In this document: piece after piece, positions 1 to 64,000 of the stretch
Layout of the letters: the number at the start of each line of letters is the position of its first letter
Position numbering within the stretch: position 1 is the first letter of the stretch
From: Bryoerythrophyllum caledonicum
Lineage: Eukaryota > Streptophyta > Bryopsida > Pottiales > Pottiaceae
Assembly: GCA_963971425.1 (NCBI GenBank)
Contig: OZ020525.1
Span: forward strand, 21,458,187 to 21,522,186
Direction of reading: 5' to 3'
DNA length: 64,000 nt
Notes under the pieces: generated by a model
Told to the model about the DNA's origin: nothing
The model's database searches: none
Seen by the model: only the letters and a program-made list of their open reading frames with translations
Position numbers and translations under genes: made by a program

Positions 1-1315
1 AACCTGACCAAACTTTCAAAAAACCCATTTTTGACACTTGGTACTTTAGGGGTTAAAATTCATAGAAATTAAGGATTTCACTTTTTTGAAAAATGGTTTA
101 TTCTATTAATAGAAGAAGACATGATAGTTCTTTCCACGGTTTGGATTTTAGATAAATTTTTAAATTTTTTTAAAAAATAAATTAAAAAATCTAAGTAAAT
201 GGTTACTATCTACAACCCTTGTCATTGCAAGTTTTTTTCCTTATACTAAACACCTCCATTACTTGCGATTTTTTGTGTGCAATGACCTAACACAAGGTAG
301 AGCCTGGATTCATAAAATTTATGCATTGTGTAGTGGAAAAATATGCCAATATTGTGAGTCAAAGTACGCTCATCTTGCTCACGAAGTGAAGAAATAAACC
401 ACATTGCACTTTTCAAATGCATGTATCTTACAATCATGCGGTCAAAGTTTATGAATTTTTTGGAGTGTCACCTTGTAGTACTTAAATTGAAGATCCTACG
501 GTTGAAAGTAGTAAAAAGTTGTTTCAATCAGTCTTGCATGCAAAGTTGTATTTCAGAGAGGTAGTTTTGAAGTGTTTTTGGTGTGAAATTGTCAAGGAAA
601 TTTAGGAATTGATGATATCCCCGATCAACTGCTACCAACCATCATGCCTTCATTCTCCTTGATGACTTCTCCCCATTTCCAACCACCCTACCCCCAATCA
701 ACCACCTATCGGCCGTCATGCCTTAATTCTCCCCCTTGACATCATGTTTTTTTAATTTTCATACACTAGTTGCGCACAAGTAAAAAAAAAGATCATTGCA
801 ATCTTAACTAAAATTTGCATATAGTGTAGTCCTTCAAATTTAGTGTATTATTATGTCACTACACTAATTGTGAATTTTGCAATTAGTGTATGGCTTTGCA
901 TTTAGTGTGTACTACACTAAATCTGATCTTTAGTGTAGTCTCTGTTCTCTCCAAGATTCTGAAGCAAAAAAAAACCTTGACCGTGACCGAGGTTGGGGGA
1001 GGGTGGGATTGCTCTTAGGGTTTGTTTTCCCCACCTCTAATGATAAAGCTCATCCATGTTATAGTGACGAAGGTTTATATATATATATATATATATATTA
1101 CATTTATTTTTCAATGATAATCAATAGAATTATAATTTCATCCCAAATGGTTTCATATTTTTCCAATGAATTTTAAAATAGATATTAATTTTCAAAGGTT
1201 GTTGCCATGTTTACTCAGCGACCGCTTATAGGTACTCCCCATAAGTGCCAACCAAATCCAATTATACTATGCAATACATGTTTGCACGTTGATATAGAGC
1301 AGAGTTATCCAAAAA
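1..1315. other. AT-rich intergenic sequence
   Basis: No convincing coding region. AT-rich with many short homopolymers; the short open frames have no recognisable similarity. It contains a TA microsatellite at 1075-1099. Confidence 0.6.
1075..1099. repeat. (TA)n microsatellite
   Basis: An uninterrupted run of alternating T and A, about 25 bp, in intergenic DNA. Confidence 0.95.
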
Positions 1316-1930
1316 AGAAGAAGAACTCCGGTTCTGAAGGGGCCGAAGTGAATAAAGCGTCTATTCGGTCCACCACTAAATCCATGTCCGCCGGACATAG
1401 GATTAGTAGTATGCAACTACTTCCTCCTCTCGGAGATAGACACTATGGAACCAGTAACCTGTGACCAAGGACCAACCTGAGCCACATGGCTCAATTCCAA
1501 GAGTTGATTTGTAAGGTTAAGTATGTTTAAGGGAGGTTTTAAAGGGATATCATTTAATTCTAGGAGAGGTTGGTTATTTTCGATTTTCCGTTTGTGTAGG
1601 AGTATGGACATCGCATGTTGAATAGCAATGGTGTTAATTTTTGTGAATGTCTCTTTAATTGGGTTAATGGAGATATTGAATGTTTTTTTGAGACTTTTCA
1701 AAGAGGAAATAAATGTAGTAGCTCTAGCTCCAACGGCGATGACAATAAGGGGGACAACTTTCCATCCAAGAGCTGCAATGTCATAAATGAGTGGTTGAAT
1801 TGTTATCCAAGCTTATTGAAGTATAAAAATTCCCCGTCCTTCAATTCTTTGTTGCATGTTGTTGTTGTCTATTTGCGTGCTCTGTTTTGTCTCCTACGTG
1901 CTTCAAATTCTATAGAATTGGAAGGCCATT
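1316..1930 (-). mobile_element. 5'-truncated LINE copy (3' end only)
   Basis: On the minus strand this stretch encodes a diverged copy of the last ~100 residues of the large LINE that begins 1 kb downstream. Both share the motifs GARATTF and NTIAIQHAMSILLHKRK. The similarity continues through the 3' untranslated region, including a (GAA/TTC)n run at the extreme 3' end (1313-1324 here, 2974-2987 in the long copy). A stop and indels near 1800-1930 mark it as dead. The left limit is the TTC-type tail; the right limit is where similarity fades, so it is approximate. 5' truncation is the usual product of incomplete target-primed reverse transcription. It differs enough from the long copy to be a separate insertion. 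Confidence 0.8.
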
Positions 1931-2962
1931 GTCAAATATGCACGTCCTAAAAAACATTATATTGCGGCATTTAGGGTTTTTGCTCCCACCCCTACCTCCA
2001 TCATTGTGTCCTTCTACATGCTCCTTCACTAGATTATTTGCAGCATCTCTTTGGTTCTAGGGATCCTAGACGGCTCTATTGTCAACAACAAAATGGCTTC
2101 TTTGGTTGAACCTTGGTAATATATTCTCGAAAATAGTCTTTCTTCTTGTTTCCTACTTTTCCATAATATACACTTAGATAAACATTATTGTTTTTTAATT
2201 TTTTCCAACATCGATTCTTCAATTTCACTAAAATCCTTTTTTACGCCAATGTATTTTCACATCATCTTGCTTTGCGATCCCCTTATCGCAATACATTAAT
2301 CCCTGTCTCATGATATTTGTATGTACACTATATTAATAGCATCTCTATAGAATCCCTATTTATCCTCTCCAACAACTTGTGTCCGTGACAATGTTTCCCG
2401 AAAATGGACAGATGCGGAACTATCCATTGCCGGTTTGCATTCTATCTTGTTTGCTTTGCCGCCCAAGATAGAGACAATAGATCATAGTGCATGAAGGATG
2501 GAAAATTTGCAAGTTTCAAAAGGTCCATCTCAATGTGCACAAGTGGCAGGGTTGTCTGAAAAATGTAGACTAGTACAACATGTATGTCCTCGAGAAGATG
2601 TACCAAAATCTTGTATACGAGAACAACATTGATCTCATGATTCAAAGTAGGGAATTTGCAAAGGATCGTATGGTGAAGCAATACGTAGTTGAGATGGGAG
2701 CCATGGTAAAGAGTGGGCATGAGGCGGTCGCTAGGGTTGTCTCCAAAGTTTGTGCGGTGTGACATTGGCCAAGAAGTTGTTGTCTTGCGTATTGTTTAGA
2801 GGGATTGCGGAATATGAGGGTTAGAGAGGCTTCGCCTACACAACGTCCTAGCTAATTCCAACTTGAAGAAGAGGAAGCCTGCAATGGCCATCATGGACCC
2901 CATAGAATAAGTGGATCTCAACACTATTTCCCGAGATAGGACTGCACTAAGGTAAGCTCCCC
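1931..2962. other. Intergenic sequence between two LINE copies
   Basis: Short open frames exist on both strands at 2442-2765, but none shows a recognisable domain or splice structure. Nothing else seen. Confidence 0.5.
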
Positions 2963-2975
2963 TATAACCAACGAA
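2963..2975. repeat. 13-bp target-site duplication, 3' side of LINE
   Basis: TATAACCAACGAA, repeated exactly at 18196-18208. The two copies flank the LINE directly, as expected for target-primed insertion. Confidence 0.9.
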
Positions 2976-3225
2976 GAAGAAGAAGAACGCCGGTTCCCGG
3001 AAGGGAACCGGCGTGAATAAAGTGTCTGTTCGTTCCATTGCTAAGACCATGCCCACCGGACAAGGAATTAGCGAACTGGAACTACTTCCCCCTTTCGAGG
3101 GTAGACACTATGTAACGAGTAGCCAAAAACCAACCAACAACGACCAACCACGACCAAACTAACTAAACAACAAAAAATAAAACCAAACAGGCAGCCAATC
3201 AGGAAGAGACAGAGTGGCGAAGTTC

Positions 3226-6200
3226 CTAAGGGGGGTCTTGCCTATCAGGAAGGATTTGGTTGTTTTCGATTTTGCGTTTATGCAGTAAAATAGACATGGC
3301 ATGTTGAATAGCGATGGTGTTGATATTTTTAAAGGTAGTTTTAATTGTATCAATGGGTATCTTGAAGGTATCTTCGAGAGTTTTCATAGATGGGATAAAG
3401 GTGGTGGCACGAGCGCCGGATGTGATAACAATAAGGGGGTCCACATTCCAGCCGAGGGCAATGATGTCGTCTATGAGGGGTTGGTATTCTATTTTGTTTT
3501 GTATTGTTTCCGGGGAGAATCTATCGTTGCAATATGTAAATTCGATGAATTGAATGGTGTAGTCTTGGTTGATGTTCTCGGGTGGTGGGTCGTGGTATGG
3601 TAAACCTTTGACACAAAGAATGTCCGGTTTGAGCCTAGCGTTGCAATGACATCTTTGGGTCATACATGAGCATGGAAGTAGCCATGGGGGGACCGTGTTT
3701 TCTTGTGGATTGCTATTAAAAGTGCCGGCGTTCATAAGTATGAAACATCTCGATTTATTGTAGGAGGTGATTAGTTTTCGGACTTCCCATACCGCTTTGT
3801 TATGTCTTTTAACAATTAGAGAGTGTATGTGGTGGTTTTGGCATTTGAGTAGCACATGTAGCCATGTGTCGGGGTCCGTTGAGGGGCATATGGGGCATGT
3901 TATGGATGGGAATCTTTCTATTCCAAAGAAGAGTTGTTTTCGAGCGTTTCCCATGTACTGACCCGTACGGAATTTGATGAGGCACGTTATTTGTGAGTCT
4001 GAGATGATGGGGTTTTTCCAAAAGTTTGTAGAGAGTTCATTGTCTATGTCGTTATCGTTAGTCCATTTTTCTATGTTAGGAATACTTTCTGAGATTGTGT
4101 CCAGGTTGTTGTAGAGGTCTTGTTTTTTGAGATATTTGCCCAGAAATCTAATTGGGCCTTTGTCGGGGGTATCTTCTTTGGAAGGCCAATCTTCTTTTTG
4201 AAAGTAGTATGGGGTGGCATGAGCATGTTCGTGAGGGTCTTTGGCGTTTTTGTGTGTTTTTTCTCGGCCTTCTTTTGCAAGTTTGTCTGCTTGTTCGTTG
4301 CCATCAATGTTGGCATGGGCTCTGACTTTGTGAAGGGTTGTGATTTGTGTACGTTTTTGTAACATTTGTACCATTGATGTTAGTATGGTTTGGTCGGGGT
4401 GACTGTTGTGAAGGGTTGGGTGTGTTATTTGAGTGTTTAGTAGGTAGAGTGCATTTATACAATCGGTGAATATATGTGCAGGTTCATTTTTGTATTTTGT
4501 TGTGATGATTTGTAGTGTTTTGTGAATGGCCATGAGTTCTGCTCTGAGGATATTTTGTAGTCCATGGAGTCTTTTGGCTAGTTTAATTTCTTTGGTAGAA
4601 TTATATATGCCATAGCCAGCTTTTTCTCTTCGCCAAGAGCCCGGGCTAATTTGTTCCGATGGTTTAAAGGAGCCGTCAGTGTAATAACTGTGTGCGGGGT
4701 TAAATTTTGGTGTGGTCTGAGTTGGGTAGTCTGGGAGAGGGGGAGGTATGACGGAGTAGTTTAATGTGTTGTTGTCATAGTTTAATTTTGACCATTTTTT
4801 ACTTTTGTTTACGGGGGTTTGTATGGGTGTTGGTGGGGCCGGTTTTGTGTATGGTCGTTGTATGTCTAGATTGTCTGTTATGGAGGTAAGTTCCGCAAGT
4901 TGTTCTAGGGAGCCCAGGTTTTGATTTTGATGATGGACGCATAGTATTTGTAATGTAGATGGCTCTATTCGGGGTTTTTTTAGCTCGGGTGGGATATTAG
5001 GTTCTTCGTATGGTATTGTGTCTGCTTCGAATAATGCAATGATGTGGGAATCTGGGAATGGGTTTGAATATTGGTTGTTGTTTTGGTACCAATTGTTGTT
5101 CGGTGTGACGATGATTGTTTTTGTGTTATTTGGATCGTGTTTGGCGGCAAGTCTAGCCCAATGTATGGCTTGTTCTATGTCTTCCTCGTTGTGGGGGTGA
5201 GCTATTCCATTTCCGATCCATTTGTGTTCAAAGGCCTTGCCTAGGGATCCAAATATTTTGTCTCTTTCGTACGGTGAGTAGAATTTATTTAGTTTGGTAG
5301 GACATGTGATCGGGGAGGAAAAGTATGAGTGTTCAATGTTAAAGGATGATATCAGTGAGTCTAAAATGGGGGTGGGTATTGTGTATTGCGCATTTTTGAG
5401 AGGGTCAGTTTTTGGTATTCGATATTTATATCTTTGGTAAAGCCATATTAGTTCGGTTTCAAAGGGTTGGGTTGTTGGTTCAATGTTTGTAGGGGATTGT
5501 AATTTTGTATGATATTGGTTCCATAACCATTGGAGCCGGGTAATAGATATGGTGTGTAAATGTCGGCCGTTTTCTTCGTATAGATGTGCTTGATTGTTAT
5601 TTATTTGGATTGTGTTTGAGGATGTAAGGATATCATTTTCGGGGTTGCATTCTGTTGTGTAGATGTTTAAAAGTGGGATAATTATGGGTGGCGTTAAGGA
5701 CCTTGAGTCTGAGGATTGTTCTTGTAGATGGTGGGCAAGGATGATATCTGAGTATTTTTTGTTTTGGATCTTTTGGTAGTATTGTTTTAGTTTTTCAGTG
5801 TTATGTGTGGAGGTATTAGTGTCATGCCGTGGAAAAAGGTCTCTTTGGGGGAGCCATTTATTGTATGTATTATCATTGTGTTGCCATTGGCATAGATATT
5901 TTGTGTAGGTATTTTGTATGTTATTTGTGTCTGTGTGTTGGATATGTTTATGGTTTATGATATTATTAATGGGGTATTTGGTAGGGTTTTTGGGGATGTA
6001 TGTTGGGGGGTGGGGGTGGTATGTATGTGGAGGGTTAGAGGGATTGGTTGGTGTGGGAATATTTCTTGGGATGATGTTATTGTTGAGGGTGATGAATGGA
6101 TCTTTAAGTGTATGAGAGTATGGGTGTATGTTGCAAGGAGTATGACATATAGTGGGGCATGTTATGTGGCAAAATAGTTGTTTAGCAACACTTAGGGCAC

Positions 6201-8457
6201 TCTTTATTAGTTTAGATGGGGTGAAGTGGTAGGTTTTGAAGTCCTCATTGTTCATGATGTGTATACCGTTAGGTAAGGTAATTTGGTTTAGTTCAAAAAT
6301 ATTTTTTGAGAGGAGTTTTTGTAGAAGCTTTTGGGAGAGTTGGGCATTGAGTGTGTTATGATTTAATGTTTCTTGGCGCCATAGTATTTCTATTGTTGTA
6401 GGATTAGTGAGGAAGTTCGGGAGGGTACTTTTAAGGTGGGCTTTAGCTATATATTTTAATAAGAATAATGTTCGTGTTATTGGTGATCTTATGCAGTCAC
6501 TTTTTTTAATTCTCGGTATGTTTTCAGCGCCACCATATTGGGCAAGGACATAGTGAGTTAATCCATTATATATTTTCCCAAGTCTTCCTTTATCGTTTAG
6601 GGCATTTTGCAGTTGTTCGCCTATACATCGTAGGTATGCGTTTTTGAGGGAGAAAGCTTCAAGTCCGAATAGGTTATGTGGTAGTTGGGTTATTGCGTTT
6701 GACATACATTTTGGTAATCCACATATGGTTTTTTGTATGGCTATTATTTTTTTATCAAGTTTTTTGATAGCTGGCATAGAGTATGGTACACCGTAGAAAC
6801 TGTATGCCACACCTGGGCGTAGTACGGTATCAACCATTTTTATTTTTTGTTTCATGGTGGCTGGGCATGTTGTTAGTTCTTTGCATTGTTTGATGAGCTT
6901 TGTGGTTGTAGTGTGGATTTGGATTTTCCATTTTAGTGAAGGAACAAGATTTGTCCCTAGGTATATGTATGGTTCGTTTTGGTGTAGTATAGGGATTGGT
7001 TGGTTGCGGTAGTTGATGTTAGAGGTTTGCATTAGGGCTTTGAAAGTGGTAGGGTTCAATTTAGATTTGTTTGGGCATCCGGTAACGGCACATTTTGGAA
7101 CTCCCACATCCATGCCAGCCCATTTACAATATCTATCAATTTTATGGAGTTGTATTTGGATTGATTTGATTTTGTTAGTTATGGTGGCTAGGTCATCTGC
7201 GTATGCGGCGGAGTTTATTGTGACTTGTGATGTGCCGAAAGTATATCCATTACTGCCTCTTTCTAGCCATCTAAGTAGTGGTTCTAAAAATATAATAAAT
7301 AGGTATGGGCTAAGGGTGTCCCCTTGTATAGTTCCTCTTTGGATGGGTATAGGTTTTGTTTTCCCAAAGTGTTCGCCGATATAGCAAGTAGATGATTGGG
7401 AATAGATGTTTCCAACAAGTGTAGTTGCCTCTTTTGGGTAGCCAAGGTCTGACATTATTGCTAGAAGTCTGGCATGATCAATTGAGCCAAAGGCATTTTT
7501 GAAGTCCACGTATAGTATGTATATATCTTGGTTAGTAAATTTTGCGTCTTCTAATGCGGCTATTATAGTTTGTATTTGCCGTGCGGTACTTCTCTCCGCT
7601 CTAAATCCTTCTTGACTATCATGTAGGATTTTGAATTTTTCGCCGTATGAGGATAGTATGTGGGTGAGTGTACTAGTAAAAAGCTTATATATTGTGTTAG
7701 CTAGTGCAATTGATCTATGATTGGGTAGCATGGATGGATCGCCTTTTTTGTATAGTAGAATTGTTGCACTTGTTTTCCATGAATTTGGTATTTGTTTTTG
7801 TTTATAGCAGTGAGAAAAGAATAGGAATAGTAGTTTATGAAATCTTGGGGGCATGTTTTTGAGTATTGAGTTTGGTATGCGGTCTGGGCCTGGGGCTTTA
7901 TTATTTCCAAGATTTTGGAGGCATGTGTCGTATGTGGCTCTGTTGAGGTATTTATGTAGTGGAATTTCTGGTTCGCCCCGTTTGTCAAGGGTATATCCGT
8001 CCAGGTCGTGCCAAGGGTATTGGCGTATTGCACATGTGCATTCTATTGTATGTTGTGGCTGGTAATTACATGTTGGTACTGTTGGTCTATTGGTTTTTGT
8101 TTGTTGGTTGAATATTTCATTCGCAATATCTTCGGGGCTAGTTAGAATATTATTATATTGATCTTTGATACAATCCATTGGTGGGAATTCAAGATTTTTA
8201 AAGACTTTTTTGTTAATTTTTTTGGGGCTGATTTCGTATAGTTGTCTGTATTTTGAGATGGCTTTTTTAATGTTTTCTTTTGTGTATTTTGTAATTATTT
8301 TCCGGGCTTGTATGTTGGCATTTTTTGCAATTATCGCGATATCTTTTATCCATGTATCGTGGGGAAAATCCGGAGGTGGCGGGGTAGGGATTTGGATGTG
8401 TTGAATAGTTAGTAGTTCGTTGTGTATGGGGTGGTTACGCCATTGAGGATTGTTTTT
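3226..8457 (-). CDS. LINE ORF2, C-terminal part: reverse transcriptase, RNase H, possible second nuclease
   Basis: The catalytic half of the LINE polyprotein. It copies the RNA into DNA at the target nick. From the first Met (8178) it has 1650 codons, but the frame is open to 8457 and joins the endonuclease frame through a +1 shift at the A7 tract, so 8178 is not a true start. Reverse transcriptase motifs lie at about 7760-7040, with AYADD at about 7189-7206. RNase H (about 4690-4240) shows YTDGS, RAELMAI, FTDC and a late Asp (NIDGNEQAD), so all four acidic residues are present. A Cys/His cluster (CPICPSTDPDTWLHVLLKC) follows near 3900. The C-terminus has LKPDI and, about 30 residues on, IEFTYCND, which resembles a PD-(D/E)xK nuclease with the Lys replaced. 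That last point is inference. The stop is at 3226. Confidence 0.85.
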   Translation of the reverse strand, partial: KNNPQWRNHPIHNELLTIQHIQIPTPPPPDFPHDTWIKDIAIIAKNANIQARKIITKYTKENIKKAISKYRQLYEISPKKINKKVFKNLEFPPMDCIKDQYNNILTSPEDIANEIFNQQTKTNRPTVPTCNYQPQHTIECTCAIRQYPWHDLDGYTLDKRGEPEIPLHKYLNRATYDTCLQNLGNNKAPGPDRIPNSILKNMPPRFHKLLFLFFSHCYKQKQIPNSWKTSATILLYKKGDPSMLPNHRSIALANTIYKLFTSTLTHILSSYGEKFKILHDSQEGFRAERSTARQIQTIIAALEDAKFTNQDIYILYVDFKNAFGSIDHARLLAIMSDLGYPKEATTLVGNIYSQSSTCYIGEHFGKTKPIPIQRGTIQGDTLSPYLFIIFLEPLLRWLERGSNGYTFGTSQVTINSAAYADDLATITNKIKSIQIQLHKIDRYCKWAGMDVGVPKCAVTGCPNKSKLNPTTFKALMQTSNINYRNQPIPILHQNEPYIYLGTNLVPSLKWKIQIHTTTTKLIKQCKELTTCPATMKQKIKMVDTVLRPGVAYSFYGVPYSMPAIKKLDKKIIAIQKTICGLPKCMSNAITQLPHNLFGLEAFSLKNAYLRCIGEQLQNALNDKGRLGKIYNGLTHYVLAQYGGAENIPRIKKSDCIRSPITRTLFLLKYIAKAHLKSTLPNFLTNPTTIEILWRQETLNHNTLNAQLSQKLLQKLLSKNIFELNQITLPNGIHIMNNEDFKTYHFTPSKLIKSALSVAKQLFCHITCPTICHTPCNIHPYSHTLKDPFITLNNNIIPRNIPTPTNPSNPPHTYHPHPPTYIPKNPTKYPINNIINHKHIQHTDTNNIQNTYTKYLCQWQHNDNTYNKWLPQRDLFPRHDTNTSTHNTEKLKQYYQKIQNKKYSDIILAHHLQEQSSDSRSLTPPIIIPLLNIYTTECNPENDILTSSNTIQINNNQAHLYEENGRHLHTISITRLQWLWNQYHTKLQSPTNIEPTTQPFETELIWLYQRYKYRIPKTDPLKNAQYTIPTPILDSLISSFNIEHSYFSSPITCPTKLNKFYSPYERDKIFGSLGKAFEHKWIGNGIAHPHNEEDIEQAIHWARLAAKHDPNNTKTIIVTPNNNWYQNNNQYSNPFPDSHIIALFEADTIPYEEPNIPPELKKPRIEPSTLQILCVHHQNQNLGSLEQLAELTSITDNLDIQRPYTKPAPPTPIQTPVNKSKKWSKLNYDNNTLNYSVIPPPLPDYPTQTTPKFNPAHSYYTDGSFKPSEQISPGSWRREKAGYGIYNSTKEIKLAKRLHGLQNILRAELMAIHKTLQIITTKYKNEPAHIFTDCINALYLLNTQITHPTLHNSHPDQTILTSMVQMLQKRTQITTLHKVRAHANIDGNEQADKLAKEGREKTHKNAKDPHEHAHATPYYFQKEDWPSKEDTPDKGPIRFLGKYLKKQDLYNNLDTISESIPNIEKWTNDNDIDNELSTNFWKNPIISDSQITCLIKFRTGQYMGNARKQLFFGIERFPSITCPICPSTDPDTWLHVLLKCQNHHIHSLIVKRHNKAVWEVRKLITSYNKSRCFILMNAGTFNSNPQENTVPPWLLPCSCMTQRCHCNARLKPDILCVKGLPYHDPPPENINQDYTIQFIEFTYCNDRFSPETIQNKIEYQPLIDDIIALGWNVDPLIVITSGARATTFIPSMKTLEDTFKIPIDTIKTTFKNINTIAIQHAMSILLHKRKIENNQILPDRQDPP

Positions 8458-8656
8458 TTACAATTCTAATGGTTTTACGTATGGTATGGTATGTGGTTAA
8501 GTGTTGTTTCCAAGTTTTAGAAAGTTTGCGGGGTAGATACCCGCCTTGTTGAGAGGTTCTGTTTGTCATTTGGGGTATTGGGTGTGCTCTACAAGTTTGT
8601 TCTAGTGTATCAGAGATTTTATTGATGAGTTTGTCTAGAGAGTGGCATGCTTCTTG

Positions 8657-11600
8657 TCATCGTGCTTGTGTTAATTGACTATTGATTTCAAGAGTGTTTA
8701 TGAGGGAGTCTATTTGTACGGTGTTTTCTTCGAAGAATTTTGTGTTGAATTTTTCCATGTTGGTTTTTGGGATGGGGTTGAGTATGCGTATAGTGTCTTT
8801 GTTTGGGATTGTAGGAGTTCTACTAATTAGTGTGTTATTTGGGATGTGCAGTTGTACGGGTGAGTGGTCCGAATTGAGAATAATATCTTTGTTTGTTGTG
8901 GAGGTGTATTGTGTGTTGTTGTTTGTATTTATATAGAAACCATCTATTAGACTCCAATCACTATAATTGTAGCCACCTTGTCTTGAGAATTGTGTATCGG
9001 TATTGATGTAAGTGAAGTTTAAGTTTTCTGTGAAGCGGCGCCATTGGTAATCAATGTTTTGAGGGGGGGTGTGATGGTTTCCATTTTGGCGGCCAATTAG
9101 CGCTATGTCTCTATTGAAGTCTCCACATAATAGGTATGTATGATTGGGATGATTATTAATATGGGTTGTAATAGTGTTTTGTATATCTAAGAGAAATCTA
9201 GTATCTTCGGGATGGGATGGCATATACATGTGAAAGATTAACCACGATTGTAGTGGGTGATTAGTGATTTTAATTATTTGAATGTATGGTGATATGTACA
9301 TTGGGGTAGGGATTTTGTTGATGTTGCCGGGGAATGTATATTTTTTGTGTATTAATGTAAGTAGGCCACCGCGGCCCGGTGTGTATGGTCTCCTTTGTTG
9401 CATGCATCTTGTAAGTGCATGTGTATTGTTAAAGATGAGTTTATAGTCTTGAAATATATTTTGTATATATTTTGTAGATTTTGTGGCGGTTAGTTTTGTT
9501 TCTTGTATAACTATAAGAGCCGGTGGTGTGTCTGTGTTTGCGACTAGAGTTTGTAAGCTAGGAAGGGCAGTGTTTAGTGAGGAGGCATTCCATGTGATTA
9601 TGTATGTATTTTCTTGGTTTGGTCTAATGTTTTGATTTTGGTTTTGAGGAGGGATGTAGGGAAGAGGTGGGGGTGGGTGGGTGTATTCTGGTATAGGGTC
9701 TAGGCATTTTAGTGATTCATTTATGAGGTTGTTAGGGAGGTAAGGGAATTTTAGTTTTATTATATCATTTGAGGGTGGTATGTCTTGACTATGTAAGAAG
9801 TCGTACAGTCTTTTATGTATTGAGTTCTCATGGTTTATAATATTTTGGTTGTCTATTAGGAATTCAGTATAGGGGTGTGGAGTGTAAATGTGTCGTTCTG
9901 GTGGGTTTTGTAAGGTTAGTAAGGTTTGTAGGAGTGTATTAGTCCATGTAATTGTGTTCCAATTTTGTGGATTTAGAAGTTGGTTACATTCATCTATGTT
10001 TGGATGAGTAGTGATTATTAGTGCATATAAGATGTGGGGTGGTGGATGCGTATTTTTTTGTTGTATGTATTGGGCAATGTTTGGGTGGGAAGTGTTTTGT
10101 ATGTGGTGTAATGTATGTGTGTTTTTTAGAAATGGTGCGAAGGGTTTTGCAATGTGTTCATATTCTGGTTGGAGTTTTATGGTATTAGGTATAAAGTAGA
10201 TTTTGGCATTTTTCTTATGTGATGTAGGATGTCTTTTTAGTATATTGGGCATGGGTCCCGGGTTGGTTTCAATGTCTCCTCCTAGAAGTAGTAGAAGTTT
10301 GTGGTATATATGTTTAGTGGTGTATTTTAAAGGCTTTGTTGTGTTATTAATGACTTGTTGATTTGGGGGTAGGTGGATATTTGTATTTTGTGTGTGAGTT
10401 GTGGGTTTATTTATTTTTATAGTAGGTGTAGTTGTTTTCGTCTTTAGTTTATTTTTTGTCCATGTATTTTTTGTGGTTGTTTTTGTTTTAGAAGAGTATG
10501 GATGTATGTAAAGTTGGTTGTATTTTATCTTGGTTGTTTTTGTCCGTGTGCATATGTAACTATTATGTTTAAGACTATTTGTATGTGGGTTTATGTTGGT
10601 TTTTAAAGTGGCTTTTAAATCCTTTTTTTCATATGCGGTGTTATTATATACTTTGTGGTTTGTACAATTGTTTGTTTTGGTGTTTGTATTAGTATTTGGT
10701 ATGAAATATGTTTTGGTATACTTTTTGTGCGAAGCGGGGTGTCTTTTTAATATGTTCGGCATGGGTCTTGGGTTGGTCTCCATGTCTCCTCCAATTAATA
10801 TTAGTAGTTTGTAGTAGATGGGTATCTTGTTTTGTTTTAGAATTTTTTGTTTTTGAATGTGGCTTTGGTATTTGTGTTTTTTTGATTGTGTGTGTTTGTC
10901 TTTGTATGTGTGTATGTATATGTATGTGTTTCGTTGATGGTGTGTGGTTGTCTTTGTGTGTGTGTATGTAGTTTTATGTGGTATTATATTAGTATTCTTT
11001 TGTATGTTTGTATTAGTATATGTCACGGTTTTTGTCTTGGTATTTGTATCAGTATCTTTGTTAGTATTTGTGTTAGTATTCGTATGAGTACACGTACCAC
11101 TATTTGTATTGGTATTTGCATTTGTACAAGTATAAGTATTTGTATTTACATACATACCAGTATGTGTATCAGCATACATACCAGTATTTGTATCAATATA
11201 TTTATAAGTATACTCATCGGTGTATGTATCAGTATACGTATCAGTATACGTATCAGTATATGTACCCGTATATTGAAAAAATGAGTTTTCTAAAAGATTT
11301 CTTTCTAAACATATTTTGTCTAAAACAATGATTTCTAAAAACAGATTGATATTTATTTCAATCAGATTCGTATATATTCTTACTTTTATTAGAATTTCTA
11401 TTTTTAGTAAGTCTATTTTTGGCAGCTTCGGCGCCCAACCGGCCGGCGAAACATGAATCCCACCTCCTATTTTGATTATTTTACATACTCTCAACAATTT
11501 TCTACTATTTAATCGCAAATTCTCCCCAACTTTATATATATAGTTTTTAATATTACTATTAATTTTCCTTTTATCCATGTAGTTTATATTCCAATTTCTA

Positions 11601-12634
11601 TTTTTAGTCTGTACTCTTTTATTATTCCTATCTTCTCTATTTATTTTTACTCTGACATTTTTGTTTCTCATTACAAGTTTGTTTAATTTTTCATCCGTTA
11701 TTTTTGAATTTCTTGGGAAGCATAATCTATTTTTAGTACTGTTGTTTATAGCTATTCTCTTCATACATTTATTCTTATTATAATTAGTTCTCGTTACTAA
11801 TTTTGTTAATTTTCCATCCCCTATTTTAGATTCCCTTAGGAAGCATATTATATTTTTAGTCTTGTTGTTTGTTGCTATGTTCTCATTATTTGAATTCTTA
11901 TGATAATTATTTCTCGTTACTATTTTGGTTAATTTTCCATCCCTTATTTTTGATTCTCTTAGGAAGCATATTCTATTTTTAGTACTATTGTTTATTGTTA
12001 AGTTCTTATTATTTGTATTCTTATGATAATGGTATTCTACCTTACCCTTTATTTTCTCCTTGCATATCCTCTCCAATTTTGTTCTTTTATTTTTAATATT
12101 CCTTGCTCTATTTGAAACCTTCGAAATTTTATAAATATCTATCTTCTTCCTATTTAATTTAGTATATCTCTTTTTACTCTCCTTTATTTTCCTATTTTTA
12201 GCCATTTTAATGTTCCATGCCTTTTGATGATATGTAGTTATAAATATGTCTGTAGTTGCTTTTGTTTTAAAGTTTATACATATATTTGTATTAGTATGTA
12301 TCCCAGTTTTAGTTTTAGTATTTGTGTGTTTGTGTGTGTTTGTATTTGGGTTTGTATTAGTGTTCATTCGTATGTTTGTATTAGTATGCGTTTTAGTATT
12401 TGTTTTAATGTTCATTTCGGTATTTACATCTGTGTTCATATTAAGGTTCTGTGTGTGTAGTCTAGAAATTGTTTTATGGGGTGTGTTTTTGGATTTTAGG
12501 TTTTTTGTTTTACTTGGTTTTTGTGGGAAGTTGTTTATTAATATTTTTTCTATTTTTTGTGATATTTTTGGCGGTATTTGATAATATATTTTTATTTTAT
12601 TCTCCTTGCTTTTTTGAGTATTGTTCATACTCAT
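8657..12634 (-). CDS. LINE ORF2, N-terminal part: low-complexity region, two 2A-like motifs, AP endonuclease
   Basis: A 1325-codon frame. Its N-terminal ~600 residues are Asn/Thr/Lys-rich, with T-x dipeptide runs and three 41-residue tandem repeats. Two copies of a module with GGDxETNPxP follow (plus-strand 10763-10792 and 10253-10282). The last ~330 residues are an exonuclease-endonuclease-phosphatase (APE-type) domain. It shows WNASSL, a metal-binding Glu in QETKL, GDFNRD near 9113-9124, YSDWSLIDGF, and SDHSPV near 8858-8872. In LINEs this domain nicks target DNA to prime reverse transcription. The frame ends at a TGA (8657-8659). Past that TGA the same frame runs on for about 65 codons to the A7 tract and then matches the RT frame. 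The TGA is therefore best read as a mutated Arg codon inside one long ORF2. The frame is also open upstream of 12634. Confidence 0.8.
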   Translation of the reverse strand: MSMNNTQKSKENKIKIYYQIPPKISQKIEKILINNFPQKPSKTKNLKSKNTPHKTISRLHTQNLNMNTDVNTEMNIKTNTKTHTNTNIRMNTNTNPNTNTHKHTNTKTKTGIHTNTNICINFKTKATTDIFITTYHQKAWNIKMAKNRKIKESKKRYTKLNRKKIDIYKISKVSNRARNIKNKRTKLERICKEKIKGKVEYHYHKNTNNKNLTINNSTKNRICFLRESKIRDGKLTKIVTRNNYHKNSNNENIATNNKTKNIICFLRESKIGDGKLTKLVTRTNYNKNKCMKRIAINNSTKNRLCFPRNSKITDEKLNKLVMRNKNVRVKINREDRNNKRVQTKNRNWNINYMDKRKINSNIKNYIYKVGENLRLNSRKLLRVCKIIKIGGGIHVSPAGWAPKLPKIDLLKIEILIKVRIYTNLIEININLFLEIIVLDKICLERNLLENSFFQYTGTYTDTYTDTYTDTYTDEYTYKYIDTNTGMYADTHTGMYVNTNTYTCTNANTNTNSGTCTHTNTNTNTNKDTDTNTKTKTVTYTNTNIQKNTNIIPHKTTYTHTKTTTHHQRNTYIYIHTYKDKHTQSKKHKYQSHIQKQKILKQNKIPIYYKLLILIGGDMETNPRPMPNILKRHPASHKKYTKTYFIPNTNTNTKTNNCTNHKVYNNTAYEKKDLKATLKTNINPHTNSLKHNSYICTRTKTTKIKYNQLYIHPYSSKTKTTTKNTWTKNKLKTKTTTPTIKINKPTTHTQNTNIHLPPNQQVINNTTKPLKYTTKHIYHKLLLLLGGDIETNPGPMPNILKRHPTSHKKNAKIYFIPNTIKLQPEYEHIAKPFAPFLKNTHTLHHIQNTSHPNIAQYIQQKNTHPPPHILYALIITTHPNIDECNQLLNPQNWNTITWTNTLLQTLLTLQNPPERHIYTPHPYTEFLIDNQNIINHENSIHKRLYDFLHSQDIPPSNDIIKLKFPYLPNNLINESLKCLDPIPEYTHPPPPLPYIPPQNQNQNIRPNQENTYIITWNASSLNTALPSLQTLVANTDTPPALIVIQETKLTATKSTKYIQNIFQDYKLIFNNTHALTRCMQQRRPYTPGRGGLLTLIHKKYTFPGNINKIPTPMYISPYIQIIKITNHPLQSWLIFHMYMPSHPEDTRFLLDIQNTITTHINNHPNHTYLLCGDFNRDIALIGRQNGNHHTPPQNIDYQWRRFTENLNFTYINTDTQFSRQGGYNYSDWSLIDGFYINTNNNTQYTSTTNKDIILNSDHSPVQLHIPNNTLISRTPTIPNKDTIRILNPIPKTNMEKFNTKFFEENTVQIDSLINTLEINSQLTQAR
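10253..10282 (-). other. 2A-like ribosome-skipping motif (consensus intact)
   Basis: Codons for GGDIETNPGP, preceded by a Leu-rich run (KLLLLL). This fits the D-x-E-x-N-P-G-P consensus of 2A peptides, where the ribosome skips the Gly-Pro bond. Skipping would fall between the codons at 10258-10256 and 10255-10253. It would separate the low-complexity N-terminal part from the endonuclease-RT part. Activity is inferred from the motif only. Confidence 0.75.
10763..10792 (-). other. Second 2A-like motif, degenerate (NPRP)
   Basis: Codons for GGDMETNPRP inside a duplicated module that shares PMPNILKRHP and SHKK with the intact motif 510 bp away. The essential Gly is Arg (AGA instead of GGA), so skipping here is not expected. 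Confidence 0.75.
11013..11275. repeat. Imperfect hexanucleotide repeat coding for T-x dipeptides
   Basis: Plus strand shows runs such as GTATCAGTATACGTATCAG with a 6-bp period. On the LINE coding strand this gives repeated Tyr-Thr-Asp-Thr and Asn-Thr dipeptides. Similar blocks occur at about 12290-12440 and 12650-12900. The period is a multiple of three, so frames on both strands stay open. Confidence 0.75.
11665..12035 (-). repeat. Three tandem 123-bp (41-codon) repeats inside LINE ORF2
   Basis: Plus-strand anchors AATTTTTCATCC at 11685 and AATTTTCCATCC at 11808 and 11931 are spaced exactly 123 bp. Each unit encodes a Cys-containing, basic 41-residue segment with the core ICFLRESKI-DGKLTK. 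The reading frame is kept across all three units. Confidence 0.85.
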
Positions 12635-12698
12635 ATTTGTGTCGGTGTTTATGACTTCTCTTGCTTCCGTATTTATATGTATTCTTTTATGTGTATTC

Positions 12699-14156
12699 TC
12701 ACCTATATCCGTATGTGTATTCTGACCTATATCCGTATGTGTATTTGTAGTTGTATTTGTAGTTGTATCTGTTTTTTTTATTTTTATGTGTATTTGTATT
12801 TGTATTCGTATGCGTATCCATATCTGTATTTTTGTACGTATCTATATACATGTCTATATCTGTATTTTTAGTTGTTTTTGTATCCGTATCCGTATTCCAG
12901 TATGTATGTACGTATGTGATTTTGTAATGTAATGGTATAATGTGTTGTTTTAGTTTTATTGTTTTGTGTGTGTGTTTTAAGAATTTTTTATTTTTTGTTT
13001 TCCTGGTTGTAGTATTTTTGTTTATGTATGTGTGTATGTTTTTGTTTGTGGGATTTCTTGTGATTTTGTTTTTTCTTGTGATTTTAATCTGTGTATACGG
13101 GTGTGTATTTTTTATGGTGTTTCTGTAAGCTTGTGTATGTTTGTTTAGATAATTTTTTGTGTGTATTTTAGGGGTTGTGTATAGGTGGGTTTTTGTTTGC
13201 GGATGTGGACGTGTAGTTGTATGTATATGTCTGTGTGTGTATGTAGTATGTGTATTTTGTAGTTTATGTGTGTGTGTTTGGATGTGTGGGTGTGTTTGAG
13301 TGTATATATGTTCATGTGTATTTGTGTATGTGTTTGTGGTTGAGTGTAAGTGTGTGGGTGTTTGTGTGTTTGTTTTGATGTATTTTTGTGCGTGGATGTG
13401 TGTGGGTGTGAATGCGATTCTTTTTGGTTTTTGGGGTGAGTATGTAGTGGTGGTGGTTTTTGTGGTTGTGGGAGGTGTATACTCAAGGGGGTATGTAATG
13501 TAATAAGTGTTTATATTAGTTGGAGGTGTCTGTGGGAGTAGGACTGATGTCTTGTGAGTAGTTGTATAAGAAGTGTTTGTAATGTAGAGGTATAGTAAGG
13601 GTGTATGAGTGTTGAATGTGTGTATTCCATATGTGTTTTTCCAACAAATATTCATACCGTAATGGTATATGCAGTGCCAGAGTTCATTGATACGTGGGAA
13701 AAAACCCCCAAACCAGTACATGCAATCACCTTGTGGACTCCAAGACATGTGCTTAGTTGTGGGTGTGTGGTAGTAGAAGTGTAGAGTATGTATAGAGTAG
13801 GAGGTGGTTAATGAAGAGGGTGTAGAGACTATGGTGAGGCTAGAGTATACTGCGGCTACTGTAGTGGAGTGATATGTCGTTATTGATGGAGAATAACTGA
13901 GGGAGTAGAGATTTTGGGAGGGTATATCTAATTGGGAGGGTATGAAGGGTACTAATGTCTTGAGTATTAGGGTATTAACTAGCATTTTGTAGTGAAAGGG
14001 GGAGAGTATACAAGAGGAGATAGTGATTTCGAGGAGTAGGTGAGTGCACAAGGAGATTTGGAAAAGTGTACTAAAAGAGTGGGGGAGGGAGGTAAAAACC
14101 TTGTCCACCCATGTGTTGCCACATTGGTGATATCTTCGGCCGTAGTCCTTGGTCAA
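12699..14156 (-). CDS. LINE second ORF, Thr/His-rich protein of unknown function
   Basis: A 485-codon frame. Its ATG overlaps the ORF1 stop as ATGA (14156-14153), which suggests coupled termination-reinitiation. The first ~200 residues are of mixed composition, with several Trp and Cys (for example WSPQGDCMYWFGGFFP). The rest is dominated by Thr, His, Asn and Lys in T-x and H-x dipeptides, ending in Tyr/Gly/Arg repeats. No known domain is recognised. The ORF2 frame is already open upstream of its first ATG and overlaps the end of this ORF, so the two may once have been one reading frame. It could be a real protein, or partly a product of the hexanucleotide repeats keeping the frame open. Confidence 0.5.
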   Translation of the reverse strand: MTKDYGRRYHQCGNTWVDKVFTSLPHSFSTLFQISLCTHLLLEITISSCILSPFHYKMLVNTLILKTLVPFIPSQLDIPSQNLYSLSYSPSITTYHSTTVAAVYSSLTIVSTPSSLTTSYSIHTLHFYYHTPTTKHMSWSPQGDCMYWFGGFFPRINELWHCIYHYGMNICWKNTYGIHTFNTHTPLLYLYITNTSYTTTHKTSVLLPQTPPTNINTYYITYPLEYTPPTTTKTTTTTYSPQKPKRIAFTPTHIHAQKYIKTNTQTPTHLHSTTNTYTNTHEHIYTQTHPHIQTHTHKLQNTHTTYTHRHIHTTTRPHPQTKTHLYTTPKIHTKNYLNKHTQAYRNTIKNTHPYTQIKITRKNKITRNPTNKNIHTYINKNTTTRKTKNKKFLKHTHKTIKLKQHIIPLHYKITYVHTYWNTDTDTKTTKNTDIDMYIDTYKNTDMDTHTNTNTNTHKNKKNRYNYKYNYKYTYGYRSEYTYGYR

Positions 14157-15823
14157 TCCACGTTTGAGTGGTCTTCTAAGGCTGGGATAGTTGGAGGCCG
14201 CGATCCTGTGATTTGTTGCATAGCCATCAGTGCAGAGGTCATCAACTGCTCCACATTTGATAATTTCGCCTGTAACTCACTGGTGCGGTTATCGGTGTAG
14301 GCCTTTGTATCTTTGATGATGTCCTCTCTGAGGGTGGAGAGCTCCTGGCGCAGTCTCTTGTTTCCTGCATCTATAATGGAGGTCATTTCTGACCTGGTAA
14401 TGCTAGCAGGAGCTGGGGTAGCTTGGAGGGATGCCACGGTGTTTACGAGGGCTTTATTGATGTCATTAAAGCCCCACTTCTCCAGTAATGCCGTGGTGGG
14501 TGGGTCGTCACCTTCGAGGCTGCGGCGGTGGGGGGAGATCTCCACTTGATGTCGCCCTACAGTGAAAGTCTTGTGTAGGAATTGGAGGTAGATGATGGGG
14601 TTAGGAAATTGCACATTGGCACTGCCATTGTGCATTCCTCTCTGCTGCCTGTGGAACCATAGGGAGATGACATTCTTGGCCTCGAAAATTTGATGGATAG
14701 CATTCGTGGTTTCTGCCACGCTCATAAGAATGGGAAGTTGGGAGAGGGTAACCGTCAATGCGTCTTTCTTGGCTCTATCAACGGGGGTGAGGCTTCCAGA
14801 GCTACTAGCACGCGCGGGTATCACCTCGTGGTGTGTGGTGATCTGGTAAAGCTCAAACTTCTTGGCCTGTTGTGGAGTTGGGGCAACTATAAAGGCATGT
14901 GTATCCTCTTGTACCTTCTGCACATCTGTAATCTCTAATTCTAAGTTTCTCGAGAAACTATTCGTTACTGCATCCTGGAAGAGGGTGTGGGCAGCCACAC
15001 CCTTAAGGGACTCACTCTTGATTCGTACTGATAGGTTCTTTCGGGCTACTGCGTGGAAAGTTTTGCATACTTTCCCTAGGGAGGCCTGTCCTGTAGGATC
15101 TAGGTGGAGGATGAAGTATCGGGTACCTCGAAGAAGGGCAATGGCGTCCACCTCTGGTCTGAGGAGGTGTAGTTTAATGATTCCTGACCATATACCTCTT
15201 TGTCCCTCTTTTTTGACCCCCTTACATAAAACGGCGATAGGATCCATGAGGTTGGTGCCTAAGGAGATTTTCATGTGTTCAAGCCTAGCTAGGGCTAGTC
15301 TCTTCACATCATCATGGTGCATGGGGTGAGGTGGCAATTCGAAGTGAATTGCCACATGGAAGTCATAGGATAGTCCAGTGATAGGGTTTGTAGGGATATC
15401 AAATGGTACCTGAGTAAGGTTGTAGTATTGTCCCTCGATGTTGTCGTTGCGTAGCGAAGAGTATAAGAGTTGTGGTATCCTAGGGTAGGCCACATCAGCT
15501 CCAATGGCTTCCTCAGCTTCTTCTTTGGGTACTCCACGGGTTATCATGTCTCTAACGCCCTCTCCACTGAATAGCGGCTCCTGTCCTACATCTATGGCAA
15601 GCTTTTCCATAGTGGAGAAGCCTAACCAAAATCGAAATGATGATAGGTCAGGGATGGAGACCTCGATGGTGGGATAATTACCTTTGGCTTTCTTGGATGG
15701 GGTTGGACCTCCGCTTGCCTTTGAGCCTAAATCTTCAGTTGTTGTAATCTTTATGACACTTGGATGGGGATTTTCGGTGTCCATGGCGTCCATAGCTGGT
15801 GGAGGGTGTGAAACTGAAGTCAC
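14153..15823 (-). CDS. LINE ORF1 protein (putative RNA-binding, coiled coil)
   Basis: A 556-codon intact frame in the ORF1 position, 5' of ORF2. Residues ~330-430 look like an RRM-type fold, with a hydrophobic strand (LTVTLSQLP) and a later GMHNGSANVQF resembling RNP1. The region from about residue 470 to 540 has the heptad pattern of a coiled coil (RLRQELSTLRED, ELQAKLSNVEQL), typical of ORF1p trimerisation. The N-terminus is Pro/Ser/Lys-rich. ORF1 proteins bind the LINE RNA and act as nucleic-acid chaperones; that role is inferred from position and architecture. The ATG at 15823 is the first in the frame. Codon use is more balanced and GC-richer than in the downstream ORFs, which may mean a different history for this module. 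Confidence 0.75.
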   Translation of the reverse strand: MTSVSHPPPAMDAMDTENPHPSVIKITTTEDLGSKASGGPTPSKKAKGNYPTIEVSIPDLSSFRFWLGFSTMEKLAIDVGQEPLFSGEGVRDMITRGVPKEEAEEAIGADVAYPRIPQLLYSSLRNDNIEGQYYNLTQVPFDIPTNPITGLSYDFHVAIHFELPPHPMHHDDVKRLALARLEHMKISLGTNLMDPIAVLCKGVKKEGQRGIWSGIIKLHLLRPEVDAIALLRGTRYFILHLDPTGQASLGKVCKTFHAVARKNLSVRIKSESLKGVAAHTLFQDAVTNSFSRNLELEITDVQKVQEDTHAFIVAPTPQQAKKFELYQITTHHEVIPARASSSGSLTPVDRAKKDALTVTLSQLPILMSVAETTNAIHQIFEAKNVISLWFHRQQRGMHNGSANVQFPNPIIYLQFLHKTFTVGRHQVEISPHRRSLEGDDPPTTALLEKWGFNDINKALVNTVASLQATPAPASITRSEMTSIIDAGNKRLRQELSTLREDIIKDTKAYTDNRTSELQAKLSNVEQLMTSALMAMQQITGSRPPTIPALEDHSNVD

Positions 15824-18195
15824 TAGGCTAAGGGTTCAGGGGCTGGGGTAGGGCAATAGTTGGTGAGGTAGGTCCCTGGATATGTAGGAAGGTTGGTGTT
15901 GATGCGGTGGGTCGCTGGGTTATTGAAGGGGGGCGAATAGGAGGTTGTGTAGGTCGCAATCTAATTGCGTGGGTCACAAGTCCGCTTGGGTGGGTCGCAG
16001 CCTGAGTGCGTAGGTCGCAGGTTAGGTGGCCGTTGTGAAAGTAGGTTGGGGTAGGTCGCTGTAAATGCAGGTAGGTTGCTGTAAAGGCTTGAGGTCGCAG
16101 CCTGCGTACTTGGGTCTCAGCCTCAGTGCGTGGGTCGCCGCCTTTAGATGGGTCGATGTGCCTTCAGGGAGTCACTCATAACAGGGCGCTGGGGCAGGTT
16201 GCTTGTGTTCTGGGAGGATCTCTGTTCTATATCTTGCGATCGCTGAGTGCGCTGGAGTAGGTTGCTTGTGTCTTCGGACTGTTGATGTTGACGAGGGCGC
16301 AGGTTTAGACGTCGATGTTGACGTGGGTTTGGGCTTGTTTGGGTCGAGTCGTCTGGTCTGGGACGATTTCTTCGGGGTCTGGGATGGTGTCTTCAGGGTC
16401 TATGACGCGGTTGTCTTCGAGGTCTGGATCGATGCCTTCGGGCTCTGGGACGATGTTGGGCAATCCTGTGATTTGATGTTGTCGAAATTGAGGTTGGGTT
16501 GGGTCGTTGTTGCTTGATCTACTGTTGAGGTTTCACAGTCAAGAACTAAGTCGATGTTGGTGTTGGATTTCGGTGTTGACGTCGGGCGTGTTGACGCCGG
16601 GTGTGTGGGTTTGATGTCGACGTCAAGTTTTAGGTCTTCGTTGGATTTGGTGTCGTCGTTTAGGATTCAGTGTGGACGGGGTTGACGTTTGTTATCGTTG
16701 ACGTAGACGTCGGATTGTCTGCGAGTACTAGGTCGGTTTGTTTCAAGCAGTTGCTGGTCTCCTCCTGTCTTGTATCCTTGATTCTCTGTCTGGGATGATG
16801 TTGCCTCTGCTTGAATTTAGTTGCAGGTTCCTGGCTGGTATCTAACCCTGCTCCTGTTTTGCAAGTCCGGCGTCCTTGGATTCCTGCTGTAAGTCGAAGT
16901 GTCTGCTGTTTCTGTCCAGGTCTTTCCTTTTGTTTGATGTTGTGTAAATCCTTGAATGCGTTGTGTACTCCTAGTCTGCTTGTTTCCACCTGTGTCGTTG
17001 CTCTACTAGGCTTCTACCTGTTGCAATGCTAAAGTTTTATGTTGTCACAGGTTGTAGGGTTCAACCGGGAGTACCAGGGCTGCTCCTCACGTAGGGTTCA
17101 ACCGGGAGTACCAGGGCTGCTCCTCACGTAGGGTTCAACCGGGAATACCAGGGCTGCTCCTCACTCTGTCGCTGGTTGGGTGATGCTGATTTGGGTTTCT
17201 ACCTGTTGCAATGCTAAAGTTTTATGTTGTCACAGGTTGTAGGGTTCAACCAGGAGTATCAAGGCTGCTCCTCACTCTGTCGCTGGCTGGGTGGTGCTGG
17301 TTCAAGTGTGATGCGTGGATTTGTGCGTTTGCAACGCCCTTTCTGTGCCTGCAAGATTCTAGAGAAAAATGCACAGCGCTTCCGCACTCTATTGTAGATG
17401 TGGAAATCTCTATGTGTGTGCAAGGTTTTATGTGATCTAGGGTTAGGTTGTGTTCTCTGGTTTGGTTATTACTTATCACTACTGGTGATCTATGTAACTT
17501 TACGAGGTTGAATCAAGAAGCGATATTGCGAGACATCAAGTGTTGGCTAATGGTGTGTGATCTACAGATGTGCATGCATTACTCAGATAAAGGGGAGGAA
17601 TGAATGCTCCATAAACTTACAGAGGTGCATGCGCTTCTTGTTGCTGGAATTTGTGGTGTATGCGCTTGCTGCTGTTGCTTGTGGCGTGCTCCAGGGTTGT
17701 GCGTTCGATTGCTTGAGCTCCAGGATGTCAATGTTGTGGGTCGTGCGCTATGAAGAGTTGTTGCTGTAATGTAGTTGCGTTGGGTTTGTCTTGCTATATT
17801 GTAAAGGTAAAAGACTGGGTTGGGGAGGTGCATCGACTAAGAGAGAGGCCTACAGATTTGGTATCCAGCTTACAGATCTGGGGCAGATCTTGTGGCACGA
17901 GGCTAGATTACATCTATGTGCCAACACTTGCTCCCAGGCTTCTCAGAAGATGCACACCATAGATCTAACACCCTTGCGTTCACTCCTCAAACTCTAGATC
18001 TGATGCTTGTGAGCCCTTTCCAACGTGATCTGTGTCCCAGACCTCTCTCCTTTCTCAGATCTAGAATGTATGGGGAGCTCTCACCAAGATCAGCCACCTC
18101 TTGGTGCCCACACTCTTTCCCTGAGGCTAAGTCCCACCTCCCCTCACCAGAGATTTCGGAGCTCACTCAGTCTTCATCTCCTCTCCCAATCCTAG
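15824..18195 (-). promoter_or_regulatory. LINE 5' UTR / internal promoter region
   Basis: About 2.4 kb without a long frame between the 5' end and ORF1. It holds the 37-bp tandem repeats at 17054-17275, a GTCGCAGCC-type imperfect repeat at about 15930-16150, and GTTGACG-rich DNA at 16290-16700. Tandem 5' repeats act as promoters in some LINEs (mouse L1); that role here is inference. Confidence 0.55.
17054..17275. repeat. 37-bp repeats in the LINE 5' UTR (3 tandem plus 1 displaced)
   Basis: Units beginning GTAGGGTTCAACCGGGAGTA at 17054, 17091 and 17128 are tandem and almost identical. A fourth, slightly diverged, is at 17239. A 42-bp leader (TTCTACCTGTTGCAATGCTA...) precedes both the first and the fourth unit, 185 bp apart, so a larger segment was duplicated. 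Confidence 0.9.
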
Positions 18196-18208
18196 TATAA
18201 CCAACGAA
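18196..18208. repeat. 13-bp target-site duplication, 5' side of LINE
   Basis: TATAACCAACGAA, identical to 2963-2975. Confidence 0.9.
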
Positions 18209-20518
18209 TATAAAATTGGGGTATATCCAACCCTCTTTCATTTCATTACCACCAACTCAGTTCCCAATGGAGGTTTGCTATTAGTCAAGATCCTTACTTT
18301 TGGTCGTTGGATGTGGGGGTACCTACTGCTGGCCACCTGCTAAACATGGCTGCACAATTTGAAAATTCATCACTAATTCAATTTTCATTGGAAAAATATG
18401 AAATCACTCGGGTTGGATTTATAATTCTATTGGCTATCATTGAAAAATAATAGTATAATTATCTCCTCTCTCCATACATGCCCATTCCTTAACTTGTCGG
18501 TTTTAGGGGGGCTTACCTTGTATACTTTCAAAAAGAGTTTCTACATTCACTCCTATCGTCATAGGATTCTTCATAATCCTACGGTTCCTTTCTTGAAGAC
18601 AGAGGAAGAAGAGTGTAAAGGGCTGGTTGTACACAAGGAATCGAGCACCTTGAATGCCCCCTTTCAACCCATTAAAATACCCCTCATCATCCAAAACCTC
18701 CCAATTTATTGTTTCGCATTGGAAAGAGACATGGGGTCCAGTATTTGGCAACAACACAAGAAATCGACCCATTTTCAACAGATGACAAAGATGTCCTTTG
18801 GAAAGGTTGTAGGCATAAAGATAGATGTATAGATGATAAAAATAATATATTAGAATAGGGACACAAAACATTAAGGATGCCCAAAAAGAGGAGAGGAGGT
18901 CAATCCTTTATTTATATGCGGATGGGTGGTTGACATCAAGACAATGACAAATATGCCAAAATTGTGGGATGGTTTTGGGTAACTTTCACAAAAATAATTG
19001 CAGGATGAGGCTTAACCCTTTACCGACAAGGAAGCCTGAAATGGGAATGCGGAGGTGCTAAAACTCAATTTGCATGAAATTCATGAGGAATTAGGCTTTG
19101 AGATACCAGGTTCAGATTTGCGCACACATTACATGAACACTCTCCGACAATCAGATCATGATTTGGATTTGTAGAACTCTTGGATAAGCTAGGAATACAA
19201 CACAAAATACATCAAATACACTAAAATACAGTGAATACAATGAATACCATGCCATATACTATGTTGTATTTCACACACATGCACATTGATTTTGGTCTTA
19301 AATTTTGATTGAACTTTGTCTTTAAGACATTCTTCATTGTTTTGTGATTGTTGATCTCTCTCCTCACATACGAAACTTCCGTTTTGATTTGTATAAGGTT
19401 GGAACATTTTTGTATATGATCAAGTAGAAAAAAGCAAAAAAATGACCAATAATTATGTATAGATGTTTTCTTCACATATGATATGTCAATGCAAAGCTAT
19501 CAACCTAGTGCACATGTGAACCGCTCTAATTCAAAGTAAAAAAATTCTTGCAAGAATCTATTGATGGTTAAAATAGTACACCCTCCAAAATCCACAGTTT
19601 TCACTACCAATATACGGTAACTTTAAACACTATAGTCTACTCCATCAACCGTTGGATGTTGTGCAAAATTTCCTCAAAGTTTAGATCATGGGTTAAGTTC
19701 AATTTTGTAAGGTTAGATATTAATATTAGTCATTGAATTTCCATCAAATCCGGTACAGAGAAAAAAATTAGCACAAATCTTGGTTTTTCCATAAACATAC
19801 CTGGGGGGTAAAGGGTTAATGAACCACATAGCTGAATTCTCTGGTGAACAATTTCTTGCCTTGAGAAACTATGTAGTGCATTGGTGTGTTCCGCTTGTAG
19901 GGATCATACAGTTCAAAAAGAAAGGCCTCTTTTTGGGTAGGGAGTAGACAAAATTTGGAAGTCTATAGCCATATGTCTCGTATTCATCTCCATTACCCTT
20001 ACCATCCAACGATGATAAGGGGTTTCAAGACCTTATTGTATGGGTATCCTCAAAATGTTCTAGACAAAAAGAACATGACTACTATTCTTAATCCTTTAAG
20101 GTCGATGAGCCCACAAGGCCTATGATAATATACGAGTGTAATAGACCATGCAGAACAACATTTACACGCAAGGTACATTTCATTGCAACTCCACTTCACA
20201 GAAATCATTGTAGACTCACCAATGCCTCCATTTATTTGAGTGGCGCCAGTCCCAATATATACTCATCTTGCTCCACCTCCAAGTCACCCTTAAAATCCTT
20301 TGAAAGCACCTGCTACAAGGGTTAACTATCCTAATGACCCAAAAATGGACGTTACGCCTTTCAAAATTGAGGTACTTAGTAGTAGATAGTGTCTCATCTT
20401 CCAATGATAAAAATTGTTCCATATTAATAACCTAGGCTCAATGGTTGAACAATCATACATTGTATCCACATCGACCTCCTTTCAAAACCAAAATCCTTGT
20501 ACTTCTCTCATTCCGATT
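18209..20518. other. Intergenic sequence
   Basis: AT-rich, only short open frames without recognisable similarity. No gene or clear element seen. Confidence 0.5.
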
Positions 20519-21335
20519 TCACACTCGTGGAATACCCCCCTCACACTCGTGCAATGCCCTCCTCACGCTTGTGCAATACCCTCCTCACACTCGTGCAATA
20601 CCCTCCCTCACACTCATACACTCGTGGAATACCTTCTTCACACTCATGCCATACCCTCCCTCACACTCATCCACACTCGTGGAATACCTTCCTCACACTC
20701 GTGCAATACCCTCTTCACACGCATGCAATATACTCTTCACATGCGTTCAATACCCTCTTCACACTTGTGGAATATCCTCTTCACACTCGTGGAATACCCT
20801 CCTCACACTCGTGGAATACCCTCCTCATACTGGTGCAATACCCTCTTCACACTCGTGCAATACCCTCTTCACACTTGTAGAATATCCTCTTCACACTTGT
20901 GGAATACCTTCTTTACACTCATCAAATACCTCCTTCACACTCATGGAATATCCTCCTCACACTCGTAGAATACCCTCTTCACACTCATGGAATACCCTCC
21001 TCGCACTCATGCAATACCCTCTTCATACTCATGGAATACCCTCCTCCCACTCAAGCAATACCTTCTTCACACTCATGGAATACCCTCCTCGCACTCATGC
21101 AATACCCTCTTCACACTCATGGAATACCCTCCTCGCACTCAAGCAATACCCTCTTCACACTTGTGCAATACCCTCTTCATACCCGCGGAATAACCCCTTC
21201 ACACTCGTGGAATACCTCCTTCATACTCGTGCAATACCGTCTTCACACTCGTGGAATACCTCCTTCATACTCGTGCAATACCGTCTTCACACTCGTGGAA
21301 TACCCTCTTCATACTCGGGCAAGGCACACATGCAA
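20519..21335. repeat. 22-bp minisatellite, about 37 copies
   Basis: Tandem units of the type CACACTCGTGGAATACC plus CTCCT or CTCTT, with common variants (GTGCAATACC, CTCATGGAAT). Since 22 is not a multiple of 3 and the unit has no stop codon, all three plus-strand frames are open and give long false proteins. It ends about 470 bp before the RMND5 start codon. Confidence 0.92.
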
Positions 21336-21807
21336 TCCCTACTCTAAACTCACGTAATACCGTCGTCCGACCCGACGAGATCCGGCGAGATCCGGCGAGA
21401 CTGAGGACCCCAGGGCACAATGATCCATTGTAGAGAGGAAAGGTCCCCAACCGAGTAAGCGAAGGAGAATCTCGCAACAAGAGCAACAACACTCCGAGCA
21501 CTCTTCACAGAAACGGAAGCAATAGGAAGAGAACTCGTCGCGTGAACCCTTTTCTAATCTCACACACACACAATCCCAAGCTCCATTTCCTCTCTCTCAA
21601 TCCCACAACCCATAGCTCTTTTGTTTTTGTTGTTGTTGTTGTTCTTCTTCTTCTAGGTTTCCGGGTTTATCCTTGCTAGGTCTGTTGCCGGCCGATTAGA
21701 TTGCGCGGAGATCGTCGTGAATTAGGGTGATGGGGTTTGAAAGGTGAGGAATCTTGGGTGGGTTTCTTCTCTCGCGTGTTTTTCCTCTTGTTTCTAGGGC
21801 GTTCGAG

Positions 21808-23607
21808 ATGGATGTGGCGTCCATTCACGAGGCGTTTGATCGGGTGGCGAAGAAGCAGAAGCTGTGCTACACCAAGACGCAGGATGTCATCGATCGCACG
21901 TTGCACGAGGTGCAGGCCGCGGCGGTGCACTTGGACGGAGCGATGGCGGATTGCGTCCAACCCAAGGGCGTGCTCACGGATTTGCAACTCAAGCTCACCG
22001 AAATTGCCCCTTCGAGTCAGGTTAGCGTTGCCTTTTTTCGTGCAGATGTGTACTGATTTTGATCGTTCACTTGTGAAAATCTTTCCAAAGTGTGTGTGTG
22101 TTTCTGATGTTTTTTCGGTGAGCACATTCCCTTGTTCTTGTTGAGAGTACTACAGTGATTATCTAATTCAGTGCGAGATGCACTTGTTGTTGTTTGATTT
22201 GGTTACTGATCTTTTTATACAATGTGACTGTGTTCATGGATATTGTAGTACCATTATACTGGCCCTGAGGAATTCTCGCACTGAAGACTATCATCAGTGT
22301 ACTGATTTGGGAGTATTCTTTCTTATTTTTTGCAGGTAGGAGCAACGCAGAAGGAGCTGAATACGACTGTAAGCAAGTATGGGAAAATGCTGGACAAGTC
22401 GTTCAACCCGGACATAGCCAGAGCATACAGGGAGGTGGAGTTTGATAGTCATTTGATCAACCAGATCATAGGGGAGCATTTCTACCGGCTGGGGCTGTTT
22501 GAGCTCGGCGACTGCTTTGTGAAGGAGTCGCAGGAACCGAATGCCGACGCGTTGAAGGCGCCCCTGTACGAAATGTATCAGAATCTGGAGCATCTGCGTG
22601 CCAAGAATCTGGAGCCTGCATTGAACTGGGCGCGCAGGAATCGACACATCTTGGAAGCCAAGGTATGAGAAAACAGGTGAAAACTCTTATGATTTCTTTG
22701 CCTCACTGACATGCCTCTTGATTGATCTTTTTCTATTTGGTTGTGTGCAGGGGTCTTCGTTGGAGTTTCAACTACACCAACTACAGTTTGTTCATGTTCT
22801 GAGAGTGAAAGGGCGCAGTGAAGCCCTGGAGTATGCCAAAGTGTCTTTCTCCGCTTTTGCTGCGCAGCACATGTCTGACATCCAGAGGCTCATGGCTTGT
22901 CTTCTCTGGGCCAATCGACTGGAATCCTCGCCGTACAAAGACCTCCTCTCGCCATCGCACTGGGACGTGGTTGCCTTGCAATTCTCCAGGGAATGCTGTA
23001 ATCTCTTAGGCCAGGCGTATGAAAGTCCTCTCTACGTCACGCTCTCCGCCGGCTCGCAAGCCCTCTCGTCCTTGTTGAAACTCGCCACCGTCATGTCTTC
23101 CAAGAAACAGGTGAGGTCACTACTCTGCTTGTTCCTCTCCTGTAGCGTCACTCCCTCAAAATTGATCAGTGGCTCAAAACCAAATGTCTGATCGGTCCAA
23201 CAATGTACTTAGAAGAAGTGTCACTGTTGCTCTATGACACTGATTATCATTGCAAGGGAGTAATCTTCTTCTCAAGTTTATCTATTTTCTCTGGTGTTTT
23301 TAAATAGGAATCGCATCTGTTTCTAACGAGGAAGGTGGATGTGGAGTCTGTGCAGGAGTGGGCAGCTCTGAAGCAGATGCCAATTGAGATTGAGCTGGAT
23401 AAAGCATACCAGTTCCACTCCGTGTTTGCATGTCCAGTGTCGCGGGAGCAGAGCACAGCTGAGAATCCTCCAATGCTCATGAGATGCGGTCACGTCCTGT
23501 GCAAGCAATCCATTCAGAAGCTGACCAAGAGCAATTCCAGGACATTCAAATGCCCATACTGTCCACTGGAGACCACTGCTACTCAATGTAGGCAAATATA
23601 CTTCTGA
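21808..23607 (+). CDS. RMND5: RMND5/GID2-like RING E3 ubiquitin ligase subunit (four exons)
   Basis: Exons 21808-22020, 22336-22662, 22751-23110 and 23308-23607 are joined at phase-0 GT-AG introns (donors after CAG or AAG; acceptors TGCAG, TGCAG, ATAG) and give 399 residues. This matches the ~390 of plant and animal RMND5. The protein is the RING subunit of the GID/CTLH complex, which ubiquitinates targets in cytosol and nucleus. The N-terminus (MDVASIHEAFDRVAKKQKL) is typical of the family. A LisH/CTLH helical region follows (FDSHLINQIIGEHFYRLGLF, then LEPALNWA). The C-terminal degenerate RING has CPVSREQ, PPMLMRCGHVLCKQSI and FKCPYCP, and ends in CRQIYF. The in-frame ATG at 21754 is rejected because homologues start at MD. 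No disablements. This is the best host gene here. Confidence 0.95.
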
Positions 23608-25330
23608 GGTAAAGGTTGCCACTGGTTAAATTGTTGTACAGGTCCTAAGCTGAGCAGTTGTATGTATAGCTCTCAGGTTGATGCACAATGTGTACATTCA
23701 AGGGTACGTAGTAGTGCTTTCATTGATTTGATTGTTCGCAGAGCTGATCACTGAATCATAATGTCTTTTCATTGGTTTGAGTTCAAAGGGCAATCACTTT
23801 TTCTTTAAGATGAATGGTTTCTCTTCGTGACTATTGTTTGTGTTTGTCATTGGAGGATTAGTGTAGGCTTGGAATGCAATGATATGCAATGTTCATGGGA
23901 AACACCTTGGAATACAACATAATGTGTTTTGGGTAACCATGTCCTTTTAAGGACGAGTAGGATGGCCATAGCTATTTTTGGAGATTAGACGCCTTGTTGC
24001 AAGGCCGTCCGAATCAACTACACAAACATCAACTACACAAACTCCTGGGGTCCACATTTGCCTCTCTTGATTTGGTTTTAGTATGAATTGAATTGTGGTC
24101 GTGTACAATTTTGTTGTTTTCTTGGCCGGTCATAGCTGCATGTCGTCCTTAAAGGAATATATGACATTGTGAGACGGCATCATTATCTTGTGGTTAAGTT
24201 TGGTTTTTTAATAATTGCAATGGAGTGCATAGATAAGCCACCTCAACTACCCAACTTGGTTCCCTTGTGTGGGAGATAACTCAACTTCTCGGAATTGGCT
24301 ACATCTTATAAGAATATGGCCGAATGGGACCAAGAAGGTGGTACCAGCATCCACAAAGGGAGTGAAGTTGATAAAGAGCTTCTCCACTCATCTGCAAACC
24401 TAGCGGATGGCATGGGGAGTTTTGTTTATATGCCTCACCGGGATGCAAATCCGGAAGCAAACCACACCGAGCATGCTCCCAGAGGAGCTAAATATAACCC
24501 CGCCATCGTAACTGGGTCACGTCATGGATGACAGAGCTCTAAGCATGCTCATGAAGACTTGTTATACTTTGGAGTGCAAAGGACATATAGCTTGCAACAG
24601 GTATTTAACAAAATCTGGACAAAATCACTATTTGTGGACCGATTAGACTGTGAATTCTTATCGGCTGCCAGGCGATGCTTCTCTTTGTATGAAAATTTCA
24701 AACGGTCATAACTTACTCAAATTATGTCCAAATCAAGCTTATGAGGTGTTTCTTGTTATCTACATTTTTGTAGATGCCTAAAAACATCTCATATGCTCCA
24801 TTTGGATAGAAAATGAGTGAGTTAGGCACTTTAGAAGATTATTGATAAGATGCTTTGGTAGCTCTCGGCTGGCAGCCGACCACTATTTATGGACTTTCAT
24901 TTGTCCATATTTTGTAAAATATCCGTTTAGCTTTAAACTCACTACAAGTAGCATGGAATGCAGTTGCAAGTTTAAGCATTGGTGGCTAGATGTATGGTGT
25001 GTGATCGTGTATGAACGTCTTTTAATGCTCTAATGCCACATTTATAACCATTGTCAACTAATGTACTTACCCATTGTCCCCATCGAGTTAAAGGTAGTTC
25101 CAATCATTTTACTTTAGATATGTGGTATATAAAGTAAAAGTATTAAAATAAATGCCCGCCCAAAAAAACACCATGGTCCTATCGTCCAAACTTTTCCCTT
25201 AACCCCCTCCCTCCACGTGGCAATATTTGAAGGGTCTCACCCCAATATCAGAGATATTTGTTTTTGCATTTATTATAGTAAGAGATTATAAGATTGGGTT
25301 ACATGTGGAGCATGGGCGTTGTGGAGCCAT
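23608..25330. other. RMND5 3' region and intergenic sequence
   Basis: The start is presumably the RMND5 3' UTR. The open frame at 24295-24531 has no recognised similarity. Nothing else seen. Confidence 0.5.
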
Positions 25331-26165
25331 TGCGAGTGACACATTGACAAACAAATATGTGCTTTGATTATAGAGCATTTTTCCAAATTGAATTGGAGGT
25401 GTTATCAGATAAGCCTATCACTTACTCATTCTTGGATTGTGTCTTAAATTGTATTGAAGCTCTAGATGAGGTATTCATGGACAAAATAATGAACTTTCTC
25501 GGTGAATTTCTGGTGTTTTGTAAGCAAGCCATGATTGATTATCACACTACATCAATGGATCATCCAGAAGTAGATGGCTTAGCAAAGGTCATGGTGCAAA
25601 CTGTCAAAAGGGAGCTTTGGAAGTACAACTTGAAGAAAGGGCACCATCAAGATTGCGATTTGCAACTGCAATGGATAACCATGGGCTATTGCTTCAATAA
25701 ACAAGCATCTTTGGCATATTTTTCACAATATTATCTTTTGTCTGGCAGACATTTGGTCTTATCTAAGCCAATGCTGACACCATCTTAGCTAACATGGACG
25801 ATCAGGAGACGTGGGTTCATGTATGTCAGCAACGGGCGGAATTGTTCAAATGACTGATGCCTTTGGCATTGGAGAATCTCTACAATGATCACTATTGAGA
25901 TATCTTGTTATACTCCATGATATGAGAAGGAGGCTATTGGCTACAAATTTGGCGGTTTTGACGTGGAGATTATGTTTATTTGCAACAATTTGCATCGAGT
26001 GCGGTGGATGTGACATCCAAACAAATTATCTTGGAAGTTTGTGAGGTTTTGGGTTCAAGTGTATTATTCTTAGAAATTGGAGAGATGTGATGGCAAGTTA
26101 TGGAAGGATCACAATTGCACATTGTGCTACTTGCCATACATTGATGGGAGGTACACCTTGACATG
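25331..26165 (+). pseudogene. Ty3/gypsy integrase fragment
   Basis: The frame at 25357-25788 holds the end of an integrase core. FLGEF, MIDYHTTSMDHPEVDGLAK, VQTVKRELWKY and WITMGYCFNKQASLAYFSQY align by eye with the streptophyte gypsy pattern (in which DHPxADGLAE is usual). The catalytic Glu of that motif is Lys here. From 25790 to 26165 the remaining integrase C-terminus can be followed in broken frames (GDYVYLQQF, then ILEVCEVLGSSVLFLE). No LTR, RT or gag was found next to it. It is an old, isolated fossil, and the Lys substitution and stops rule out activity. Confidence 0.75.
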
Positions 26166-27480
26166 TCTCACATATCTGCATGCTTGAGATGTTGATTATG
26201 CGGTAGTGCCAAACGAGCTGCTACATGGTTATATATGACACTTCTTCTACAAGATGGCATCTGGAGTGTAATTAAACCTTTAATGCCCAAAACACTTTGC
26301 ATTGTCCAACTAGAATTTCCAAAAGGAGTAGGATGAAATTACATGAGCTTTAGCAATTTAAAATGTAAAAAACAATTAACAATGAAGCTCCCATTGCACC
26401 CGGCCTACCTCCTTTTATATCGAGGCTTTTTAATGTCTAATACTAAAAATGTTGGATAGTCATTACCCCTAAAGGATCAAGTGTCCCTTTGAGGGACAAT
26501 TTTGATTTCGGGCAGGTACTACCTAAAATTAAAAAAAAAATCTTTTGTACTAGATTGTCCCTGATAATAGCTCCAAAAGTTTGGATTTTGGATCATAGTT
26601 TGAAAGTTAGTACCACCCAAAGTTAGACATGGGGACTCCGGGCAGCTCCAAAATTTTGCTAGAAGTCTCTATTGACATTGAGATTTTCCATACATGTAGA
26701 GAATATTATCTTCCTTGAAGATGTCAAAAACAATTCTTGTCTTTAGTATAAAACAACATTTTAACTCAAGTCAATATTTTTGCACATTTCGGGCAAGCGG
26801 TAAAAAACTTCATCTTTTCTACATAAAACCTAGAGATCTTCATATTTTTCAACAACAATATGTGGTGTAAACCTTCTTATCAACCGTTTAGATTATCATT
26901 CTAACACATATTAAATTCTAAAAATAAATAAATCGTGAATTGACAATTTTTGAACCTCTGCTCCTTGACACTTGTTTTGAATATGCTACAAGCCTACACC
27001 CCTTCCCTGCCTCTAAAAATTGGTGTTTAGGGAACTCACATCATGCTTAACTCAGTGGTTATGAACCAAACCAACATTAACCAAGGATGAGAAAAGAAGA
27101 ATTAGGATTGACTATCTTGAGAACCAACAGAAACATGCCACATGTAGCCATAGCTGGAGACGCCGGCTCACTTCTTTCTGTATCCAAGTGAGGCACCAAG
27201 AGTTATTACGGTAGTAGATTGCAAAACTGACAAGTACACTAAATACTGAATATAGTGTGAACTCATTATTGATGTGGATCAACCACATTAGTTTACATCA
27301 AGCAAATGCATGTCAAGATCCAGTTGGACATTTGTTTCCAGGCAAGTGTGTGCCAGTACTGAGTAGATGCTTGGTGTCATTGATGTGGATTATGAAGAAA
27401 AGTGGAGCTAGCTGAATTTGGGGCGGATGAAGGGATCATGTGGAGTTGGGACATGTGAATGTGGGAATATGTCTAGCCTC
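26166..27480. other. Intergenic sequence
   Basis: AT-rich, no long frame, no clear repeat. Confidence 0.5.
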
Positions 27481-27483
27481 TTA

Positions 27484-27826
27484 GGGCTAGTTTACACTAA
27501 GGTGAAGAAGTGCACTGGTCGGTCAAGAATTTCAGCCCAAGACATGGTTATTTGAGGCAAGGGAGTTCTCTGGAGGCCATGTTTCTTGTCCGAGGCTTTG
27601 AGCTCGCCCAAGAAACTTGACCTCCGGAAGACCTCCCCTCCAAAAAGTGTCGCCACATTGGCAGCCATGTCATTTTTTCATCCATGCACAAAGTTTTCCA
27701 CCGGAGGACTCTTGGCCGTAGTGTAAACCCCCATCAGAGAAGAACGTCACTCTTGGCCAATCAAATTTCAGAATTCCCCTAGAATTCATGACTGGTGGAC
27801 TTCTCCACCATAATGTAAACTGGCCC
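27484..27826. mobile_element. MITE, PIF/Harbinger (Tourist)-like
   Basis: A 343-bp non-coding element with imperfect terminal inverted repeats of about 38 bp. The left end starts GGGCTAGTTTACACTAAGGT; the right end, reversed, starts GGGCCAGTTTACATTATGGT. It is flanked by a TTA duplication (27481-27483 and 27827-27829). TTA duplication and GGGC termini fit the Harbinger/Tourist class. There is no internal gene. Confidence 0.85.
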
Positions 27827-27887
27827 TTAGCGTGTCGTGTTGATATGAAGCTGTAAAAGCATGTCATGTCTTAGGGGAAATGTTGTC

Positions 27888-27938
27888 GTGTGAGCGGTGA
27901 GCAGTGAGCAGTGAGCGGCGAGTGGTGAGCGGTGAGCA
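27888..27938. repeat. 7-bp minisatellite (GTGAGCR)n
   Basis: About seven tandem copies of GTGAGCG or GTGAGCA with a few substitutions, just outside the MITE. Confidence 0.85.
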
Positions 27939-28909
27939 ATAATTTTTCTAATTTTTTTATAGTTATTTTCAAATGATTCATGTCCTATAACGGCATGGTT
28001 CGGGTGTAGTTTTGATATTGATTCAATTCAAATGTTGTAATGGCTCCTATATCTGTGGGTTTAGGACAAAAGCTTTGATTTTCACAGTATCTGTAACGCT
28101 GTATAGCATGTGCGATATATAGTAGAATTTGTAACTTGGGATCGGAACTTACCGACTTTACTGTGCCCCACATGATATAATATGATCCTCTAATAGCAAA
28201 TCGTTGCGTTCTAGAATGTGACCTGGAACCTCTTTGGACATAATCTTTATATATGGCTTATTGAACCTCTTTGGATGACCCTACCAGCTCTACAACTACA
28301 ATACCTTGCTTAAGGTAGATGGAAACATGACTAACTTTGTTCCACAGTCCTTAAGGCATAAAGTACTTTATGCATCTGCACCATCTTTAATTATTCAATT
28401 GATTTTATAAATTGTTCCCATGTTTCTTCAACATGTGGTTAGTTAGATCTACGACATAGTTAAATGGGTCCCCCTAGGGTAATTTGGGGTCAATAGTTTC
28501 AAAATAAAATTTAAATTTACTTAAAAGAACCTGCACGACCTCTGAAATTAGAATAGGGAGGTCAAAATAATGAAGGAGGGCCAACTATGTCATTAAGATG
28601 AGGAGGAGCTTTAAAAGGACTTAAAGATATATGGACTAGATTTAATTTATTTTTTAAAAGTAAAAGACGTCAAGAATTAGACAACTCTAGATGTGGAAGT
28701 AAAATTGATTGCCACCACATGCAGCTGATTGTAATATACATATTGTATCACGACATAAAAGCCAACGTCCAAGGAGAGCAAGGTTGAAAATGATAAAGGG
28801 ATCCAAGCATGAGCAATTAGTGTAACGCAAGGGATAGTAGTCATAATATGTGTTTTGTTATATCTGATGAAACAAAACACATACGTCAAATAAACACTAT
28901 ACGTTGTTA

Positions 28910-29394
28910 CTAACTCGATACGCTCCGATCTGATGATGTTGTAGAAGCATCAATATCGGCACTCACGGGCTCCGACGAATCTTCTCCACTGGACTCAATG
29001 GCTTCAATGTTCATGAATTGTAAGCCCCGATGGCACGGGGATGTTAGGCAAGTTGTACGATATTCCACTAAATGTATTGCTAGTTGGTTAGCAATTCCTT
29101 CCGCATAGGATGGAAGTTCATACGATTTTGGTGGGCTTGGATAGAACTCCAGATCAGAGAAGAATGGGCGATGAACTAGGTAGGTCAATGTGCCGCATCT
29201 ACAAGTGCCAAAATGTATAATATTAAAACAAGAAAATTGATAAGATATGAACGAAAAAGAAATTCCGTTTGAAAAGAAAACCTCTGAGCATACTCACTTA
29301 CTGAAACGAGATTTCTTCACAATCCTCTCGATGGCGATTGGTTCCCCGAATTTTGGAATTTGCCTTGAATGCCGCAATGTGGTGGAATTCTAAA
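28910..29394 (-). pseudogene. 3' part of a methyltransferase-like gene, two exons
   Basis: Minus-strand exon 29394-29302 encodes HHIAAFKANSKI. A 103-bp intron (29301-29199; donor GTAAGTGAGT, acceptor CTTGTAG) joins it in frame to exon 29198-28910, giving a Ser/Asp/Glu-rich C-terminus that ends in SSDRSVSS. The first exon matches the fragment at 63.7 kb (HHIAAFEANSKI) almost base for base over ~36 bp. I read this as the segment after motif I of a ParB/DNA-methylase-like family, where an AFEAD-like strand is expected. Everything 5' of HH is missing; the sequence changes abruptly at ~29395 to an unrelated repeat. It is therefore a truncated gene relic. The splice sites are seen directly; the family assignment is inference. 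Confidence 0.5.
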
Positions 29395-29404
29395 ATTCTA
29401 AAAT

Positions 29405-29717
29405 TCCGGCCAGTCAGAAACTCTTGTGTCTACAACAAGTCAACCCCGGTTTTATCTGTGCCCCAAAACACCAAAAGAGGGTGTTGGCATCTGTAATTCC
29501 AAATGAGGCGGGAGTGATAGGCGCTCGAATTAGAATAGAAAGTGGCTTAGCCAACAGAATCATGCAAAATTACCCTGCTGGAGTGTCCTGGCCACTCTTC
29601 CAAGCTGTTTAGTGCAACATCTCGATCGTATCGAAGTCAGTGTTTCTATTTCTGCCGATGATATTCCTGACCGTGCTATTACATATTGCAAATAACCATG
29701 CCTACTACACAGCACAA
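29405..29717 (+). repeat. Orphan copy of the glycoprotein-gene upstream region
   Basis: About 310 bp closely matching 48657-48971, the DNA directly upstream of the SPPPP glycoprotein gene. Long identical stretches include one around CATCTCGATCGTATCGAAGT. No matching coding region follows; it is abutted by another dispersed repeat at 29718. Confidence 0.88.
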
Positions 29718-29817
29718 CCTCGCGACCAGCCAACCTCGAAACCGAGGACTGGCTGGGAGAAGATCTGACCGTTGATGGCCAAGATCCAATCTCTGCCGTC
29801 CATCTCTGGTGGGGCCC
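29718..29817 (+). repeat. Dispersed hairpin-bearing repeat, copy 1
   Basis: Begins CCTCGCGACCAGCC and contains a short inverted repeat (CAGCC..CTCGA / CGAGG..GGCTG). It nearly matches the reverse complement of 46984-47082 along its length. Related ends occur at 50984 and 51317. Confidence 0.85.
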
Positions 29818-30039
29818 GGTGTTGGTGGGCTTGGAGTGCCTGCGTGGTCAGGGTTGGTGGGCATTGGGCTGCGTGGGCATGGGGGGCGGGGGGCTTGGGA
29901 CCCATGGCTGGGGTTTTGGGTGGTGTTCCAAAATCAAAGTGTTCTCCCTCTTGTTTGTCATGGCCAGGGGCAGGGGGCATGCCGAATCCCACAGAGAGTA
30001 CTATGAGGGGAGTAGTACTCTTAGGGTACTTCCCCCCAT
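29818..30039 (+). other. G-rich stretch
   Basis: Plus strand is strongly G-rich with several runs of four to six G, around 29877-29925. Open frames here are composition-driven. G-quadruplex formation is possible but not shown. Confidence 0.5.
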
Positions 30040-30390
30040 GGTGGTGGTGGTGGTGACCGCCACCACCATTTGAAAACCAGGACCATTCAAAAATTGGCAC
30101 GTGGTGATGGTCACCACTAGAGGCAATTAGTGGTGGTGACCGCCACCACCATTTGAAAACCGGGGCCATTCAAAAATTGGGAGATGGTGATGGTCACCAC
30201 CGGGGGCAATTAGTGGTGGTGACCGCCACCACCATTTGAAAATTGGGACCATTCAAAAATTGGTCGGTGGTGACGGTCACCACCGGGGGCAATTAGTGGT
30301 GGTGACCGCCACCACCATTTGAAAACCGGGACCATTCAAAAATTGAGAGATGGTGATGGTCACCACCGGGGGCAATTAGTGGTGGTGACG
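30040..30390. repeat. 83-bp tandem repeat with internal palindromes, 4 copies plus a partial
   Basis: The anchor GACCGCC recurs at 30055, 30138, 30221 and 30304, exactly 83 bp apart, with a partial fifth unit. Each unit holds two near-palindromes, GGTGGTGACCGCCACCACC and GGTGATGGTCACCACC. It lies directly 5' of the MULE remains. Confidence 0.92.
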
Positions 30391-30561
30391 TAATCACTAA
30401 GAAATTTTGAAATCATATTCTAATATATTTGTGTGTTGGTTGTGTAGACAAAATAAGGAATAATTGGATACAAGTGATGGCATAAAGTTAATAGGCAAAG
30501 GGTTGAAAATGATGGCGGAATTGGATGAGTTTTTGAGGTTCTAAACCTTGATGATCTTTTA

Positions 30562-32424
30562 TTGGACAATGAAATATCGTTTGATTTTCCACGTTTAGAA
30601 AGCGATGGAGAAGAAGACTATGTTGATGAAGTAGATGGGAATTCAGGAGCCAAGCTTGGACCCTTTTCTATTTTTACATACTACATATCATTCTTTCAAG
30701 CGAGAGTTGGCAAATTACCTTGTAAATTGGAGCAGGGGGAGGGTGGAACTATCGGTGGATACTATTATTGCTTTAGACGAGAATTTTGTCCGTCAAGAGC
30801 AAGTTCCAATGGAAACATGGCAGAAATCCATTTTAAAGAAATGGGGAGTGTATGGAAGGAATTTTGGGGTACGAACACTTGTAAGTGGCGAGGAACGTTT
30901 CTCCAATAAAAATGTGTCACATCTCAATGTTCCATATATTGATGAATGACCTTTGATTGTAAAGGTCGCGCACCATGGAGGGGGGGTTCATTTGACATAC
31001 AAAGACACAATTTCAAGGATTGGAGAATTGGGATGGCTTGTGGGTACACAATTGAATGGCATTCCAAAGCCATTCATTGTTAAAGGTTATTGAATCTTGT
31101 GCACGGTGTCAAATTCGAGAACAAGGTTAAAGAAGAACAGTTTGACGTTATCGACAGTACCCCGAGAGGTATGCAATGCCATTGGCCGAATTGAAGGCAT
31201 TCATGAATAATTTGGCGGCCCAATATGAGGTGGTTTCAAAACCCATTCATAGATATAAAAGAGTGGCATCTTATCCTCATGAAATGATGATTTTTGTATG
31301 TCACCGGGGACGTAAATTCCAAGGCAAAACAACTTGCTATGATGACGAAGGTGGTAGAGTGCAGCAATGCTCTACTGCAAAATATGTGGATTTTAAATTT
31401 TGTGTGAGGATTTTACAACCTATTGAAGAAGGACAAGATGTTGAAGTTCATGTGAATGCCGAGCATAATGGTCATGAACCGGGATCCAAGACGGATAGTT
31501 GTTTTTTACCCATTCATGAAAGTGCAATAGGTAATTGTACCGAGATGTTAAGTAATTTGAATAACATCCAATGTGCCTTGATTCATTCCAAAAGGTGTGA
31601 AGAAATTTTATGACATGCAGCTCCATTGCATGAACAAAAAACATATCGTTTCTTTTTAGATGCTAAAGAAGCCTCAAATTTGTCGTATAAGCTACTGATG
31701 GAAGAAAGAGGCGGCGGTGATGACTATGATAAGGTTGTAGAGACAGTTCCAAAACGGGTAGAGAAGATAAAAATGATCTTTTTTCAAGCATATGATCCTA
31801 TGAACCCAGATCCTAATAAGCGGCCGTTTGTATTAGTAATTCAAACGGAGGAAATGGTAGAAAGGGCAAAGACTATCACCCCTAATTCAGCATGGGTGAT
31901 AGATTCCACTTTCAAAACAAACCAATGGGGCATGCCATTGTTTGCGCGGGTGTGCCCTAATAGAAGCGATTTGGGCATGCCCGTATTTCTCATGCTATGT
32001 AGTAATGACAACAACAGTGGCCAAGTGCAAACGGCGTTGTGGCTCACTATGAAGGCTGTGTTTCGAAACATGGACGATATCCGACCAAATGCGATTGTGA
32101 TTGACAAGGACAAAATTTCAATGAATGCTATTAAAAGAGCAATTCAAGAAGATGTTTGATGTTGGCAAAACCAAGAAATTGGTGGAATCCAAACAAAATA
32201 TCAACTCTTACTGTGTTGGTTCCATGCAAAGAAAGCATGGGTGGAACATTTGTTGTTTAAATTGCCCGAATCAGAGCGCAATGATTTGTACAAGAAAATG
32301 TCTGGTATGTTGGAGGCGGTTACCAAGGACGACTTAAACACAGCATATGAAAGGTTCAAGACAAAGTATGCCGCTCACAGCGGTGTATTAAAGTATGTTG
32401 ATAAGGGTTGGACAGGTAACAATA
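30562..32424 (+). pseudogene. MULE (Mutator-like) transposase gene, 5' part, split by insertion
   Basis: Broken frames read in order give an acidic N-terminus, a Cys/His-containing region, and an MULE transposase core. The first catalytic Asp is in WVIDSTFKTNQWGMPLF (about 31902) and the second in IVIDKDKISMNAI (about 32104). In-frame TGA codons at 30947-30949, 31611-31613 and 32157-32159 and frameshifts near 30700 and 31090-31176 kill it. The frame stops at 32424 where the inverted repeat of a large insert begins, and resumes at 44709 with the third catalytic residue (Glu of NTTNLVER) and the SWIM finger. MULE transposases bind their terminal repeats and cut and paste the element. Its own ends were not found. 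Confidence 0.85.
32421..32424. repeat. Target-site duplication (AATA), left
   Basis: AATA here and at 44709-44712 flank the inverted repeats. An equally good reading shifts the boundary by one base, giving a TAA duplication. Removing the insert plus one copy restores the MULE frame in either case. Confidence 0.7.
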
Positions 32425-32455
32425 AACACGCAATTAAGCAATTATGCACTTGGCC
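32425..32455. repeat. Left terminal inverted repeat, 31 bp
   Basis: Exact reverse complement of 44678-44708. Its inner end overlaps a perfect 16-bp palindrome, GCACTTGGCCAAGTGC (32446-32461). Confidence 0.95.
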
Positions 32456-33015
32456 AAGTGCGCTAATTGGCGCTCAATAACAACAAGATTTTGAGCGGAA
32501 ATGTCTTTTGGAAGGAAAAAAAATCCGACAATCCCTATTTTTTCTTTGCTTTATTTTTGTGACAATTTCATTGAACATTGGTTTCTCAATGTGTACACAA
32601 GTGAATCATTTTCACCATTTTGGTAAGATTATGCATAATATATAATTATGGTATTTCGTTTTTATTCCATTGACAATATTACATTGACCATGTACTTACA
32701 AGAAACTATTCATATATAATTTGTTGCATGAAATAAAGTTTATATGAATTTAAATAAATTTTAGTGTCGCGTTACAAATACAATTTATAGGAGATGTAAT
32801 GATAAAGCACGCAATACAATGATGAAGTGTGAGGTTTAAAACTCTATATTTTTCAAATATATAAAACTATACATGATATAACTATTGAATACTACAAAGA
32901 TCATATACTACAATCAAACAAACCTTCTCTAAAGCAAATATACCAATCACACTGTACTAGTCACCTAAACATCACGTATGCTTAGCTACGGTATGACCTC
33001 AGAGTCTTCATCATC

Positions 33016-36000
33016 CTATGGCGATATTACTCCTGTAGCGTGTTCCATGGCAGTATTTACCATTTCAGCCAACTCCTCTTCTCGCACCAGACTATCTCCA
33101 AGACTGACTGATGTAGACTGTTCATATCTGTAGCTGTCAGGGTCGCCGTGCCGCGTGTGCCTTACGCCATCTGCATCATAATAGAAGCCATCTCTAAATG
33201 TCATCGGCGTAGTGAAGGTCTCCCGAAATTCAGCAACATCTTCCGGTTCGCTCTGTCTTGAAACAGATGGCAATATTGGTCCAGTGCCACCTCCAATACC
33301 TTCAGCGCTCCCATGTGTCGTAGATCCAAGCTCTGATGGAGCAGGCCCTAAAGACTGTCCACCCCTACTCAACTTCGAAAAAAACATGAGAGAATCGGTC
33401 GTACACTGCTCTGATTCTGACAGCTGAGAAATGGATATGTTCATCCCATCTGTTGGTGCCTCTGAAGGAACATCCAGTACCCTGGTATCATCCCCCATTC
33501 CAACAGGTGTCTCATGTACACAAACTCCCACATGCGGCGGCGGCGTTGTTAGAACCACGTCTCTCCTAGGTACTCCCCCATCTTCACCTTCGTCTTCCTC
33601 TACATCATCCTCCTCGTCTTCCCCTTCTTCTGCTTCACTGCTTCGTTGCGAGTCGGGCGAGCGACTGTCAGGCGTGGATTCGTCCGTCCCATATTCACCT
33701 GGCAATCTTTCGTTCAAATGGGTGTAGAAATCCACATCATCGTCACCTTCCGTTCGTAAAGGAATCGCATCTTCGGTAGCATCTACACTAGTGGGAGCAT
33801 TGTCCGTTCCATCGATGTTGTTAGACATCAACAAATGCCCTTGGAAGTTGTTGGACAACTCACCGTACTAGAACGAAATCCTCTCGCTGCAATTGTCAAT
33901 GACAATGATCTCGAATCCCTGAAAATTCGAGTGTAGTATAGTCGGAATCGCTGTTGACATGTTACATACCACCAAACCCCAACCCAGAGGCAAGTACGAA
34001 TCCACCACTCTTGATAACTCAGATGGAGATCTCTCGAGAGCATCAACAGCAGAAGGCTCTCGTGCTTCACCACGCTTATCATCAAATAAAAGAGGAAGTG
34101 GACGGCGGCCAGTAATAAAGTTTGCCTCAACAGACAATCCAACTGGATGTTGAAGACAAATAATGATATCGCCTATTGGTTCAACTGCTTGTTGTAAGCG
34201 CCCTCCCTCTGTAAAGTTCAGAGGATGATCAACCGAGGTCTGACCAAACGCCCAACATCCACGCCGATAAAAGGAACCCTCCGGGAGCTTCAACTTCGTA
34301 ATCAACTCTTCGGTGGCGAACACGGCCGGTGGTAATAAGAAAATGACGTTCCATCGTTTGACGGTCGTCATTCATATGCCAGTTGTGCAAAGATTCTAGT
34401 GAACTGTTCATCTTCCCAATGATTGTTGCCATGCCTTCCACCGCCACGGCGACAATCAATAATCCACAGGTATGGCCGTGTCAACTCTACATACTCTGAA
34501 CGGAATAGTCCTCTTCTACACCGAATCAGAAGCGGATCTTGTGTGTCATTCTCGCCTGGCCTCTGAACATGCAACTGCCACTCCCAATTGGTAGTGTTTG
34601 CAACTCCCTCACATACGGATGGTGCATTTTGGCCTTGCCCCTTTGCTGCAACAATCTGATAATGTACCTTGATGAAAAGAAGGACGAGGTCGCTTAGGTC
34701 TTTGAGCTTCGACACCTTCTCTTGCTACGGCGCACTCCATTTGGTTCTTGTTTTGCTATCCAAGAGCTCGGCAAATTTGTCAAGTTGCTCCTTGCCTCCT
34801 GGCAAATACTTCCGTATAGATATACGAAAATCTCTTCCATGGAATTCGGTGAAGATTCCTTGTTCTCTACCATCAACCAGCGAATGGTATTTATCACCGC
34901 TTCTCGTCTCATAATGCGCTCACATACACCGGCAAGGATACGAGTCCTTGGATTTTGGTCTTTAATGCCGTTGAAATAAAGTGCTTGACGAGGTCTACGT
35001 CCATCCTCGCCTACTAGCTTAGCTGTACAGGCCTTTGCAACCTCCAGATAGTACGAATCTGGAAGTCTCCCAAGCGGCCTCAACCAATGCCCGGTCATCC
35101 GCTTCCGCCTCGGTCGAACATCCGCATTCGGATCCAAGTTCTTCTTCAGTGCCAAAGCCTTCCACCTCTTCTCCTCATCCTTGTTGTAAAACAAGAAGCC
35201 GTTTTCGAGTCCTTGCTGACTTGAAGGGCAACTTCAAAGCACTCATTGCTGGGATTCCAAGCATGATTGGTTAGGTCCTCCATGATCTTTGCCAGTTTGA
35301 ACATTGTAATCTTGTTGTCATCTCTGTCAGGCAGTTTCCGCACGGCACTTGCTGCGCTCACCAGTGCGATAGCCCTATGTTCATTGTCCGTTCGGACCGA
35401 GCTATCAGGCCTACCATACAGATCCCATATCTGTCAGAGCTTCACCAAATCTTCATTCATGGTGGAAAGTTGTTTTCTTTGCCACTCCGCATTATTGACC
35501 TGTATTGACTTGTTAATGTAAAGTCGTCGATCATCATACACAACAAAGGTAGCCTCTTGTTCCTCAAACGTCTTCTGATACTCAGACAGAGGGATGTTGT
35601 CGCTCATGCACTGCTCCTTCGCATACTTGCAAGCAGCTACAACGTGTTGCCCGTCCACAGGCTCCCAAATGATACGCTCTTGAAACCAAGATAGTTGAGA
35701 GCCCGCAGTACCGTGTATAGAAGCACCCGCATGGCTTAAGAACATCCGTTCAAACTCTCGTGCTGCTTCAGTAACTGGGAAATCCACTCCCTCACGCTCA
35801 ACCATGCCAGTGTCGGTAGTGATATCCACGAGGTACCGGATTGGACGAAGTACCAATTTACTCACTCCGGTCCTGTTCTAGGGATCTCGTAAGAAGTGAT
35901 ACACTTCTTATTTCCTCTTCTGTGACAGAATCCGATGGTTTGTCTCCGGATTCACCACTTCGACGATGCGGTCAATGTGCGCCTTGAACACAACGTCGCC

Positions 36001-37088
36001 CCATATAGAACCTCTCGCAACTTCCTCCTTCGTAGGTACTGGCGCTTTCAAATGCCTAGAAGTTGGAACGGTTGCTGGAATGTCTGCCTCCTCCTCCAAA
36101 TCTCCCAATGACTGATCAGAAAAGTTGTGCAAGTCGTCATCCATGGAAGACAAACTCACAGAGACACTCGCTGTAGATGTTGAGTTTCGGCTTGTCCAGC
36201 TATCGATTCACGGCCCCTGCCACGCGATGGCGATGTCCTGCCCCGCGACGTCGATGCCCTGGCACGCAATGTCGAGGCCCTGCCACGTGATGTCTCAGAG
36301 CGGCCATGCGATGTCTCTGAACGGCCACGCGACGGCCGTCCATCAGAATCTGGAGCTATGTTGCCCTCTTCACGTCGTGGCCGCTAAGATGGACGACCAC
36401 TTGTTGGTGCACGAACACGTGATGGTGGCAGTTCAGTGGACGGCCGCCAATCCAACTGTGTCGGCCTTGCTAACGCGCGATAAATGGGCTCGGTCTCCTC
36501 TGGATCCGCTAGTAGACTTGCACGCTCAACACTTGCACGCTCTGGCTTCGTCCGCCGTAATGCCTCATACATGGTATGAGCACTCATAAATCTTCTAGCG
36601 CGTGCCTCATCGTCTTCAGATTACGCCAAACATGCCAACACATGCTCATGCCTAGCAGTGCGCACCGCAAGATCCGTGCTGAGCCAAAACGTCTGTAAGG
36701 AGGTTATGTTATTCACCCGCCTTGAATTTTGAAGGAGATCTGTATGAACAGGTGCTAGAAGCAACTTCTTTGAAAGACAAGTCTTTGATGCCGTTTGGCC
36801 AACCCCCGGTTCGCAAACTGCATATACCATATCGTCTGGTCGAAGATTAATTGCTCGAAGTTCAGCGAAGGGTTTCCCCAATGTTGATGTGCGCATCCCA
36901 ATTTGAAATGGATGTTCCGTGAGCCACAATACTGGCTTCGACGCCGCGTCTACTGCAATCCACCAACCATACTCCTCCCAGCCCCTTTCGATTGGAAGTG
37001 GTGGTGCCATGATGTCACATACAAGAAACCTAATCATAATCACAAACAATATACAATCGTCAATACGGTGTATGTTCATATACATCAA
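33016..37088 (-). pseudogene. ParB-like / DNA-methylase-like gene inside the 12.3-kb element (broken)
   Basis: Minus-strand frames follow one another with short overlaps: 37088-36621, 36587-36384, an Arg/Ser-rich stretch to 36160, 36159-35908, 35865-35434, 35361-35146, 35194-34694, 34715-34368, 34371-33868 and 33858-33016. WEPVDGQHVVAACKYAKEQ resembles a ParB/sulfiredoxin-type DGQHR motif. The later block IIDCRRGGG...WEDEQFTRIF...WNVIFLL sits where a methylase DPPW motif would be, and GWGLVVCNMSTAIPT...GFEIIVIDN where motif I would be. Both catalytic motifs are degenerate. The C-terminal 280 residues are acidic and disordered. At least one TGA (35434-35436), one TAG (33868-33870) and several frameshifts are seen; some gaps could be introns. 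The family assignment is by eye and tentative. Confidence 0.45.
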
Positions 37089-37376
37089 TGCTTACACCTT
37101 CTAAGAAAAATACACAAAAGCATCATGTTACAACTCAAATGTGGCTTCCTTGACTTGTAAAGGTAAACCCCTAATTTTTAAGACTCTACAACATGTCAAT
37201 TTTTAAAATCATTAGTCCAATTTTTTTTTCTTTCCTACTAGATGAAAACACACCTAAAAAGTTCAAATCCGAAGTCGAAATTCCAAAAAAATTATTATTT
37301 TGGAAGTTATTAACTCACTGTTAAGTGAATCTGCGCAAATTACAGTTTCATCCATAAAAGATGAAAATCGTAGCAC

Positions 37377-37542
37377 GGATGAAAACAGAGGATGACGATT
37401 CACAGCTAATGGAAAATCACAACGGATGAAATTTGTAAAAACAACGGATGAGGAGGCAAAAACACAGCGGATGAGAAGGCAAAAAATCAACGAATGAAAT
37501 TCCAATAAAGGGATGAAAACAATGGATGAAAACTTGCGGATG
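37377..37542. repeat. Cluster of GGATGA motifs
   Basis: GGATGA occurs eight times in about 165 bp (near 37378, 37390, 37424, 37446, 37469, 37511, 37524 and 37538), mostly as CGGATGA with irregular spacing. Confidence 0.8.
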
Positions 37543-38461
37543 AAATGCCAGAAAGTGGCTTCCGCTCTAAATCTGAAATTAATATGCAATTAAAGAATTA
37601 CGGACTTGGCTAATTTTAGCAAATAAACCACAAAAGTATGCCCGGATTTTTTTACAAAAATTTTACAAATTTTTTTGAATTTTTTTCAAATTTTTCATAT
37701 TTTCAAATTGGAATGGAAAGTAGGCTTCATAAACTTCAATTCATTATTTGGACTCAAAATCACAAAATATCATGTTAATGACTGAAATTCAGATTTAGAG
37801 CTGGAGCTAGAATCTACGAAATCGGAAGAAATTCTGCAAATCTTCACTATGGTGATTTCAGCGACCTTTAAGGATTTTTAGAAAAAAGAGAAAAAATAAA
37901 AAAAATCCGAAAAAAATTGGGATGATACCTCCAGATTCAATCTACAAGGGAAAAAAAATTCAAGTTGTTTTGAATTGTTGAAAATTACTAATAGGCATTT
38001 CAGTTTCATCAAGATCTGTGGAAAAAAAACTCTTTTTTTTTTTTTTTTTTCCCTTACAACGATACAAGGTTTGACCGGGTATACGACTGGATCAGGTTAT
38101 GACCGGATATATGACTAAATAATGGGTATCAACGAATTCTGGAAGGGGTATCAACCAAGAGCAACGGCACGATCAACAGCCCCTTGCGTACGCAGGGGTC
38201 GTAAGAGAGTTGAGCTCGCTCATCATTGCCGACGCCGAATCCTAGCCCGCCCACACTGCCAACGCCGCTCTGACCCAAGCTGCTTTCATACTACAGACTT
38301 CGATACGCACAGCACATGGAGGAGAGAGAAGGAGAGAGATGAGGGTGAAGTGAGGAGAGAGGACTAGTAGATTAGTTAGGACGTTTGCAAGTTGGTGATG
38401 TTGCTTGCAAGTTGGTGATGTAGCTTGTAGGTCTAGGGTACGTTATTCACTCATCTACTCG

Positions 38462-38695
38462 CAGGTTGTTCACGCGGCTTGGAGCGTTACTCACTCACAG
38501 GTTGTTCACGTAGCTTGGAGCATTACTCACTCACTCACAGGTTATTCACACAGCTTGGAGTATTACTCACTCACTCACAGGTTGTACACTTGCACCTCGT
38601 TCTCTGGGTGAAGCCCTAATACACCCTAGGAGAAACCCTAAGACACCCTAGGTGAAAACCTAAGACACACTAGTCGAAAACTAAAGACACCCCCG
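38462..38695. repeat. 36/40-bp tandem repeat followed by CACCCTAG repeat
   Basis: CAGGTTRTTCAC recurs at 38462, 38498 and 38538, with a partial copy at 38578; the spacer carries GCTTGGAG and repeated CACT. Then ACACCCTAGGAGAAACCCTA-type units recur about three times to 38695. Confidence 0.8.
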
Positions 38696-40963
38696 CATAC
38701 GCACCCCCCTGAGGTGAGAAGTCCAGCCATGAAAATGGGGTTGCCGCCGAAATTAGGGTTCCAAAAATTAGGGTTTCCAGATCGCCGACAAAGATTAGAT
38801 AGTTAGGGTTTTCAGATGTAGTGTCTCATGTTTTCCAATTAAGTAATGACCCAACCTTAACCCCTAAACTGAAGTTCACAGGATATAACGCAAACAAAAT
38901 TAAATTATAAGTAGTTTAGAATGGTTGTGCACATGATTAGTTTAGAAAGGACGTGCTACTCTTCGCTTTGAACCTGCAATCACATAAAAACTAATGAACA
39001 ACATGATAGGATGAAGTAGAAATCTTGACCATCTAAAAACATCTAAAAACATGATATGTGGAGCTCACCTTTGGATGATCGTAAAAAAGAGACTCACTAT
39101 TATGAAATGGCTGCCTTATATGGATTTCTAAACTTTGTGGTTAACTACTCTATTTTTATACATATACCAAATATTACTTTATTTTAAGAATATTACCTTG
39201 TGGTCAGACACTCTACTATTATACATATAAAGAATATTATTTTATGGTCAAACAATCTACTTTTATGCATTTAAATATTACCGTCTTTTTTCTTACCAAA
39301 AAATAATTTTTTTAGTGTAAAAAGTACATTTTAACCCAAGTCGAACATTTTTAGACATTTTGAGGAAGGGGGAAAAAACTTGTTTTCCACATAAAAACTA
39401 GTGATCTTCGAAATCTTTGCCATTATTTTTTTTTACCACAATATGTGGTGAAAACCTTAGTATCAACCGTTTGGATTATCAAAAGTATTCCATATTTGTG
39501 TTAAAAAAAGGTAAAACGTGAATTGGTAATTTTTCATTTCTTTTCGATTAGACGTCAAAATTAGATGCTTTGCCACTTTTTAGTTGTGGTAGTTTTGGGG
39601 TGTTTCTTGATGGAAAAAGGCTTGGAAATTTAGGGGTTTGTTCCTTGAGGATACTTACGTTCATTGAAATTTTAATATAAAAATCTCCTTCATAACAACT
39701 TTTTGGAGGTATTTAAATTTTTGTACTTGGGTTGATTTTTTGAAAGTTAGTTCATACCTAATATTGGAACTTACAACTTTTGCTATTACTCTCTATTGCC
39801 ATTAAGATTTTCCATACCCATAAAGGAAAAATAAGACTTTTAGAATGGACTAGAAAATAATTATTATATTTTGTGTGAATTTCTAATTGTATATAGATCT
39901 AAATGTGAGTCAAATGTTTTCAGGAAAATGATTGGAAAAAACCATACCTTCTATAGTAAAAAAAGCTTATAAATCTTCAAAGCATTCCCTTCTACTGTTT
40001 TTGATATCTATTAGTGAGAAATTTCTTCTTAACCCTTACAATTGTCATTCTAGAACATATTAACATTTTCAAAGTAATATATCAGGATGTAGCAAATATT
40101 GAATTTGTATTCATTGCACATTATTCTTGTAATACGCTTTTATTTTCTACCTCTTAAACTTGGTTCTAAGGAACTAACAAAAACTATTAACAAAAAAATA
40201 GAATATTTATACTTTCTTTAGTGCAAAAATGAAATACAAAGTGAAGTCAAATTTGATCCTATACCTTTAAAGTAGGGATGAGAATGAATCTTTTCCTCAA
40301 CTTCAAACCTTATAATCTTTTAAGCTGTACGGCCAACAATTATGTCCTTTTGATAATTATATTGATCAATGAATCATTGTTGAGATGTAATAATTAGGAC
40401 ATCAAATAAATGTTGTTGACTTCTAATTTACACTTTGGAGTAGGATCAACAATTAGTACCTATATTTAATGTAAAATCGTAAATGAATTTTAGGAGTTGA
40501 TATACGAAGATTTTAGGTTGTTTTCATCATGTGTTATATAATGACACTAATGTGTTTGTTATAGTCAGGTCGTAAAGATTTTGGAACGAAAAGAAGAGCA
40601 TAAGTTTTGGCAACGAGGACTGATTGGTGATATCGTCATATAGAGCGGCGTTGAACTCCGGTACCACGCCCTCTGATACTCACAATTAAAAATCCAGGTC
40701 AGGAATACCTTCTTATACCGATATGATGGCTTTTTGGATGTATCATATATATCGTGCTTTACATTGGATCACTTGAAATTGCAATTTTGTCCAATTAGCT
40801 CTGCTTGTGAATCTTATAAATGATCAATCATTATATGTGAGAGTATAAGTATATGTCTATGAGTGAGTAGTCTATTGGATGAATGATGCTTTTGAATTGG
40901 AAAAATATATATATATTTTGATAATTTCTCCACTATCGTATCTATATTTGTCAAATAGTATCG

Positions 40964-43900
40964 ATGGAAAGCGGAACATCCCATATTCCTTTAGAACCTC
41001 CAAACATTCGCAGATCAAATATCCTTCATAATAGTTCAGTGGGGGCTCGGTTGATACGAGCAGCACGGGCGCGCCAAATTCAAGAGAGATCGGTTGGGAT
41101 AGGTGATTTTGAAGCGGGAAGGACTGTAGAATTGCTCTCCAAAATAGGCATTGTCGTGGGTTTGGCAAAAAGGGAGCATGCCTTTGAAAGTGGAATGGTA
41201 TTGCATGGATGTAGAATGTTTCCATCTGAGGTGGCAGTGCGTATAATTCAGGTTGACAATGCATTACATTGGACAAGAGAAGTTGTGGGTGAACGGCTTG
41301 GTTCATGTATGGACTTGATCATTCGTTGGAACCGGTCATTGCTTCGTGACTTGGCCACAACACCTAATTTTCCAAATGCCCATGGTGAAGATAGATCTCA
41401 TATTTCACCTACATGGACAATGGCCCTAGGATTTGATGTTCAAGGGCAATCTATCACCCCCGAATTGAATGAAAGATCTTTGTGGAGTAGCCAAGCTTTA
41501 AACCCCGTTGATGAGAGTTCACCATTTTCTCAATGCACCCCCTCTAACATTCGAGATTTGCCCCATGTGGAGGGATTTGCTCACGTTAGAACAACGCGCC
41601 GACCTTATTCTATGCAGAATAGAAGAAGGATAGTTTCAAACGAGTCAAATGTGACAGGAACTGCAGCAAGTAAAGTATCTTTGGCAAGTGTGGAAAGGAC
41701 AATAGCACAGGGAGGATGCAAGCAAAATTGTTTGAGGGACATTTCAGCTAGGCATATTTTAGACATGCGATATAATGCTTGGACACCAGAGTATTCAATC
41801 CGAAGTACATGGATAAGACAAATGTTGGTTTCTTTTTATACACGAACGGAAGGATTTTGTCGGGATAAATTTGAGACGAAGTTAGATGGCAGGTGTGTTT
41901 GCAATGCTTGCTACGCTCTTGGGGTTGGTTATTCGCAACGGCGTTTTAAGGAGTTGAAGAAAGATTGTTTTATATACGGTGGAGTGATGGCAATCCACGG
42001 TAACACACTATCAAATCCGATTAGAGAGAGCACTAGAATGTGTGCTGCAGAGGCTTGCTTCAAATCATTTGTGGAAGAAGCTGGATGTCCTCAACCTCAT
42101 CGTTCTATTTGCCGTAAGGATGACTACACAGTCGTGCCTCTTATTCTCCTTCCAATGAATACAATAAAATTTGACGTATTCAATTACGTGAATGAAGAGG
42201 TGAAGAGAATGTGCAATGGAGAAACCATTTCAATTAGCTCGTTCCATAGGATGTGGCGTTTGAGATATCCCCATGTCCAAGTTCCACCATTCTCAAAGTT
42301 CTCAAAGTGTTATCATTGTTGGGAATATAAATGTGCTATGGAGGGAACAACCAATGCCGATGCAAGGATTAGGATCAAAGAATTGTTTATGTTGCATCTA
42401 CGCATCCAGATGGAGGAACGTAGGCATTATTGGATATTCAAGAGGTCATGTTATATCCACCCTGAGTTGTACATGTGCATCATTGTGGATGGCATGGACC
42501 AAAACACGACCATGGTACCAAGAATGCGTCAAACCGTAAAGAACATTGAACACTGGTTTGTGAAGACCCATCTATGCGGGGCTCTAGTACATGGAATCGG
42601 TTTGTATTGCGACGTATGGTTTCGAGCTCACCACAAACATGACAACAACGAGGTCGTGAGCACATTGTTGTATGTGATTGGAGACGTGTTGCGGAGGAAG
42701 GGATTTTTGCCACCAACATTGCGCATCCAAGCAGATAATTGCACCCGTGAGAATAAAAACATCTATATGTTTGCTCTATACGCATCCTTGGTGGGATTGG
42801 GATTTTTTCAAGAGGTGGAACTCTCTTTCCTTATAGTGGGCCATACACATGAAGATATTGATCAACGCTTCAGTTGTATATCAAGTACTTTGAAGAGATC
42901 GGACATGGAATCCTTAAAAGAAATGCTTAACCTTATAGAATGGGGAACGTCTCCTACGGAGGCATTTATCACTGCACGGCTGTTAGAGAATGTGTGGGAT
43001 TGGAAACAGTTCATAATACCCCACCTACTAACAGGTCCGGATTCATTGGTTGGCATAACATTTCCACACCACATGCGATTCTATATAGATGATAGAAATG
43101 GGACCCACGAGGTTCGAGTACAACACAAACATTACTGCAATGATGCTTGGGGACCGGAGACAAGGACAAAGACTTTGAGGTCGTTGCCAAGTAGAGATGA
43201 GCGACCAGCGTTTGCAAATGTGTTTGCAGCGGACGAACGGGAGCTAAAAGCGTTGGATGAATTCATTGCCTATAAACAGAGGTCCATTGAAAGATTGCAA
43301 CATGTGGAAAGGAACCGTGATGCTAAAGTGGAGGCCGAGAAATTGAAATTATATTTAGCCAAATTTCCACATAAAGACCGAAGCAACGAGCATCATTCTT
43401 TACCATTTTGGCCTTCAGATGTGTCCAATACCGCAACTGCAGAACGTGTTTCATTTGATGAAGTCAACGGCCCAGACGACGAAAATCGCGAAGTAACCGT
43501 CGTGGACCAAATTGTGGCTATACTTCCAAATGCAGACTCTCGAGGATATTTTGGTCTGCGTAGAGGAAGACCATGGAATCAAGCAGTGCGTAGGGCGCAA
43601 CAAACGGAACGCAACAATGTTCAAGAACGAATCGAACAAGGAGCAGGGGATGAAGTTAATCACGACCCGTTTCCACCATTCAATCCACAATCAGATATTA
43701 ATTGTGGACAATTTGTAGCCTTAAGTGTTGATAGAGCTGAGGTTGAAGGTGGTATACCATTCTATGTTGGGAAGGTGATTGAAAATGGGAAAAATCAAAG
43801 GAGTCATAAGATGAAGGTTTGTTGGTATTGGCCCATCATGCAAAGAGAAAATGTTGCGAGAACAGGGTCCACCGCACAACGATATGCAAATTGCATGGAT

Positions 43901-44152
43901 GCATTCTGGGAGCCCACGTGTGAGAGCCATAGGTGGGTAGAGAAAGAGGCATGCATCTTTTCGTGGATAGACGAACCTGAGAGAACAGTGGCTGGCGCTT
44001 TCCGGAGGAGAAAGCGAAATATATTCGGATCGCAAGTTGAAAGCAAGATTCGGATTTTTCAGTCGGCTAAGGCTCACATACTAGAATATATTGCAATGCA
44101 AACCGAAGCAATTGACGATGAGCGGTTGCAAGCAACCTTGAATGATATGTAG
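40964..44152 (+). CDS. Putative DDE-type transposase (DUF7869-like), 1062 aa, intact
   Basis: A single uninterrupted frame, much the longest intact gene in the nested element and so its likely transposase. A Cys-rich segment in the first third (DGRCVCNACYALGVGYSQRRF) recalls the VCxxxFLxxxGIS motif of DUF7869-type proteins. The core has acidic residues in RNase H-like order: D509 (IIVDGMDQ), D591 (LRIQADNCTRENKN) and H627-T-H629-E630-D631-I-D633 (VGHTHEDIDQ). The C-terminal third has a basic coiled segment (~770-815) and an SH3/Tudor-like block (QFVALSVDRAEVEGG, FYVGKVIE). The ATG at 40964 is the first in frame and lies beside an AT-rich upstream region. I recall the DUF7869 family from mosses, algae, oomycetes and animals as uncharacterised. 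The DDE role is inferred from motif order and the inverted-repeat context. It could instead be an accessory protein. Confidence 0.7.
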   Translation: MESGTSHIPLEPPNIRRSNILHNSSVGARLIRAARARQIQERSVGIGDFEAGRTVELLSKIGIVVGLAKREHAFESGMVLHGCRMFPSEVAVRIIQVDNALHWTREVVGERLGSCMDLIIRWNRSLLRDLATTPNFPNAHGEDRSHISPTWTMALGFDVQGQSITPELNERSLWSSQALNPVDESSPFSQCTPSNIRDLPHVEGFAHVRTTRRPYSMQNRRRIVSNESNVTGTAASKVSLASVERTIAQGGCKQNCLRDISARHILDMRYNAWTPEYSIRSTWIRQMLVSFYTRTEGFCRDKFETKLDGRCVCNACYALGVGYSQRRFKELKKDCFIYGGVMAIHGNTLSNPIRESTRMCAAEACFKSFVEEAGCPQPHRSICRKDDYTVVPLILLPMNTIKFDVFNYVNEEVKRMCNGETISISSFHRMWRLRYPHVQVPPFSKFSKCYHCWEYKCAMEGTTNADARIRIKELFMLHLRIQMEERRHYWIFKRSCYIHPELYMCIIVDGMDQNTTMVPRMRQTVKNIEHWFVKTHLCGALVHGIGLYCDVWFRAHHKHDNNEVVSTLLYVIGDVLRRKGFLPPTLRIQADNCTRENKNIYMFALYASLVGLGFFQEVELSFLIVGHTHEDIDQRFSCISSTLKRSDMESLKEMLNLIEWGTSPTEAFITARLLENVWDWKQFIIPHLLTGPDSLVGITFPHHMRFYIDDRNGTHEVRVQHKHYCNDAWGPETRTKTLRSLPSRDERPAFANVFAADERELKALDEFIAYKQRSIERLQHVERNRDAKVEAEKLKLYLAKFPHKDRSNEHHSLPFWPSDVSNTATAERVSFDEVNGPDDENREVTVVDQIVAILPNADSRGYFGLRRGRPWNQAVRRAQQTERNNVQERIEQGAGDEVNHDPFPPFNPQSDINCGQFVALSVDRAEVEGGIPFYVGKVIENGKNQRSHKMKVCWYWPIMQRENVARTGSTAQRYANCMDAFWEPTCESHRWVEKEACIFSWIDEPERTVAGAFRRRKRNIFGSQVESKIRIFQSAKAHILEYIAMQTEAIDDERLQATLNDM

Positions 44153-44677
44153 TAAAGGAGGATACTACAATGAGTGTATGGTGTATGGTGATCGGCATGT
44201 AGGGTATATGCAAGAGTAGTCTACCACAAAGGTTATGTAAGGGGTTTAGTAACAATTGACCAATAAATCCGAGAGGTTTTTCCCATTGTTTGATTACATC
44301 ACCAAGTACAAGAATATATGCAATATGTTGATTTTCTTCTTCTTATGTACCATGTTCCATGTGTAATATATTCAAATCAATTGCCATTCATTGCGCAGTG
44401 TTTTAGTTTACATAATTGCGTATTTTGTATTATTACTTGACAAGCTTCTTTCCAAAAACATGCTACTGAGTATGAAACAAATATTTATCAAATTCTAACC
44501 AAGTTCCATATCAAATTTGTCAAAAATGCCAAAAAAACTTATTGAATTAATATTTTTGGTTATATTGAAAATTGTTCTCAGATCCTAATTTAAAAAAAAA
44601 TAAAAACAGGAAATCAAACAAAACTTCATTTTTATTCAACGCATTGGCTTCCGTTGTCACTAAGTGCACTTTTAAAA

Positions 44678-44708
44678 GGCCAAGTGCATAATTGCTTAAT
44701 TGCGTGTT
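44678..44708. repeat. Right terminal inverted repeat, 31 bp
   Basis: Exact reverse complement of 32425-32455, followed by AATA at 44709-44712. Confidence 0.95.
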
Positions 44709-45980
44709 AATAGTCTTTGGAAACGTATGTGGCCTAGATGGGCTAGGATGTTCAAACATGGACATGCCAATACAACAAATCTTGTAGAACGCATGTGGCA
44801 ATATGTCAAATATACCTTGCTAGATGGGAAAGTTAATCGAAGACTTGACCAGCTTATCTTTGCACTAATAGGTAGCTCGGATAATGGTCGACGATTTGGT
44901 GGAATGACACTAGATGAGCATTATAATGATGTTCATTGATTGAGTGTGTCGGGGAAGTACTCGCTTAGAGGAAGAGATCAAGGTCGGACATCAAGGTTAC
45001 AAAAAACGAAGAAATTGGTCCAGAGAAATAAAGAAGATCGGTCTTCAAATCTGGAAACAATTGACGAGTGTCACATAGAATTTGCATTTCGAAGTCAATT
45101 CGTGGCGAACAAATGATATATTGTTAGTTTATCTCGCGAATGGTGCAAGTGTAACGATTATGGTCCCATTTGTAAGCACATGTTGGCGTTGAAGTAAATT
45201 ATTGATGAATAATTTCAACACCTCCTTGACTTGTTGCTAAGTATATATGAACCTCATGGTTTCATGCATGAGTTGGAAGATCCAAGTGAAGGTTCAAATG
45301 AAGATTCAAGTGGAGGTCCAAGCGGAGGTCCAAGTAGTGGTCCAAGTGATTGCTCTAGCAGAGGGCCAACATTAAATCCAAATTGTGAGGTTGATTTTGT
45401 AAGGGAGATGATTCTAAAGATATCAAATGTGACGGCATCAACAAATATTCCTAGGGAAAGGTATGATGCTTTGACTATGGAGCAATGTGAAACGATCAAG
45501 AGAGCAGGACAAATGTTTCTAGGAGTAATCCAAGAGAACTTGGGCATAGGATCACGGCTAAGTATAATCTCACTGCCAAGGGAGGGTGGAAGTATCACCC
45601 CTATCCAAGCCCATGTTACAAATACAAGACTTGGACATTCTAGTCACAAGAAGAAGAAAAAAAAATTGAATTATGAAGACTTATATGGTATAGAAAAACA
45701 TGTGCTACAATTACAAAGACCGGGTGGTGGAATTAAAGTTCTATGCCGAAGACAACTTGTACAAAAGAAGCGTACAAGGGTGAAATTTCCAAGGTTGTGT
45801 CGAGAAGAATGTCCAGATTGTGAAGGACTCAATATATTCTTTGATGGGAGAACAATCGTTGAGTGTCACAATTGCCAATGTGTGATTGCAAAAAGTAGTG
45901 ATAGTGTTGCTCGAGAAGAAGAAGGATGTGAAGGTGCACCAGATGTGGAGTTATTTTTCAAAGATTTGAATATCTATTAG
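44709..45980 (+). pseudogene. MULE transposase gene, 3' part
   Basis: Continues the frame broken at 32424. SLWKRMWPRWARMFKHGHA leads into NTTNLVERMWQYVK, with the third catalytic residue (Glu). A SWIM zinc finger (WCKCNDYGPICKHMLALK, about 45142-45197) follows, then a C-terminal domain at 45231-45980 with an SGGPSGGPS-type linker and a Cys cluster (CREECPDCEGL, CHNCQC). Stops in the expected frame lie at about 44936, 45114 and 45196, and more follow before 45231. The SWIM finger is typical of MULE/FAR1-type proteins. Confidence 0.85.
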
Positions 45981-46983
45981 CAATATAGCACCAAGATTAT
46001 AGGTTCATATGGAAGTTTTATAATAGGCATATTACATACAATTTTGTTTATTTATTATATATAATAAAGATTTATATAATGGTAGTTCTTACTACCATGA
46101 TATTATAGGTATTGAATTTGCATCATTCATTATTGAATGTATATTTATTTTGGTAGGTTCAATATTTATGTATACTATGTAAAATTGAATTACATCTTCT
46201 ATGTAGAAAAAAATAAATTGTAGTGCATGTCCATGTATGATAGTTGAAAATTGTACGAAGATGGTATGGATTTTTAAAGCTTATTTTTCCAATATGACTC
46301 ATATGATTATCCAAACATAGTGTGACTAATGTGACTAATTCCTAGTTTGAAGGTTAGTGACATTAGTCACATTGAAAACATAATGTTTGCAAATCCACTA
46401 CTTATTTATGCACTTAAAATCCACTCTAAGTGCAAAGATTTCTGAATTAATTTTTAATTTAAAAGATATTGGAGATATTTATGAATTCATGATATTTAGT
46501 TAAAAAGTGGGTTAATGAACCAAGAAGTTTGCATTGAAATATTTGCTCCAATGAAGTCGATGCAATAATGGGGTTTTAAGTATGTGCTCTAAGCCAAAAT
46601 ATAATTGAAAAGAAAGAAGATCATAAAGTTTGTAATTTAGTGACATTAAATATATTGTATAAAAACTATATGTTGGAAAAAAATATCAAAGTATGTAACA
46701 TGTGGAGTTTTGGTCCTTGTAGTGTGAAAGTCCAAGAGACCGAGTAGAGAGGCCATGACCAAAATATTTGGCAAACCCCAAGTCAATCTTAGTTTCTTAA
46801 GGGTCTCTCACCTTCTTTAATCATAAAGCCTAGAAGATAATATATTCTTGGGAATAAAAAATTCAAGAAAAAACAAGAAAATGGCCAAAATGCTCATTAT
46901 ACAAAAAATTACAGCACATCAAAATTTCAGGTAATAAATTTCAGGTTAAAAATTTCAGGAAAGTAAATTTGCGGTAACGCACT
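45981..46983. other. AT-rich sequence 3' of the MULE gene
   Basis: No long frame. I looked for an inverted copy of the region near 30400 and found none, so the MULE ends remain undefined. Confidence 0.5.
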
Positions 46984-47082
46984 GGGCCACACTAGAGATG
47001 GACAGCAGAGATTGGATCTTGGCCATCAACGGCAAGATCTTCTTCTAGCTAGTCCTCGATTTCGAGACTGGCTCGTGACGAG
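46984..47082 (-). repeat. Dispersed hairpin-bearing repeat, copy 2
   Basis: Reverse complement nearly matches 29718-29817, including AAGATCCAATCTCTG and the CTCGA/CGAGG hairpin. Confidence 0.85.
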
Positions 47083-47279
47083 CCGGATTCTGATATGATG
47101 AATGCCTTTTCCATTGTATTCCCGCAATTTTGGTTGCAGACTAACTGTGATGAAATATTCGTTTTGTACATGAAGACGTTGAGGCATCATTTCTGTGTCA
47201 CCAAACAAGTGAATGCAGGCTCGAAGGATGAACATGTGATGGTTTAAGTTGACCCTATGCTTGATGCCCGCACGCTAGG

Positions 47280-47652
47280 GCTACAAGCATCGTTATTTAA
47301 GTTGACAATGAATCAGATTGCCATGCGGCAATGGCAAAACCGAGAGACGTAAACCCGGTGATGAAGCTGTGGGAGAAGGTTAGCCAAAACGGGTTTGATG
47401 CTAAGCCGCTTATCTGAGTTTTTCAAACTCGCTAACATTGCCATTTGTACAGTGCTCGGAAGTGTTGAAGACGAATGGACCTTCTCCACTTTGGGATTCA
47501 TGAAATCCAAAGTGCGGAACCACTTGGGCGGTCATCTGGACACATGTGTGAAGCTCTTTGCGCAACCATTCTATGACCAGGAATCGTTTCCATACTCGGC
47601 AGCCATCACACAGTGGAGTGAAGCTCGCCAACGGTTCGGTGTAGACATGTGA
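47280..47652 (+). pseudogene. hAT transposase C-terminal (dimerisation) fragment
   Basis: The plus-strand frame ending at 47652 reads LSEFFKLANIAICTVLGSVEDEWTF, FMKSKVRNHL and ITQWSEARQRFGVDM in order. This follows the hAT C-terminal dimerisation pattern (a hydrophobic stretch, ER-FS-like residues, then MKSK-RN-L). The usual Arg of ERxFS is Trp here. Upstream frames (47280-47395) continue weakly with a shift (MKLWEKVSQNGF). No catalytic part is present, so this is a relic. Without a domain search I cannot exclude a domesticated fragment. Confidence 0.6.
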
Positions 47653-48656
47653 TCCTAACCTATGTTTCCATGATGTAAGCAAGTTTTGGCGGCTTGGGAT
47701 TTTATTTACAGTTACTAACTGGGTGTGGGGTGGGGGGGACTGATTGCTGCGACGGGCAGGGCCTTTTTGGCCGCGGTTTGATTCCTCCAATGAGTATGGT
47801 TGCATGACACACTTGTTTGCATGATTGTTGTTCTTTGCATGTTTGCATCTTGAGCAACTTTGTGTTCTCTAAGTTCTATCAATGTGTCTTGTTTGTATGA
47901 TTGAGCACTATGTTGTTTGAATTGGCGAAACTTGTATGATGATGGTCATATGTTGCCACAATGGCACATGTTATCTTCAACCACATCGCCAAAACAGAGA
48001 TCATTTGTTCAAGAAAGTCGCCACATGAGCTACGGTGAAGCATGGAAGGAGCCTAACAAATTCACTTTTCAACTGACAGATGAAAAATTAGTGTCGCCAC
48101 TGTAGTATCTACGTATTCACGATGGGAGCCACAGTTCCTTGTCACACATTCACAACGAATCGCCAAACATCATCAAACGGTTGGTTGGTGTGTAGCCACT
48201 CGCGCTACAGACGGTTTTATGAAAAAAAATCGCTAGTTGGTTCTCGTGGAGGTTCCCAATCAGTACAATTTGCAGACCACTGTAGCATAACGCTTGAAAA
48301 AATCACCAGGATTATCAGAAATCAGGCATGCGGAAGGGTAACTTTGCACCAAATAGTAGTAGTGTCGGCTCCTACAGAATTACATTTGTGCATTCTACTT
48401 GCACCTCGATCGGCTATCTTTGAGCTTTCACATTCCGCATGGAAACTGTTCATTTAAACTTGCTCACAGATACCGCAAAGGACTCAAAGCGGCAGAAACA
48501 TAATTTGCAGGTCACCACGCAACAGTACAGTATACTGTAGTCACTTCTCCTCTGTGTGGCTCGTGTTTCATTCATCTGTGCTTGTTTTGGCACACATTTA
48601 ATCAAGAGTTAAATGCTAGAGAGGTAACTCGCAAATAGAGGAACAAGCGCGCCAGA
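47653..48656. other. Intergenic sequence
   Basis: Short frames only; nothing recognised. Confidence 0.5.
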
Positions 48657-48971
48657 ACCGGCCACTCACGAGACTTGTGTGTCTGCAACAAGTCAACCCC
48701 GGTTTTCATCTGTGCCCCAAAACACCAAATAAAGGGTGTCGGCAGCTGTAAACCAAATGGGGCGCGAGTGACAGGCGCTCGAATTAGAGTAGAATGTGGC
48801 CGAGCCAACAGGATCATGCAAAATTACCATGCTGGAGTGTCCTGGCCACTCTTCCAAGCTGTCTTGTGCAACATCTCGATCGTATCGAAGTCAGTGTTTC
48901 TATTTCTGCCGATGATATTCCTGACCGTGCTACTACATACTGCAAATAACCATGCCCACTACACAGCACAG
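48657..48971 (+). promoter_or_regulatory. Upstream region of the glycoprotein gene, duplicated at 29.4 kb
   Basis: It ends about 175 bp before the start codon at 49148 and closely matches 29405-29717. It may hold the promoter, or may be a repeat that landed there. No clear TATA box was identified. Confidence 0.6.
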
Positions 48972-49147
48972 TGCGCGGAGTTTAGACTTGGCGCTGAGGC
49001 GCTGGGGATAAGCATCGTTCCCTGGATCCCCAAGGTCCCCTGTGTCAGTTCTTAACAGTCCGCACTGGACATTCCCTGCAGCTCACCTCTCATTCAACAT
49101 ATCCTCCTGAACGTCTGACAGGAGCGGATCACGACTGGTCTGTTGCA

Positions 49148-50379
49148 ATGATGAGCAAGCTCGCGCTGCTCCTGGCCTTGGCCATTGGAGGACTCGCCCT
49201 GTGCAACGGCCAAGTAGGTACGTGTGTTGGTCCTCGATGGTGCCTCGCCGTCACCTGTGGAACTACTTCTGTCTGAGATCGGGACGATGTCCGCCTGCTT
49301 CGGTCACGTTTATTGCCGAAGTTGGCCGTCACTGTGCGTTGCGCACTACTGATGTCCATTACTTTGGTACTGTTTTGTGCGACTGTCTGCCTGTGGTCCT
49401 GTGGTGTCAAGGTCGATCTTGCTTAAAATTGTGCTTGATCATGATCGTTTCATTGTGAGCAGATTTTCCTTCAACCTTTTACACCTGCACTGGAGGCGGC
49501 TTCGCTTATGAGAGCAACAACGGTCTGGATGTTGTTCCAACCTGCGCCGCTGGGTTCGTCTTATGCCGAACGGATGGTCTAGGGGGCCAGGGTCAGGATT
49601 GTCCCGGCATTGGTTTGTGTCCAGCTATTTGTACCGATGGCAGCGTACTAATTCTCACTGATTTTAACGGCACAGTCACCGTTGCGACTTCGGGTGGGAC
49701 GGTGGTGAAAGTCACTGGTATCTTCAGGGGTTACGGCTCCTGTCACAACGCCTACTGTAATGTCTTTGAGGACGGCATGATACCGACTGCTCCCAGCGTT
49801 GTCTCGAGTGGCCTGACTTGTTTCTTGGGTTATGCGGCCATCTGCTACACTCCCGGTGGGCTACTCTCTCCTCCGCTTCCTCCCTCACCCCCGCCTCCTA
49901 CTCCCTCACCCCCGCCTCCCCGCTCCCCACCCCCTCCTCCACGAGTCTGCCAGAGCGACAAGAAGAAGGTGACGTTTAAATGGAAGGGTTCTCCTGTGAA
50001 GGACGTCAGCCTCTGCCCTGGAAGTCCTCTTCCAGACAAGAACAAGTACACAGCCAAGGATAATTGTGGCAATTACCTGCGAGTGAAGGTGCTCGATAGC
50101 TTGAGGCGCCCGAACCGCGGGCCGTGCTGCAGCATGACACGCACCCTTACTGCGCAATGCGGGAATTCGGAGGTCACGAAGAATCAGAAGATCACGTTCG
50201 GGGACCGGGTCACCTTCAGCTCTAGCCGCGGGGCCGTCAAGGCAAGGTGCAAGTGTAGAAGTGGGGAGAAAGTGTTGACCCCGAAGAACTTCTACAGAAA
50301 TGGGAGGGTGTTCAAGGCTGTGTACAAGGTGAAGGACGTTTGTGGGATAGAGCACACAAAGACCGTGACAAAGTACTAG
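49148..50379 (+). CDS. Secreted Ser-Pro-rich cell-wall-type glycoprotein, two exons
   Basis: Exon 1 (49148-49217) encodes a signal peptide, MMSKLALLLALAIGGLALCNG. A GT-AG intron (49218-49462; donor GTACGT, acceptor GAGCAG) joins it in frame to exon 2 (49463-50379), giving 328 residues. The mature protein has a Cys-rich N-terminal domain (~115 aa with ~10 Cys), a linker of SPPPP type (SPPLPPSPPPPTPSPPPP), and a basic Cys-containing C-terminal domain (~140 aa). Two globular domains around a hydroxyproline-rich rod is the layout of pherophorins and related green-algal wall proteins. I do not recognise the globular domains as the pherophorin domain itself, so the call is by architecture. Pro residues in the linker would be hydroxylated and glycosylated. 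The frame is intact and GC-richer than its surroundings. Upstream DNA is duplicated at 29.4 kb. Confidence 0.8.
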
Positions 50380-50983
50380 TGTGTGAGTGTGCAGTTGCTG
50401 GTAGTTCTGCAGGTTGAGACATGAACACGTGATCTCAACTTGGAGCGATCAACCATATTTTTTATGTTAGTAAACAATATATTCGTGTGTCAAGCCATGG
50501 ACACAGGCTGTTGTCCGAACGGCCGATCTAGCGATGTGGACGATATCTGATTGCAGTAAATCAATTTACAGAATGTTCGTTGTTCGTTAAGCGTCGCCGC
50601 AAATTATGCAGTTCATACAAGCTTCTGATCCTTTCCTAGGCATTTTCCCAACCGCCTAATGATGCTAGTTGTTGTGTACGGAAGCATGTCGATTGTATGA
50701 GGTGTTCTGCAGAATGTAGCCTTCATCCCTGTTTTCCAGATCGTTTGCAATACTTGTGAAGTTCTGTGTTGAGCATTGTCACTACCTTGTAATTCGAACG
50801 CAGGGAGCCACCTCAGAGTTTGAAAAAGACAATCCGGTTGACTTAAGTGGAAGTTCCTTTGCTTCCCCATTCCATCCTGATACTTTGGAGACGAGCTCTT
50901 GGCGTTCTGCACAAGATTGGCTTCAAGATACCCTCGGACGGGCGTATCCCTCCACGGATGATGAAATAGTGCATGCCCTGGAA
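50380..50983. other. 3' flank of the glycoprotein gene
   Basis: Presumed 3' UTR and spacer; no gene seen. Confidence 0.5.
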
Positions 50984-51317
50984 CCTCGCGACCAGCCAAC
51001 CTCGAAATCGAGAACTGGCTGTGAGAAGATATGGTCGTCGATCTGGCTGGAAGATCGGCGGCCATTGATGGCTGCCAGAAGAAGATCTTGTCCCTTGGCC
51101 GGTAGGCCAAATAGCCACCTGTGCCCGCAGGGCGCTTAGGGTTCATGAATCAATTGTTTAATGGTTTCGTACCTTAATATGGGTTCACTCATTTCCTTGG
51201 GGTATATTGGGTATACCTTGGTGTTTGAATTCAAGGGAGAGGATCATCTCAAATGAGATCGATGGCGATGATTGGCCACAGCCAGTCCTTGATTTCGAGG
51301 CTGGCTAGTGACGAGGG
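50984..51317. mobile_element. Foldback / MITE-like element with hairpin ends (repeat copies 3 and 4)
   Basis: Left end 50984-51060 (CCTCGCGACCAGCC...) and right end 51255-51317 (reversed: CCTCGTCACTAGCC...) are inverted, imperfect copies of the dispersed repeat at 29718 and 46984. Each carries the small CTCGA hairpin. No clear target duplication was found and no gene lies inside. Confidence 0.6.
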
Positions 51318-51446
51318 CCCTGGAATGTAAGTTTAAATTTGTGGGTTGTGGAATTGGAATAGGACTGTTGGTCTTGGGAGTTTCACCTTCTGTGAACGGT
51401 GATACTGGATTATTGCATTGCATTACCTCCTTTTCAGCATCAGATA

Positions 51447-51868
51447 CCGTACTTCAAGGGCAGGTTCAGCACCTTGGTGCCGAATATTTATTTAAAGTGG
51501 AAAATATGCCTTCGGCAGTAAAAAACGGAATTTTTGAATTTTCGACTTTTAAAAAAAATAAAATTTTAAATTCCGGCATTCATCCTAGTGGGTGGATGAA
51601 AAGGGAACAATATACCGGTACTAGTTTAAACGTAATAGCGGTAGTGACAGCTTATCACTAATCCAGCCGTTCCCTACTCTTAATCTCTACTTTGAAAAAC
51701 TTTTTGACTTTGTCACTCTATTTCGGCAAGGTAATGACAATTTTTGAGTTTTCGACATTATAGTTGTATATTTTCACAAAATTTCGGCAACTGTGACCTT
51801 TAATTTTTTAAAATTTTTGGCATGCATGATTTTAATTATTTTTTGCCGGAGCTGCCCTTGAAGTACGG
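51447..51868. mobile_element. MITE with 17-bp perfect TIRs and TA duplication
   Basis: A 422-bp AT-rich element with ends CCGTACTTCAAGGGCAG and the exact reverse complement at 51852-51868, flanked by TA (51445-51446, 51869-51870). The TA duplication suggests mobilisation by a Tc1/mariner-type transposase. The interior has several CGGCA motifs and no gene. Confidence 0.82.
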
Positions 51869-51870
51869 TA

Positions 51871-52929
51871 TACAAGGATGCAACTTGAACCTGTGAACAA
51901 GAAGTTGGAATGGATGATTGTGTCAATTGTGCAGATGCACGTCATTGGGCATGCATGCATGCACCTAAATTCCCATGACTTCATGACACATCTGTATAAT
52001 TAACTATCATACCTATCTTATACTTAACTATCATATATCATATTAAATAGAACACACCTGTATATTTAACTATCATGTATAAAGACTAATCCACAGATGT
52101 AATGTCTCTTTTGAAAGCTAGGTTCAGAATTGTTGTTGTAATGTTCTTAGGTTTGACTTATTTATTGATGCTTGACTTGCCATGAATAATAGTTGGTTGA
52201 TGCTTTGTGACATATTAAGTAAAATTGATGCCTATTGATAGTATTAGATTTTATGAGATACAAAATATAGGAAAAGTTAATGTAACATTGTACAAATAAA
52301 TTGGTGCTTGATGACAATCTTCAACTTTATGGAGAAAGGAAGGGAAAAGGAAATTTAGATATATATTTAGATTTGGTTGTTTTAGTAGAGTGTAATCCAT
52401 GCTTGGTGCTTAATATTGCAATGACGAGTGAAAAAGAGGGTACTATATACACAAAATGAAGCTGGATATACAGTTTCCAATATTGAACAAAACCAATCAA
52501 GGTATATTTAAAGTACATTAATTTAAATGCTTGGTGCTGAGCTCAATGTTGATTTACTTGTGTTTGAAGCCCACTCAGGGCAAGAACTATTTGTGGCTTG
52601 AAGATGTACTTTGTAGGCCTTTCATGTACCATGATTTTTTTTTCATAAACTGTTATTTTGGAACATTGTACAAAGACCCCCTTGACATGGTTTTGGATCT
52701 CATCCTCGGTGGTTGAACAAATTTTAAGGATTTAGAATATAGGGTTTGGACTTAGGTTTTTAAATGGTCTCCCAGTTGACCAAAAAGCCTATTGAAACTA
52801 TCAATGGTAGTGCGAAGAGGAATGGAACCCTAGTTCGGGTTTGACATGCTTGCATCAATACTTGTTACCTTCATTTTTTTGTGCTTTGGGACCAAAATGA
52901 CTTAGCAGCAGAGAAAGTCCTTAAAAATA
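51871..52929. other. Intergenic sequence
   Basis: AT-rich; TTAACTATCAT recurs at about 52000-52075. No gene recognised. Confidence 0.5.
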
Positions 52930-53700
52930 GTAAATGAAAAACATCACATATTATGCCTACAAGTGTGTCTGCTCAGGTATTTTCAAGAGCCGGAACTCCT
53001 CGTGTACTTGTACAAGAATCCATGGGCCGGACTCGTGAGGTACATAATGACACCCATTGCCTACTACACATAAGCATTGAAATACAAGAATTCCAGCTAT
53101 ATAAGTCCAAATTCCCATGATAGCTTTTACGGTGCTGTTGTGCATATTTATGTGGCCTGTGGGACGGAACATTAGTACTACTTATTCACTCAATGAGAGG
53201 TATTCAATCAATTTGAATCACTAGTTCACCATCTCAACAAGATTCCTTCAATTTCGTCAATGGAAGAGCTATACTCAAGTTAGAGGTAGTTTTAGTTACG
53301 TTTCAGAACGAAGAGGAAAGGTCATGCTGTACCATTATTTCCAACACATGTCCAACTCATCCAGCCCTTAATATAATTCTCCCACCACAATGAAGGTTGC
53401 ACATGATAGTCATAAATAGGATATGTTCAATTCTTTCAACACCACTAGCGACCATCTGAGCCGAAAATAACATTGAACTTGGACTCATTTGACCAAATGA
53501 CATGCTTTCCAATCATCTATTCCACAATCCTAGCACCTCAATGGCAGCAAGTATTCTTGCTTTGAGGCAAATTGGTGGACCATACCGTGAGTGTGTTGTT
53601 ATCACGCAAGACCAGATTTCGGCCACTCAAACTTACTGTTGCACTCTTTCAAAGTGGAGGGTTCAAGTTAGCCCTTCAAACTACTTCCACTGCGGCAACT
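52930..53700 (-). pseudogene. Tc1/mariner transposase fossil
   Basis: Minus-strand translation, allowing stops and shifts, gives HVIWSNESKFNVIFGSDGR near 53490-53430. This is close to the Tc1 pattern around the second catalytic Asp (W..VIWSDESKF, FGSDGR). Downstream are GWMSWTCVG (~53360) and HEEFRLLKIPEQTHL (~52990), where family members have an EFxLLxWPxQSxDLNP segment. Many stops. No terminal repeats were located. Recognition rests on motif order only. Confidence 0.6.
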
Positions 53701-55249
53701 TGGTTATCTGCTCCAATATGGATGAAGGCAATGAAAATTGTTGAAAGTCAAACATGGGTTTTTCGCAAAACCAAAGGTTACAATTGCCTTCAAACATGAC
53801 CGCTTTCACAAAACACAAGTAATCATTCAAAGTTTCATTATGTACCTTATCAGGAAGAAAAGAACTGGTTGCTCTCCAGTTAGGTGTCAGCTCAAGCAGG
53901 GTGGCTTGTAGGAACAGCGGAATCAAAAATATCACGGAAAGTACTAGTATCCATATTCTTAGATCCTAAAAGCAAACATCCAAGTACATGATATGGCCCA
54001 TTGTGTCATCATCAACAATATCCGCACTATGTTTGGATGTTTAGGAAACCCTCTGTCAAAAAGGAAAATGTGGCGTAATCTGAACCCATTTTGAGCCTCA
54101 AATTCTCATGGTAAAACTGCCAAAGTGCATAAAAAGGCAGTTTAGAGAAGCCACCACCAAGCCTAAGGGACAATTCACTATTCTGACGAGATGTCACACA
54201 ACATTGATGACCTTGATTCAACCAACTCGTCAATGTGCAAAGAAGAGTTAAATCTTTGACGGAATGGGATGGTTGAATCTATTGTCGTGTTGTTTGAATG
54301 TTTGAAAGGATGATTGTTGACGTCAGTGTTGATATGGATTTAAATGGGCTTGTAATTGTACAGACCTCACTCATCAACACCTTTGAGTTGGCTTTTGTGT
54401 ACGCAACATTGTATGGTTTTTTTTTCAAATAGCAACATCTCTGTGAGAAATGCACCACTTGGTATGAATGTAGCACTTTTTGTGTCTCTAGTTGTATCAT
54501 TTGGTGCCTGACTTAGTGATGCTGTCATTGCAATGAGCACTTTTAATGGCAGCATTGCAGTGATGGACATGGTGAATCATGTCCCAAGACATGCTCGGGG
54601 ACATGAATTGTAGGACCTTGAACATGCATTTGAGTGTTACGTTGCGGTTGTGTAAGGTGGCACATCAATAGCTTTTAGCATTTGAACGTAGAAAATGCAC
54701 ACACATTTGAATCATGAATATGTTGTACTAAACAGTTGGCTAATGACTCGATAAATTCAATGCACACACGATATCTTTTGTACTTATTTTCATGCAATGC
54801 CTCTTTCATTACTTCATGAAAGATGACAGCTTCTGAGCATCAGTTGGTTGCAAGCTTTGAAGATATTAGATGAGCTAATTTATCCTTTAGAAATGAAGCA
54901 ACAACATTCAGAATACAAACGGAGGGCCTAGTATTGACCTAGTGAGGTATGGATGTGATGATCAAACTTGCATTTTATATATGTTAGCTCATTGACCATC
55001 CTCCCCTCAGACACATATGGTTCATAACAATGCATCTGCTTTGGAGATACCACCTTTGGAGATACCACCACATGGAGCGCTATAATTTTTATGGGTTTTC
55101 TTGGGTTTTCCTGAACTCCAACCCGCCTCAGTTCAATACACCGTAGCGCAATATTGCGTTAATCGGAGGTATGTTTTTCCCTAAATTTTTGTTTTCTTTG
55201 ATAGTAATTATGTCTTAGCAAAGCGTATTCTCAGTAATTGTGCTGGTGG
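53701..55249. other. Intergenic sequence 5' of the copia element
   Basis: No gene recognised. The 5' LTR of the copia element should lie at the right end, but no matching 3' LTR was seen. Confidence 0.45.
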
Positions 55250-55288
55250 AGTAGTATCAGTGTGTCAGTGGGAGCGATTCTATTTATC

Positions 55289-56068
55289 ATGGAGCGATCT
55301 GAAATGGCTGGGATAAAGGTGTTTGACGGAACTAAGTTCAACGTCTGGAAGAGCTCCATGGACATTTTATTTGCCTATAAAAAGGTTTCTAAGATTGTCA
55401 ATGGTACTGAAGAGCGACCTGAAAATGGTTCTCCTCCCGAAGTGATTTCTGCCTGGGAAGATAGGAGTGATCATGCTCGTATGTTAATAATGCAAGTAGT
55501 AACGTCTTTAGTTATGGAGGATCTTGTATCCTGTACCACTGTGGCTGAAATGTGGTCAAAGCTCCGATCCATGCATCAACTTAAATCTGTCGAAAACATT
55601 TACATGGTTCAAGCGGATTTTTACAATTATAAGATGTCCAAGACAAATTCTATTAAGAATCATATCAATTAGATTGAACATAAGGCCAACATTCTTAGGG
55701 ATCTGGGCAAACCGTTAAGCGACAAACAAGTGATTACCAAAATCCTTATGAACTTACCCCCTGTTTATAATGGTGTTGTTGCCGCATGGGCAAATGTTCT
55801 GAGTGGAGAGCACGCTGTTTCTGTGATTACATCACGTCTACTACAGCAAGAACACATTCTACACCAGTAGGACAAGGAAAATTCCACGGACTCTGCATAT
55901 TTCACTAGAGCGCAGCCAACTACGAAGAAACTATCAAAATTAGTGAAGAGAGAACATGATGCTGCGTATTTGAAGGAATTACTATCACGGACCTATTGCT
56001 ATAACTGCGGCGACCTAGATCATTGGTCCCATGATTGTCCTCTTCCCCGGCGTGTACCTCAGACCTAG
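55289..56068 (+). pseudogene. copia gag remnant
   Basis: Starts at ATG 55289 (MERSEMAGIKVFDGTKFNVW), with the usual gag opening of a W-containing capsid region. It ends with a CCHC knuckle (CYNCGDLDHWSHDC, about 56001-56042) for RNA binding. In-frame TAG codons lie at 55670-55672, 55868-55870 and 56066-56068, each where Gln (CAG) would fit. The same frame runs through all three. Confidence 0.8.
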
Positions 56069-56534
56069 AATCATCGAAGTGCCAACTCGTCACATCCTGA
56101 CTCCCGGAGTAATCATAGTTTATATTCCTCCAATCCTGATTCTCGACGTCACAGGCCAATTCCTCCTCATCTTATTACCTTCGTGATTCTCATCACAGCG
56201 ACAGAGGAAAATGCCCTCTCCAACAAAACAATGCATGCATTGTTTCTACTGTTCAATCTCAACATACCTCTGGCTCTTCTAAAGAAATGAGGAGTGATGA
56301 CTCGTCTGGAGACGAATATGCATTCACCCTTATTTCAGATCACTCTGCCGCGTTATCTGTCACCGGTGATTCTGATCTTTGGTACAGTTGCAGATAATCG
56401 TCAGTTACCTGTACTCGGCAAGGGTACGATACGTATCTTTCGACGAATTGATGGTGTCGATAATGAAGGATCTCTTGAGCAGGTTCTATGTGTGCCTCAA
56501 CTCAAGCGTAATCTATTTTCTATTGGCCTAGCGA

Positions 56535-57640
56535 TTGAAAGAGGACTTTCTTACACATCCAGAGGCACTACTTGTGAACTTTGAATTCGAGATGGAAAAG
56601 GCCTTGTGGTTCTTCAAGGAATTCGCCTTGGCAAGCTTTTCCTACTCTCTTTTACCGTTATCATTCCTTCTGATCTGGATTCATTCCCTCCAAGTCAGTC
56701 AATGGTTTATACAGTTTCCTCCAAACCTTTGATGACTGATTCACTTTTCTGGCATAAGAGGATGGGGCACATTAACCTTCCCACCACGAAGAAAATGTAT
56801 GTTCATGATTCTGTTCGGGATTTTTCTCTTCAAAACTTTGATGATTTCCCATCAGTCTGCACAGGTTGTGCCATGGGGAAACATCATAAGGCCACTTATC
56901 GCCATGATCCAAACAAGCTTAGATCTCGTACTCCAGAAGAGTTCTTACATGCCGATGTCTTTGGAAAAAATGATGTTCCCTCCCTAGGCAGATCGACATA
57001 TTACATCCTTGTTAAAGACGACGCCACTTCATTCCGATTCATTTGCTCGTCGAAAGAATGAGGCCTTTCTTTTTTTCCAAAAGGTTACACGAATTATCAA
57101 GCGCGATACAGGCAACTCAGTCAAGTATTTTAGATCTGACCGTGGCACAGAGTTTTGTAATCAGGACTTTGATGTTTTCCTCGACACTGAAGGAATAAAG
57201 CGCGAGACCAGTACCCCAAGGATTCCTCAACAAAATGGCTTTATTGAGCATGATAACCGCATAATTTGTGAGGCAACACACAACATGTTAATTGACATGA
57301 ATATTCCAATATTCTTATGGGTGGAGGCGATCAGTACTGTTGTTCACCTTTTAAATTGAATAATCAATTCGCAGACAGGATCATTGACCCCTTTTGAACT
57401 TTGGTATGGAGTCAAACCTTCCATGGATCACTATCGCATCTTTGGTACACTTGCTTATGTGCTTATTGATAAGAAACATTGTCAGAAGTTTCAAGCCCGG
57501 AGCAAGCTAGTCTGGTTTGTTGGATATAGTATGACCAGCAAAGGATGGCAATTTTGGGAAGACAATACGAATAAGATCATTGAAAGTTCTAACGTCATAT
57601 TTGATGAACAAAGTACTAAATATCCGGGTGACACTGAACC
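56535..57640 (+). pseudogene. copia integrase remnant
   Basis: A GAG-pre-integrase HHCC region (FWHKRMGHINLPT...CTGCAMGKHH, about 56747-56884) is followed by the core. FRSDRGTEF carries the second Asp and IPQQNGFIEH the Glu. FELWYGVKPSMDHYRIFG and WFVGYS follow as in other copia integrases. A frameshift near 57050 and a TGA at 57357-57359 break it. Protease (a weak SDHSAALSVT region near 56336) lies just upstream in damaged sequence. Confidence 0.8.
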
Positions 57641-58061
57641 AGCTCATTCCCGATATGTCCTCTTTGATTTACCACCGCTATCGAGTTCATCTCAGCAACC
57701 TGTTCATTACCATGATATTTTGTCTGCTGATGATTTATCCCTTGTTCTGAGTACCTCATTGGATCCAGTATTCTCGACTCCAACTACAGTGGGAGCGTCG
57801 CATCTTACGTCATCCACAGAATCAACACCGATTATTTTTTACTCTCCTTATTTTGAGCCTTTATGCCCCAAGTTTCGCCCTGTGTCCGCTTTATATGAGA
57901 ACCATGATGTGGCTGATGCTCTCAATCATCACATTTCCTCACAGGAGCCAGCAACCAACACGAGTTGCAGTTTTCTTGTTAATTCCGGTGTTGTTTTCAT
58001 GGAACCATAGACCTACAAAGAAGCTATTGCTTCTAATCATTCGATTGACTAACAACAGGCT

Positions 58062-58800
58062 ATGCAGAGCAAATTTGATTATCTAATTAAGAATAGATCT
58101 TGGGATCTTATTAGCTTACCACCTGGCAGAAAGAAAATTCAGTGCAAGTGGGTCTATATGGTGAAGTACAAATCTTCAGGGGATGTTGACAAGTTTAAAG
58201 CACGTATTGTCGCCAAAGGCTATTATCAGAAGCCAAGAATAGATTATATCGAAACCTTTTCACCGATAGTCAAGCATTCCTCTATTCGCGTCATACTTGC
58301 TATTGGTGCAGCTTTGAAGATGCACCTGATTCAATTCGATACAAGAACAACGTTCCTGAATGGTGATTTACATGAAGATATTTTTATGGCTCAACCCGAA
58401 TGCTTTATTGCATAAGGGTGCAAAAAGTTAGTCTGCAAACTGCAAAAGAGTCTTTACGGCCTTAAACAGAGCGCTAGACAGTGGAATATTAAATTCGACA
58501 CCTTTCTAAAGAAATACGCGTTACTTCCAGGTAAAGCAGACCCCTGTGTTTATCACGATGCTCGTATGCAGTTGCTCCTTGGAATTTTTATTGACGACGG
58601 CATCGCAGCTTCATCTTATATTCAACGTCTACATGCTGTTATTTCCTACTTGGAAACTTTCTTCAAGATTGTCGAAGGGGCGATGGACTACTATGTCGGT
58701 TTTCAAATACATCAAGATCATCAAGATCATCTAACACATACAATTACTCTCCATCAGATGAGATATCTCACTGATGTGTTGACACATTTTGCTATGCTGG
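58062..58800 (+). pseudogene. copia reverse transcriptase remnant
   Basis: CKWVYMVKYKSSGDVDKFKARIVAKGY, the FDTRTTFLNGDLHEDIFM block, SLYGLKQSARQW and LLLGIFIDDG (the YVDD box as FIDD, near 58590) occur in the right order. A TAA at 58413-58415 interrupts the frame. Confidence 0.85.
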
Positions 58801-58801
58801 A

Positions 58802-59479
58802 ATGCCACCACGTGTGTCTACACCAGTTGACCCTCATGTCATTCTTTGCACTACTTCAAATGACGATGACCATGATTTCGAGGGCCCTTGTCAGCAGGCT
58901 ATTGGTTGCTTAATGTATGCTATGGTGATGACACGTGTCGACATCACATTCGTTGTAACCAGATGTGCCCAGTATTCTTCAAGACCACGTCTTTCACACT
59001 CGACTGCAGTCAAACGGATAATGCGATATCTACGTGGCACTTTATCCGATGGGATTACCTTCTATGGCACCTCTACTGATCTTCGACTTACTAGATTTGT
59101 AGATGCAGACTATAGCAATGATACTAGTGACCGTAAGTCTCGAACCGATATTGTCTTCAAGCTAGTGAATGGGCCAATTTCTTGGTACTCCCAAAAGCAG
59201 ACCTACACAACAGACTCTACAACTGAGGCTGAATTCGTAGCGCTTGCTGAAGCTACCAAGGAAGCTATTTGGTTGCGGCGTCTTCTCAAGAGTATTGGAT
59301 TGCCACAGATTGATCGTACTGTAATCCATTGTGATAATCAGGCGGCAATTCATCTAGTGAAGAACCCTGAATCTCACAAGCGAACCAAACACATCAAGAG
59401 AAAATATTATTTTTCACGAGAAAAGTATGAAGCTGGTGAAATTGATGTTCTTATATCAACACCAAATCTCAGTTGGTAG
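58802..59479 (+). pseudogene. copia RNase H remnant
   Basis: A frame continuing from RT after a shift. It contains the tether (CLMYAMVMTRVDITF), FVDADYSNDTSDRKSRT (usually FVDADWAGD), TTEAEFVALAEATKEAIWLR, HCDNQAAIHLVKNP and HKRTKHI, the usual copia RNase H order with its acidic residues. The last stretch ends early at 59479 and continues in another frame to about 59615. Confidence 0.85.
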
Positions 59480-59615
59480 ATTTATTTACCAAGGGACTTC
59501 CGAAGGATCAGTTTCTTTCACTTCGAGAAAAGATCGGAATGACTACTCTACCGTGAACGAGTGGGAGAGTTCTTTGATCGACGTTCTACTTCAAACACCA
59601 TATTCATTAAAATGA

Positions 59616-60064
59616 GACAAATCGTGAGATTTGAGACTAAAAGCCTATTACTTCGGACACAAATATCGTGAAAAGTTGTTGCAAACGAAAGCATACATCA
59701 TGTAACATACGAGAAACATCTCAAATCCAACAATAAAACAACATGATCAATGCACTCAATAATTGCATTACACAAGACATACTATTAATAGATCGTCATA
59801 GAGAATATATTTCTACCATAGTCAAAGACGAAAGAGTACAATGGAAAATAATAACACTAAAATGTTATTTTCATGACATCGTTTACCAAAATAGGTAATC
59901 ACAAGCAAATTTCTATTTATAGTAGTCTAGGATCTATGCTATTGTCTCTACAACAAAACAAGGAAGGACTCCTAAAGCATATATACATGTTCCTACTTAG
60001 GAGTTCCCCCCTCACCAGAAGGAATAGTTGAACCACCTCCTCGTGTCTCTAGAAGCAAGGCCTC
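59616..60064. other. AT-rich spacer
   Basis: No gene or matching LTR seen. Confidence 0.45.
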
Positions 60065-60811
60065 CTACGCTTTCACTTTCGCATGCCCAATCATAATTTC
60101 CTTCCTCCAAGAATAGGGTTTATAGTAATCATCCACTTCCAAATAATTCACGGATTTTAGCACAGGTGAATGACGGGATTGATGGCACCAACCACTATCA
60201 GCCCCAAAACCACCACCTCCACTCAAGCATAGTGAATTTCGACGAAACTGTGAAGATGCGGATCTCAAAGATCTAGGCTTGAAACCGAGAGATTCAGTAT
60301 GCAATCCCGTTGAACGGGAGGGATGATTACTAACTCCAACAATACCTTCAGATCTAGAACTAGGAAGTCGCCTGTGCTTAGCAGGGGTAGGAGAAGCCTG
60401 GACGAGAATTAACGAAGGCGGAATAATCAAATTGGAAGAGATAGGCTCAAACTCCTTCACCTCGTTTACACGAATTGCACCATTAATATAGAGCTGCCGT
60501 TTAAGAGTGCAATCGCCAACAGGCTCTACAAAAGCACACATCCGCTTGAGTGGCGAAGGAGATGCCACACAAGGAATTCCGGCCCTCCGTTCAGGAGGGC
60601 TATCAACAGCACCATCATCGACCTTCTGTGTAGAAAAGTCCATGATAGCAGAGGCAGCATCGATAGCAGTGCACATAAAAAACGGCTTTGAATGGTGGGA
60701 TTGGGAAAAACCTCCAGGACGAGACCCAGGGTACTCTGAAAACGAGCCGCAATTGGAGGGTGGTTTACTACGATCACTCCTACATAGAGGAGGGATGGTA
60801 GCCTTCACAAC
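60065..60811 (-). CDS. Hypothetical exon, Ser/Pro-rich protein
   Basis: Minus-strand frame from a plausible acceptor (TTTTGCAG before 60811) to the stop at 60065. It encodes VVKATIPPLCRSDRSKPPS and on through Ser/Pro/Arg-rich sequence to a charged C-terminus. No domain is recognised. The same frame is open upstream to an ATG at 61081 and there encodes three very hydrophobic segments. These could be membrane helices or just a T-rich intron. The FCP1-like gene upstream ends at 61174, so this is probably a separate gene or an alternative 3' exon. Confidence 0.35.
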   Translation of the reverse strand, partial: VVKATIPPLCRSDRSKPPSNCGSFSEYPGSRPGGFSQSHHSKPFFMCTAIDAASAIMDFSTQKVDDGAVDSPPERRAGIPCVASPSPLKRMCAFVEPVGDCTLKRQLYINGAIRVNEVKEFEPISSNLIIPPSLILVQASPTPAKHRRLPSSRSEGIVGVSNHPSRSTGLHTESLGFKPRSLRSASSQFRRNSLCLSGGGGFGADSGWCHQSRHSPVLKSVNYLEVDDYYKPYSWRKEIMIGHAKVKA

Positions 60812-61173
60812 CTGCAAAAGACACACGAGATAAAATAAGCGATGAGTCAACATAACAACAGTCACAACAATCCAACCCATGCTCAATCCGAGGATAAATA
60901 TGAAAGCCCAAAGAAATACAATATACCTTAAATCCATAATGAAAACAATACGCTTGACCAGAGGATAAACAATAATACTCAAAACAATGATAAATCCTAG
61001 AACCGATCGAAAGATGAATAGCAGCACATAGAAAACGAAAATAGGAGACAATGCCAATAAGCTACAAAAAAACTTGTTCACGTTGTAAAATATTTATATA
61101 TTCAAAATGCAAAAGGGTGTTTACAATGTCGATACTAAATGCCTACTATATTACAAAATAGAAGCCCCTAAAA

Positions 61174-62150
61174 CTATGAAGCCAATGAAGTAGAACCATG
61201 TGGAATTTCATAGACAAAACCAACGTTCTTGATTGAGAGCATCATCCCATCTACAATATATATCATGAAAGGACTATTGGGCGCCAACGGTGGAACCCCT
61301 ATGCGATTGTTATTAACATAATCATGTAATTGCCCAACAGGGCATTCGGAAACCAAATGTCGTAGCCAAGGTACAAGTTCCTGAGTAAGGAATTGGTCAT
61401 CACAAGCCGCATGTCTCCACGGACGAAGAAAGATGGCATTTCCCATATGATTACAAACGCTCTTCTCCGGGCTGTTGTCGATGAGAAGGGTGTTGTCCGA
61501 ATCTAGGACCATTGACTCAAGTTGGCGCCCAAATAAAGTTGATGACAGGGTTTTCAAAAAGATCATCTTGTTCGAATTATTCTGATCCATCAAGAACTTA
61601 TTGGGCGAGGTTTCAATTCTATCACAGCTCTCCTGACCAAGAACCAAAGCTGAAGAAGGCATGTCCAAAAAAAGATACTTTGCAATTTCAACAACAATGG
61701 ACTTCTTCATGGAGCTCCAGACGACAATAGAGTTCGTAATGTTTCGGATGTCCGCCAGAAACGCACAAACTCCAGGGTGAATATATTCAACTTTGGGACC
61801 TATGTACGCAGGGACGGTGCAAGAATACGCTGCCCGACTCCTTGAGCCTCTAGACAACCAAGGGGCATGCTCTGTCTCGCACAAGATGCCATTAATATCC
61901 AGAACAATATTAAGCCACTTGTGTGGCCGCCGATTGAGGACAACGGACAAACTCCTCCGCAAGCAGTCTTGGGACAGGATGAACACACACTAAAGTCAAT
62001 GGAAATTACCTGATGAAATGCACATTGAGCAATATGCAAAGGAAGTGTCACATATTGCATCAATTCTCCCCCACATAGCGACTTCTGTAAATCATTCCCA
62101 ATCCGAGACTTCAATGCAAGAGGTCGATGAACAATATCATCCATTCTCAT
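61174..62150 (-). CDS. FCP1/NIF-like phosphatase-domain protein (two exons shown)
   Basis: Exon 62150-62010 (MRMDDIVHRPLALKSRIG...) and exon 61989-61174. The second carries an HAD-type FCP1 homology domain. Motif I is LNIVLDINGILCETE, where the second Asp of DxD is Asn. VVWSSMKKS is motif II and LLIDNSPEKSV the late acidic motif; LGQESCDRI is also typical. True FCP1/SCP enzymes remove phosphate from RNA polymerase II tails through DxDx(T/V). I recall bryophyte relatives also having DxN, so it may not be an active phosphatase. The exons are separated by a 20-nt GT...AG stretch (62009-61990) that is phase 0 on both sides, too short for a normal plant intron; it may be an indel. An upstream exon (62384-63805) appears to splice in at 62150. 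Confidence 0.7.
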
Positions 62151-62383
62151 CTGAGAAAACAATTGAAGAAAACTGAATTGTTAAACAATTCGATAAAATA
62201 TAAGCAAATGCTTTTACAAGTATATACACTCCGCCTAATGTACATCAAAACTCATGGATTCAATGCCTGTAGTCCAACACACCCATATAAGACCTACTGG
62301 AGACTAGAAGTAGTCATTCAAATAATACACGGCTGCAACTCGTAAAATGGCCTGAAAAAATTGAAAAAAAAGAGCTAGCCAAC

Positions 62384-63805
62384 CTGATCAGAATTAGACG
62401 CTTCGTTTCCAGGTCCATTAGGTGACGGCTCGTAATCCACTTGATCCTCCTCCACCGTACTGACATCCATAGCAACCACATGAACGTCGATTATGCGGGC
62501 CTCTACGTCGCACTCCTTAGACTGTTGAAGGGGAGCCGGGAGTGGAAGCGGGTTCTGGTGTAGGCAGACACCAGGCGTATCCTCGGGTCGAGGATACTCC
62601 GAAAGAGGGCTTCTTCTTCAAGAGGGCTCCTCAGAGGGATTGAACGCAGGTGCTTCTCCAGGAAGTGATTGCTGGTGATCAGCAGAGGAAGGTTCGAGAA
62701 CAAAAACAGACGGCTCCTTCTAAGGAAATCCAACAGAGGGTTGCAGGGGGGTAGAGAGCCCTGAACCTGAGTTATCTTCTACGCAAGGATAACTCGTGTT
62801 CAGAGGCACCTCAGAGGGAGGAGGACCAGATGATATTGCCCCTGAATTCACAGGGCTCCTCAGATACATTTGGGCCAGGTCTACCTTCATTTGAAGTTGA
62901 AGCTCAGCCCTGATAGTCGCCTCGATCCGCGCCTTCTCCAAAGCAAATTCTTGCCTCTGCTTTTCAAGAGCGGCCTTCATCTCTGCCTGCTTGCGTTTGG
63001 ACTCTTTCAAGCGGTCCACCATATCTTGCTTGTCCTTCTTCTCTATTAGGCGTTTGTATGCCAGATGCTGATAAAAATCACCACCAGGTTCGTACTTCAC
63101 AACCTTTTTAGGGGGTGGGGCTTCTCTAGCAGCGTTGATAAAGAAGTCCGAAACCTCAATCCTAGTCGGTTTCAAAGGAAGTTTTTCTCCAAGAGTTTTA
63201 ACATTCGATGGACTAGCCACTGAAGGTCTGGGGCCTTCGTCGTCACTATCTGAAAGTAGGATGATGGCAACATCCTGCTTCGTGCCCCCTTCAACTTGTG
63301 GCGCCTCCTCATATGTAGGTGCTAAAATAGAAGAGGCGTTCCGTTGAGGACTGCGAATATCAGAGGAAGGAACCTCATTGGGGAGAACCTCAACGTCGAC
63401 TCCAAAGGATGATGGCACCGGTAATTCGCCTTCATCACCAGCATGATGAGAAGATGGCCCAGTTGAAACGGGTCCAAGAGACAAGAGGTTCACACCAATA
63501 TTACTCCCATAAGTATCTAATTCTAGAGTATCCTCGTCATTAGCTTCCGGGGGATTCGGCGGAGGAGGAGATCTGCGCGAGAGTGGAGGGTCGGCATCCT
63601 CCGCAGGTTCTTCGTCGATGCGAACTGAATCCTGACGGATTCTAGGACAAACACCAGTAGCTGCCTTGGCTCTAGGTCGATGAATGGGAATTGAATGAAA
63701 ATTTTGGAATTTGCCTCGAATGCCGCAATGTGGTGGTTCACTTTGCGACAGGTACGGATTGAAGATCTTGGCGAACAAACAATAAGCGAATATATCCAAG
63801 AACAA
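62384..63805 (-). pseudogene. Upstream exon: disordered, SUMO-interaction motif, coiled coil; broken by two stops
   Basis: The minus-strand frame begins about 63805 and runs to a donor CAG|GTTGG at 62384/62383. A 233-bp intron (62383-62151) then leads to the FCP1-like exon with phase 0 on both sides. It encodes a Pro/Asp/Glu-rich region, VAIILLSDSDDEG (a classic SUMO-interacting motif), then a charged coiled coil (KDKQDMVDRLKESKRKQAEM, residues ~250-310). A TAG (62720-62722) and a TGA (62619-62621) interrupt it, both explained by C-to-T change (CAG, CGA). The N-terminal end overlaps, in another frame, the methyltransferase-like fragment, so the true 5' boundary is unclear. Confidence 0.5.
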
Positions 63806-64000
63806 AAGTACATTTCAAAAATTATCATACAATGAATTCCAACTTAACAGAGATTGTAAAAGAGTAAATTAACATGTAGCTGCAATGCAGTCAAGATTAA
63901 CATCTCCAGGCAAAATCGATGCTTGAATAAGCATTTGAACTAAGAGAACTAATTTTTCTCGTGGTCCACGCCAAGGCATTGTGTTGTTCATCAACTGCTC
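63715..64000 (-). pseudogene. DNA-methylase-like fragment at the window edge
   Basis: Reading in from the window edge on the minus strand, an open frame of 43 codons (64000-63869) gives MPWRGPREKLVLLVQMLIQAS, then GDVNLDCIAATC and a TAA. GDxxLDxxAxTx resembles methyltransferase motif I of the D12/N4-N6 type. About 90 bp further, SSIRTCRKVNHHIAAFEANSKIF looks like the next strand of the same fold. This piece matches the relic at 29.3-29.4 kb. The gene starts outside the window. The gap may be an intron without clear splice sites, so it is called broken. Confidence 0.45.

Follow-up and report, generated by a model that had tools for sequence, protein, structure and literature searches.

This locus raises the question of which kind of mobile element has interrupted a MULE gene in the moss Bryoerythrophyllum caledonicum, and what part is played in its movement by a protein with the Pfam domain DUF7869 (PF25273). 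The window which we have analysed is a stretch of 64,000 nucleotides of its genome. The genome has 49 matches to the WRKY domain, an indication of the green plant lineage. We will describe the element and its copies, then its two genes, and finally its relationship with known transposons.

The element, its insertion site and its copies

The transposon occupies positions 32425–44708 of the window (12,284 bp, plus strand). It is bounded by perfect terminal inverted repeats of 31 bp, found exactly where the initial annotation had placed them. The left one, AACACGCAATTAAGC...CTTGGCC, is at 32425–32455 on the plus strand and the right one at 44678–44708 on the minus strand. On both sides the tetranucleotide AATA is present as a target-site duplication (32421–32424 and 44709–44712). 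The motif AAGTGCA is found four times in the element: once in each end (32445–32451 and 44682–44688) and twice in a subterminal palindrome, AAGTGCACTT, at 44662–44671 near the right end. These motifs may be binding sites of the transposase. The window contains the 30-base core of the end two times, and none of 100 shuffles contains it.

The host MULE gene is split by the insertion. Its first part is at 31614–32424 on the plus strand, with a MULE domain (E 6e-10) in the frame 31614–32159; from 32160 onward the gene is open in a different frame. The second part, at 44713–44939 on the plus strand, continues in frame with the preceding part up to the stop. As had been proposed, joining 32424 to 44713 restores the MULE frame, which is open over the junction until a stop near 44937. 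The joined flanks, 172 bases in length, were searched against the genome and 15 rows were returned. The window itself is matched as two halves, query positions 1–105 and 102–172, which overlap by the four bases AATA; of the 3 or 4 bp first suggested for the duplication, the longer value is right and the shorter one has to be dropped. There are 13 further places in the genome which span the joined junction. Eleven of them are nearly full-length and the remaining two cover positions 23–172 and 57–172 of the query; nine of the 13 have at least 90% identity, each at the query's own length. These are empty sites, of the kind which the initial annotation had advised to look for.

In the whole genome (437 Mb in 894 contigs) we found the end core, with up to three mismatches, 887 times in the forward and 923 times in the reverse orientation, 1,810 occurrences which correspond to about 900 elements assuming two ends each. 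The reversed core, used as a control, has no occurrence. Many copies are shortened: among 100 exact ends listed there are ten neighbouring pairs on two contigs (C1 and C2), 2.2–21.6 kb apart, and two of these ten pairs have a spacing of 12.3 kb. We picked ten more long copies (a1–a10), eight of them through DUF7869 hits similar to that of the window and two through end pairs spaced 12.3 kb. Their lengths are 12.26–12.36 kb and all ten align to the entire window element with 93.7–94.9% identity, stopping at most 6 bases from its ends. A search with the repeat for further copies had been advised, and both the ends and these long copies show that they exist. Seven of the ten are 99.0–99.4% identical to one another, therefore this family (family 1) has moved recently. 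The window copy has 94.7–95.5% identity with the other long copies over aligned columns; it is probably a separate, older branch of the family.

A perfect 4-bp duplication flanks eight of the eleven long copies of family 1 (the window copy, a2, a3, a4, a7, a8, a9 and a10), as judged by eye with the 31-bp ends. The right end of a7 differs in its last base, a5 has a 5-bp duplication and the ends are altered in a1 and a6. When a second family, described in the next section, is included, perfect 4-bp duplications are found in 15 of 21 copies and are absent in the other six; for a fixed boundary the probability of such a result by chance is about 3e-31. The duplications of both families are 78% A+T. 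A large number of dispersed copies which share inverted ends, together with a duplication of fixed length that is single at the empty sites, are the features of a DNA transposon with terminal inverted repeats. The claim that the insertion is such a mobile element is thus upheld by the copies with the same ends and by the empty sites.

The DUF7869 gene and its association with the ends

The gene of the putative transposase starts with an ATG at 40964 and extends to 44152 on the plus strand. It codes for 1,062 amino acids and does contain DUF7869, as had been noted, with E 5e-49 over about 185 residues. This is the sole match of the protein in Pfam; there is none in NCBIfam, PADLOC, PHROGs or the PDB sequences, and no relatives were found among viral contigs. 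The Pfam name gives no function, whereas here the domain is tied to transposon ends. Neither DUF7869 nor PF25273 is named in any paper of the literature searched. Among the papers listed on Sola transposons and on Sola in plants there is no description of the element either; accounts under a different name would escape such a search.

A genome search for DUF7869 gave 3,602 first-look candidates, of which 150 were scored. All 150 are above the cut-off and, counted by eye, about 66 are free of stops over at least 1,044 aa. Among the 19 DUF7869 hits listed on contigs C1 and C2, 11 have an exact end 1,580–1,622 bases downstream and in the correct orientation, with an expectation of 0.0014 for each hit. 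Two of the other eight (L011 and L022) belong to divergent families and six have no exact end among the ends listed; the latter may have been missed, since the listing is restricted to exact ends.

Other families with DUF7869 are present in the same genome. The second family (L017–L020, L023 and L024) has proteins with 45–48% identity to that of the window. Its ends, defined from the comparison of two copies, read AACATGGAATTC... and adjoin its own DUF7869 genes; they occur 138 times in the genome. Seven of ten picked pairs of these ends have a perfect 4-bp duplication (AAAT, CAAT, TAAT, TTTG, AACA, CACC and AGTA), one is off by one letter, one has no duplication and one has mutually inverted flanks. 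A listed DUF7869 hit is known to lie inside three of the ten pairs. The third family (L010, L014 and L016) likewise has ends of the form AACA...TGTT, 15 of them in the genome, and the single L015 has ends of this style, as judged from one copy only. The initial annotation had proposed to look for DUF7869 genes between inverted repeats in other species; they are seen beside inverted ends also in other families of this genome. Because the ends adjoin DUF7869 genes at a fixed distance and the second family has ends of its own, the DUF7869 protein is very probably the transposase, the role for which it had been put forward. In prokaryote assemblies relatives of this protein, with broken and intron-like frames, are carried by three short contigs (4.5–6.4 kb) of Bacteroidetes bins, which we take for eukaryotic contamination. 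No inverted repeats which clearly bracket the gene were seen on these three contigs.

In the sister copies the DUF7869 frame is open, with 1,074 aa, in a1, a2, a4, a5, a7 and a8, it is shortened in a3, a6 and a9 and it is broken in a10. The gene is under purifying selection: dN/dS is 0.36–0.46 among a7, a8 and a9, and 0.42–0.69 in pairs with the window copy or a10 (0.48–0.69 with the broken a10). The codon-position bias of the changes is weak in this gene.

The residues D509 and D591 and the motif HTHEDID, which includes E630, D631 and D633, had been singled out from the window protein. An alignment of 19 proteins and fragments of the genome shows no variation at D631 and D633 and hardly any at D591. 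When nine sequences are compared, including two distant relatives (26–29% identity), D509, D591, D631, D633, H627, H629 and E596 are all invariant. The proposed aspartates are thus conserved, but E630 is rejected as the third catalytic residue: it is replaced by S in L022, whose frame is open over 1,044 aa, and in L062, a distant sequence, and by K in the fragment L014. Since E630 varies while D631 and D633 are invariant, conservation favours a DDD motif, in which D509 and D591 are joined by either D631 or D633. E596 is also invariant, therefore some freedom is left in the assignment of the three acids. With regard to the RNase H fold of a transposase, a crude Chou-Fasman average places strands before D509, D591 and HTHEDID; this prediction, in which most of the expected helices are missed, is too weak to be given weight.

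A second gene on the opposite strand

The left part of the element contains a second gene on the minus strand. In the window it is reduced to remains at 33016–37091, with open pieces of 283, 167, 179, 147 and 156 aa, and this copy can no longer encode an uninterrupted second protein. In a2, a3, a8 and a9 the frame is open, with 1,363–1,377 aa. It has 1,349 aa in a4, is shortened in a5 (1,284 aa) and is broken in a1, a6, a7 and a10, as it is in the window. The DUF7869 gene had been considered the only intact large gene, which is true for the window copy but not for the family, given the four sisters with an open second frame. A genome search for the second protein, in which 34 of 5,156 candidates were scored, listed 36 matches; among the matches listed eight are full-length without a stop. 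This gene is also under purifying selection: dN/dS is 0.28–0.32 among a7, a8 and a9, and 0.36–0.51 in pairs with the window copy or a10, and in each of the six pairs examined changes are most frequent at third codon positions.

The second protein has no match in Pfam, NCBIfam, PADLOC, phages, plasmids or viral contigs, and gives only chance-level hits with PHROGs and PDB. The gene is absent from the 10.5 kb searched of one 17.3-kb copy of family 2, except for a short piece which sits inside a nested 4.4-kb relative of family 1; therefore it is perhaps not general. A stretch DGQH...AA, noticed by eye, led to a reading of the protein as a ParB-methyltransferase, which received no significant support, with hhalign probabilities of 0.08 and 0.49% in a comparison of low power (Neff 1). 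The comparison set was formed by seven phage DNA methyltransferases and YhdJ; an eighth phage stretch, L089, was left out. Four of the phage methyltransferases were taken for fusions; a ParB part is visible only in that of phage phiH.

Relationship with known transposons

Sola transposons, which are reported in Physcomitrella, are described as having a DDD transposase, 4-bp duplications and ends of 11–1,124 bp; their size is mostly 2–9 kb, in some cases over 15 kb, and they are not common in flowering plants (PMC10741241). The element studied here has 4-bp duplications, inverted repeats of 31 bp, a length of 12.3 kb and an apparent DDD motif, the latter read from the sequence only. Since it has the Sola traits which can be tested, it is best placed, on such class traits, as a probable Sola of giant size with two genes, although there is a real possibility that it forms a superfamily of its own. 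Two other types are discarded by their definition in the same source (PMC10741241): Mutator (MULE) needs duplications of 7–12 bp and the element has 4 bp, Tc1/mariner needs a TA duplication and the element has AATA.

DUF7869 elements might instead be a superfamily outside Sola, characterized by AACA...TGTT ends, 4-bp duplications, a DDD motif and, in family 1, a second large gene. We consider this possible but rather doubtful. The transposase has no match to any named family, its domain is missing from the papers searched and ends of a like form are found in four families of the genome (in L015 from one copy). However a DDD motif with a 4-bp duplication is just how Sola is described (PMC10741241), and a DUF label in Pfam is uninformative on the superfamily. 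A broader version of the idea appears about as tentative, perhaps slightly more so: DUF7869 might define a separate eukaryotic superfamily, in part with two components, one of them a 1,363-aa protein with a new fold, which has lately spread in a genome of the plant lineage as 12-kb copies and shortened derivatives.

Academ and Chapaev have duplications of 3–4 bp, and Academ has an accessory helicase or nuclease. It is quite unlikely that the transposase belongs to one of these known superfamilies with 3–5-bp duplications, that is Academ, Ginger or a divergent CMC/Chapaev. Their duplication lengths are compatible with ours (Ginger1 has 4 bp and Ginger2 has 4 or 5 bp, PMC10045372) and CAC follows AA in the end of the element, but the duplication begins outside AACAC and not at CAC. 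Neither protein of the element has a Pfam match to a helicase or nuclease domain, which for the second protein may speak against Academ. Ginger is rejected, since it needs a Gypsy-type integrase and no such match is found in Pfam at E 10. Finally, it is hardly credible that DUF7869 is cargo and that the role of transposase falls to the 1,363-aa protein: four of ten sister copies have the second frame open and this gene is under selection, but families with different ends retain a DUF7869 gene beside the end, the second gene is unseen in the searched part of family 2 and the D, D, D pattern belongs to DUF7869.

On balance we favour a recently active two-gene cut-and-paste DNA transposon, with a DUF7869 DDD transposase and a partner protein, which belongs to Sola or to a close sister group. 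Its rightward gene would produce the 1,062-aa DDD transposase, with the DUF7869 domain as its catalytic core. This protein would bind the 31-bp ends, excise the element and join it to AT-rich targets by 4-bp staggered cuts; the shortened copies would be mobilised along with full elements. The leftward gene would produce the 1,363-aa partner, which is selected for; it is perhaps a DNA-binding accessory and may aid in binding or in the escape from silencing. A likely function is thus suggested for DUF7869, to which Pfam assigns none, and near-identical full-length copies are supplied for a type of transposon uncommon in flowering plants (PMC10741241). Should movement depend on the second protein, DDD transposases would gain a kind of partner not described before.

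The likeness to Sola, drawn from its description (PMC10741241), thus comprises the DDD motif, the 4-bp duplications, inverted repeats and size within its range and the occurrence in a moss; the second gene of 1,363 aa carried by the family does not appear in that description. An accessory gene on the opposite strand is reported for Sola1-1_Ec32, a 21.5-kb element of the brown alga Ectocarpus (PMC12477816). The two elements differ in size, 12.3 kb here against 21.5 kb, and probably in the nature of the extra protein: that of Sola1-1_Ec32 is described as a ParB-methyltransferase of 1,104 aa (PMC12477816), whereas for our second protein the hhalign comparison with phage DNA methyltransferases, which is of low power (Neff 1), was not significant. 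Both are giant elements and both carry, besides the transposase gene, a further large gene on the other strand (PMC12477816).

Distribution of the transposon ends

Along contig C1 of the 437-Mb genome (G000), 23 of the exact family-1 ends listed, those of the 12.3-kb transposon, are found in the first 12.8 Mb, against 2 between about 12.8 and 62.05 Mb; this latter part may be a region of a different kind. The third DUF7869 family has all of its 15 ends on high-numbered contigs (C30 to C772) and none on C1–C15. These contigs perhaps correspond to an unassembled region or to a different source of DNA.

A nested copy, a pair with inverted flanks, and relatives in bacterial bins

A family-2 element (L084 and L085) contains a shortened 4.4-kb relative of family 1, from end to end, at offset 4199–8601: it is a nested insertion. 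A family-2 pair of ends, G000:C3:28589990–28600810, has one flank which is the reverse complement of the other, as if it were embedded in an inverted duplication. DUF7869 relatives also appear in three contigs of Bacteroidetes bins (L061, L062 and L063). Their frames are broken and intron-like, and the contigs are probably eukaryotic contamination of these bins.

Other frames in the window

On the minus strand, positions 3226–8457 hold a LINE-type reverse transcriptase frame with RVT_1 and RNase H. Between these two domains Pfam places PCIF1_WW (PF12237, E 1.5e-10), a domain of an mRNA cap adenosine methyltransferase. On the plus strand there is a proline-rich frame with SPPPP runs in positions 49459–50379; it gave no match in a Pfam search, and resembles the cell-wall proteins of algae or plants.
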